Below, one piece after another: positions 1 through 44,616 of a DNA stretch of 44,616 nt. Below the pieces are notes generated by a model. That model was given only the letters and a program-made list of their open reading frames with translations. It was not told the origin of the DNA and made no database searches. How positions within the stretch are numbered: the first letter of the stretch is position 1; each line of letters opens with the position of its first letter. The position numbers were made by a program, and so were the translations under genes. Source of the stretch: Gammaproteobacteria bacterium (GTDB lineage Bacteria > Pseudomonadota > Gammaproteobacteria > GCA-001735895); NCBI GenBank assembly GCA_024225395.1, contig JAAEMR010000087.1, forward strand, positions 1 through 44,616, given 5' to 3'.

Positions 1-106
1 GTTTAGTGAAGCCTATGATTCTCAAACTGGCAATCTAAGCATAACGATTGCATCGAGATAGAGTGAGATTAAAAAAACAACAAATTAGATTAGGATTTCA
101 TTGATC

Positions 107-205
107 TGGTAGAGAAAAAGTGGACACTTTCTTAAGAGTGATTTACTAATCATTCAGGAGGTGTTCAATGAAAAAAAGAAGACAGTTTGATCGAGATTTC
201 AAATA
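107..205 (+). mobile_element. Probable remnant of an IS3-type insertion sequence (left end plus start of orfA)
   Basis: A stretch containing GTGGACACTTT resembles the terminal inverted repeat of IS3-family elements. It is followed by a strong ribosome binding site (AGGAGG) and an ATG at 168. That ATG opens a 12-codon peptide beginning MKKRRQFDRDF, typical of the first residues of an IS3-family OrfA transposase, and stops at 203-205. Nothing recognisable as transposase follows, so only the 5' tip survives. Recognition is by eye from a short stretch. The right end was not found. Confidence 0.4.
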
Positions 206-585
206 ATTTGCCTATAATCACCTGAATCCTCAATTCGTTTTCACGCCACATTGCATAAGGCAGAACAAGTCTATCATAATGATACAAACGTATTCGATTC
301 TCATTATGATAGCTTTTAGGATTTTCATTGACGTAAAAACATATATAAAATTAGTAGGTTATGAATATTCACTTGGTACAAGTTTTGCAAACTATATCGG
401 TCAAGTACTGGATTAGTAAACTGTTGTGGCATGGCAGTGAAACAATGACAATCCCTTCAAGAAATTTTAAATATGCCATGATTTCAAGGGATTAGTTCGG
501 TTGAAGGAGTAGGGGCCGGTGCTTTGTGTTAGAAACGACTACAAATTTATCAATATCGCATTGAAATGTTTGACTAAGAGGAATT
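206..585. other. Gene-poor upstream region with small inverted repeats
   Basis: I see no convincing gene here. Two opposed copies of a CTATCATAATGA motif lie at 271-282 and 301-312, the second as its reverse complement. The first sits in a 13-bp palindrome (272-284) that recurs exactly inside the palindrome at 18976-18992. An imperfect 12-bp inverted repeat with a 3-nt bulge spans 451-492. The leader of the receptor gene ends with AGAGGAATT just before the ATG at 586. At the window edge (2-61) a short open frame ends ...NLSITIASR and could be the tail of a gene outside the window, but it is too short to identify. Confidence 0.35.
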
Positions 586-2317
586 ATGAACTTATTTAAT
601 TTGTCAATTAAGAAAAAATTGTTTTTTATTAGTATGATCTCGGTAATTAGCATTACCTGTCTTATACTCATTAGCCTTCTCTTTTTTAGTAGAATAGGAC
701 AAATTGGGGACATTACAGCAAGCGTACTCAAATATCAATTAAGGGTGAAAGAGGTTTCAATTAATTTTAATGAGTATATCTCAACAGGTGAAAAAGAAGC
801 TTATACCTTTTTAATAAAAGGGCTTACAAGCATAAGAGTTACTGATGGTACTATAGCCCGACTGTATGAATTATTTAAACAGGGGGATTCAGTAGATCAA
901 GCTATTGAAAAAATGATTAAAACCTCACCAAACCCTGATGCTATGAAAAAGGTTGCTATGCTGGTCTATTCAATATTAGATACTGAAGTTTCTGTAAAAT
1001 TATATAACCAATCTGTCAAGGTAAACAAAGTCACATTAAACTGGTTAGAGTTGATCAAACAATACCATGGAATCGATGATTCTGTAGAGAAAAAACAGTT
1101 ATTAAGCCAAATAAATGCCATTGAAGCCAGCATGCCGAGCTTAATGGAAACCACTCATACTATCATGAATGAGATTGCCGATTATTTTTCCTTAAAAATT
1201 CGGAAGGTATTTATCATTATAGGCTCATTATCGATTATTCTTATCGTAGCTATGGGATTTTTTATTACTAAGTCCATTATTGGCCCGTTGAATCTAACAA
1301 TGAATTTTGTTAATGAAATTTCTGAAGGAAATTTCTGAAGGAAATTTGAAAAATACCCTGGATATTTGTAATCAAGACGAACTTGGACTCATGGTCAAAA
1401 ATATGAATACCATGAATTCTAATCTAAGGAGAATGATCAAGGAAGTCAAGATTGGGATTGAGCAGATTAATTCATCAGCATCAGATTTGACAGGATTTTC
1501 TGATGAGGTATCGGATACTTCGGTGAAAAATGCCGAAAAGGCAACATCTGTGGCTGCAGCCTCAGAGGAAATGAGCGGCAATATGAATGCGGTAGCGTAC
1601 AATATGGAAACCTCCTCAAGCAATGTCAATTCAGTTGTTACTGCAATTGAAGAGATGACATCTACGATCAACGAAATTTCAAAAAATACTGAGCAGGCAA
1701 AAGTTATTTCTGATATGGCTGTTGATCGATCCAAAATTGCCAGGAAGCAGATGGCACAATTGGGACAGGTTGCAATTGCCATTGGAAAAATAACTGAAAC
1801 CATCTCTGATATATCAGAACAAACCAATTTATTGTCTCTGAATGCAACTATCGAGGCTGCCCGAGCTGGAGAGGCGGGAAAAGGTTTTGCTGTTGTTGCC
1901 AATGAGATAAAGGAACTCTCACAACAGACTGCTGCTGCAACCCTGGATATTAATGAACATATCAATGCGGTTCAATCTTCTACTGAATCTTCAGTTAATG
2001 AAATTGAACAGATTTCAACTATTGTGCTAGATGTCAGCCAGATTGTAACAACTATTGCGACTGCAATCGAGGAGCAGTCAATTGCCACAAGAGAAATTGC
2101 ACAAAATGTTTCGACGGTTTCTCAGGGGATTATCGAGGTCAATGAGAATGTAGGAAAGAATTCTCATGTTGCCTCAGATATTATGTCTTCTATCACCGAA
2201 GTTCATCAATCAACAGGTGAGATGAAGCATAGCAGCACACAACTTAGGAAGAGTGCTTTGGGATTATCCGCTCTTGCAGAAACGCTTAACAAAATGATTC
2301 GCCGTTTTTCCGTGTAA
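586..2317 (+). pseudogene. Methyl-accepting chemotaxis receptor, frameshifted by a 13-bp tandem duplication
   Basis: The gene encodes a membrane chemoreceptor that would signal to CheA/CheW. Two overlapping frames carry it. The first (586-1338) has TM1 (about residues 13-37), a periplasmic four-helix-bundle-like sensor (about 38-205), TM2 (about 206-228) and the start of a HAMP domain. The second (in frame up to 2317) carries the rest of HAMP and the full cytoplasmic signalling hairpin, including [19 protein letters not shown]. The frames join if one copy of a 13-bp unit at 1315-1347 is removed, giving HAMP sequence [14 protein letters not shown] and a 572-residue receptor of normal size. No C-terminal CheR-docking pentapeptide is seen. 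Start at 586 follows AGAGGAATT. An ATG at 1313 could in principle make a soluble 3' fragment. Both halves are otherwise intact, so the lesion is recent, slippage-reversible or an assembly error. Confidence 0.85.
1315..1347. repeat. 13-bp direct tandem repeat (about 2.5 copies) inside the HAMP codons
   Basis: Every base from 1315 to 1334 matches the base 13 positions downstream, so the unit GAAATTTCTGAAG is repeated in tandem about 2.5 times. Because 13 is not a multiple of three, the extra copy shifts the reading frame and brings in a TGA at 1336-1338. Confidence 0.9.
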
Positions 2318-2319
2318 TT

Positions 2320-2504
2320 TCAGCGACTGATTTTCTGGTCAAGACATGAGCGAAAATGGCGCCTATTGTAGATTCGAGTCAGTTCGTCGGTTATTGCCAT
2401 ATCTGCAATTATCTGATAGGCCGTTGTTCGTTTTTTAGCCAGGTTTGATACCATCATAAAAATTATTGTTAGCACTATTAACACAAAAAAAATTGAGAAT
2501 TAAA
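2320..2504 (-). pseudogene. Relic of a membrane-anchored GGDEF (diguanylate cyclase) gene
   Basis: Between the receptor gene and the kinase at 2666, the minus strand has an open stretch of 61 codons without an obvious start. It reads as a hydrophobic helix (FFLCLIVLTIIFMMV), a short linker, and then MAITDELTRIYNRRHF. The last part closely matches the opening of GGDEF domains (usually DxLTGLxNRRxF). Translation stops at 2320-2322, next to the end of the receptor gene, so the GGDEF signature loop and the rest of the domain are missing, as is everything before the last transmembrane helix. It is a gene fragment and cannot be an active cyclase. The rest of the 2318-2665 gap shows nothing I recognise. 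Confidence 0.65.
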
Positions 2505-2665
2505 TTAGGGTCAAAGACAATGACTGCCAGAGAACAAGCAAGCAGGGATAAAAAAAGTTAGAGTGCATCATTTTGATGTTCAGGGTTTTATCATATCATT
2601 TTTTAATCATAACTGGGTTTAATTGATTCTTAAAGTTATTTCGCCGTTAAATTTTCTCTAATTGA

Positions 2666-5062
2666 TTAAATTTGGTGTATTGGTGAATCAGTTTTGGATT
2701 TCACTGATAATCCAGGCAATCTAATTGTGGCTACTGCACCTTGATCTTTGCCACCACTTTCCAAGAGGAGGCTACCTTGATTAGCTTCGATAAATGTTTT
2801 GCAGTAGTAAAGACCGAAACCTGACGATCCCTTGCTGGAAATTCCAAATTTAAAGATATCATCTATTCGGTCTGCCTCGATACCGGAGCCACTATCTTCA
2901 ATTCTGATAATAGTTATACCTTCGGTATGAGTGGTTGACACATTTATCCTGTGCGGTTTGCCTTCTTTTGCTATATTACTCTCAATTGCATCACAGCTGT
3001 TTTTAATTAGGTTGACCAGAACCTGCATTAATTTGTTTTTTTCAATGAGTACTTTGGGTAGATTTGGTGATAAACTTCTAAAAACTTTTATACTTCTTCT
3101 AAAAATCACTCCCTTTTGAATCTTCAAGGCATCTCTAACGATGTTGTTCAGACTGATACGTTCTTTCATTCCCTCTTTTTCCGGTGCATATGCCCGTTGT
3201 AGACTCAGTATCTCAGAGACGTATTCAACACCAGTAAAAATTGAGTCTACCATACCATTTAGTTTTCGATGATAATTATCAACCTCACCAATCAGACTTT
3301 TCATATAATTGAAGATCTGAATACCTTTTTTGTCTTTTGTGATATATTCTGTCAGATCAGTCTTATGCTTGGACATATCATTATAGCATTCTTTTAAATA
3401 CCTGCCTAAAATGTCACTTTTATTTTTCTTTAATTTTTCAGCTTCTATGGCTACTGGCGTAATCGCATTCCCAATATTATGCAGCACCATTGCGGAGAGC
3501 TGTGCTCTGCCTGCATCAACTGCCTTATTAATCAATTCTTTTTGTGCCTGCTCCAAATCCTTTGTACGATCTTTTACCATGGATTCAAGGTTCATCCGAT
3601 GATTGGCCAGTTCCTCTTCATCTTTTTTTCGTTTCGATATATCCCTGATAATACCTAAGACATTCCACTTCTCTCCAATTTTGACTGCCGACACCGATAG
3701 TTCAACAGCGAAGATCTTACTGTTTTTATGCTTTGCATCACCACCCCATATTTTTCCAATGACATCACCTTTTCCGGATACCTTAAATTCGGCAAATGCC
3801 TGTTGGTATTGATGATGGTATTTATCAGGTATCATAATCAAATAATCCTGACCCATGGCTTCGAGTGTCGAAAATCCGAAAATTTTAGTCGCTGCATTGT
3901 TCCAGAAGGAAATCTGACCATCGTTGTTAACCATCACTAACGCATCTTGCGCTGCTACGCTCATGGCTCTGAATTTTCCTTCACTTTCCTTCAGGCTCTG
4001 CATCAGAGATCGGTTCACCATGATTTCAGTTTCAAGTTCTATGGTTTTTATTCCAATTTCTTTTTTTTGACGATCTTCCTGGTTTAATCGGGTTTCCATC
4101 ATCATTGCTTTTATCTGCATTTTTCCAAACGCAATACTGCCAGCCAAAATAAAGAGTGCAAACACCAGTGCTATCAAAAAAGAAGTATTCAAAGGCCCCG
4201 TCACTTCTCTCACTGGATCAAGTGAGACCCAGAAAAAGGGGGTACCAACAATTTGGGTTCTCAGACCCCAAACATCCATCTCATTATGCTTCGTATCCCT
4301 AATAGTCTGTCGAATAGGATTCTCTGTCTCTGTTGTAACTAGTTCTGCAGGAAAATTTGATTCCGGCTCGGGAAAAAAAATGGATTCATCTCCAGATACT
4401 AACTGGATATATGATTTTTGGGTTTTATTGAGAAGGCCATGGTATTCCAGATCATCAATAAACGTTTTAAGATTCAGCCAGCCAAAAAACTGCCCTTTGT
4501 AGATGCCCTTGAAAAAATAGGGTACACCAATAACAACATTTATATGTCCGTCACTTAAAAATGCCTGTAATTCAGCTCCTGGCCGTGTAGTTTGATGTAG
4601 CAGCCGATCATCATTTGAATCATACTTAGTATCAGCAATGCCGATTTCCAAAAGCATTATCCCGGTTTCCTCTATAAAAGCAATCCGATCGAAAATTCTT
4701 GTACCAAGAATATCCCGTTCATTTATTAGCCGGTCTAATTTCTTTTTTATCTGTATCAGGCTCTCATCAAGTCCATATTTCTTGGACATATCGAGATTCT
4801 TATTTTCAAAATAATCCGCGATTTCTTTGGATTTCGCCAGAGTTTCAAAATCAGATTTTCGATCATGGAACATGTGAGTGATATTCATCACCTGAGCATG
4901 ATGCAGCTGGTGAATTATTTTAAGAGAACTCTGTCTAAGCCAGTTATGGGACTGATAATTCTTAAAAAGCAAAAAGCTAAATAAAACGATTATCAAAACG
5001 ACAGTTAATACTACAAGGACTTCATTTCTATTAATCTTTTTATGCATCAGCTTTAATATCAT
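2666..5062 (-). CDS. Membrane sensor histidine kinase (periplasmic sensor, PAS, LHNIGN-type DHp)
   Basis: A 798-residue sensor kinase. TM1 is at about residues 14-34, a large periplasmic region at about 35-290 looks Cache-like, and TM2 is at about 293-314. Then come a PAS domain with PAC (about 362-480), a coiled coil, and the phospho-acceptor helix with His528 in VLHNIGNAITPV. The C-terminal ATPase has N-box NLIKNSCDAI, DSGSGIEADRI and the unusual G2 box SGFGLYYCKTF. The H-box differs from the usual HELRTP and is shared with three other kinases in this window. There is no receiver, so the partner must be separate. It follows the gene at 5123-7174 by 60 nt and is probably co-transcribed. The start at 5062 has only a weak ribosome site; ATG 5047 is an alternative. 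The periplasmic ligand is unknown. Confidence 0.88.
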   Translation of the reverse strand: MILKLMHKKINRNEVLVVLTVVLIIVLFSFLLFKNYQSHNWLRQSSLKIIHQLHHAQVMNITHMFHDRKSDFETLAKSKEIADYFENKNLDMSKKYGLDESLIQIKKKLDRLINERDILGTRIFDRIAFIEETGIMLLEIGIADTKYDSNDDRLLHQTTRPGAELQAFLSDGHINVVIGVPYFFKGIYKGQFFGWLNLKTFIDDLEYHGLLNKTQKSYIQLVSGDESIFFPEPESNFPAELVTTETENPIRQTIRDTKHNEMDVWGLRTQIVGTPFFWVSLDPVREVTGPLNTSFLIALVFALFILAGSIAFGKMQIKAMMMETRLNQEDRQKKEIGIKTIELETEIMVNRSLMQSLKESEGKFRAMSVAAQDALVMVNNDGQISFWNNAATKIFGFSTLEAMGQDYLIMIPDKYHHQYQQAFAEFKVSGKGDVIGKIWGGDAKHKNSKIFAVELSVSAVKIGEKWNVLGIIRDISKRKKDEEELANHRMNLESMVKDRTKDLEQAQKELINKAVDAGRAQLSAMVLHNIGNAITPVAIEAEKLKKNKSDILGRYLKECYNDMSKHKTDLTEYITKDKKGIQIFNYMKSLIGEVDNYHRKLNGMVDSIFTGVEYVSEILSLQRAYAPEKEGMKERISLNNIVRDALKIQKGVIFRRSIKVFRSLSPNLPKVLIEKNKLMQVLVNLIKNSCDAIESNIAKEGKPHRINVSTTHTEGITIIRIEDSGSGIEADRIDDIFKFGISSKGSSGFGLYYCKTFIEANQGSLLLESGGKDQGAVATIRLPGLSVKSKTDSPIHQI

Positions 5063-5122
5063 ATAGTTATAGAACCAGACAGGTGCTTACCACCACCAGA
5101 ACTGATAATCCTTGTAGTTGTC

Positions 5123-7174
5123 TTATCGATTATAATTATTAAACTCAAGAACAGCTAAGGCTCCGAAGTTCTTGCCGTTGCTATCAATTGTCAGCCGCCC
5201 GTTGTTGGCTTCAACAAAAGTTTTGCAATAATACAGACCGAAACCGGATGAACCTTTACTGGACACTCCAAATTTGAATATTTTATCGATATCCTCAGCT
5301 TCAATACCACTCCCTGTGTCAGCCATAGTGATACCTATTGTGTCACCCTTTTCGAAAATGTCTATCGAGATTTCATGATCTTGTCTTTCCTGATTCTCAT
5401 CTATCGCATCACAGCTGTTTTTGATTAGATTGATAAGCACCTGCATTAATCTATTTTTTTCTATCAAAATATATAAGGGGTCTTTATGGTAATGCACTAA
5501 AATATGTATTTTCCTTCTGTTTATGGCGCTATCCTGAATTTTAAGAGCATCTTTGACAATCTGGTTCAAAATAGTTTTTTCCTTCATAACCTTATTCCCA
5601 GGTGCGTATGCACGCTGAAGGCTCAATATTTCCCCTATATATTGAACGCCTACCTCAATTTTATCTATAATTACTTTTTGTTCGTCCTGTATTGTTTCAA
5701 GCCCCTGAATCAAATTTTTCATATAACTGCTTACCTTTTTTCCCCGCTCATCCCGGGTAACATAATTGGTCAGATCAGTTTTGTTCAGAGCAAGGTCGTT
5801 ATAGCACTCCATAAGATAACGTCTCGCATTTTTAAGGGAGGGCGCTCTCAACTTCTCCAAATTTACGGAGACCGGGGTGACAGCATTTCCGATATTGTGA
5901 AGCACCATGGCAGAAACCTGTGCACGGCCGGCATCTACTGCATTGTTTAAAAGCTCACTTTGTATTTTTTTTAACTCTTGTGTGCGCTTGGCAATTCGAA
6001 CTTCAAGATTTTCTCTATGCTTATCAAGTTTCTTTTCAATGTCCTTCCGGGCTTGTATATCAACATGGGTACCTATAGCGCGGATAGGTTCGCGTCTGCT
6101 ATTAAAAGAAACGACCTTGCCTGTATCCAGAACCCAAAGCCATTTTCCATTTTTACAACGCATCCGATGTTCTGTGCGATAAACAGACGTTTCACCATTC
6201 AAATAGCGCCCCAAGCTTGCCATGGTATCACCTCTATCATCAGGGTGAATAAGAGTTTCCCAAGAAGACACATGACCTCTTATTTCATTCAATTCATATC
6301 CAAGCATTTCTGCCCAGCAATGATTGAACGTCACGTTACCTGATGGAATATCCCAATCCCACAGCCCTATTTGGCTGGCATCAAAGGCTAGCTCAAGCCT
6401 TTCCCGATTTTGCGCAAATTCAAGAGAGGTCGAGTTTAAAACTTCCTGGGATTTTACTATTTTAGCAATCATAAGGTTAAACAGGACCTGTATTTCCTGA
6501 ACTTCTTTAATATTCACTTCAAGCTGCAATGGCTTCACAAGATCCATCTCTGAAACGATGGTAGTAAACCCATGGATAACCTTACAAAGCTGATCAGATA
6601 ACCATTTTGAAAAAAAATAAGAAATCACAATGCCGGAGAATAAAACGAGGCTTGATACAAGGAGCAAACGACCTATCAGTTGTCTTTTATACTGGAGAAT
6701 ATTTGAAAGTGAAATGCCAAGTTCTACATATCCAATTGTCCTCTCAATATTCGATCTGTCAGGAACTTCTTTGATTATACCTAATATGTTTTCTAAGTAT
6801 TTTTTCTTTATTTTGTCGACAGAAAAGTCTATTTCGCTCAGTTTCTCCTTAGCTGAAAAATCGTTATTCTCGTCTTTATGAACCTGGTGTAATAGCTGTC
6901 CCCTGTTATCAAAGATAAGGGCATATTTCACACTGGTTTCCTTAAGCATATCTGTGCATAAATTATCAAGTTTTTCATCATCCTGAACCAGAATTCCCTC
7001 AATAGCCCGATAAGAAAAAGTTTTTATTAATGTTTCTGCTCTCAGATCAAGCTCTTTAAACCCGACGTGAGCCGATTGCTGATAGGAAAAATAATTGACA
7101 ACAAAAATAGTGAGGCCAACTAATAATGAACTGAACCCAACTATCATTGATTGTAGACTATATTTTTTCTGCAT
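5123..7174 (-). CDS. Membrane sensor histidine kinase (HAMP, PAS, LHNIGN-type DHp)
   Basis: A 683-residue sensor kinase. TM1 is at about residues 9-31, a periplasmic domain at about 32-166, TM2 at about 167-189 and HAMP at about 190-242. A PAS/PAC module (about 256-378) contains LIHPDDR and ends before a coiled coil. The H-box is VLHNIGNAVTPV with His426, and the ATPase ends with SGFGLYYCKTF as in the gene at 2666-5062. DHp and ATPase regions of the two are clearly paralogous, while the sensors differ. The ATG follows GGGAG at good spacing. A 223-nt gap separates it from the gene upstream, so it may have its own promoter; a short palindrome lies at 7227-7240. It has no receiver. Confidence 0.88.
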   Translation of the reverse strand: MQKKYSLQSMIVGFSSLLVGLTIFVVNYFSYQQSAHVGFKELDLRAETLIKTFSYRAIEGILVQDDEKLDNLCTDMLKETSVKYALIFDNRGQLLHQVHKDENNDFSAKEKLSEIDFSVDKIKKKYLENILGIIKEVPDRSNIERTIGYVELGISLSNILQYKRQLIGRLLLVSSLVLFSGIVISYFFSKWLSDQLCKVIHGFTTIVSEMDLVKPLQLEVNIKEVQEIQVLFNLMIAKIVKSQEVLNSTSLEFAQNRERLELAFDASQIGLWDWDIPSGNVTFNHCWAEMLGYELNEIRGHVSSWETLIHPDDRGDTMASLGRYLNGETSVYRTEHRMRCKNGKWLWVLDTGKVVSFNSRREPIRAIGTHVDIQARKDIEKKLDKHRENLEVRIAKRTQELKKIQSELLNNAVDAGRAQVSAMVLHNIGNAVTPVSVNLEKLRAPSLKNARRYLMECYNDLALNKTDLTNYVTRDERGKKVSSYMKNLIQGLETIQDEQKVIIDKIEVGVQYIGEILSLQRAYAPGNKVMKEKTILNQIVKDALKIQDSAINRRKIHILVHYHKDPLYILIEKNRLMQVLINLIKNSCDAIDENQERQDHEISIDIFEKGDTIGITMADTGSGIEAEDIDKIFKFGVSSKGSSGFGLYYCKTFVEANNGRLTIDSNGKNFGALAVLEFNNYNR

Positions 7175-7226
7175 TATTCAGTTCTCCCGATGATGACTGT
7201 CGAGCTTTTAAACTCATATATAACAT

Positions 7227-7240
7227 ACAGTAACTACTGT
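7227..7240. promoter_or_regulatory. Short perfect palindrome upstream of the kinase at 5123-7174
   Basis: ACAGTA and TACTGT flank a 2-nt centre about 55-65 nt upstream of the start at 7174. It could be an operator half-site pair. No known binding consensus is claimed. Confidence 0.2.
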
Positions 7241-7397
7241 TTTTAGTCGCACCAATAAATGTAAACCCCACTATTGGAGGAATCGAACTCATGATTTATC
7301 CCACATTCGTCCATTCGCGTATTGTTTCCTTCTTTTCCATCCTGCCGCTGAAGGGTATCTGCTCAAGAAAAGTTTAGGACCATTAGTCATGATCTGC

Positions 7398-8594
7398 TCA
7401 TATCACGTCTCCCTTGGTCTCATTGGACAACGGGATTTTCAAAGTAAAGGTTAATCCAGCTGGAATCCGGTTTTCAACCGTAATATGTGCATTATAAGCA
7501 GCCATCAATTGAGATGAGATAAAAAGGCCAAGACCAGATCCGGATTCGGTTGTATTATCCTCGGATTTAGTTGAAAAAAAGGGGTCAAAAATTTGAGGTA
7601 GTCTTACAGGATCGATGCCGGGGCCGGTATCAGAAAATGAAAGTTCAATTTCGGCAGCTTTATGCTTGGTTGATATTGTCAGCAGCTTTTTTTTCTGATT
7701 ATTCATTGCTTCGCATGCATTTTTCACAAGATTATAAAATACTTGTGAAAAATCAGAATATCTGCCACTAATCAAGGGCAGGGTGTCATTAAGATGGAAT
7801 TCCACTTCTACTTTATAGCGAAGGACAATTTCAGACTTTAAAAACCGGTATTCTTTTTCAATCAGCCTGTTTAAATCAATAGACTCAAGCTTCTCAACCG
7901 GGTTAGTCCCCCCTTGTATCAACATGTCATCCACAAGCTGATTCGTTTTTCCGATAGCCTCCAACACTTTACTGCTGTTCTTTTTTATCTGCTTGACCAG
8001 GGTGTTTATACCGTCTGATTTTATTTCCGGTGTCAATAGTAGTTTGTCAAATTTCAAGATACCTAATTGCATACTGGCCAAGGCCACGGATAGAGGTCCC
8101 CTGAGATTGTGAACAATCCCTTTAACCATTTTACCCGCAATGGCCTGACGTTCACGGGAGATTAATTCATTGGTCTGTTTTCTAACAGTTGCTTCAAGAT
8201 TTTTATTAAGGTCAGCTAATTCTTTTTTCGCATTATACAAGCGGATGAGGATTTCTGCTTTTGCTAGTAATTCATCCGGGTCGTAAGGTTTGGTGAGATA
8301 ATCATCTGCCCGAACCGAGTATCCTTTTATTCGGTCATCAAGGGCCGTCTTAGCAGACAATATGAGAACCATAATATTTTCATCCCTGGCTTTAATCTTT
8401 GAACAGACTTCAATGCCGTCCATACCTGGCATCATAACATCCAGAATAACCAGTGAAGGGGAATATTTTGAAACTTGTTTCAAGGCTTCTTCCCCGCTAT
8501 CGGCAGTACACAGTTCTTTTCCTGAGTCAGCAAAAATTCTTGTTAATGCATTTAAATTGTATTTCTCATCATCTACGAATAACAAAGTGTTCAT
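7398..8594 (-). CDS. Receiver-histidine kinase fusion (REC-DHp-ATPase), soluble
   Basis: A 398-residue soluble protein. An N-terminal receiver (Asp52 in VILDVMMPGMDG, Lys102 in TKPYDPDEL) is followed by a coiled coil, an H-box with His162 in GIVHNLRGPLSV, and an ATPase with NLVKNACEAM, DTGPGIDPV and GSGLGLFIS. It probably receives a phosphoryl group on the receiver and tunes its own kinase, or works as a relay hub. The start is placed at ATG 8594, preceded by AGGAAAAGCT, because translation from 8639 would add 15 residues unlike any receiver N-terminus. It lies 104 nt below the six-gene operon at 8699-14853 and may be a seventh member or have its own promoter. There are no membrane segments. 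Confidence 0.85.
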   Translation of the reverse strand: MNTLLFVDDEKYNLNALTRIFADSGKELCTADSGEEALKQVSKYSPSLVILDVMMPGMDGIEVCSKIKARDENIMVLILSAKTALDDRIKGYSVRADDYLTKPYDPDELLAKAEILIRLYNAKKELADLNKNLEATVRKQTNELISRERQAIAGKMVKGIVHNLRGPLSVALASMQLGILKFDKLLLTPEIKSDGINTLVKQIKKNSSKVLEAIGKTNQLVDDMLIQGGTNPVEKLESIDLNRLIEKEYRFLKSEIVLRYKVEVEFHLNDTLPLISGRYSDFSQVFYNLVKNACEAMNNQKKKLLTISTKHKAAEIELSFSDTGPGIDPVRLPQIFDPFFSTKSEDNTTESGSGLGLFISSQLMAAYNAHITVENRIPAGLTFTLKIPLSNETKGDVI

Positions 8595-8698
8595 AGCTTT
8601 TCCTATTTGCCACATTCGCTGTTTAAAACAATACGCCACGATATTTATAACGGCGATTCATTTTGTACCATGAGGATAGCGGATATAAATATGCCAAC

Positions 8699-9490
8699 TT
8701 AAATCAAATGGTGATAATACAATGCATATTTGTAGACCTTGGTTACTTCCTCTCCTATAATATTGCTATAATTGACTCCGATTTTTTTGCAGGTATACCG
8801 TGAATAACAAACATCAAGAGCTGTACTGCGGATCTCTTTTCTCATGTCCTGGTCAAGTCCTGAAAAAATTTCTTCTATATCATCTGAGGTGAGTTCTATA
8901 GTATCGAATTCTTTTCGATCGAAATGACCAATTTGCCTGACCTTGTCCACCGATGCCATGTCTGTTAAACCGTTTGCAGCCGCTTGTGTTACGAAAGAGT
9001 CGGTCCATTGATCAAACTGTTTTTTTTCTGGTGTATTTTTTAGACGTTTGCTTGCAAAATGAGTTTGATCTGAAGACTCGAACAGGTCTTGTGTTAAAAT
9101 TGTATCCGTTGTCATCAGCCTGGAAAGCCGTTTAGCCTTATCGATTGTCATTTTAAGATTATAATCTTCCCAAGGTTTCAGGATGAATTTATAAACACCT
9201 ATCTCATTAATGGCTTGGATCGCGACGTTTATGTCGGCATAAGCCGTCAGCATCATGGTAATTATATTCGGATATCCCTGATTAACAACCTGTAAAAATT
9301 CAACTCCAGTCATTTGGGGCATGCGCTGATCCGATATGATCAGATCAATATGATTCGTTTCTATCAAAGAAAGGGCCTCGAAGCCATTTTCCGCGGTTAG
9401 GATATCAAGTCCCTCTTCATTCAGTGTACGATTCAATGATCTGATAATGGATGGTTCATCATCCACAATAAGTAATTTTGTTTTTTCCAT
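8699..9490 (-). CDS. Response regulator: KPW-type receiver with unrecognised C-terminal domain
   Basis: A 263-residue protein. The receiver (residues 1-120) has Asp54 in IISDQRMPQM and Lys105 in FILKPWEDY. Residues about 130-263 form a domain I do not recognise. It contains an acidic stretch (TIELTSDDIEEIF), a Cys/Tyr-rich stretch (DVCYSRYTCKKIG) and a YKYALYYHHLI tail. The start is ATG 9490, behind AGGAATTGGC; starting at 9553 would add 21 residues overlapping the upstream gene. It is the last gene of the tightly spaced operon beginning at 14853. Its output is unknown, and no DNA-binding helix-turn-helix is evident. Confidence 0.8.
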   Translation of the reverse strand: MEKTKLLIVDDEPSIIRSLNRTLNEEGLDILTAENGFEALSLIETNHIDLIISDQRMPQMTGVEFLQVVNQGYPNIITMMLTAYADINVAIQAINEIGVYKFILKPWEDYNLKMTIDKAKRLSRLMTTDTILTQDLFESSDQTHFASKRLKNTPEKKQFDQWTDSFVTQAAANGLTDMASVDKVRQIGHFDRKEFDTIELTSDDIEEIFSGLDQDMRKEIRSTALDVCYSRYTCKKIGVNYSNIIGEEVTKVYKYALYYHHLI

Positions 9491-9510
9491 GCCAATTCCT
9501 TTAGTAAATT

Positions 9511-10932
9511 TTAGTGAAGAAGGGTGTTCATATTCTGCGACATTTGTTTCCAATCTATCGCGTTCTGGATAGTTGCATGGAACTCGTGGTCCTTCCAGGG
9601 TTTCATAATAAATTTATATATGCCGGCATCATTAATGGCAGCCATGGCTTTATCTAAATCGGCGTATCCGGATAATATAATCCTTGCAGTAGCCGGACAT
9701 TTAGTTTTAACAATCTTTAGGAACTCAACACCCTTCATTCCTGGCATGTTTTGATCGCTGACCACAACATCTGCGTGCTCGTATTTGAGCATTTTTAAGG
9801 CTTGATCAGCACTGCTGGCTGTTAATATGTTATAACCATCGGACTGAAACAAACGAGTTAGCGATTTTAAAATGCGCTTATCATCATCGACAAACATAAG
9901 AGTGTGTTTATTTTGATTCCTCTGGCCGATATTCCGATTTAACAATCCATTGATCCCTCTCTTATCCAGTAAGTAAACGAATTTATCAACAAGCATTGGG
10001 TCAAATTGACTCCCCTTATTTTGAATCAATATTTCACGTGCTTTAGAAATCTCTAACCCATCTCTATAAGGCCTGTCCGAGGTCATGGCGTCGAATGTAT
10101 CGGCAATAGTTATAATTCGAGAACATATATGGATCTGGTTTTGACCAATTCCGTCCGGATATCCTTTACCATCCCAGCGTTCATGATGTTGGCGAATAAA
10201 TATACTGGCAGTTTTAAGGTGTTTAACTGAATTGGTAAGTTCATATCCAAGAACAGTATGATGCTTCATTACTTCAATCTGCTTGGTCGTCAGTTTCCCG
10301 GGTTTGCCCAAGATTGTTTCATCAATTCCGATTTTACCACAATCATGTAACAGGGCCCCATATATCAAATGAAGTAGCTGTTCGTTGGGCACACCAACAG
10401 AACGTGCCAACTCTATTGCAAAATCACGGACTCGGGTGCAATGACCTTTTGTATAAGTATCTTTGAGTTCAATAGCCTCAGCTAGTGCCATGACTGTTTC
10501 TATGTTTGATTGCTGTAATTGTACATAAAGTTGACGGTTTCTCTCAATCTCAATGTCTTTTTGCTTAAGCGCCTTGTTGATCACAGTAATCAATTCATTG
10601 TCGTTCCAAGGCTTATCGAAAAACCGATAAATTTCTCCTTCATTAATCGCCCTTTGCATTAAACTTTGTTCAGAGAAAGCAGTCAACATAATCCGGATAA
10701 TATCTGGATACTTTTCACGGACTTTGATCATAAAATCCAGTCCTGACATTATTGGCATCCGATGGTCTGAAATGATCATTGAAACAGGTACTCTGCGGAG
10801 AACATTGAATGCATCTTCGGCACTTTCTACAGTTATTGCATGGAGGTCGTTGTTTCTTAATAATCGATCAAGACTTTCACGGATCAACTCCTCATCATCC
10901 AGAATCAAGATAGTATGATCAGATGGATCCAT
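9511..10932 (-). CDS. REC-HD-GYP-REC response regulator, predicted c-di-GMP phosphodiesterase
   Basis: A 473-residue protein with two receivers around an HD-GYP domain. REC1 has Asp56 (IISDHRMPIM) and a DKPW lysine. The HD-GYP domain (about 140-330) keeps the catalytic HD at 196-197 (LLHDCGKIGID), HHERWDGKGYPDG with GYP at 257-259, and DTFDAMTSDRPYR. REC2 (about 343-465) has Asp393 (VVSDQNMPGM) and FIMKPW. HD-GYP enzymes hydrolyse cyclic di-GMP, so this is the clearest enzymatic output of the operon. Standard RpfG-type proteins have one receiver; the C-terminal second one suggests two inputs. ATG 10932 has an ideal AGGAG and overlaps the upstream gene by 14 nt. Confidence 0.9.
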   Translation of the reverse strand: MDPSDHTILILDDEELIRESLDRLLRNNDLHAITVESAEDAFNVLRRVPVSMIISDHRMPIMSGLDFMIKVREKYPDIIRIMLTAFSEQSLMQRAINEGEIYRFFDKPWNDNELITVINKALKQKDIEIERNRQLYVQLQQSNIETVMALAEAIELKDTYTKGHCTRVRDFAIELARSVGVPNEQLLHLIYGALLHDCGKIGIDETILGKPGKLTTKQIEVMKHHTVLGYELTNSVKHLKTASIFIRQHHERWDGKGYPDGIGQNQIHICSRIITIADTFDAMTSDRPYRDGLEISKAREILIQNKGSQFDPMLVDKFVYLLDKRGINGLLNRNIGQRNQNKHTLMFVDDDKRILKSLTRLFQSDGYNILTASSADQALKMLKYEHADVVVSDQNMPGMKGVEFLKIVKTKCPATARIILSGYADLDKAMAAINDAGIYKFIMKPWKDHEFHATIQNAIDWKQMSQNMNTLLH

Positions 10933-11461
10933 GATGAGTCTCCTCATAGTCTTTCAATCTTAATATCACAGAGCCATCCTCTTGCCTGTCAACTTTAGTT
11001 ATTCCTGGATGACTGCGCTCGAGTTCAGATAATACCACATCCCTTAATCTCACTTCCTCTGTAAGATTTTTTTTTTGACGGATCATTTCGAGAAACTCTA
11101 TAGCGCGCATAACAGTGACACGCAGATCGTCATCGTTCCAAGGCTTAATTATAAATTTGTAAATACCGGCATGATTAATAGCGTACAATGCATTTTGGAT
11201 TTCAGCATGTGCCGTAAGGATAATAGTCAATATATCTGGATATAAAATCCGAACTTGCCTTACAAAATCAATACCATCCATGCCAGGCATTGACTGGTCA
11301 GAGATCACCAGGTCGACATGGACACCTTTTAATATTTTTAACCCTTGCTCAGCGCTTGCCGCTGTAATTAAATGCAAATTTTCATTCATGAATGTTCTTT
11401 TAAGTGCTGATATTATACCGGCCTCATCATCCACAATTAATATAACTGGATTTAGCTTCAA
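10919..11461 (-). CDS. Stand-alone KPW-type receiver with short C-terminal extension
   Basis: A 180-residue protein. The receiver has Asp55 in LVISDQSMPGMDG and Lys106 in FIIKPWNDDDL. It is followed by a helical linker and about 40 residues containing VLRLKDYEE-like sequence that I cannot assign. It resembles the first receiver of the HD-GYP protein encoded next. The start is a TTG codon with AGGGG eight bases upstream; no ATG is better placed. It starts 11 nt after the REC-kinase at 11473-12882 and overlaps the next gene by 14 nt, so it is translated within the operon. It likely shuttles phosphoryl groups or binds a partner, since no output domain is visible. Confidence 0.82.
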   Translation of the reverse strand: MKLNPVILIVDDEAGIISALKRTFMNENLHLITAASAEQGLKILKGVHVDLVISDQSMPGMDGIDFVRQVRILYPDILTIILTAHAEIQNALYAINHAGIYKFIIKPWNDDDLRVTVMRAIEFLEMIRQKKNLTEEVRLRDVVLSELERSHPGITKVDRQEDGSVILRLKDYEETHHGSI

Positions 11462-11472
11462 TTGAATGACCC

Positions 11473-12882
11473 CTATTTTAGATTTACATTTTCATTTATT
11501 GGCAAAAACACTGTAAATGTGGTTCCTTTACCCAAATGACTTTCAACTTCAATTTTACCATTATGTGCACTAATGATTTCATAAACGATACTCAACCCTA
11601 ATCCAGTACCGGTCCCAACAGGTTTAGTAGTAAAAAACGGATCGAACAAGCTGTTGATGTTTTCCTTTGGAATACCGCAACCTGTGTCTGAAATACTGAT
11701 CTTAACAAACTGATCCTCTTTTCGACGCCCTTGACTTTCGAACGTTGTTTCAATTACGATTTCTCCCTGCTCATCAATAGCCTGACTGGCATTAATGATC
11801 AAATTCATAAATACCTGACTCATCTTCTGGGGGTAACACGGGATAAGTGGAATATCATTGTAATTCTTTCTAATAAGGGCTTTGTACTTGAATTCATTTT
11901 TAGCCATATTTAGTGTCGTATCGATGGATTTATTGATATCGATCTCTTTAAATTCGGCTTCATCAATGTGAGAAAAAGTCTTTAAATCTTTTACTATTGT
12001 TTTCACTCTTTCAACGCCATCAAGAGATTCGTTGGCTAAATCATCAAGATCTTCAAAAATCATTTCTATTTTGTTCTCTTCTTTAAATGTCACTAGTTGA
12101 TTAACAAGATCATCTGATTCTGGAGTTTTCAGTGAGGAAAGATAGGATTGAATCATATTAAATTTATCATATAAACCGGTAATTTTGATAAAATATGTTT
12201 TTACTGCAGATAAATTTGAATTAATAAAAGCGATTGGATTATTAATTTCATGGGCAACCCCTGCGGCCAAAACCCCGACAGAAGCCATTTTTTCAGCCTG
12301 AACAATCATTGCGGCCTGTTTTCGAACCTTTTTTTTAAGATCTTTGTTCATGTCTGCCATGGCATCATTCGCCTTTTTTAAACTAATCTCTAAAATGTCT
12401 CGCTTTCGTTCAAGATTCCATTCATTGGTCAGAGCCTTTGCAAACTGAAGAATTTCTTCATGGTTAAATGGTTTTCTCAAATAAAAGATATCATCCCTGC
12501 CGGTTACACTAATTATGTCATCCGGTGTGTATTCGCTGTAGGCAGTGACAATTACAATTTTAATACAGGGATCAATATCCCAAATTTGCTGTGTTGTTTC
12601 TGCCCCGTTTAAGCCGGGCATCTTCATATCAATAAAGGCAACAGCAAATGGGTTTCCAGCTGCCTTGGCCTCAGAAACCAGTTTTACACCCCTATTACCA
12701 TTTGCAGCCAGACTAATTGTATATATGTCTTTTTTTGTTTTTGGCAGAGCTTCGCATTCACCAAAAAGATGCCTTCCCATCCTAAACGCTTCAGAGTCTT
12801 CCTCAGGGAGAAAAATACTTTGGTAGGTCTCCCTGATACCTTCATCGTCGTCGATTACAAGAATCCTATTGTTTATGTTCAT
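11473..12882 (-). CDS. Receiver-histidine kinase fusion with enlarged receiver
   Basis: A 469-residue soluble protein. The receiver (about 1-150) has Asp85 in VAFIDMKMPGLNG and Lys137 in YLRKPFNHEE. It carries about 30 extra residues between its first helix and second strand compared with ordinary receivers. A coiled coil leads to a canonical H-box, His211 in GVAHEINNPIAF, and an ATPase with NLIINASQAI, DTGCGIP and GTGLGLSIVYE. Start ATG 12882 follows GGAGAAAAT. The ATG overlaps the TGA of the upstream gene (ATGA), so translation is coupled. It is a close paralogue of 30419-31810 and shares its receiver type with 12879-14138. Confidence 0.88.
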   Translation of the reverse strand: MNINNRILVIDDDEGIRETYQSIFLPEEDSEAFRMGRHLFGECEALPKTKKDIYTISLAANGNRGVKLVSEAKAAGNPFAVAFIDMKMPGLNGAETTQQIWDIDPCIKIVIVTAYSEYTPDDIISVTGRDDIFYLRKPFNHEEILQFAKALTNEWNLERKRDILEISLKKANDAMADMNKDLKKKVRKQAAMIVQAEKMASVGVLAAGVAHEINNPIAFINSNLSAVKTYFIKITGLYDKFNMIQSYLSSLKTPESDDLVNQLVTFKEENKIEMIFEDLDDLANESLDGVERVKTIVKDLKTFSHIDEAEFKEIDINKSIDTTLNMAKNEFKYKALIRKNYNDIPLIPCYPQKMSQVFMNLIINASQAIDEQGEIVIETTFESQGRRKEDQFVKISISDTGCGIPKENINSLFDPFFTTKPVGTGTGLGLSIVYEIISAHNGKIEVESHLGKGTTFTVFLPINENVNLK

Positions 12883-14138
12883 ATTTTCTCCAGCAAACAA
12901 CCCTTATCTTTCATTAAAACAGCAAAACCAGTTTCTTTATATGCACCAGAACTCCAGGCCCGAATATCCCATTTATGAAGATCAGCAATTGCCTTTGCTT
13001 TTGGTAAACTTAATCCAAAGCCTTGATTGCCATGGCGTGCCGCTTCAAGATTTGAAAATGGATTGAATATATCGTTAATTCGATCAGGATCAATCCCACA
13101 CCCCTGATCCCGTATGGAAAATAAAACATTTCCTTTTTCACAAGAAGCACAAATTCGAACGGTACCACCTGATTCAGAAAACATTACTGCATTGCTGATT
13201 AATGCAGAGGCCAGTATTTTAAATAAGCCAGGGTCTGCATGAATCGATTTACCCTTTTGAATTTCAACTTGAATTTTAAGTTGCTTTCGTTGAATATCAT
13301 TTTCATATTCTGCAATCGATGATTTGATTTCTTCATCCAACAATATTTTCTTGAAATTTATTTTACGTTCTGGATCAGAGATCTGGAAATACGAAACCAT
13401 TGCGCTCATTAACCCTGAAATTCTTTCAACACCTTTATCGATAAGCTTTATCATTTCAGTGTTATTTTTATTTAATTCTTCTTTATCCATGATGTCTGTT
13501 GCACTGATCCAGTTCAACGGAGTATTAATCTCGTGAGAAAGATATCCAATAAAATTTGATTTTTCTTTATCTAGTTGACGAAGTCGGTCATTCTTTTTTT
13601 TTAATTCACTCGTTCTTTCTGCAACAGCCTTTTCAAGTCTCTTCCGATGTTGTTTCTCAGCTTGTTCGAGATTCCAGTTCTGAGTTAATGTTTTTGATAG
13701 CTGTCGAATTTCTTCAGGGTAAAAGGGCTTACGGAGAAGTAAAATATCCTGACGACCAAGCATATTAATAATATCATTCACTGCATATTCGGTATAAGCA
13801 GTTACAATAACAATTTTAATATCCGGGTCGATCATCCAGATCTGTTTCGCTGTCTCAACACCATCCATACCCGGCATTTTCATATCAATAAAGGCGACTG
13901 CAAAAGGATTGTGAGCATCTTGTGCGATTTGAATTTCACGAATACCAAGGTCTGGTTTACTGAATAGTTTAACGTCATACTGATCAACAGTGATATTAAT
14001 TTCTGGATCAATATTTTCAAACAAGTCATTACCAGTTATAAATGAATCTTCATGATGGTCTTGGTCCAGAATATCCTGATATGTCTCCAAGATAGCGGTG
14101 TCATCATCAATTACCAGTATCCTACCATTGAATTCCAT
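12879..14138 (-). CDS. Receiver-histidine kinase fusion with enlarged receiver (HisKA type)
   Basis: A 419-residue soluble protein. The receiver has Asp85 in VAFIDMKMPGMDG, Lys137 in LLRKPFYPEE and the same insertion after helix 1 as the next gene. The H-box has His202 in GYLSHEINTPLNWI. The ATPase domain has N-box ALISNAVMFSE, DQGCGIDPDRI and GNQGFGLSLPKA. Its C-terminal part is somewhat divergent (GYKETGFAVLM-like end), so activity should be tested. Start ATG 14138 follows AGAGGCAAG. The gene overlaps its upstream neighbour by 17 nt and its downstream neighbour by 4 nt, showing strong translational coupling inside the operon. Confidence 0.86.
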   Translation of the reverse strand: MEFNGRILVIDDDTAILETYQDILDQDHHEDSFITGNDLFENIDPEINITVDQYDVKLFSKPDLGIREIQIAQDAHNPFAVAFIDMKMPGMDGVETAKQIWMIDPDIKIVIVTAYTEYAVNDIINMLGRQDILLLRKPFYPEEIRQLSKTLTQNWNLEQAEKQHRKRLEKAVAERTSELKKKNDRLRQLDKEKSNFIGYLSHEINTPLNWISATDIMDKEELNKNNTEMIKLIDKGVERISGLMSAMVSYFQISDPERKINFKKILLDEEIKSSIAEYENDIQRKQLKIQVEIQKGKSIHADPGLFKILASALISNAVMFSESGGTVRICASCEKGNVLFSIRDQGCGIDPDRINDIFNPFSNLEAARHGNQGFGLSLPKAKAIADLHKWDIRAWSSGAYKETGFAVLMKDKGCLLEKI

Positions 14139-14853
14139 CTTGCCTCTCTTTCCCGTCCTTATTCGCAGCATGAATATCTACTATTTTTCTTGATCCTGCG
14201 TAATTTTTAGTTTTATATGAGTTTATTGTCATAATCTTCAACAGAAGCTCACTAAGCTCATTTATCGATTCAGTAATACATATAATATTTTCATTAAAAA
14301 TAGAGTTTTCTGAATTTTGCTTTGAGAGTGATTCGATGAGTTCACAATTTCCAAGGATCACCTGCAGGGGTTGAGCAAATTCATGACAAACTGCTCCGGC
14401 CATTTCTATCACACCTTTAAAGCGCTCTTGTTCTGAATACTCTTCTTTTTTATTTTCCACTAATTGTCTAAATTTTTTTTTCAAACCATGATAACCCATG
14501 GCATGATCAATGGCAGTATTGAAAGCATCATCATCCCATGGCTTTTTAATGAATCTGAAAACGTGCCCTTTGTTAATCGAACGAACTGCAGCGTCAACAT
14601 CGGCATAACCTGTCATCATTATACGCACAGCCAACGGAAGTACTTGCTTAATCTTTTCAAGAAAGGAGGTGCCCTCCATATCCGGCATTCGTTGATCAGA
14701 GATGACAACAGATGGATTGATTGATGTTACCTGTTTAAGTGCGTCAATCGGTGATGAAAAGATATAACAGCGGTACGTTGATCCTTTCAGCACTCTCGCA
14801 CACGCCTTTAAAATATGATGGTCATCATCAACGATCATTATTCTTGCATTCAT
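14122..14853 (-). CDS. Receiver-DHp protein lacking a kinase ATPase domain
   Basis: A 243-residue protein, first gene of the operon. The KPW-type receiver has Asp53 in VVISDQRMPDMEG and Lys104 in FIKKPWDDDAF. It is followed by a DHp-like helical pair with His157 in MAGAVCHEFAQPLQVI. The protein ends soon after the second helix (KNYAGSRKIVDI...), with no N, G1 or G2 box. It is therefore likely a phosphotransfer protein or a substrate for a kinase in trans, rather than an autokinase. The ending is a normal stop overlapping the next start by 17 nt, so this seems a genuine architecture and not a recent truncation. A sigma-54 promoter lies upstream at 14901-14916. Confidence 0.82.
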   Translation of the reverse strand: MNARIMIVDDDHHILKACARVLKGSTYRCYIFSSPIDALKQVTSINPSVVISDQRMPDMEGTSFLEKIKQVLPLAVRIMMTGYADVDAAVRSINKGHVFRFIKKPWDDDAFNTAIDHAMGYHGLKKKFRQLVENKKEEYSEQERFKGVIEMAGAVCHEFAQPLQVILGNCELIESLSKQNSENSIFNENIICITESINELSELLLKIMTINSYKTKNYAGSRKIVDIHAANKDGKERQDGIQW

Positions 14854-14900
14854 ACGGTTAACCTTTTTTTATTAATAATCGATTTACTGATACGGTCAAA

Positions 14901-14916
14901 TGCAAAGAAGGTGCCA
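14901..14916 (-). promoter_or_regulatory. Sigma-54 (-24/-12) promoter of the six-gene phosphorelay operon
   Basis: Read on the minus strand the site is TGGCAC-CTTCT-TTGCA, matching the RpoN consensus TGGCAC-N5-TTGCA with exact GG-N10-GC spacing. It lies about 48 nt upstream of the ATG at 14853, giving a predicted transcript start near 14889. A weaker sigma-70-like pair (TTGACC, 16 nt, TATTAA) overlaps just downstream at 14872-14899. Confidence 0.75.
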
Positions 14917-15205
14917 GATGTAATAAAAAAACCAGCAACCCCACTTAATAAGTGGTTTTATAAAAAAATTAAAAAGTCCAGGATTTCCTTGCTATTAAAA
15001 TGAGATGTTTTCAAACTATATCTATCAATGTGATTTGCGATCGCTTTTGTTTATTTTACAGGATCAAGTTTGAGCATTTCAAACGAAAACACCACAACGA
15101 TGTAACAGAAAAAGAATCGTTTTTATTACACCTGCAATCTGTAATATCCTCGTCCATTAAATATTGAATTAGGATATTAGATGAAAAATATTCTATAATA
15201 AATTC

Positions 15206-15224
15206 ATGTGGTAAAGAACCACAT
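15206..15224 (-). terminator. Possible terminator hairpin after the REC-FapA gene
   Basis: ATGTGGT and ACCACAT form a perfect 7-bp stem with a 5-nt loop, 8 nt beyond the stop at 15232. On the minus strand the stem is followed only by GAATTTATT, so the U-run is weak. It is stronger in the plus direction (TTTTT). Confidence 0.35.
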
Positions 15225-15231
15225 TTTTAAA

Positions 15232-18108
15232 TCAGAGATTAAGATGTTCAATCCGCTCAGAAGCATCAGATTCTTTGGGAAATATAATTAAAAATTTAGA
15301 AGCACCAAAATCATCTTTTAACACTTTTACAGATTCATTCCCAAATAGTTTTGTATCCCTGAATGCTTTACTGGTAATAACTAACATTGGTGTTGGGTCC
15401 TCGTTTCGCACATTATCAGTATATTTTTTTTTCTGACCTTCCAGATCATTTATTTGATCAGTGATCGTCTTGATTTCAGTCTCACACCTATCAATATCCG
15501 TCTGGGTTTCATCCTGTTTCTTAAAAATATTATCGATACGCTCGTTTGCATCTTGAATACGGATTTCCAGCTCTTTTAGTTCTTTAACTAAATCTTTCTT
15601 TTCGTTAGGTGATGATGCTTTTCCTATTTTTTTCTCAGTGGCTTCTATTTTTTTGTTAATTTTGTCCTGTGCAAATGTCTGATTAGCAACATCAGCATGC
15701 AGACTGTTAAAATCATCCGTATGTATCAATTTTTCCTTAATTATTTTTTTCATACTGACTTTGAATGTTTCAATCCTTGAATCAAACCGGGTGCAGAACC
15801 AATTAATATGGTCATCTGTACCGATCCGAATCTTTGCACCCTCTGACTTTATTGTTCCGATTTGTTTAACAGTAGATTCTTGTCGGAACGCGATATTTGA
15901 TGAGGTTATCCGCCCTGTGGTATTGTCCAGCCGCCCACTGGTAAAAATACGGGATGCCATAATTTCCCGGGTAACCATGACATCTTTAAAAGCAAATAGT
16001 TTGGATCGGTTGACAAACTTTGTCTGGATACTTCCCTCAGCTTCTATTGTGGCATTTACAATCCCGTTAGATACCTTTACATCGCCTGTTGCTGTAACAT
16101 TACCGCCGTTGATCTCTTCACAGATCAGTTCAGCACATTCTACAGAAAATCCTTCAGTTACTGCACCCTTGACAAGAACATTGCCGTTAAACTGAATATT
16201 TCCTGACTTGAGGTCCACGTTTCCAAAAACTGTAAACTGCTCAAGAACGGAAACCTCACCTTTTATATTGAGTACAGGTTGGCCGGTCACGAGTGCAGTC
16301 AACTTAAGCCCGTCTTCTGACAATTCTGCTCCATCTCCAAATGTAAGAGTGGCATCTTCGACCTCTCCTACTTCGATTAGCTGATCAAATATATCTTTAC
16401 CTGGTTTAGGATCTTGCATTGGAATTTTCTCAGCTAATGTCTCTCCTCTTTTGATAAAAGCAGATTTCCCCCGGGATGTAAAATCGATAGACCCATCTTC
16501 CCTGATCTGGCCGGCAGACTCAGCTTCTGTATTGAAATGATAAATTAGTTGAGCAGGATTCCCAGCAGATGCCGGTACACCCATAGCCACGATAAATTTT
16601 TCAGATGGATCGGTGCAATCCTTGATAAATTTTCGAATATTTACATCCTTGACAATCCCATACTTGATGCCTCTTTTTTTGATTAAATCTTTTATCGGCT
16701 TCACATTCTCTGTCCCATGGATGGCTTCGGGAACTCGTATCCATGCCTGTGTCCGGTCACCCGACACCTGCAGGTCAACAACAGCACCAAACTCGGAGGA
16801 GAACTCACCGGCGTTGCTCATATCTTGCTGTCCGGCCCTTGTCCGGTCCTGCGTTGCCATGACTTCATCCTTTAAGTCCGAAGCGATGACATCTGACTCT
16901 ACCAGAATATCTCCCAACAGTCTTGTTACCCCACTGTCTTCAAAATTATTTAATTGCTTTCGAAATGCCCGATCGATATCTTTTTTGGTGACGACTTCCC
17001 TGTCAAGCAGCATTTGAGCGAACTGCCGATCCAGCAACCGGGCTTCAATCAGTGATATTTTTGCATAAATCCGACTTAAATCCCGTCGTCTCAGAAACCC
17101 AGCATCTAAAAGAACCTTATCTATAGTTAAACCGGTGGACAGCTCAGATTCCTTCTCTTCAAGAATTTCAGCCCCCTGTTTGAATTCCCCTTTTGTAATG
17201 TATCCGTCATTGAAAGCCAGGGCTCCGAATCCTGGAATCTCTTTGTAATCATCGATGGTGACACCGGTCATCGGTTCGGCACCAATACCGAATAATCTGG
17301 ATTCCACAGCCTGGACGATATTCTCGATTGCAGGATCAATAATTTCGAACATATCATCGTCCAGGTCTTCTATACTTATCCGGTTGGAGGAGCCTGGATT
17401 ACTGAATGGCATTTTGTTCTCCTGCGCAATATTTTTGAATACATCGATTGATTCATCGACACATATATTGAACGCATCGTCTAAATTCCTTTTATCAATA
17501 GTAATCGTGCGAGCTAAAAGTTCTTCTAACCCAAGAAATACCTCTTTGAATTCAGCCTGCTCTTTCGCATCTTGTATGGCTTGCGACAGCAGGGCTGCCT
17601 CCTCTTGTTTCAGCTTGAGATGACTGGTGTACTTTAAGACAGTTTTGCGCAGGTTTTCTGCAAAATAAAATAATTTAGCATTTTGCCTCTGGGTTTTCTT
17701 GAACAGCCTTTTTCGCTCATGCCTCCCCATAAAAATATCCTGCTCTTCACGTATACGAAGGATTAAATCTTCTTCATCCCAGGGCTTTGATATATATTGA
17801 TGAATTTCTCCTTTGTTCACCGCGTCTATGGCATCATCAAGGTCGGAATATCCTGTAACCAGCATTCGCCTGGATTCCGGGCTGAGTAAAATACTTTTTT
17901 CAAGAAATTCACTGCCATTCATCCCGGGCATCCGCTGATCAGATATGATCAAGAAAAACTGGTTTTGAGTATTTTCCAAAAGTTTGATACCCTGTTCTGC
18001 GCTTAATGCTGAAATTATTGATTCAAAGCCTTCCCGCCGTAAAGTACGGCGCATACTTTTGATGATAAACTCTTCATCATCCACCACCAGAACTCCAAAC
18101 TTAGTCAT
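15232..18108 (-). CDS. Receiver-FapA (DUF342) fusion protein
   Basis: A 958-residue protein. The receiver (1-125) is intact: Asp57 in IISDQRMPGMNG and Lys108 in YISKPWDEEDL. A middle region (about 200-400) contains repeated helical units resembling the N-terminal units of MshE/GspE-type proteins (LLDAGFLRRRDL, ILVESDVIASDL). Then comes a FapA/DUF342 domain with IDFTSRGK, its N-terminal lobe and a right-handed beta-helix-like repeat (GNIQFNGNVLVKGAV, GNVTATGDVKVSNG). A long coiled coil (about 800-900) and a small end domain follow. FapA-family proteins are polymer-forming and often linked to flagella or polar structures. The start is set at ATG 18108, one base after the upstream stop; ATG 18117 would overlap it. 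It is paralogous to 23643-26072, which has lost the receiver Asp. Confidence 0.85.
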   Translation of the reverse strand: MTKFGVLVVDDEEFIIKSMRRTLRREGFESIISALSAEQGIKLLENTQNQFFLIISDQRMPGMNGSEFLEKSILLSPESRRMLVTGYSDLDDAIDAVNKGEIHQYISKPWDEEDLILRIREEQDIFMGRHERKRLFKKTQRQNAKLFYFAENLRKTVLKYTSHLKLKQEEAALLSQAIQDAKEQAEFKEVFLGLEELLARTITIDKRNLDDAFNICVDESIDVFKNIAQENKMPFSNPGSSNRISIEDLDDDMFEIIDPAIENIVQAVESRLFGIGAEPMTGVTIDDYKEIPGFGALAFNDGYITKGEFKQGAEILEEKESELSTGLTIDKVLLDAGFLRRRDLSRIYAKISLIEARLLDRQFAQMLLDREVVTKKDIDRAFRKQLNNFEDSGVTRLLGDILVESDVIASDLKDEVMATQDRTRAGQQDMSNAGEFSSEFGAVVDLQVSGDRTQAWIRVPEAIHGTENVKPIKDLIKKRGIKYGIVKDVNIRKFIKDCTDPSEKFIVAMGVPASAGNPAQLIYHFNTEAESAGQIREDGSIDFTSRGKSAFIKRGETLAEKIPMQDPKPGKDIFDQLIEVGEVEDATLTFGDGAELSEDGLKLTALVTGQPVLNIKGEVSVLEQFTVFGNVDLKSGNIQFNGNVLVKGAVTEGFSVECAELICEEINGGNVTATGDVKVSNGIVNATIEAEGSIQTKFVNRSKLFAFKDVMVTREIMASRIFTSGRLDNTTGRITSSNIAFRQESTVKQIGTIKSEGAKIRIGTDDHINWFCTRFDSRIETFKVSMKKIIKEKLIHTDDFNSLHADVANQTFAQDKINKKIEATEKKIGKASSPNEKKDLVKELKELEIRIQDANERIDNIFKKQDETQTDIDRCETEIKTITDQINDLEGQKKKYTDNVRNEDPTPMLVITSKAFRDTKLFGNESVKVLKDDFGASKFLIIFPKESDASERIEHLNL

Positions 18109-18109
18109 A

Positions 18110-18841
18110 TTAGCCATCTGTTTCCGCCTTCTGGATATCCGTCATTTCAAACCCGTGGCGGACAGCAATATCGCTAAATTGTTCGAAAAGTTCGGATATC
18201 ACGGCTTTACAAAGAATATCATTTTTCTCAGGTGTCAACATATTCTTCTCCCGAACCATTTGTTCTATTTCTCTGACATGATTTCTGAATTCAAATCCCT
18301 TTTCCAGTATCTTGTTCATTTCCATTATTTTGTTTTCTTCAACTGCAATAGATCTCTTAAATTTTTTTGATTTGTTTTTCAGCTCAATATTCAATTTATA
18401 CAACTTGTCGTTCTGTCCATCATTCTGCCTAAAAAGCTTGTGATTTTCCATTGTAAGTTCAAATTGTTCCAGTCCTCTTTTAACGATCCCCAGAAATTCT
18501 TTTTGAATCCATGGCTTGGCTATAAAACGATGAATCGCACCGATATTAACCGCCTTGGTAACCGCCTTGATATCGCCTTGCTTTGCAATCAGGTACCGCA
18601 GGGTATCTGGTGCACGTTTTTTTGCCTCAACAAAAAATTTAGCACCTTCCATGTCCGGGAGATTTTGATTGGATAAAATCAAGGAAAATTTCATTGATTT
18701 TGGTTGTATCCAATTCAAGGCATCTTCGCCAGATGAAGCATATACATATTTGACACTGATTTTTTTCAATTCCGCGCCTGCAGTTTTTCCCACTTTCTCC
18801 TCAGGATCTACGATCAACACGATATGACTTTTTTTTTTCAT
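18110..18841 (-). CDS. Pseudo-receiver/coiled-coil protein, partner of REC-FapA
   Basis: A 243-residue protein. The N-terminal receiver fold is clear (IVLIVDPEEKV, FIAKPWIQKEF with Lys109), but the phospho-acceptor Asp is Asn58 in ILSNQNLPDMEG, and the conserved Thr/Ser is Ala (YLIAKQ). It should not be phosphorylated normally. A coiled coil (about 130-190) follows, then a C-terminal segment ending RHGFEMTDIQKAE that matches the end of the paralogue at 26074-26814. Start ATG 18841 has a strong GGAGGAGAG. The stop lies one base before the likely start of the REC-FapA gene, so the pair is translationally coupled. A sigma-54-type promoter lies at 18907-18922. Confidence 0.85.
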   Translation of the reverse strand: MKKKSHIVLIVDPEEKVGKTAGAELKKISVKYVYASSGEDALNWIQPKSMKFSLILSNQNLPDMEGAKFFVEAKKRAPDTLRYLIAKQGDIKAVTKAVNIGAIHRFIAKPWIQKEFLGIVKRGLEQFELTMENHKLFRQNDGQNDKLYKLNIELKNKSKKFKRSIAVEENKIMEMNKILEKGFEFRNHVREIEQMVREKNMLTPEKNDILCKAVISELFEQFSDIAVRHGFEMTDIQKAETDG

Positions 18842-18906
18842 GTAGTCTCTCCTCCCATGTTCGCGCACGGTAAAAGTATCCTTTTCAACATACCCAAACT
18901 ATCCGA

Positions 18907-18922
18907 AGCAAAGACTGTACCA
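18907..18922 (-). promoter_or_regulatory. Sigma-54 (-24/-12) promoter of the first REC-FapA operon
   Basis: The minus strand reads TGGTAC-AGTCT-TTGCT, one base from consensus in the -24 box and within consensus in the -12 box (TTGCW), with GG-N10-GC spacing. It is 66 nt upstream of the ATG at 18841. A palindrome at 18976-18992 sits about 88 nt upstream of the predicted start, where enhancer-type activators bind. Confidence 0.6.
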
Positions 18923-18975
18923 TTACCCAGATGTTCTATATTGGTCCATTTTCTGGTACCTATGAAGCACATGGG

Positions 18976-18992
18976 GCTATCATAATGATAGC
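18976..18992. promoter_or_regulatory. 17-bp palindrome, candidate operator or enhancer site
   Basis: GCTATCAT-A-ATGATAGC is a perfect inverted repeat with a single central base in the divergent region between 18841 and 19185. Its core TATCATAATGATA recurs exactly at 272-284 and in part, inverted, at 301-313. Which protein binds is unknown; position suggests control of one or both divergent operons. Confidence 0.45.
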
Positions 18993-19118
18993 TCCGAAAA
19001 ATCAATTACACTTCGAACAAGCTCAAATTTATAGTTTTAAATGACACCTAAAGTAAAAACAACCGATCAGACCCACAATAAACAGTTCTCAATACAATAC
19101 TCTTTGGTGATTCACCTC

Positions 19119-19135
19119 TTGGAATGATTCTTGCT
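19119..19135 (+). promoter_or_regulatory. Possible sigma-54 promoter of the MerR/SLOG gene
   Basis: TTGG-AATGATTC-TTGCT has GG-N10-GC spacing and a good -12 box, but the -24 box lacks the CAC. It lies 50 nt upstream of the ATG at 19185. Confidence 0.35.
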
Positions 19136-19184
19136 CTATATAGAGAAATAGCTATTCATACACTACATACTTGAGGTTTTGATC

Positions 19185-19937
19185 ATGAAATCCGTACCGT
19201 CCATCGCAGAAAATCTTGATATTTCATCCGGAACAATCCGGGAGTATCTAGAGCGGTTCCCTGAATTTTTCCCTGACCCGGTTGAACGGGATGGAATTAA
19301 AGTATATCCGCCTGAAACGATAGTGTTATTGAAAAAGATTCACAATTACTACCAAACAACCGATATGACAAAAGATCAGATCCGTGTGAAACTTGGAGGC
19401 ACTCAAGAGCAGGATGATGAACAAGTTCAAAGTCCTGTTCAGACATCAGCTGCAATTGATCCTGAACAGTTCATGGCTTTAGAACAGCGTCTGGATTCTT
19501 TAATTTCTATTCTTGAAAAACTGACAGCAACCATTTCTGATGCCGGTAGTGAAACATTCAGCCGCATTAAAAAACAGGTAAACAGCAGCCAGACCCTTAA
19601 TGACATCAATCAGAAGTTCACGGATATAGTCGAGCTTAAAAAAGGACAAAAATCCGAGGATATCGAAAAAAATGTTCTCAATGCAGACGGTACAATTATT
19701 TTTTCATACGGGATTATGCATTCCACAGCAAAGGATTCACTAGAGTTTGCAAAAGCACATAAAAAACCCTGGATTCATATCGATTTAGAGATTGAACAAC
19801 AACCATCATCTATCATCAGGGAATGGAACAAGCAGTTCAATATCAGAGTCCTTAATTTAGTCGGCCGGGATGTCAGCAAAATACCCGGACTTAAACGGTC
19901 TATCGATGATATGATTTCTTTGGTTATGCAGGAATAA
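19185..19937 (+). CDS. MerR-like HTH protein with C-terminal SLOG/cpYpsA-like half-domain
   Basis: A 250-residue protein. The N-terminus (about 5-65: SVPSIAENLDISSGTIREYL, then KVYPPETIVLLKKI) looks like a MerR-type winged helix that reads promoters. A variable linker and helical region follow (about 70-155). The C-terminus (about 160-250) has NADGTIIFSYG, the pattern KKPWIHIDL, and IRVLNLVGRDVSKIPG. This resembles the second half of the 'putative molybdenum carrier' cpYpsA family of the SLOG nucleotide-binding superfamily; the usual N-terminal half of that fold is not evident. Start ATG 19185 follows GAGG; a TTG at 19179 is less likely. The next gene begins 3 nt after its stop. Function unknown; ligand-responsive regulator is inference. 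Confidence 0.7.
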   Translation: MKSVPSIAENLDISSGTIREYLERFPEFFPDPVERDGIKVYPPETIVLLKKIHNYYQTTDMTKDQIRVKLGGTQEQDDEQVQSPVQTSAAIDPEQFMALEQRLDSLISILEKLTATISDAGSETFSRIKKQVNSSQTLNDINQKFTDIVELKKGQKSEDIEKNVLNADGTIIFSYGIMHSTAKDSLEFAKAHKKPWIHIDLEIEQQPSSIIREWNKQFNIRVLNLVGRDVSKIPGLKRSIDDMISLVMQE

Positions 19938-19940
19938 CTT

Positions 19941-20777
19941 ATGGGTTATATTTATCTGCCTTACATAATCATCCTTACACTGTTCATCACTGTTGAGTGC
20001 AAAAGACATCACCATTCATTTTTATGGGTAGCGGCAACCGCGTTTATACCATTGGCAGGATCCATGTTGCTGTTTAAAACCCGGGGGTGGCCTGGAATCC
20101 GTCTCATCTTGCTTAGCTTTACTTTTTTCATAGCAGCAGCAGGGACGGAAGTGTACCTTTTCAATATCTCACATGAGCAACATCAGTACAGGCAACTGCC
20201 TCCGGTACTTAAACAGGTTATCAGGCTTAATGAAAACGTTAAGCACAGTACAGTCAAAATCTACGACCTTTCCAGTAAACTGGACAGTATCAGTATGGTT
20301 CAATCCAGAATATCAGATATTCAAACCACACTCGAGCTTATAGCTATACTTGAACTTGAAATAAGCAACAACCAAATGGTCATTAACAACCTGATAGATT
20401 TTTTAAATAAAAAACATACTTATCTGTCAAAAAAAAATATCACCTGGGTGTTTTCTGTGAAAAAATTCTATCAGAACCCTATTGTGCTTAGGCACAATGA
20501 GCAAAGGTCATCCTACTACACAACCCTGAAAAATCTTTTAACATATACAAAAATGAATTTTGGCAAGATCATGAAAAGTAAAAGTCAGGTTCACAGGAAA
20601 AATTATAATGTGTATTATATGAGATACCGCCGGGCTGCCGATAAATTGAACCGCATCAATCGAGAACGGATCCAATACCAACATGAGTTTATACAAAAAT
20701 TTTCGGAAGTGGCTCCCCTTCTTCCTGGAAAGCACCAGATAGAGCCCTTCAGATTCTGGGATAAATTTTCATTTTGA
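19941..20777 (+). CDS. Membrane protein of unknown function with coiled-coil soluble part
   Basis: A 278-residue protein I do not recognise. Three hydrophobic segments occupy about residues 3-19, 28-46 and 52-74. After them comes a long helical, charged region (about 80-240) with YDLSSKLDSISMVQSRISDI and a basic stretch near 210-240 (KSKSQVHRKNYNVYYMRYRR). There is no catalytic motif. It begins 3 nt after the MerR/SLOG gene, so the two are almost certainly co-expressed and may work together, for example the membrane protein as sensor or anchor. It converges with the HDOD gene with a 12-nt gap. Confidence 0.65.
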   Translation: MGYIYLPYIIILTLFITVECKRHHHSFLWVAATAFIPLAGSMLLFKTRGWPGIRLILLSFTFFIAAAGTEVYLFNISHEQHQYRQLPPVLKQVIRLNENVKHSTVKIYDLSSKLDSISMVQSRISDIQTTLELIAILELEISNNQMVINNLIDFLNKKHTYLSKKNITWVFSVKKFYQNPIVLRHNEQRSSYYTTLKNLLTYTKMNFGKIMKSKSQVHRKNYNVYYMRYRRAADKLNRINRERIQYQHEFIQKFSEVAPLLPGKHQIEPFRFWDKFSF

Positions 20778-20789
20778 GTCAAAAGGTTT

Positions 20790-21656
20790 TTAGTGTGGAT
20801 CGATAATATTATAAAATTCTTTTATACCCTCTTCCTTGTTTCTTAAAAGATCGATAATATTTTTCAAATAGGACTGATCAATGCCGATTTCTTCCGGTGG
20901 ATTTTGTATTTTTGTTTGCACCGGGTTTCCACTATGACCAATACCGATTTTTTGGGTTATATAATCAGCGAAATTTAGGATTAAAGAGGGGCGTCTGAAT
21001 TCTTGTGGAGCCTTGTCCGGATGGTGGTGATACCTGCATGGTGCTATAATTGACCGGGGAAAATGCCAATGTTTCATCAAAATGCCAATCATTCGGGCAT
21101 GATCCAAACCCAAAACAGCATTTTCTGCGACATATAATGGTTTCTTTTCCTTTCTGGCATATCGGCCTACAATCTGGTATTCTTGCGTAAAATATAAAGA
21201 AAAAATCATTTTACCTACATCATGAAGAAGACCGGGAATAAACATTTTATCAGCTATTTCAGGGATAGTACGTTCAGCTATCTCTTTTGAAGCTGTGGCA
21301 ACACCGATCCCGTGCATCAAAAGCCCTTCCATATTTATTTTTCTTTCAGTCCGTCTACTAACTGCTGAAAGCACTTGCATACTTAGCGCAATTCCTAATA
21401 TTTCATTGAAACCGATCACAGCGACTGCACGTTTTACTGTATGGACTCTTATCCTTTGAGCATAATAGATTGAATTTGACAGCTTTAAAAGCTTATTGGT
21501 CATCCCCTGGTCATATTTAATCACATCGGTAAGTTCATCAGCTGAAGCGTTAGGGTCGCTGGCAATTTGAATTATTTTTTTTGCCATAGCATCCAGTGAC
21601 GGTAAATCACTTTGATCTGATCTGATAAACTTCACTAATTTGCGTTTAATATCCAT
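20790..21656 (-). CDS. HDOD domain signalling protein
   Basis: A 288-residue protein. The HDOD domain spans most of it: the opening LPSLDAMAKKIIQIASDPNA, the KLLKLSNSIYY motif, AVAVIGFNEI, and an HD pair in LLHDVGKMIFS followed by DHARMIGILMKHWHFP and YHHHPDKAP. HDOD proteins are related to HD-GYP enzymes but are usually non-catalytic and act as scaffolds in signalling, chemotaxis or cell-cycle control. Here the HD motif is kept. The ATG follows GGATGAATTTGT. The upstream gap holds a possible broken small gene at 21705-21902. It is not obviously in an operon. Confidence 0.85.
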   Translation of the reverse strand: MDIKRKLVKFIRSDQSDLPSLDAMAKKIIQIASDPNASADELTDVIKYDQGMTNKLLKLSNSIYYAQRIRVHTVKRAVAVIGFNEILGIALSMQVLSAVSRRTERKINMEGLLMHGIGVATASKEIAERTIPEIADKMFIPGLLHDVGKMIFSLYFTQEYQIVGRYARKEKKPLYVAENAVLGLDHARMIGILMKHWHFPRSIIAPCRYHHHPDKAPQEFRRPSLILNFADYITQKIGIGHSGNPVQTKIQNPPEEIGIDQSYLKNIIDLLRNKEEGIKEFYNIIDPH

Positions 21657-22115
21657 ACAAATTCATCCATTACCTTTTACATAAATATTTGATGTCTTGT
21701 ATTTTTATTTATCCAGCGATTTAGACATCTTCCTTTTTTCTTCCTTCATACTGATCAAATCTGCATTAATTTTGCAAGATTCATTCCGGGGGATACCGAA
21801 CAATTTGAATTTATCTTTTTGGATTAAAAAAAATTGTAATCAGCTTAATGTTAAAGGGTATGGATCAGTCTGGCCATTCAATTTGATGGCGACTGAAAAC
21901 ATCTATCAAATTGAAATATAGAATTAATTCCCTGACATATGCTTATCATATATAGACCCAATTTTTAATAAAATTTACTTCCCATCAGATTGGCCCATAA
22001 ATGCAAGTAGTCTATTGTAATTATATAAATTAAAGAAAGAGATGGGTCCATGGTATCGGAAAAACTGACTGACGATATTGAAATTCAAAATTAAATGGAT
22101 ACGAACTAACGAATA
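21657..22115. other. Intergenic region, mostly without recognisable content
   Basis: This 459-nt gap lies between the HDOD gene start and the stop of the NtrC-type gene. It is very AT-rich. The minus strand holds the interrupted small frame at 21705-21902. A plus-strand frame of 74 codons (21697-21921) lacks a ribosome site and coding character. No terminator with a clear U-run was found. Confidence 0.4.
21705..21902 (-). pseudogene. Possible small gene interrupted by an in-frame TGA
   Basis: The frame opens at ATG 21902 (MFSVAIKLNGQTDPYPLTLS), meets a TGA at 21840-21842, and then continues in the same frame for 44 more codons (QFFLIQKDKFKLFGIPRN..., ending KRKMSKSLDK) to a TAA at 21705. The charged, protein-like composition after the TGA suggests a 65-residue gene with one nonsense mutation. 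There is no homologue I recognise and no strong ribosome site, so this may be chance. Confidence 0.22.
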
Positions 22116-23477
22116 TCATAACTGGTTTTCAGGCCAGTATTTATTTAATTTTCGGTACAGCGTTGCTTCTCCGATTTTCAATAATTTAGCCGCTTTCTTA
22201 CGATGCTTATTGCACTTATGAAGTGCATTTTTAATTGCTGCTTTCTCGTATGAGGCCATTGAATCTTCTGAGGGTAAGGAAACTGGTAAATGTGGACCAG
22301 ATATTGTTTCCGAAAGATCAGTTAGTAATATTTTATTTTCTCTGCTTAAGGCCATGACCCTGCGGATTACATTCTCCAGTTCTCTTACATTACCAGGCCA
22401 TGAGTATCTGATTAAATGGGCTAAAGCGTCCTTGGAGATATCTTGGATTGTAGAAAAATCAGTTGTATTCATCTGGATAAAATATTTAATCAGTAAAGGT
22501 ATATCCTCAGACCTCTCCCGTAACGGTGGTGCAGAAATATTCACGGTTTCAAGTCTGTAATAGAGATCTTCACGGAATCGATTGTGTGAGATCTCATTCT
22601 TTAAATTCCGATTGGTGGCGGCAATTATTCGAATATCAACTTTTTGAAATTTATTAGAACCAACGGGGCGGATTTCCTTCTCCTGTAACACACGGAGTAG
22701 TTTTGCCTGTATTCCCAACGGTAACTCCCCGATTTCATCAAAAAACAATGTTCCTCCATGAGCAGCTTGAACCAGACCTTTTGCGCTCTGGAATGCCCCA
22801 GTAAAAGAACCTTTTTCATGGCCAAAAAGCTCACTATCCATCATGGTTTCGTTGATCGTAGCACAGTCGACAACAACAAACGGGGATTTGGCCCTGATAC
22901 TATGATGATGAATGGCCTTTGCGACGAGTTCTTTTCCAGTACCGGTTTCACCTTGAATTAAAACGGTTGCATCCGATTGACTGACCATACCGATCATTTT
23001 TTTTAACTGAAGCGTCTTGGAAGATGTACCGATTAATTTTTCATATTTAAACTTTACCCGAATCTCCTCTTTAAGCTTATGATTTTCTGTTTTCAACTGC
23101 CAGATTTCAAACAAATGACGTACTTTCGATATCAGGCTCTCCGGAAAAAAAGGCTTTTCAATAAAATCTTCTGCACCATGCTGGATGGCATTCACTGCAT
23201 GGGTAATATTACCATGCCCGGTGAGCATAATAACCATTACTGCTGGATGGTTGCGTTTTATTTTTTTTAACAGAGATAACCCATCCATTCCCGGCATCTT
23301 CAAGTCTATCAATGCTGCATGAACTTTGGTTTTTGACAATACGGTTAAAGCATCATCCGCACCGGATGCTTCATTCAATAAATATCCTTCATTTAAAAAA
23401 GTCCGGTTCAGGGTAGATAAAATATTTTTTTCATCATCTACAAAAAGTAGAGAAAATTTATCAGATTCTGCATTCAT
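22116..23477 (-). CDS. NtrC-family sigma-54-dependent response regulator
   Basis: A 453-residue activator. The N-terminal receiver has Asp58 in ALIDLKMPGMDG and a KPF lysine. The central AAA+ domain has Walker A GETGTGKE, the sigma-54 contact loop as GSFTGAF (Ser in place of the usual Ala), Walker B GTLFFDEIGE and sensor LRERSEDIPLL. The C-terminal Fis-type helix-turn-helix is KKAAKLLKIGEATLYRKL. It would bind enhancer sites and drive sigma-54 promoters when phosphorylated. It is the only DNA-binding response regulator in the window, and sigma-54-type promoters precede three nearby operons. No kinase gene is adjacent. The start at ATG 23477 has a poor ribosome site; upstream in-frame codons would add a hydrophobic stretch unlike receivers. 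Confidence 0.92.
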   Translation of the reverse strand: MNAESDKFSLLFVDDEKNILSTLNRTFLNEGYLLNEASGADDALTVLSKTKVHAALIDLKMPGMDGLSLLKKIKRNHPAVMVIMLTGHGNITHAVNAIQHGAEDFIEKPFFPESLISKVRHLFEIWQLKTENHKLKEEIRVKFKYEKLIGTSSKTLQLKKMIGMVSQSDATVLIQGETGTGKELVAKAIHHHSIRAKSPFVVVDCATINETMMDSELFGHEKGSFTGAFQSAKGLVQAAHGGTLFFDEIGELPLGIQAKLLRVLQEKEIRPVGSNKFQKVDIRIIAATNRNLKNEISHNRFREDLYYRLETVNISAPPLRERSEDIPLLIKYFIQMNTTDFSTIQDISKDALAHLIRYSWPGNVRELENVIRRVMALSRENKILLTDLSETISGPHLPVSLPSEDSMASYEKAAIKNALHKCNKHRKKAAKLLKIGEATLYRKLNKYWPENQL

Positions 23478-23642
23478 TAGTGTGCCACTAGTTTGAGGTT
23501 TTACATATGTTATTATACGTGAATTGAAAATTAATATAGTGGAAAAAAAAATAAAAATCAAATCCAAGTTGTTTAATTCTGTTTCCAGACACGAAAAATG
23601 GTTAGGGTAATTGTATTGTTTGCACTTGATGAGGCTGTAAGC

Positions 23643-26072
23643 CTAAGTATTACTTGAGATCTGTAGCTTATAATAATCCAAAATCCCATCGGATATCATT
23701 GTTTCCCTGATTGTACTCCTTGTGAGTGTTTCTTTCAGGATTAACGAGGCTTCCTTGGAAACTATTTTCGTGCCCTGTGTTATGGTCTGTCCGATAATGA
23801 CAACAGGATCTGAAGTTCCTATTTTCATGCATTCCTCTAATTTTTTCTTTTGTTTCATACACTTAATATTTTTTTTCTCCTGATCATTAATATGATCTGA
23901 AATTTTCTCTATTTTTGTTTCAACCTGATCTTGACGTTCAAAGAGCCGGTTTACTTCGATCTCAGCTTGTGTCTCTTTGTTTTTAAGTGACTTCAAAGAA
24001 GAAATGACCCTTTGAAGAGACTCTGTGTTCCCGGATGCCTTAAGTTCTGGAATATTTTTTTTGTATTTCCTGATATCTACAATAGCCCTGTCCTGCTCAA
24101 AAGCCTGTTCGGAAATCCTCTGGTGCAACTCAGTGGTTTTCTCGGTCAACATATTGATATTATTCTTATATTCTTTGATTTTTTGTAACGACTCGTCCAG
24201 AATTTCATTGTTTTCGTCCTCCAGTTTTTTAATGTGGTCGTTAAACCCAACTCTCAATACAGGCGCTCTGGAGGATATAGTTCCTACATTTCTAGCCTGG
24301 ATTCCGCCTTTAGCACTGACATTAGAAGCAATAATGTGGCCGCTTGAGATATCACATCTTCCGCCAAGTATGATTGTTGAATCAATAATTTCTTTCAAGA
24401 CTGTAAAGGTGCCGAATCCAAGTATCGTACAATTATTTATAAACTTCGTGTAAATATTGCCCACGGCGATAATGGTTGTATTTGTCATGCCATTGGATAC
24501 ATTCAGATCTCCTGTCAGATCTATTGTGCCCCCATCGATTTCATTAACTGTTAAACTATTACCCTTTACATGAAATCCATCTCTTATTGCTCCCCTAACG
24601 ATAACATTACCATTAAAATTAATATTCCCTGTGTTGTAATCGACATCGCCTTCTATAACCATTTCAGGATTAATGGTGACGACGCCCATGATATCAACAT
24701 GAGGCTGGCCAGTCTGCGCTGAAAAAATCAGGGATCCATCTTCAGATGCAACAGTACCAAATCCTGCAGTAAATAAAGGATCTGAGGGGGCATTGACAAG
24801 AATCTCATCACTAAAAACATTTATACCGGAAATCCCTTTTTCAGGAGGGATTTTCTTTGCCAGAAGATTTCCTTTTTCAATATATGGTACATCTCCCCTG
24901 TCACGAAAATCTATGGAGCCGTCCTTATTTAATTTACCGGATTTCTGGTAATCATCAGAAAACATATATTCAATATGAGCTTCTTTACTATAAACAGGAG
25001 CTTTTCCCACGGCAATAATAAAGGGTTCTTTTTCAATACTATTCAACCATTGCTGTATTTTGTCATCCTCGACAATTCCATAGCTTATTTTATAATGCCG
25101 CAGATATTCTAGCACAACGCTCAAGTCGAACAAGCCATTGCTCATTTCTTTTTTTAGTATCAATTGTGCTGTGACCTTGTCTTCTGAAATGATCAAATCA
25201 ATGTAGTCATCGAGATGATTCTGCATGCTTTTCAGCATTCCTGGGCTCTCAGTTGAAAGATCCATGCCCAGGGAATGAATCAGTGAACATTTTTTTATTG
25301 AATCGATCAAATCCGGGAACTCAGTCTCTCTGTTTTGTTTTAAAATAGAGTCTAATTCGGCTAACTCAAAATCATTTGAAAAACCAGACGTAAAACTGTG
25401 TATTAAATTGTCTATTTCAGATTTAACAATAATAAATTCTTGCAGGTAAGAGTCTTGCTGCAAAGCTGTGCCCTTGTGACTGATATACTGTTCAAGGGAT
25501 ATATTCACATTTAGGCGGGCGTCATCATCAGCTTGTCGTTTTTTTGCTCTCAAGGAGGCCAATTTTGCTTTTTTCCTGGTTATCAGACGTTTGGATTGCT
25601 TTTCCTTGGTTTTAAATTTTTTGGCTGTACTGAATAATTGCTTATTCTGACGGGAGATAAGTCTTTTAAACTGCTGATTTATTGTTTCTCTTTCAAAGTT
25701 CAGTTTACAGGTTTCTGCCTGAGAGATCAGATCTTTATCTAAAAATGGATATGTGACACATGCATGAATATTTCCAGAATTAATGGCATTGATCAGTTCC
25801 TTATTTTCTTCTTTTGAGGCAATCACCATTCTTTGTGTGAATGGCGAAAATTTTTCTACAGTTTTATTGAACTCCATATAACTTGTTCCATTCACCATCA
25901 ACCCACTGATAGTTAAAGAAAACATAGCATTGCTAATAGGTTTTATTTTGCTCAATATATCTGCAGAATGATTTTCGATTGATGCATCCCACCCTGATGA
26001 GCAAAGCACTTTTTTTACAGATTGACTGACTTCCTGATCTTCCAGGAAGATGAGAGCTTTTAATATTTTCAT
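23643..26072 (-). CDS. Pseudo-receiver-FapA (DUF342) fusion protein
   Basis: A 809-residue paralogue of the REC-FapA protein at 15232-18108. The receiver aligns without gaps to its upstream neighbour but has lost the key residues: the Asp position is Gly57 (LTISGLMVNG) and the conserved Lys is Tyr108 (CVTYPF). A basic coiled coil (about 130-195, KQSKRLITRKKAKLASLRAK) follows, then a FapA domain (IDFRDRGD...GNLLAKKIPPEKG), beta-helix-like repeats (GNINFNGNVIVRGAI, GTIDLTGDLNVSNG), a coiled coil (about 640-750) and a small end domain. It lacks most of the middle helical units of its paralogue. ATG 26072 lies one base after the upstream stop, exactly as in the other operon; ATG 26087 is an alternative. 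Confidence 0.83.
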   Translation of the reverse strand: MKILKALIFLEDQEVSQSVKKVLCSSGWDASIENHSADILSKIKPISNAMFSLTISGLMVNGTSYMEFNKTVEKFSPFTQRMVIASKEENKELINAINSGNIHACVTYPFLDKDLISQAETCKLNFERETINQQFKRLISRQNKQLFSTAKKFKTKEKQSKRLITRKKAKLASLRAKKRQADDDARLNVNISLEQYISHKGTALQQDSYLQEFIIVKSEIDNLIHSFTSGFSNDFELAELDSILKQNRETEFPDLIDSIKKCSLIHSLGMDLSTESPGMLKSMQNHLDDYIDLIISEDKVTAQLILKKEMSNGLFDLSVVLEYLRHYKISYGIVEDDKIQQWLNSIEKEPFIIAVGKAPVYSKEAHIEYMFSDDYQKSGKLNKDGSIDFRDRGDVPYIEKGNLLAKKIPPEKGISGINVFSDEILVNAPSDPLFTAGFGTVASEDGSLIFSAQTGQPHVDIMGVVTINPEMVIEGDVDYNTGNINFNGNVIVRGAIRDGFHVKGNSLTVNEIDGGTIDLTGDLNVSNGMTNTTIIAVGNIYTKFINNCTILGFGTFTVLKEIIDSTIILGGRCDISSGHIIASNVSAKGGIQARNVGTISSRAPVLRVGFNDHIKKLEDENNEILDESLQKIKEYKNNINMLTEKTTELHQRISEQAFEQDRAIVDIRKYKKNIPELKASGNTESLQRVISSLKSLKNKETQAEIEVNRLFERQDQVETKIEKISDHINDQEKKNIKCMKQKKKLEECMKIGTSDPVVIIGQTITQGTKIVSKEASLILKETLTRSTIRETMISDGILDYYKLQISSNT

Positions 26073-26073
26073 T

Positions 26074-26814
26074 TTAGACAATGCCATCCTTCATAATCTT
26101 TGGCATTTCAAAGCCATCACGGTTAGCTAATGCTTCAAATTCAGATAGTAAATCAATCATGATGTCTGAATAAAATGATGAAATCATTTCTGAATTCAGC
26201 TGGCCCTTTTTGATGAAAACTGTTTTCATTTCCTCAATTATCTGGTCGGCTGAAATTTCGGGTATCCTGACTATTTTTTCAATCTGATTCTGAATTTGAT
26301 CGATATCTTCATCAAGCAGGGAAATCTCTTGTCCATGTTTATCTATAGCTGTCTTCAGTTCCATATCGAGATGGTAGAGTTTTTTATTCTGTTCTTTTGC
26401 TGTGGCAATCAACGTATTGTCATCAAACCTGGATTCAAATATTTTTAATCCTGCTTTTATTGTTGTCATCAGCATCTCATTATCCCATGGTTTTTTAATA
26501 TACCGGTGCACTGCTCCTTTGTTAATTGAAGCAACTATGGTTTCAATATCCGAATATGCAGTTAAGAGAATACGAATCGTATCAGGACTAATCATCTTTA
26601 CTTTTTCCAGGAAGTCTGTACCCAGCATATCGGGCATCCGCTGATCTGAAATTACCAGTGAAAACACTTTATCAGTGGAATTAATCACTTCAAGAGCTTC
26701 GGAAACAGCCTGTGTGTACAAAAAATCAATACCTTCCATTGATAGGAGCCTGCCTATAGATTTGCCAACACTTTTCTCGTCATCAACTACAAGTATTTTA
26801 TGATTTTGTTCCAT
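26074..26814 (-). CDS. KPW-type receiver/coiled-coil protein, partner of pseudo-REC-FapA
   Basis: A 246-residue protein. The receiver is intact: Asp57 in LVISDQRMPDMLG, Thr in ILLTAYSD and Lys108 in YIKKPWDNEML. A coiled coil (about 130-190) and a C-terminal segment (SEFEALANRDGFEMPKI) follow. That segment matches the end of the protein encoded at 18110-18841, where the receiver has Asn instead of Asp. It probably passes its phosphorylation state to the FapA partner encoded one base downstream. The ATG follows AGAGAGATAC. A sigma-54-type promoter lies at 26863-26878. Confidence 0.87.
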   Translation of the reverse strand: MEQNHKILVVDDEKSVGKSIGRLLSMEGIDFLYTQAVSEALEVINSTDKVFSLVISDQRMPDMLGTDFLEKVKMISPDTIRILLTAYSDIETIVASINKGAVHRYIKKPWDNEMLMTTIKAGLKIFESRFDDNTLIATAKEQNKKLYHLDMELKTAIDKHGQEISLLDEDIDQIQNQIEKIVRIPEISADQIIEEMKTVFIKKGQLNSEMISSFYSDIMIDLLSEFEALANRDGFEMPKIMKDGIV

Positions 26815-26862
26815 GTATCTCTCTAAATTATATATGTAGCTACCGTCTTTCTATAAATGTCT

Positions 26863-26878
26863 TGCAATTATTGCGCCA
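26863..26878 (-). promoter_or_regulatory. Sigma-54 (-24/-12) promoter of the second REC-FapA operon
   Basis: The minus strand reads TGGCGC-AATAA-TTGCA: one mismatch in the -24 box, a perfect -12 box and GG-N10-GC spacing. It is 49 nt upstream of the ATG at 26814. Together with 14901-14916 and 18907-18922 it forms a set of three. Confidence 0.6.
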
Positions 26879-26932
26879 CACTTATTGGCATGTGAATTGT
26901 TTTATTTGAATTTATACAAGTATGGATCAAAG

Positions 26933-27116
26933 AAAAACTTAAATCAGCCGATTTTTGCCGATCACAAAGAGATGTTTTTAAAATAACCATCTGAAATTAT
27001 AAGAAATCAAGACAAAGTCACTAAATTACCGAGTTTCAGCTACAATAGGCTGAATTTTTAATCTAATCGCTATACAATACCCCCTGCCTATATTAGCAAC
27101 TCTCTATCTGGTAATG
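26933..27116. repeat. Long diverged direct repeat, copy A
   Basis: About 180 nt, starting AAAAACTTAAATCAGCCG and ending in ATTAGCAACTCTCTATCTGG, match the stretch at 36848-37027 in the same orientation with scattered substitutions and small gaps. Here the right end covers the last codons and stop of the kinase gene at 27104, so the copy is mainly the 3' flank of that gene. Confidence 0.8.
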
Positions 27117-28969
27117 GTATTATAACCAGCTATTGGAAACTCAACTTTTACTACCGAACCCGTATCAAGACCTTTACTTGATAAACTAATTGAGCCTTTA
27201 TTTGCTTCAACAAATTGTTTGCAATAATGAAGGCTTATGCCGAACGATCCTTTTTTTGAATGGCCGAACTTAAAAACTTGACTAATATCTTCTGGATTTA
27301 TACCGATACCGCTATCTTTAATCTTGAAACCCACTGTTCTATTCGAAGAAAAACTTTCGATTTCAATTCGGTGTTCAACATCAAGATTCTTTAGAACCTC
27401 TATAGCCTCATAGCTGTTTTGTATTAGGTTAAAAATCACTTGCATCAACCGGTTTTTATCTATTTTAAAATACGGAATATCTTTTATAAGAGTGGTCTTA
27501 ATATCTATCTTGGAATTCTCAAATGCATTTCGATGAAACTGTAGTGCGGAATTGATCAAAAAATTTATATTACAATTCGTTTTTAGTTCATCATTGCCTG
27601 GAGCATAAACTTGATGTAAATAAACGATTTCCGAAATATGGTTCACCTTATTTTGAATTTCAGTCAATTTATTTGAGAGCCTATCATTTTCTGATTTGAA
27701 GGCTTCAGGCAAGCTTGCCAGGTATGCATATATCTGTTTACCCTGTTCATCCTGTGTTATATATTCGGTCATACAATGCTTGTTTTTATTAATTTCCTCC
27801 AGGCACTGAAATAATCTGATTTCAATCTTCCCTTTCATTATGGATTCGATTTGAGAGAGCAATGGATCAAGAGGGGTCAGTGCATTCCCGATATTGTGAA
27901 GGACCATGGCAGACAATTGGGCTCGTCCACTTTCAACAGCCTGAATAAGCAATTCTTCTCTGGCCTGTTCCCTTTCGGACATCAGCCTGTTAAAAGCAGT
28001 GGCAAGGCTTGCCGTTTCTGGAGTTCCTGTTTCAGGCAAAATTGGAGATAAGGATTTATTCATTCGCGCAACCCTGATGAGCTCTGCAAAATCCTGCACC
28101 GGTTTTGCTGTTAGCTTAGTACTGAAAAAAATACCAAGAATAAGGGCCAGAAGGTCCAGCAGCATTGCCCAAATAAGAAAATTCTCTGTCCTTTTATATG
28201 AACTAAAAGCCGATTCTGTCTTTAGACTACACATAATCTCAAAATCCGGGTAGCCTGGAATCTGTATGGACTGTGTGATCCAATTGACTGAATCACTGCC
28301 TGGACGTTCTTTAGATGTATTGATATTTGACTCAGATGGATTGTAAATCCCATCGTTTAAAGCATATGTCAAATTGCCCGTATCTTTTAACACAACTGTT
28401 ATTGTTACCGTCTGATTATTTATCTGTAACAATTTTTTAAGATCTGTTTTTTTTAATTCAAAATAAAGAATGCCTTCAGTATGGTTATTATAAATTATAG
28501 GAAAGGCAATAAAAAGCTGGCCTTCAATTACCTCGAACAAATTGTTACCTTGCATGATAGCATCTATTTTGCTGGGCGCAATCTCGATATGGCTGTGAGT
28601 AGTATTAGAGATAATTTGACGCCCTCTGTAATCAAGCAGACAAATGACCCCTTTGTGAGCATTAGGGATTTGTAGAGATTGAAAAAAAGTGGGGAGGTAA
28701 TTTTTTCTTTCACTGAAATCAATCAGGCTGTTAATTATCAAATCATTGTGGGAGAGAATTTGACCATATTCTATCAGACCGTGCAACCGATCAGCCATCG
28801 CCATAGATGTCATATGTGTTTGGACTTCCAGGCGATCGGACACTTCCTCTTCCAATGCATTCAGAGCGAAATACCGGGTTGCCAGCCAGATCATTATCAA
28901 AAGAAAAGTCGCAAGCGGAATCACTTTGAGCATTGCAGCAACTACGGTGTTTCTATGTTTTGAATTCAT
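27104..28969 (-). CDS. Membrane sensor histidine kinase (HAMP, LHNIGN-type DHp), partner of the binding protein
   Basis: A 621-residue sensor kinase. TM1 is at about residues 10-33, a double-Cache-like periplasmic domain at about 35-260, TM2 at about 263-285 and a HAMP-like linker at about 286-340. The H-box is VLHNIGNALTPL with His358, followed by the YAPG element and an ATPase with NLIQNSYEAI, DSGIGINPEDI and GSFGISLHYCKQF. The G2 box is less conserved than in its relatives. It starts 11 nt after the stop of the periplasmic binding protein gene, so the two form an operon. Ligand capture by the binding protein and signalling by this kinase, as in LuxP/LuxQ or TorT/TorS, is a reasonable inference. 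It has no receiver. Confidence 0.87.
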   Translation of the reverse strand: MNSKHRNTVVAAMLKVIPLATFLLIMIWLATRYFALNALEEEVSDRLEVQTHMTSMAMADRLHGLIEYGQILSHNDLIINSLIDFSERKNYLPTFFQSLQIPNAHKGVICLLDYRGRQIISNTTHSHIEIAPSKIDAIMQGNNLFEVIEGQLFIAFPIIYNNHTEGILYFELKKTDLKKLLQINNQTVTITVVLKDTGNLTYALNDGIYNPSESNINTSKERPGSDSVNWITQSIQIPGYPDFEIMCSLKTESAFSSYKRTENFLIWAMLLDLLALILGIFFSTKLTAKPVQDFAELIRVARMNKSLSPILPETGTPETASLATAFNRLMSEREQAREELLIQAVESGRAQLSAMVLHNIGNALTPLDPLLSQIESIMKGKIEIRLFQCLEEINKNKHCMTEYITQDEQGKQIYAYLASLPEAFKSENDRLSNKLTEIQNKVNHISEIVYLHQVYAPGNDELKTNCNINFLINSALQFHRNAFENSKIDIKTTLIKDIPYFKIDKNRLMQVIFNLIQNSYEAIEVLKNLDVEHRIEIESFSSNRTVGFKIKDSGIGINPEDISQVFKFGHSKKGSFGISLHYCKQFVEANKGSISLSSKGLDTGSVVKVEFPIAGYNTITR

Positions 28970-28980
28970 TTATCTGGGTT

Positions 28981-30165
28981 CTATTTAAGCTGGTCTAATG
29001 TAATCGGCACAATGACACCATTGTGATCATATCGTGCCAGTTTAAAATCCATAACATCAAGTGCATCGTGCATTTTAGGGCTGAACGGAGGATCATAACT
29101 TCTTACAAGGCCTTTGTACATATGAATTTTTTCAAGAGACTTTTGAACTGTCTCCCTGTTAATTGAGCCAGCGGTCTCTATGGCTTTTGCAAGAAGAAAA
29201 ACAAGATCATAGGCGTGAGCTGTCCCGGCAGGTGCGAAAATATCACTGGCAGAATCAGCATCTGGATATTTGTTGCAATAGGCCTGAATTACTTTTTGAT
29301 TCCGGTTTGAAGAAGTAGGGGAAAAGAAGGAATATGTCTGTAGAAACCAAAGTCGAATCCCGTTAAGCCATGTCCTGGTTTGTTCAAAAAAAGAGCCTCC
29401 TGTGATTCCCCAATGAGATAAAATCGGAAGTTGTTCTGCTCGTGCCAGTGAATTCATAGATTTAATTGCGACTACCCCTTCTGGTGAATTGGCAACCAGT
29501 AATAGAATGTCTGCTCCAGCATTTTTTGCAGACAGGATCTGGTTGCGAAGGTCTCTTACCCCCCAGTTAAACCAATATACTCCCGTTGGTGCGATTCCTT
29601 TTTCCTTTAGAGCCACTGTCATGGCTTGAAGATTGGATCGACCCCATCCCGTCTGTTCCAAAAGCAGGGCCGGATTATGGTAGCCAGCTTCAATTAATTT
29701 TTCAACAAGAAAACCACCGGCATACTCATCTCTAACCGACACACGGAACACATAGTTGGGATGGTGATTATTTTCAATAATTGGTGTCCCGGCAGCCCAG
29801 GGACAAAGGTAAATCATTTTCTTTTCATGGATGATATCCATTTCCGCCATGGCGACTGGGGTATGAAGACCTCCAATCACAGCCACCAGATTTTTCATAC
29901 TGGCAAAATCATTTATATTATCAATTCCTCTAGCCGGGTTCCCCCGGTGATCTCTTTCTACCAGCAAAAGTTTTCTACCCAGCAAACCGCCACCACGATT
30001 GATTTCATCAATGGCGATTTCTGCACCCCGCAGAATGGCCTGACCTGCCTTGGCAGATCCTGATGACAAATCTGCATCAAGCCCGACAATAATATTTTGG
30101 CTGTCTGCGCTTGCATTTAGTATATTCATACTAAGAATAATAATAATGAGAAATGTACGGCGCAT
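28981..30165 (-). CDS. Periplasmic substrate-binding protein of the branched-chain amino acid/amide type
   Basis: A 394-residue protein with an N-terminal signal peptide (about residues 1-20, hydrophobic core FLIIIILSMNILNASA). The mature part has the type I periplasmic-binding fold of the LivJ/amide family: VGLDADLSSGSAKAGQAILR, GAEIAIDEINRGGGLLGRKL, VAVIGGLHTPVAMA, and AYDLVFLLAKAIETAG. No permease or ATPase gene is nearby, so it probably senses rather than transports, with the kinase encoded next as partner. ATG 30165 is preceded by a strong AGGGGG. The ligand, perhaps an amino acid, amide or aromatic acid, cannot be told from the sequence. Confidence 0.88.
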   Translation of the reverse strand: MRRTFLIIIILSMNILNASADSQNIIVGLDADLSSGSAKAGQAILRGAEIAIDEINRGGGLLGRKLLLVERDHRGNPARGIDNINDFASMKNLVAVIGGLHTPVAMAEMDIIHEKKMIYLCPWAAGTPIIENNHHPNYVFRVSVRDEYAGGFLVEKLIEAGYHNPALLLEQTGWGRSNLQAMTVALKEKGIAPTGVYWFNWGVRDLRNQILSAKNAGADILLLVANSPEGVVAIKSMNSLARAEQLPILSHWGITGGSFFEQTRTWLNGIRLWFLQTYSFFSPTSSNRNQKVIQAYCNKYPDADSASDIFAPAGTAHAYDLVFLLAKAIETAGSINRETVQKSLEKIHMYKGLVRSYDPPFSPKMHDALDVMDFKLARYDHNGVIVPITLDQLK

Positions 30166-30368
30166 GATCTGACCCCCTTTTTAATTTACTGACGACTATG
30201 TATGAGTTTTTAATATATACAACATAAATAGATCCTGCAACTGGCTCGGATAATATCAATCCTGCAGCAACTGACATAATCTATCTTGGGGTCGAAAATG
30301 TTCTGATATTGAGCCTCATCGACTCACAAAAAATTCTACCGGGATTAATTCCAGCTCACAGATGGTGA

Positions 30369-30399
30369 AAGAGCCTGCATACATGGTTTCCAGGCTCTT
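30369..30399 (-). terminator. Probable terminator hairpin after the REC-kinase at 30419-31810
   Basis: AAGAGCCTG and CAGGCTCTT form a perfect 9-bp stem with a 13-nt loop, 20 nt beyond the stop. The U-run after the stem on the minus strand is short, so termination may be partial. Confidence 0.45.
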
Positions 30400-30418
30400 G
30401 ATCAATTAATTGTTTATT

Positions 30419-31810
30419 TTATTCTTTCTCTGTCATTGGTAGCCGGATAGTGAAACAGCTTCCCTTGCCAGGATCGCTTGTCGCTTGAATCCATCCGTCA
30501 TGTGCCTGTATTATTTCATAAACTATGCTTAACCCCAACCCTGTGCCTTCACCAACAGGTTTGGTTGTAAAAAAAGGATCAAACAGCTTGGATAAGTTGG
30601 CTTTTGGAATACCACACCCGGTATCTGCAATTTTTATTTGGACAAACTGATCTTTTGGTTTTTTATCACTATTAAAAATACGGGTGGCAATTCCTATTGT
30701 GCCTTTCTTATCGATAGCCTGACCGGCATTTATGAGAAGGTTCATAAACACTTGGCTGATTTTCTGTGGGTAGCACCTCACCTTGGGCAGGGAACCATAT
30801 CTTTTTACTATCTTTACCTTATATTTAAGTTCGTTCCAGATAATTTTTAATGTATTGTCTATTTCAGCGTTAATGTCGATATCTTTAAACTGTGCTTCAT
30901 CTATATGTGAAAAATTTTTAAGATTTTTCACAATGGTTTTAATTCGGCCTATTCCGTCAAGCGACTCATCTGCTATAGATTGTAATTCCTCCATGATAAA
31001 ATCAGTTTGATTTTCAGACTTGAATTTGTCAAGTTTGCTGAGCATTTTGCGTTCTTCCCTGGATTTGTTATCACTGGCATGCGACAATAAAGATTCATAC
31101 TCTCTATTCAATAATAAAATTTTTTGTGTATACTCCTTAATAGCTGAAAGATTTGAATTGACAAATGCAATGGGATTGTTGATTTCATGGGCTACGCCCG
31201 CAGCCAGGATACCGATTGAAGCCATCTTATCAGCCTGGACAATCATTGATGCTTGTTTTTTTACTTTCGTTTCTAAATTTTTGTTGATTTTTTTTAAAGC
31301 CCGTCCTAAGGCAGTTCTCTGTTTCTCAAGGTTCCACTCATTTGTCAGGGCTCTGGCAAACTGAAGTATTTCTTCATGATTAAAGGGTTTTCTCAAGTAG
31401 AAAATATCATCTCTGCCAGTGACCTGAATAATGTCTTCCGGTGCATATTCGCTATATGCCGTGACAATGACAATTTTGATTCCTGGACAAATTTCCCAAA
31501 TTTCTCTGGATGTCTCAGCCCCATTCATTCCTGGCATTTTCATATCAATGAAGGCGACAGCATATGGAAGAGATTTTGAAAGGGAAGTTTGAACTGCCTT
31601 CACTCCTTGGTTACCGTCTTCTGTCAGGGTTACCTGATAGGTAAGATTGGATATCTCTGAAGATTTTGCAGATTCATCGGGAGTAGAATCAAAGAGGGCC
31701 ATACCTTTAAGCAGCATATCTGATTCGGTTCTGGGAGTAAAAATCTCCTGATATGTTTCTCTAATGCCTTTATCATCGTCAATTATAAGAATTCTTCTAT
31801 TTTCATCCAT
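30419..31810 (-). CDS. Receiver-histidine kinase fusion with enlarged receiver (second copy)
   Basis: A 463-residue paralogue of 11473-12882. The receiver has Asp89 in VAFIDMKMPGMNG, Lys141 in YLRKPFNHEE and the same insertion after helix 1. The H-box is GVAHEINNPIAF with His208. The ATPase has NLLINAGQAI, DTGCGIP and GTGLGLSIVYE. All catalytic motifs look intact. ATG 31810 follows AAGGTG. The gene upstream is a broken receiver whose ancestral stop lies only 11 nt before this start, mirroring the order receiver-then-REC-kinase at 14853-11473. Confidence 0.88.
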   Translation of the reverse strand: MDENRRILIIDDDKGIRETYQEIFTPRTESDMLLKGMALFDSTPDESAKSSEISNLTYQVTLTEDGNQGVKAVQTSLSKSLPYAVAFIDMKMPGMNGAETSREIWEICPGIKIVIVTAYSEYAPEDIIQVTGRDDIFYLRKPFNHEEILQFARALTNEWNLEKQRTALGRALKKINKNLETKVKKQASMIVQADKMASIGILAAGVAHEINNPIAFVNSNLSAIKEYTQKILLLNREYESLLSHASDNKSREERKMLSKLDKFKSENQTDFIMEELQSIADESLDGIGRIKTIVKNLKNFSHIDEAQFKDIDINAEIDNTLKIIWNELKYKVKIVKRYGSLPKVRCYPQKISQVFMNLLINAGQAIDKKGTIGIATRIFNSDKKPKDQFVQIKIADTGCGIPKANLSKLFDPFFTTKPVGEGTGLGLSIVYEIIQAHDGWIQATSDPGKGSCFTIRLPMTEKE

Positions 31811-31821
31811 GTTGACACCTT

Positions 31822-32223
31822 TTATTCACTTATGTGCTGAATTCGTTGATACTGTATTATAGCCAGTCTTATTATCTCGGTATACGCTTCATTAGACCAT
31901 GGTTATTGAATAAATGAAAAAATATCACCTCTGGTCACAGTGGAGACCAGAGGACTGACATCTGCATTACCGATCATTATGATTCCGATGGCGTCCGTAT
32001 TCTCAATGCGAATGCGACGTATCAGGTTGATTCCGAATATATGCTGCATCCTCTGATCTGATAAGATAATTGCCGGCTTTATTTTGGAAGCGACATCAAG
32101 TGCTTTCACAGGAGAGCTGAAGGTTCTGCACTGAACCGGAGTCCAGGTAAGCGAGCACTTACACGTATCCAACATCCTGATATCATCATCAATAATTATG
32201 ATTTTTTTATTTGCATTAGCCAT
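31822..32223 (-). pseudogene. Receiver protein broken by a stop at the conserved lysine
   Basis: From ATG 32223 (behind AGGACTTAGCA) the frame encodes a single receiver (KIIIIDDDIRM, ILSDQRM with the Asp) up to DIFSFIQ, then meets TAA at 31903-31905. Beyond it the same frame continues PWSNEAYTEIIRLAI... to a TAA at 31822, giving a 133-codon receiver of normal length. The relatives have FIKKPW here, so the two Lys codons AAA AAA became CAA TAA. Further damage is visible: Pro after QRM is Gln, and the conserved Thr is Ile (IIMIGNAD). The N-terminal half resembles the receiver at 14122-14853. It could still make a 106-residue peptide, but not a working receiver. Confidence 0.82.
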
Positions 32224-32435
32224 TGCTAAGTCCTGCCTTTTTTTAATATTTGCCTTAAGCAATTCTACATTTTCTAATTAGCACCGTTTTATATTCGCTA
32301 AACAACAAAGAATATGCCGAAGTCTAATAAAAGTTAGTAGGCACCGGCTCAGTATATATGAAGATGTAGAATTCTATGACTTTATCATACTTATCCGATA
32401 AAAAACGGCAGAGTACTCTAAATCAAATCATTACC

Positions 32436-33683
32436 TCAAGAAACTATCAAGCTGGATGGGAATACAATAGTTACAATCGTGCCTTGTGAAGGACCAGTAC
32501 TTTTTATATTTATACCGGCACCACATGATTCAAGAAATTCATGACTAAAATACAATCCGAAACCGGATGCGCCTTTTGTAGAAAATCCAAAATCGAATAT
32601 TTTTTCAAAATTTTCAGCGAGAATCCCATCACCATTATCTTGAAATTTTAATACCACACCTTCCTCATTGAAATCGGTAGTTAACGTTATCGTTTTATCT
32701 TGTGGAACAGGTAATTCAGGTTTTAAGGCTTCGATACTATTTTTGATCAGATTCATCACCACCTGCATCAATTTCCCCTTACTCACTAAAATTTTAGGTG
32801 TCTTCAAATTAAAATCCTTGATAACTCTAATACCACCATCCTCAAATGCTTTTGTTTGCATATGAACAGCATCATCAATCAGTCGATTAATAACTAATTT
32901 TTCTTTTTTTGATTTCCCACTTTCAGAATAATTTTGCTGTAATGTCAGGATATCAGCAATATAGTCCAGAGATTTTTCTACTTTTTTACATTGCTGGCGT
33001 ATTCCATCGTGATTTTTAATCGTTGAATGGATTAACTCTCCGAGATAAGAAAAAATTTGTCCTATCCTTTTATCGGGTACCAGAGTCTTGTCATTCTTTG
33101 AATAATGGGTGTTCAATTCATCCCAACACTTTTTAAACAATTCATCTGTATTTGCCTCGCAAAAGGTTTCAACTCTTTTTATTGATGATGTAATCGGTGT
33201 ACACCCATTACCGATATTATGAAGAATCATGGCAGTCTGCTGGGCTCTGCCAGTTTCAACAGCCATACTGATCCGATTTTTGGATAACTCTCTTTCGTTC
33301 ATAAGTAGACGATTTTTATTCAGGCTTGATTTTACCCGGGCATGCAGGAGAATCGGTTCAAATGGTTTTGACAGATGATCTTCTGCTCCCATCTCAATAC
33401 AGGTTACCACATCTTTGATTTCATCGGCTGCGGATACTACAATCACAGGTATATGCATAAAACGCTTATCTGCCTTAAGGTGCTTCAATACATCAAACCC
33501 ATCCATTTCAGGCATGAGCAAATCCAGCAGTATGGTATCAGGTATACATGTATTAAGTATATCCAGAGCTTGTTGTCCATTGTCAGCGGTTAATGTATGA
33601 TACCCTGCATCTTTCAACGTAACTGACAAAAGTTGGCGGTTGAGAAACTCATCATCTACTATTAAAATTGTATCTCGCTCCAA
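32436..33683 (-). CDS. Receiver-histidine kinase fusion with LHNIGN-type DHp
   Basis: A 415-residue soluble protein. The receiver has Asp54 in ILLDLLMPEMDGFDV and Lys106 in HLSKPFEPILL, of the ordinary (not KPW) type. The H-box is ILHNIGNGCTPI with His155 and the ATPase has NLIKNSIEAL, DNGDGILAENF and SGFGLYFSHEF. It is a receiver-bearing, membrane-free version of the LHNIGN kinases at 2666, 5123 and 27104. The start is a TTG preceded by an excellent AGGAGG at proper spacing. It lies 123 nt after the large hybrid kinase. It may integrate signals from other kinases through its receiver. Confidence 0.87.
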   Translation of the reverse strand: MERDTILIVDDEFLNRQLLSVTLKDAGYHTLTADNGQQALDILNTCIPDTILLDLLMPEMDGFDVLKHLKADKRFMHIPVIVVSAADEIKDVVTCIEMGAEDHLSKPFEPILLHARVKSSLNKNRLLMNERELSKNRISMAVETGRAQQTAMILHNIGNGCTPITSSIKRVETFCEANTDELFKKCWDELNTHYSKNDKTLVPDKRIGQIFSYLGELIHSTIKNHDGIRQQCKKVEKSLDYIADILTLQQNYSESGKSKKEKLVINRLIDDAVHMQTKAFEDGGIRVIKDFNLKTPKILVSKGKLMQVVMNLIKNSIEALKPELPVPQDKTITLTTDFNEEGVVLKFQDNGDGILAENFEKIFDFGFSTKGASGFGLYFSHEFLESCGAGINIKSTGPSQGTIVTIVFPSSLIVS

Positions 33684-33806
33684 TACATACCCTCCTGTTT
33701 TAAGTCATATTTTGATTACATTAAAGACTGATCTGCAGATTAATAATTTCCTCAAAAAAGTGTTATTGGTATATTATCCCTCTCTGGAGTTAATAAATTA
33801 TTCGGG

Positions 33807-36743
33807 TCAGTTCAATTCGGTTCTAGTCGCTTTCAACGCATTGAGAGCGTTGCACGATGCTTCAAACAATCTTTCAAGATGGGGCAGGTACTCCCTGCAC
33901 TGATCCAGGTCACCCTGCTTTGCTGCTGTCTCAACCTTGGCAGAAACATCTGCAAATTCGGCAGCTCCGAAGTTTAGAGCGTTGCTCTTTAGAGTGTGTC
34001 CAAATCTTTCCAAATCATTTTTCTGGCCTGTTTCAAGAGCTTTTTCAGATTGTCCTATAAGATCCCTGCCATTGGTCTCGAAATGACAGATCAGATTAGG
34101 CAGCATCTGCTCAGCTGCTTTACCTAGGGTATCTTTAAGCCGATTAATAGCGGACATATCAAGTTTCACTATCTCGTTTAGCGGTTCAATTTTAGCATTA
34201 GAAATTTTCTGACTTTGAGCAGATAAAGATTCATTGATAACATCGTTAGATAAATCAGAATTTGATTGCTCAGAATTTTTTTCAAATTTGTCTTTTTCAC
34301 AATCTTTTTCAGAAACATTAACTTTGTCCCAGCAGGATATGATGGCATCATATAAAGCTTCAACATTAATGGGTTTGCTGAGATAGAGGTCCATTCCTGC
34401 TTCAAGACAGGCGATTTCATCCTCTTTCATTGCATTGGCTGTCATGGCGATAATCTGGGGCTGTCTATCCAGTGAAATTTCTTTGCGTATCCTGCCGGTG
34501 GCTTCAAAACCATCCATTTCAGGCATCTGAATATCCATAAAAATCAAATCATAATCCCTGTCCCTGATTGCCGTCACTGCCTCAAAGCCATTATTCGCAA
34601 CATCGGCCCGATAGCCCATCCGTTCAAACAGAGTCAGGGCAAGGGTCTGGTTTATAATATTGTCTTCGGCCAGTAAAATTCGGAGCGGATGGCGTTCTGC
34701 CGTTTCCGGGTTCAGTTGAAATTCAGATATAGTTCGGCTGACATCAACCTCATGCCCCAGTGCATATAAAATGGCATTGTACAACTGAGATGGCTCAATG
34801 GGTTTCGTATGAAATTCATTAAACAAACCGTCAGGAACTGTCCCATCTTTACCGCCAATTGAGCTCAATGCAATCAGGGGAAGTTGTCTGCTATCAAATT
34901 GTTTACGTAATTCTTCTGCCAGCATGATGCCGTCCATTTCAGGCATTTGAATGTCCAGCACCCCGAAATCAAATCTGGCACCATTCCCTATGAGTTCCAG
35001 AGCCTGGCTGCCCGATTCTGTGAGCACCGGTTCCATCCCCCATGACAGGAGCTGGCGCTCCAGAATAAGACGGTTTGTGCTGTTGTCATCCACCCCGAGA
35101 ACTCTTCTACCTGCAAGTTGAGGCTGCTCTTCGGTCATATAGACTGGCAGAGATTCAATATCAGCTTCTTTCACTGAAATAGTGAAGGAAAAAGTAGTTC
35201 CTTCTCCCGGTGTACTGTCCACATGGATCTGTCCACCCATTAGCTCCACAAGCTGTTTGCTGATGGCTAGACCAAGACCGGTACCCCCATATTTCCGAGT
35301 GGTGGAAGCATCCACCTGACTAAAGGATTTGAACAAACGGGCCTTGCCGTCTTCATCGATTCCAATACCCGTGTCCCTCACCGATATTTCAAGATTGGAA
35401 ACACCTGACACCTCTTGTTTCTGGGCATCCATAGGACTGACAGACAGGACAATTTCACCGGTCTGTGTGAATTTCACGGCATTATTCAAAAGGTTGACCA
35501 TAACCTGTCGAAGCCGCGTAACATCCCCTTTGATGGCAGCCGGTGTATGTGCCTCAATATTGGCACAGATCTCTATCCCTTTTTCTGCGGCAGGCACCTG
35601 AATCAGACTTAATGCAGAATACACGCATTTACGAATATCAAAGGGAACGCTCTCCAGTTCAAGACTGCCCGCCTCAATCTTGGAAAAATCCAGAATGTCG
35701 TTGATAATTGCCAGCAATGCACTGCCACTCTCTTTGACAATCTTCACAAACCCATCCTGTTCCTGGTTCAGCGGTGTATCCAAAAGCAGGTTAGTCATCC
35801 CGATAATCGCATTCATCGGGGTACGGATCTCGTGGCTCATAGAAGCTAAAAAGGCACTCTTTGCTTTGGTAGCAGACCGGGCCGCCTCTTCAGCTTTTTT
35901 CAATGCTATTTCCCTCTTCTGGGCTTCTACTAATTTTCTTTCTAATTCTTTCTGCAACTGCCTTTCTGTTTTTGCCTTTTCTTCCAGTTCTTTTTTCTGT
36001 AACTCACGGATGCCCTGGAGTTCTTCAAGATCTCGCCGGACCAGTGACAGAATATCGCAAGTCTCTGAAAGGGGATGACCAGAAGGAAAAGGAGACTTTT
36101 CCTCTTCAAGGTCATCCATCAGAAATGTACTGAAAAAGTGGGTAAGGCTACTCATTTCCTCTTCAGTGATCCAGTAACCCTCTGCATCTGTGGATACATG
36201 CCCATCACTTTCTAACTTTTCAATCATTTTAAATGCAGGCTTCACACTATCAAAAAATTTCATTTTCTGGCCTACTATTTTCGCAAAAAGTTTCAACGCC
36301 ATTCTAGTGAATCTGTTTGCTCCACAAATACATGTCACGACCGGCTTAGAGTTTAATTGAGCATTCACTTTATTTATCATACGGGCATATGCCTTCCGGA
36401 CAGCATAGCTTGTTTTTGACATCTTAGAATAATCCACAACCCTGAAATAATCTTTACCGGCTAACTCACCTTGCGTTATTGCCTGCTTCATGGGTTCAAA
36501 CAAGCTAGAAACATCCTGCTCATCTACCTTCCCGGAGGTATCAGAAAATAACACTTTTCCCGGAATCACACCATTGCGATATCGAAAGCCGTTTCCGGGT
36601 CGTTCGTAGGTCCAGTCTGGCGAGAATATCAGGTTAGAATATGACATTTTCATACCTGTTTCGCGCTTTAGGTTTATTTTATTCTTTTCGATATTGTCTA
36701 TCGATGGTGGAAAAACCGCTTGTTTTTTTTTGAATGCAAACAC
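33807..36743 (-). CDS. Large hybrid histidine kinase: unknown N-terminal domain, HisKA, ATPase, REC, REC, HPt
   Basis: A 978-residue soluble hybrid kinase. The N-terminal part (about 33-200) is a domain I do not recognise, with [35 protein letters not shown] and [15 protein letters not shown]. It has the feel of an alpha/beta STAS-like fold. A coiled coil (about 250-310) leads to the H-box [14 protein letters not shown], then ATPase motifs [10 protein letters not shown] and [12 protein letters not shown]1 ([19 protein letters not shown]) and REC2 ([20 protein letters not shown]) follow, and an HPt with His916 in [15 protein letters not shown] ends it. This is a complete four-step relay in one chain. 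The start is GTG 36743 behind GGGAG; ATG codons 30-32 residues inside are alternatives. Confidence 0.87.
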
Positions 36744-36820
36744 TTGTAATTTCTCCCTTCAATATTGGTTGAAACAGAGTGTGATTTATTAAAATCAAAT
36801 ACTTGTAAGATTTGGTCAGC

Positions 36821-36836
36821 GCAAATTTCATGCCCA
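36821..36836 (-). promoter_or_regulatory. Weak candidate sigma-54 promoter for the large hybrid kinase
   Basis: The minus strand has GG-CATGAAATTT-GC with correct spacing, 78 nt upstream of the GTG at 36743. However, the -24 box is GGGCAT, and the base after TTGC is G. This is weaker than the other three sites. Confidence 0.25.
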
Positions 36837-36847
36837 AGTGATTAAAT

Positions 36848-37027
36848 AAAAACTTAAATCAGCCGGTTTTTGCTGATCACAAAGAGAGGCTTTTCAAATA
36901 AGCATAAGAAATTATTATAAATAAGGGCAAAACTACTAAATTTCCGAATTTCGGCTACAATCGGCTGAGTTTTTAATCTGATCGCTATACAATCCTGCCT
37001 ATATTAGCAACGCTCTATCAGGTAACG
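36848..37027. repeat. Long diverged direct repeat, copy B
   Basis: It matches copy A at 26933-27116 over about 180 nt in the same orientation. It includes identical blocks such as ATCGCTATACAAT and CCTGCCTATATTAGCAAC. Unlike copy A it is not attached to a kinase gene; only the few bases matching the stop region of such a gene remain (CTCTATCAGGTAACGG). Confidence 0.8.
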
Positions 37028-37141
37028 GACATATATATTTATTTAAACTTTTTTTAAAAAAGGGGGAGGGGGGGGCAAAATGAAATTATATGTATCCTTT
37101 ATAAGGGTTGTCACAGCGTGACATACGACGTTGTTTCATGG

Positions 37142-37202
37142 TAAAACTACCTATCATATTGACATCGACTTCTTGTTCCAATCAATATGATAGGTAGTTT
37201 TA
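37142..37202 (-). terminator. Perfect 21-bp inverted repeat, probable terminator of the three-kinase operon
   Basis: The arms at 37142-37162 and 37182-37202 are perfect reverse complements with a 19-nt loop, 38 nt beyond the stop at 37240. Each arm starts or ends with AAAA/TTTT, so the transcript on the minus strand would have a stem closing in UUUU. It could also be a small mobile or MITE-like element. Confidence 0.5.
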
Positions 37203-37239
37203 AATTATTATAATTTTAAAAAAAGGATATCACACACGC

Positions 37240-39396
37240 TTAAAGCATTTTTTCAATGAGTTCAACCAGGGCTTTCAATCTCACTGGTTTGCTCATGTAT
37301 TCATTCGCCCCTGCCTCAAGACATCTGTTCCTGTCCCCGGGCATGGCCAGAGCAGTCAGGGCAATAATAGGAATTTTCTTAAAACTTAACTCCTTTTTCA
37401 ATTCTCCATCCGCCTTACAGTTCCGAATGGTTTTTATGGCCTCTAACCCATTCATGCCCGGCATCTGAATATCCATGAGAATCAGATCAGGGGCATTCTC
37501 AATGGCTTGGGTGATCCCTGTCTTCCCATCACGGGCACAAAATACATCATAGGATTTTGATTCCAGATATTGGCCCAGGGTATCAATAACGGATTGATTA
37601 TCATCAACCAGGAGAATCTTTGTTCTGGAATCAACACCCTTGTTTTCTGAAGATTCAGGGAATCTGTCATCTCTTGTGGCGCTTTTATCACTTGTTATCG
37701 GAACAACATTGCCCACCAACGGCAATGCAACTGTTACCCGGGTGAATTTGCCCTTTTCGCTGTCAATGTGCACGCTGCCCTGGTGCAGTTCGGCCAGTTT
37801 ATGCACCAGAGATAATCCAAGCCCTGTACCCTCATGACTTCGGGCAAGGCCGCTGTCAAGTTGAACAAATGGTTTGAACAGCTTCTCCATATCCTCACGG
37901 GCAATTCCGATTCCTGTATCCCAGACCGTAAATTCAACTCGCTCACTGCGAGGCGGAAAGGAGACCGTAAGACCAATTTTTCCTCTTTCAGGTGTAAATT
38001 TAACAGCGTTGGTCAACAGATTCACAAGGATCTGCTTCAGCCTTACCATATCTGCTTTGATATACTTAGTTTGGTTGCCGATATCCAATGAAACGGTCTG
38101 ACTTTTTTTTTGAGCCGTCTGCTTTATCATCCTAAGGCTGGCCTGACAGATATCCTGGATACCAATCGAAGTCAGTGCCAGTTCCATCTTGCCGGAATTG
38201 ATTTTTGACAGATCAAGGATATCATTGATCAGGGTTAACAGGTGCAGTCCGCTCTCATTTATTGTTGTCAACGATTTCATCTGCTGGTTGTTAAGAGATC
38301 CATAGGTCTGTTCCAGAAGGGCTTCAGACATTCCCAGAACGGCTGTCAAAGGCGTTCGTAACTCATGGCTCATGCTGGCCAGGAACTCATCTTTCAAACG
38401 ATTGGCCAGGGTCAGTTCAGCATTGGCATTGCCAAGTGCAGTCGTTCGTTCTTGCACCAATTGTTTCAAGTGTTGCCTGTGGTTGTTCAACTCGGTAATA
38501 TCGTGAAAAACGGTCAGCTTTAAAAGCTCATTTTTTTTTCCGATAACAGGGGAATTTACCACATTATAATACCCCTTTTTAGTGAAGTTTTCTATTTCAT
38601 ATTCAATATGCTGCCCTGCCTTGACTTTATCAAATGTACACCAGGGACAGGGTTCACTTCTCTGGTATAACGTTTGATAACATACTTTATTTGCTGCCTC
38701 ACTACCAACTAATTCGATCATCTTGGGGTTCATGTAATGAATGCGATAGTCCTGGGAACAGATGTAGGCGGCATCCCTCATCGCCTCCAATATGCTCCGG
38801 TATTTCAACTCACTTTTTTTCAGCGCTTCTTCTGATTTTTTATGCTCAGTTATTTTCGCGGCCAGCAACCGATTGCTCTTTTCAAGTTCCCTTGTACGCT
38901 TCGTCACTTCCATCTCTAATTTTTTACGTTCCTGGAGAAGATCCTTTTGGGCCACCCTCAGTGCCTGTTCCGCTTTTTTTTGCGGTGTCAAATCGGTGTG
39001 AGCCCCAAGCATCCGGACAGGCTTTCCTGTTTTATCACGGATCGCCATACCCCGGCACCGTATCCATACGGTGGATCCATTTCCATGGAGATACCGAACA
39101 ACCTGATCATAGGGGTATGCCGGATCTGCGCAGTGTTGATTAAAATTATCAATGGCAACCTTTAGATCTTTGGGATGAATCAAATCCTGCCACTCAGATG
39201 ATAAATGTTTCCTTGTCTCGGCGTCATACCCGAGGGTTGTCCAGAAACGAGAACTCATCCACTCATTTTCCGGATTTTCCAGATCCCAGTACCAGATCCC
39301 ATCCAATGCACCGGTCTGCAGGAATTCAAAAATAGACAATTCGCTCTGGACAAGCTTGTCCAGTTCAGCCTTTAAATAATGACATTCAACACTCAC
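37240..39396 (-). CDS. Soluble hybrid histidine kinase (PAS-PAS-HisKA-ATPase-REC)
   Basis: A 718-residue protein with no membrane segment. PAS1 (about 30-150) contains GIWYWDL and LIHPKDL and ends in a PAC. PAS2 (about 190-310) contains two cysteine sites, KVCYQTL and EPCPWCTF, which suggest a metal- or redox-responsive PAS. The H-box is ASMSHELRTPLTAVLGMSEA, followed by ATPase motifs DTGIGIAREDM and GTGLGLSLVHK and a C-terminal receiver (LILMDIQMPGMNG, YMSKPVRL). Start GTG 39396 has AGAGG at proper spacing and leaves a 4-nt gap to the upstream gene; GTG 39417 would overlap it by 17 nt. Its kinase core is nearly the same as those of the next two genes. Confidence 0.87.
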   Translation of the reverse strand: MSVECHYLKAELDKLVQSELSIFEFLQTGALDGIWYWDLENPENEWMSSRFWTTLGYDAETRKHLSSEWQDLIHPKDLKVAIDNFNQHCADPAYPYDQVVRYLHGNGSTVWIRCRGMAIRDKTGKPVRMLGAHTDLTPQKKAEQALRVAQKDLLQERKKLEMEVTKRTRELEKSNRLLAAKITEHKKSEEALKKSELKYRSILEAMRDAAYICSQDYRIHYMNPKMIELVGSEAANKVCYQTLYQRSEPCPWCTFDKVKAGQHIEYEIENFTKKGYYNVVNSPVIGKKNELLKLTVFHDITELNNHRQHLKQLVQERTTALGNANAELTLANRLKDEFLASMSHELRTPLTAVLGMSEALLEQTYGSLNNQQMKSLTTINESGLHLLTLINDILDLSKINSGKMELALTSIGIQDICQASLRMIKQTAQKKSQTVSLDIGNQTKYIKADMVRLKQILVNLLTNAVKFTPERGKIGLTVSFPPRSERVEFTVWDTGIGIAREDMEKLFKPFVQLDSGLARSHEGTGLGLSLVHKLAELHQGSVHIDSEKGKFTRVTVALPLVGNVVPITSDKSATRDDRFPESSENKGVDSRTKILLVDDNQSVIDTLGQYLESKSYDVFCARDGKTGITQAIENAPDLILMDIQMPGMNGLEAIKTIRNCKADGELKKELSFKKIPIIALTALAMPGDRNRCLEAGANEYMSKPVRLKALVELIEKML

Positions 39397-39400
39397 GGAA

Positions 39401-41992
39401 TTACCTCTTTGGCTCACAAGACCTGTCTAACAGCCTTTTAATTGTTTTTATCATCAGCTTTAACCCCACCGGCTTGCTGAGATATTCGTTTCCTCCGGCT
39501 TCAATGCAGATTTCCCTGTCACCGGCCATGGCCAGTGCGGTCAATGCAATGATTGGGGTTTTACGGATTTTTGATGCAATGTCCGGATTTTCTTTATCTT
39601 GCCAGTTCCGGATATTTTTTATGGCTTCCAAACCATCCATACCTGGCATCTGGATATCCATGAGAATCAGATCAGGGCGATACTCAGCAGCCAGGGTAAT
39701 CGCGGTATAACCGTCATGACCCACGAGACAATCATAGGCTTTTGCTTTTAGATAATTAGCCAAAGTCTTAACAACTGATTGATTATCATCTATCAAGAGG
39801 ATTTTTGCCTTGTTTGTACTGACAGCCTTTTCGTTTGCCCCATCAGCCAGGTCTGTCATTGGCGGATCGATTTTTTCATTGCTCATCAGCTCAATTTCTC
39901 TGTCCCATGGCAGCGCCACAGTCACCCGGGTGAATTTGTCTTTTTCTGAATCAACCCTAACACTGCCCTTGTGAAGCTCGACTAATTTCTGAACCAGTGA
40001 TAATCCCAGCCCTGTGCCTTCATGGCTCCGTGAAAGTCTGCCATCAAGCTGGACAAAGGGTTGGAACAGCTTGACCATCTCCTCTTTGGCAATGCCGATC
40101 CCGGTATCCCAGACCGTGAACTCAACCCGGTCCTCATCCGGCATAAGGGCGACTTCCAAACCGATTTTTCCATTTTCAGGTGTAAATTTTACAGCGTTGA
40201 TCAATAGATTTACAAGGATCTGCTTCAGTCTTAGCATATCTGCTATGATATACTCAGTTTGACTGTCCATATCCAGGAAAACGGTCTGGCTCTTTTTTAA
40301 AGCCGACTGCTTTATCATCTGAAGGCTGGCCCTGCACAAATCTTTGATGGAAACCTGGCCCAGCTCCAGCACCATTTTACCGGCACTGATTTTTGAAAGA
40401 TCAAGTATGTCATTGATCAGGCTTAACAGATGCTGACCGCTCTTTTTTATCGTTTCCAAAGATTTATTCTGCTGGTTGTTAAAAGAGCCATAGGCCTGTT
40501 CGAGAAGTGCTTCCGACATCCCAAGAATAGCTGTCAAGGGCGTTCGCAACTCATGGCTCATACTGGCCAGAAACTCATCTTTCAGGCAATTGGCCTGAAT
40601 CAACTCAGTATTGGCTCGACTCAATTCGCTTGTCCGTTCTGAAACAAGTGATTGCAGGTTTTTTTTATAATCGTTCAACTCTTTTACCGTGGATGTCATT
40701 TCCGCTTCAAGTTTCTTGCGGGTAGTGATATCGATCAAAAAACCGGTCAGGTATTTCACATTATCATCTGATGAAAAAACAGCACTGCCTTTTTCGTACA
40801 CCCAGCAAATATTTCCGTTTCTATGGTGGACCCTGTATTCCAGTTCCCATGATTTTTTTAACTTGACAGCTTTATCAACAGTGGCTGCGACAAAATACGT
40901 ATCATCTTTATGAATGATGCTTTCATATGTAAGGTACTTGTTTGTAAATTCCTGTGACGGATATCCGGTTATCTGATCGATATGGGGGCTTAAGTAATGC
41001 ATGGTCCGATCCTGATCCAGTTCACACTGGTAGGTCGCGCAGTGAATATTGAATAAAATGAGTTCAAATTGTTCCTTACTGCTGGCAAGATCATCCTGGG
41101 CCAGTTTTCTGTCTTCGATTTCCTTTAAAAGATCACGGGTTCGCTCCCTGACTGTATCTTCCAGATTATCATGGGCCTTTTGCAGGTTTACCTGCGCCTG
41201 GATTCGTTCTTTCATGTTTTTTTTCAACTTAAAGGTTGCCAATGATATACCGGCAACTCCCATGATCCAGAGTAAAATCAGCTGGAAAAAATGACGGTTA
41301 AAATCCATTCTTTTATTTTTATAATACAACTTCATTGGGATGGAAACACTGACACCTCCACGAACATCCCCAACCTTATATCCTTGATCGAAGTGACACT
41401 TCAAACAGCTTTTTTGCACTTCCATGGGGCGCATGAACCGAAGAAATGGTCTGCCGCCGATATCCTCGAATGAAACCGCTTCCTTATCCCCCTTTTCAAA
41501 ACCGACCAGCGCTGAACGTTCCCATTCGTCAGGGGCGGTCTCTTCTCTGAAATATTTAAGACTGGTGATATGGCTGTGAACCCCAAATAACTCCTGGTAT
41601 TCATCCATCATCTGCCTGAGCATATATGCCGGATTCATCAATGTCAGTACCTTTCCGGAAGCTGTAACAATATCCCTTTCAGGAATGTGATCAAGATATG
41701 GATTCGGTGGGGTTCTGGAGTTTGCAGGCACGTAAATCCCCCCATGTTTGGCAGACCAGAAGCGAAAGGCCTGATCCTTATTAAAGTTGGTCATGGCCTC
41801 TGCCTTTGCCCTCTCATTGTAGGTTCGATCAAGATAAATAAAATTCAAACAAAGCATGCAGAGTATAAGAATTGTCCATACAATAATTAATATCCAGAAA
41901 TAACTGATCATCTGCTTCAAGTCAGACCGACCATATTTGTCAGCAGTGCCGGTTTCGTCAGGATTTTTGGATAAAATATTTTGTTTAGACAC
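39401..41992 (-). CDS. Membrane hybrid kinase with c-type haem (CXXCH) periplasmic sensor
   Basis: An 863-residue protein. TM1 is at about residues 28-55. The periplasmic domain (about 56-232) belongs to the DUF3365/Tll0287-like type and carries CLKCH at 196-200, a classic covalent haem c motif, in SCLKCHFDQGYKVGDVRGG. TM2 is at about 236-256. A PAS domain (about 305-425), the H-box SHELRTPLTAILGMSEA, an ATPase (DTGIGIAKEEM, GTGLGLSLVQK) and a receiver (LILMDIQMPGMDG, YLSKPVGL) follow. It would sense redox state, oxygen or NO through haem at the outer face of the membrane. GTG 41992 has GAGG eight bases upstream; GTG 42001 is an alternative. It begins 29 nt after the previous stop, within an operon. 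Confidence 0.88.
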   Translation of the reverse strand: MSKQNILSKNPDETGTADKYGRSDLKQMISYFWILIIVWTILILCMLCLNFIYLDRTYNERAKAEAMTNFNKDQAFRFWSAKHGGIYVPANSRTPPNPYLDHIPERDIVTASGKVLTLMNPAYMLRQMMDEYQELFGVHSHITSLKYFREETAPDEWERSALVGFEKGDKEAVSFEDIGGRPFLRFMRPMEVQKSCLKCHFDQGYKVGDVRGGVSVSIPMKLYYKNKRMDFNRHFFQLILLWIMGVAGISLATFKLKKNMKERIQAQVNLQKAHDNLEDTVRERTRDLLKEIEDRKLAQDDLASSKEQFELILFNIHCATYQCELDQDRTMHYLSPHIDQITGYPSQEFTNKYLTYESIIHKDDTYFVAATVDKAVKLKKSWELEYRVHHRNGNICWVYEKGSAVFSSDDNVKYLTGFLIDITTRKKLEAEMTSTVKELNDYKKNLQSLVSERTSELSRANTELIQANCLKDEFLASMSHELRTPLTAILGMSEALLEQAYGSFNNQQNKSLETIKKSGQHLLSLINDILDLSKISAGKMVLELGQVSIKDLCRASLQMIKQSALKKSQTVFLDMDSQTEYIIADMLRLKQILVNLLINAVKFTPENGKIGLEVALMPDEDRVEFTVWDTGIGIAKEEMVKLFQPFVQLDGRLSRSHEGTGLGLSLVQKLVELHKGSVRVDSEKDKFTRVTVALPWDREIELMSNEKIDPPMTDLADGANEKAVSTNKAKILLIDDNQSVVKTLANYLKAKAYDCLVGHDGYTAITLAAEYRPDLILMDIQMPGMDGLEAIKNIRNWQDKENPDIASKIRKTPIIALTALAMAGDREICIEAGGNEYLSKPVGLKLMIKTIKRLLDRSCEPKR

Positions 41993-42021
41993 TTGACGCA
42001 CCTCGCTTATAATTTATCTGA

Positions 42022-44616
42022 TTAGCCTTCTGTTACAGTGGCTTTTTTGGCTTCGATACCGCTGTCCAATGGCAATGTCACAGTGACCCGTGTAAATTTT
42101 TGTTTTTCGCTGTCAATATCCACCCAGCCTCCATGCAACTCAGCCAGTTTCTGCACCAGAGACAACCCAAGTCCTGTGCCCTCGTGTTTACGGGCATAGC
42201 TGCCGTCGACCTGGACAAAGGGCGTAAACAGCTTGTCCATATCTTTCCCGGCAATACCGATTCCCGTATCCCACACCGTGAATTCAACCCGGTTGCCATT
42301 CTGTCCAACGGTAACATCAATGCCGAGTTTTCCGTCTTCAGGTGTAAACTTGACCGAGTTGGTCAAAAGATTTACAAGGATCTGTTTTAACCGCATCATA
42401 TCGGCGGTGATGAGATCTTTTTTACTGTCAATATTTAATGAGACGGTCTGGTTCTTTTTATATGCGGCCTGTTTGACCATCTGCAGGCTGGCCTGGCAGG
42501 CCGCATCAATAGAGACCGTACCCAGTTCCAGTTCCAGTTTACCGGCATTAATCTTTGAAAGATCCAGAATATCATTGATCAGTTCCAAAAGATATTGGCC
42601 GCTGCTTTCAATGGTTTGCAGTGATTTTTCCTGTAAATCGTTAAGGGGGCCGTAGACCTTTTCAAGCAAAGCTTCCGTCATCCCCAGTACTGCTGTCAAA
42701 GGCGTTCTCAGCTCATGACTCATATTGGCCAGAAACTCATCCTTCAACCGGTTGGCACATGTCAATTCAATATTGGCAGCATTCAAATCCTTTGTACGGC
42801 AGGTAACCTGCTTCTCAAGATTTTTCCTGTGTTCAATCAATTCTGAGATATCCCGGATAATGCCGACTATAAATTGCTCTCTCTGGTCATTTATGTACAA
42901 TGTTTTTTTAGTGGAAATGGTACGCGTCAACCCTCGGACATCGGTGAAACTTTCTGTGTTAGTGTTTGTCTGTTGGTTGCTGAACACTTCATTATCTTTT
43001 TTCCAAAATACATGAGCCTCTAATTCTGGAAAAACATCGTAGTCACTTTTCCCTATGAGTGCATCCTGGGATATACCTAAAAAATTGCAAAAAGACTCAT
43101 TTACCAGTACCCACTGATGTTGTTGATTTTTGACAAAAATTGGGTCAGCAATGCTATCAATAATCTTGTGAAGAAAGTGCTGTGTTTCAATCAGGTCTGC
43201 CCGGGATTGCTCCAGCATCTCCTCGGTCTGTTTTCGAGCAGTGATATCATGATAATTGCCAAGAATACCGCAAATATCCGGGTCATCAAGTAAATTTATC
43301 CCTGTGAATTCGACCCAGCTATAACGGCCATTCTTACACCTGTAACGGTATTCAATGGTTAAAGGTTTACCGGAGTCAGCCATCATTTGATTCAACAACT
43401 GCTGTACAGCGTTTAAATCATCGGGGTGGATATTCTCCCAGGTACTGGTATCAACAACATCTTCAGGTTTCCACCCAAATAACTTTTCAATACTCGGGCT
43501 TTTGTACCTGTTGATTCCACCCTGATCTATGATGACAATCACGTCATTTATACCGGCAATCATTTTGCTGTGTTTTAGATTGCGTTGGCTCAAGGCATTT
43601 TCCGTTTTACGAAGTTTTAGTGTATTCCAAATCAGGAATATTACCGTGGCTGCCAAAAAGAAAATAATAGCACAGGTGATAAGAATTTCCAGCTGATATT
43701 TTTCCAAATGAGAAAAGGGCAGATTTATTATTTTGCTTTCCTTTGGAAGGGATGATTCCGGGATATTGAACCGCTTTAATTGTGTATAATTAAATTGAAT
43801 TTGGTTTACTTCCCTTCTGGCCACTGGTAAAATGCTCGGATCTGTTCCATTAAGAATCTGTTTGCCCATCATGGCCATGGCTTGCCCCTGATTGTAACCG
43901 CTGATGACCTCACCGCCCGTTACACCAGTGCCGATATTAAACTCATAGAGACAGTAAACCGGCACGCGACTTGCCTCTGAAACCATGGCCCCGATCTTTT
44001 CAAATGTAAAATACGTCCCTTCTTTATCAGCATAGTACACACCCAGTAATACAATACTCTTTTCATGGAGATTGCTGATGGTGCTTTTAAGTTCAGCCAA
44101 TGCCAGATTGGGTGCATATGTAATTTGTATTTTTTTTTTCAGATCACCTAAAGCTTTTTGTATATCTCTTTGGATTGCACGACCTGTCTCCAGGTAATCA
44201 TTGACAATGAAAATTTCTCTGGTGCCGGGGTGAAGCGTTAACGCTATTTCAACGGTTTTGCGTATGGAGGGTATCTCTGCAACCCCTGTAAAACTGTCAA
44301 TATCTTTTATGAGCCCGGCCTTGAAATTGTTAACCCCACAGAAAACTACCGGAGTGCCCGGAAAAACCTTGTCCCTGTTTTTCCCCAAAAAATTAAACGC
44401 ATGATTATCAGAGGACATGATTAATGACAAACCCTTGCCTGCGTATTTGTATTTTAAAAATTTCTTATATAAATTAAAATATTCCGGAGAATAAAACTCC
44501 TTGGAATCCATATTTTCAACATGGAGGATTATATTATTATCACCAGGGGAAAGAACATCTTCCACAGCTGCCTGTATATTTTTTACCCATGTCATCCGCT
44601 GGTTATAAGAATGCAA
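42022..44616 (-). CDS. Membrane sensor kinase with periplasmic ABC-type binding-protein sensor (5' end outside window)
   Basis: The gene runs off the right edge; the 864 visible codons lack the signal peptide, since the visible part begins at an LHSYNQRMTW motif typical just after it. The sensor (about 1-295) resembles the sugar/TrpX-type ABC substrate-binding fold (VFPGTPVVFCGVNN, GTREIFIVND). A transmembrane helix is at about 310-333. Two PAS domains follow (IDQGGINRYKSPSIEKLFGW and IADPIFVKNQQHQWVLVNE), then H-box SHELRTPLTAVLGMTEA and ATPase motifs DTGIGIAGKDM and GTGLGLSLVQK. There is no receiver, unlike its two downstream paralogues. It leads the visible part of the three-gene operon and may sense a small solute directly with its fused binding domain. 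Confidence 0.87.
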   Translation of the reverse strand: MHSYNQRMTWVKNIQAAVEDVLSPGDNNIILHVENMDSKEFYSPEYFNLYKKFLKYKYAGKGLSLIMSSDNHAFNFLGKNRDKVFPGTPVVFCGVNNFKAGLIKDIDSFTGVAEIPSIRKTVEIALTLHPGTREIFIVNDYLETGRAIQRDIQKALGDLKKKIQITYAPNLALAELKSTISNLHEKSIVLLGVYYADKEGTYFTFEKIGAMVSEASRVPVYCLYEFNIGTGVTGGEVISGYNQGQAMAMMGKQILNGTDPSILPVARREVNQIQFNYTQLKRFNIPESSLPKESKIINLPFSHLEKYQLEILITCAIIFFLAATVIFLIWNTLKLRKTENALSQRNLKHSKMIAGINDVIVIIDQGGINRYKSPSIEKLFGWKPEDVVDTSTWENIHPDDLNAVQQLLNQMMADSGKPLTIEYRYRCKNGRYSWVEFTGINLLDDPDICGILGNYHDITARKQTEEMLEQSRADLIETQHFLHKIIDSIADPIFVKNQQHQWVLVNESFCNFLGISQDALIGKSDYDVFPELEAHVFWKKDNEVFSNQQTNTNTESFTDVRGLTRTISTKKTLYINDQREQFIVGIIRDISELIEHRKNLEKQVTCRTKDLNAANIELTCANRLKDEFLANMSHELRTPLTAVLGMTEALLEKVYGPLNDLQEKSLQTIESSGQYLLELINDILDLSKINAGKLELELGTVSIDAACQASLQMVKQAAYKKNQTVSLNIDSKKDLITADMMRLKQILVNLLTNSVKFTPEDGKLGIDVTVGQNGNRVEFTVWDTGIGIAGKDMDKLFTPFVQVDGSYARKHEGTGLGLSLVQKLAELHGGWVDIDSEKQKFTRVTVTLPLDSGIEAKKATVTEG

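Follow-up and report, generated by a model that had tools for sequence, protein, structure and literature searches.

The stretch of DNA analysed here (the window) makes up one complete 44.6-kb contig from a MAG. On its minus strand, from 14853 to 8699, lie six co-directional ORFs, g1 to g6, at the positions given in a preliminary description of this DNA. Starts were chosen as those with a Shine-Dalgarno-like sequence (14853, 14138, 12882, 11461, 10932, and 9490), and a plausible ribosome-binding site precedes each gene. The genes had been described as tightly packed with a 4-nt ATGA overlap, and they are: g1 and g2 overlap by 17 nt, g2 and g3 by 4 nt (ATGA), and g4 and g5 by 14 nt; g3 and g4 are 11 nt apart, and g5 and g6 are 20 nt apart. 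We infer that the six genes are co-transcribed. From g1 to g6, the Pfam architectures are REC plus a weak HisKA, REC-HisKA-HATPase, REC-(weak HisKA)-HATPase, REC, REC-HD_5-REC, and REC plus an unmatched C-terminus. All seven receivers keep D12, D13, D57, T or S87, and K109 (CheY numbering), and none of the six proteins matches a DNA-binding domain. The original count of seven receivers and the lack of a DNA-binding output are both borne out.

The unit likely starts in the 378-nt gap upstream of g1 (14854..15231, minus strand), judged from consensus matches. This gap contains weak terminator-like hairpins following a REC-FapA gene and a promoter-like site at 15082-15053, and such sites are no more numerous in the region than in shuffled sequence. 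At the other end, a REC-HK gene, g7 (7398..8594, minus strand), lies 104 nt downstream of g6, with no predicted terminator found in the 104-nt gap. Thus, the unit may extend to eight receivers and three kinases, and the operon boundary first proposed may be short by one gene. As a counterpart of the REC-HK that adjoins a tailed receiver in loci L147, L152, and L153, g7 was rejected, since the receivers do not group together.

The kinases g2 (12879..14138, minus strand, 419 aa) and g3 (11473..12882, minus strand, 469 aa) are complete, and g1 (14122..14853, minus strand, 243 aa) is an H-box protein with no CA domain, in agreement with the two kinases and kinase-less DHp described before. The receivers of g2 and g3 group together (100/100). 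The kinase half of g3 scores 268.7 bits against the NCBIfam model NF038348 (T2SS_HK), under its curated cutoff of 450, and g3-related kinases are present in the compared loci. No sensor domain is recognisable in g2 or g3, and both are receiver-first; therefore, input is expected to come from other kinases. That the unit is self-contained, as had been suggested, is doubtful: its kinases have no recognisable sensor, a further receiver-kinase follows 104 nt downstream, and signalling genes continue on both sides. Elsewhere in the window, a g3 paralogue (30419-31810, 59% identical) is preceded by a truncated receiver (31903-32262) that is 34% identical to the receiver of g1, and the two together resemble a partial duplicate of the operon that has decayed. 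Four other kinases (2666-5062, 5123-7174, 27104-28969, and 32436-33683) have in common an 'LHNIGN' H-box region and lack a Pfam HisKA match.

The receiver of g1 is intact, and its H157 lies within a full H-box, HEFAQPL. The HisKA match of g1 is weak (E 3e-4, below the Pfam cutoff), and in the structure model the receiver is confident and the helical C-terminal part is of low confidence, mostly with pLDDT < 50. In a comparison of the window with 60 loci, no ORF other than g1 encodes a receiver protein with such an H-box and no HATPase. A scan of genome contigs with g1 returned mostly receiver-only relatives, and no REC-DHp counterpart was found among the 95 relatives and the fetched loci. As for the parts of a phosphorelay, the kinases and receivers are intact, and the DHp of g1 is a match below cutoff with a low-confidence model; a branched relay is plausible.

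The gene g5 (9511..10932, minus strand, 473 aa) encodes a REC-HD-GYP-REC protein whose two receivers and HD-GYP site are all intact. Its motifs are complete (HCTR at 164, HDCGK at 196, HH at 224, HHERWDGKGYP at 249, and DTFDAM at 278), and g5 is predicted to be a c-di-GMP-degrading enzyme. The claim that c-di-GMP hydrolysis is the only recognisable output is uncertain, since the C-termini of g4 and g6 may have roles of their own. The best solved structure match is PDB 4MCW ('Metal dependent phosphohydrolase'; E 5e-40), which resembles the HD-GYP part of g5 (residues 131-324) and leaves the receivers outside the match. Against NCBIfam NF053512 (NosR family), g5 scores 438.1 bits, above the curated cutoff of 400, a score that sums three matched stretches and is raised because g5 has two receivers.

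Full-length relatives of g5 occur beside a tailed receiver of the g4 type in five genomes, with 39-41% identity over about 465 aa. The second receiver is degenerate in all five (L147, L152, L153, L156, and L160), with the phosphorylation site lost, and is intact in g5; therefore, conservation gives no support for a phosphorylated C-terminal receiver. This receiver of g5 is 43-44% identical to those of g4 and g6, versus 22-29% to its positional counterparts, and we considered that it was acquired from g4 or g6 by fusion or conversion. However, the positional counterparts are degenerate and fast-evolving, so that g5 might instead have retained its own. In the receiver tree, where support is limited by few alignment columns, g4, g6, and the C-terminal receiver of g5 group together (97/85), as expected from local duplication, and the N-terminal receiver of g5 falls with its counterparts (89/82).

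The last gene, g6 (8699..9490, minus strand, 263 aa), encodes a receiver, modelled with confidence, and a C-terminus of about 120 aa that has no Pfam match and is modelled mostly with pLDDT < 50. This C-terminus has no match in 395 Desulfobacterota genomes, and g6 has none in viral contigs.

Whether through mis-binning or foreign origin, the contig does not appear to belong with the rest of its MAG, which is taken to be gammaproteobacterial on account of its methylcitrate-cycle genes. A search for 16S genes as a guide to taxonomy found none. The tetranucleotide correlations of its two halves with other sampled MAG contigs are 0.58 and 0.69, and those of other MAG stretches over 12 kb are 0.83-0.92. 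Several genomes of the same genus and family have proteins 71-83% identical to a citrate synthase-like control taken from another contig, whereas the window proteins gave only weak matches there in the same query. Because the contig looks foreign, same-family genomes are uninformative on conservation, and relatives were sought elsewhere. Two REC and FapA gene pairs lie in parallel order in the window (18110-18868 with 15232-18117, and 26074-26814 with 23643-26087). Their FapA proteins are 33% identical over 508 aa; the receiver of 18110-18868, upstream of the operon, is degenerate, with N in place of its phosphoacceptor D; and the N-terminal region of the FapA protein at 23643 is REC-like and can be aligned with the REC of 15232 at 25%.

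Alignments and a tail profile identify g4 (10919..11461, minus strand, 180 aa, TTG start) as a stand-alone receiver with a conserved C-terminal tail. The g4 tail, LERSHPGIT..RQEDGSVIL, lies outside its Pfam and NCBIfam matches, and the consensus in aligned g4 relatives is LE..[FYH]PGI[ST], after which comes an acidic stretch. At E <= 1e-30, full-length g4 finds matches in 81 of the 395 Desulfobacterota genomes, a set that includes receivers of other proteins. With a profile of the receiver end plus the tail, full-length tails were found in roughly 50 of the 395 Desulfobacterota genomes (among the matches listed), in about a dozen of 148 Nitrospirota genomes, and in 3 of 184 further genomes from the class to which the MAG belongs.

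A cluster of a kinase, a REC-HD-GYP protein, and a g4-type receiver recurs in Desulfobacterota, in Nitrospirota, and rarely in Gammaproteobacteria, often also with HDOD proteins or a REC-MshEN-GspE ATPase. The neighbourhoods of 52 tailed genes (a set that counts the window and also L097, probably a REC-PAS wrongly scored as tailed) were compared with 40 background receiver loci. These were chosen among the receiver hits of only two Desulfobacterota genomes, so that the enrichment is indicative and does not amount to a matched control. Within about 7.5 kb, a kinase lies near 48 of the 52 tailed genes versus 28 of the 40 background loci, REC-HD-GYP near 36 versus 2, HDOD near 28 versus 4, and REC-MshEN-GspE near 14 versus 1. 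Sigma-54 activators, the one HTH type counted in those loci, show the reverse pattern (3 of 52 versus 22 of 40), so that absence of this type of DNA-binding output is typical of the module. At L096:4960-7362 and similar loci, REC-MshEN-GspE ATPases adjoin tailed receivers, which suggests a link there to type II secretion or type IV pili.

The preliminary description had made conservation of gene order a check on the operon. The gene content recurs, as HK, REC-HD-GYP, and g4-type REC; the exact six-gene order was not seen in any other genome searched, nor were the REC-DHp or the g6 C-terminus. The g1 REC-DHp, the g6 C-terminus, and the exact order may be lineage-specific decoration.

Literature searches, which covered open-access sources, found no such module named, and partial likenesses exist. 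NosR, whose HD-GYP motif is degenerate in Burkholderia pseudomallei, is a REC-HD-GYP regulator that is phosphorylated by NosK, a kinase lacking a sensor of its own (PMC12570481). The score of g5 above the NF053512 cutoff and the feature of a sensorless kinase that phosphorylates a REC-HD-GYP protein (PMC12570481) recall this system. However, g5 has a second receiver and an intact HD-GYP, and the operon has several extra receivers. There is no match to FIST, the domain of the partner NosP, among window proteins scanned with Pfam, although such a gene may be located outside the window. In Desulfovibrio vulgaris, REC-HD-GYP proteins hydrolyse c-di-GMP, the isolated domains more strongly than the full-length proteins, and three of four HD-GYP regulators tested are Mn-dependent c-di-GMP phosphodiesterases (PMC4114195). 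Regulators such as DVU0722 and DVU2933 share their domain combination with g5, but are described as single regulators and not as parts of a seven-receiver unit with a tailed receiver. A further likeness is to the Desulfobacterota and Nitrospirota clusters of HK, REC-HDOD, REC-HDGYP, and tailed REC, which share the core genes, including the five REC-HDGYP-REC relatives of g5. They differ in carrying REC-HDOD or REC-MshEN-GspE, in the degenerate second receiver of the g5 relatives, and in that no REC-DHp was seen in them.

Taking these observations together, we assign a probability of about 60% to the reading that g1 to g6 form a single translationally coupled unit, which is an enlarged version of the recurring c-di-GMP module and works as follows. 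The core of the module would be a kinase, a REC-HD-GYP protein, and a tailed receiver, often with HDOD or REC-MshEN-GspE. The N-terminal receivers of g2 and g3 would be phosphorylated by kinases other than these two, with g7 and the PAS kinases at 5123 and 2666 as candidates, and would then set the activity of the two sensorless soluble kinases. In turn, g2 and g3 would load the 'KPW'-type receivers of g1, g4, g5 (at both ends), and g6, with the DHp of g1, phosphorylated in trans, as a possible intermediate between kinases and receivers. Phosphorylation of g5, the presumed enzyme output, would alter c-di-GMP hydrolysis in one direction or the other, and g4 (through its PGI[ST] tail) and g6 might either contact other proteins or serve as phosphate sinks.

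A simpler scheme, to which we give a minority share of belief, has no relay. The kinases g2 and g3 would phosphorylate duplicated receivers in parallel, g5 would be the sole output, g4 and g6 would drain phosphoryl groups, and the histidine of g1 would be a phosphatase or a remnant of dimerisation. Such a fan-out fits the grouping of the g4, g6, and C-terminal g5 receivers, and also the subthreshold HisKA match of g1, with its poorly modelled helices and lack of a detected counterpart. However, g1 retains its full H-box with the histidine, and conservation of the g4 tail across phyla argues for more than a sink role. It is improbable that the six genes are a chance run, jointly transcribed yet not one pathway, in a contig where most genes encode signalling proteins and duplicated blocks are present, given that the set of kinase, REC-HD-GYP, and tailed REC recurs in distant genomes and a full-length g5 relative adjoins a tailed REC in five of them.

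Returning to the expanded module, a doubtful and more specific extension would make the g4-type receiver an undescribed adaptor. When phosphorylated, it would dock its PGI[ST] tail on a partner, for instance the HD-GYP protein or, in genomes that have it, the REC-MshEN-GspE motor, and so couple receiver state to local control of c-di-GMP. In the operon described here, this arrangement would be enlarged by a DHp-only intermediate and by the second working receiver of g5, which would create a two-input gate.

Our analysis brings out a recurring c-di-GMP module, found in phyla that have been little studied, and its stand-alone receiver with a conserved tail. This tail, which neither Pfam nor NCBIfam names here, is the most testable novelty. 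The expanded copy in the window would show how modules of this kind enlarge through local duplication of receivers.
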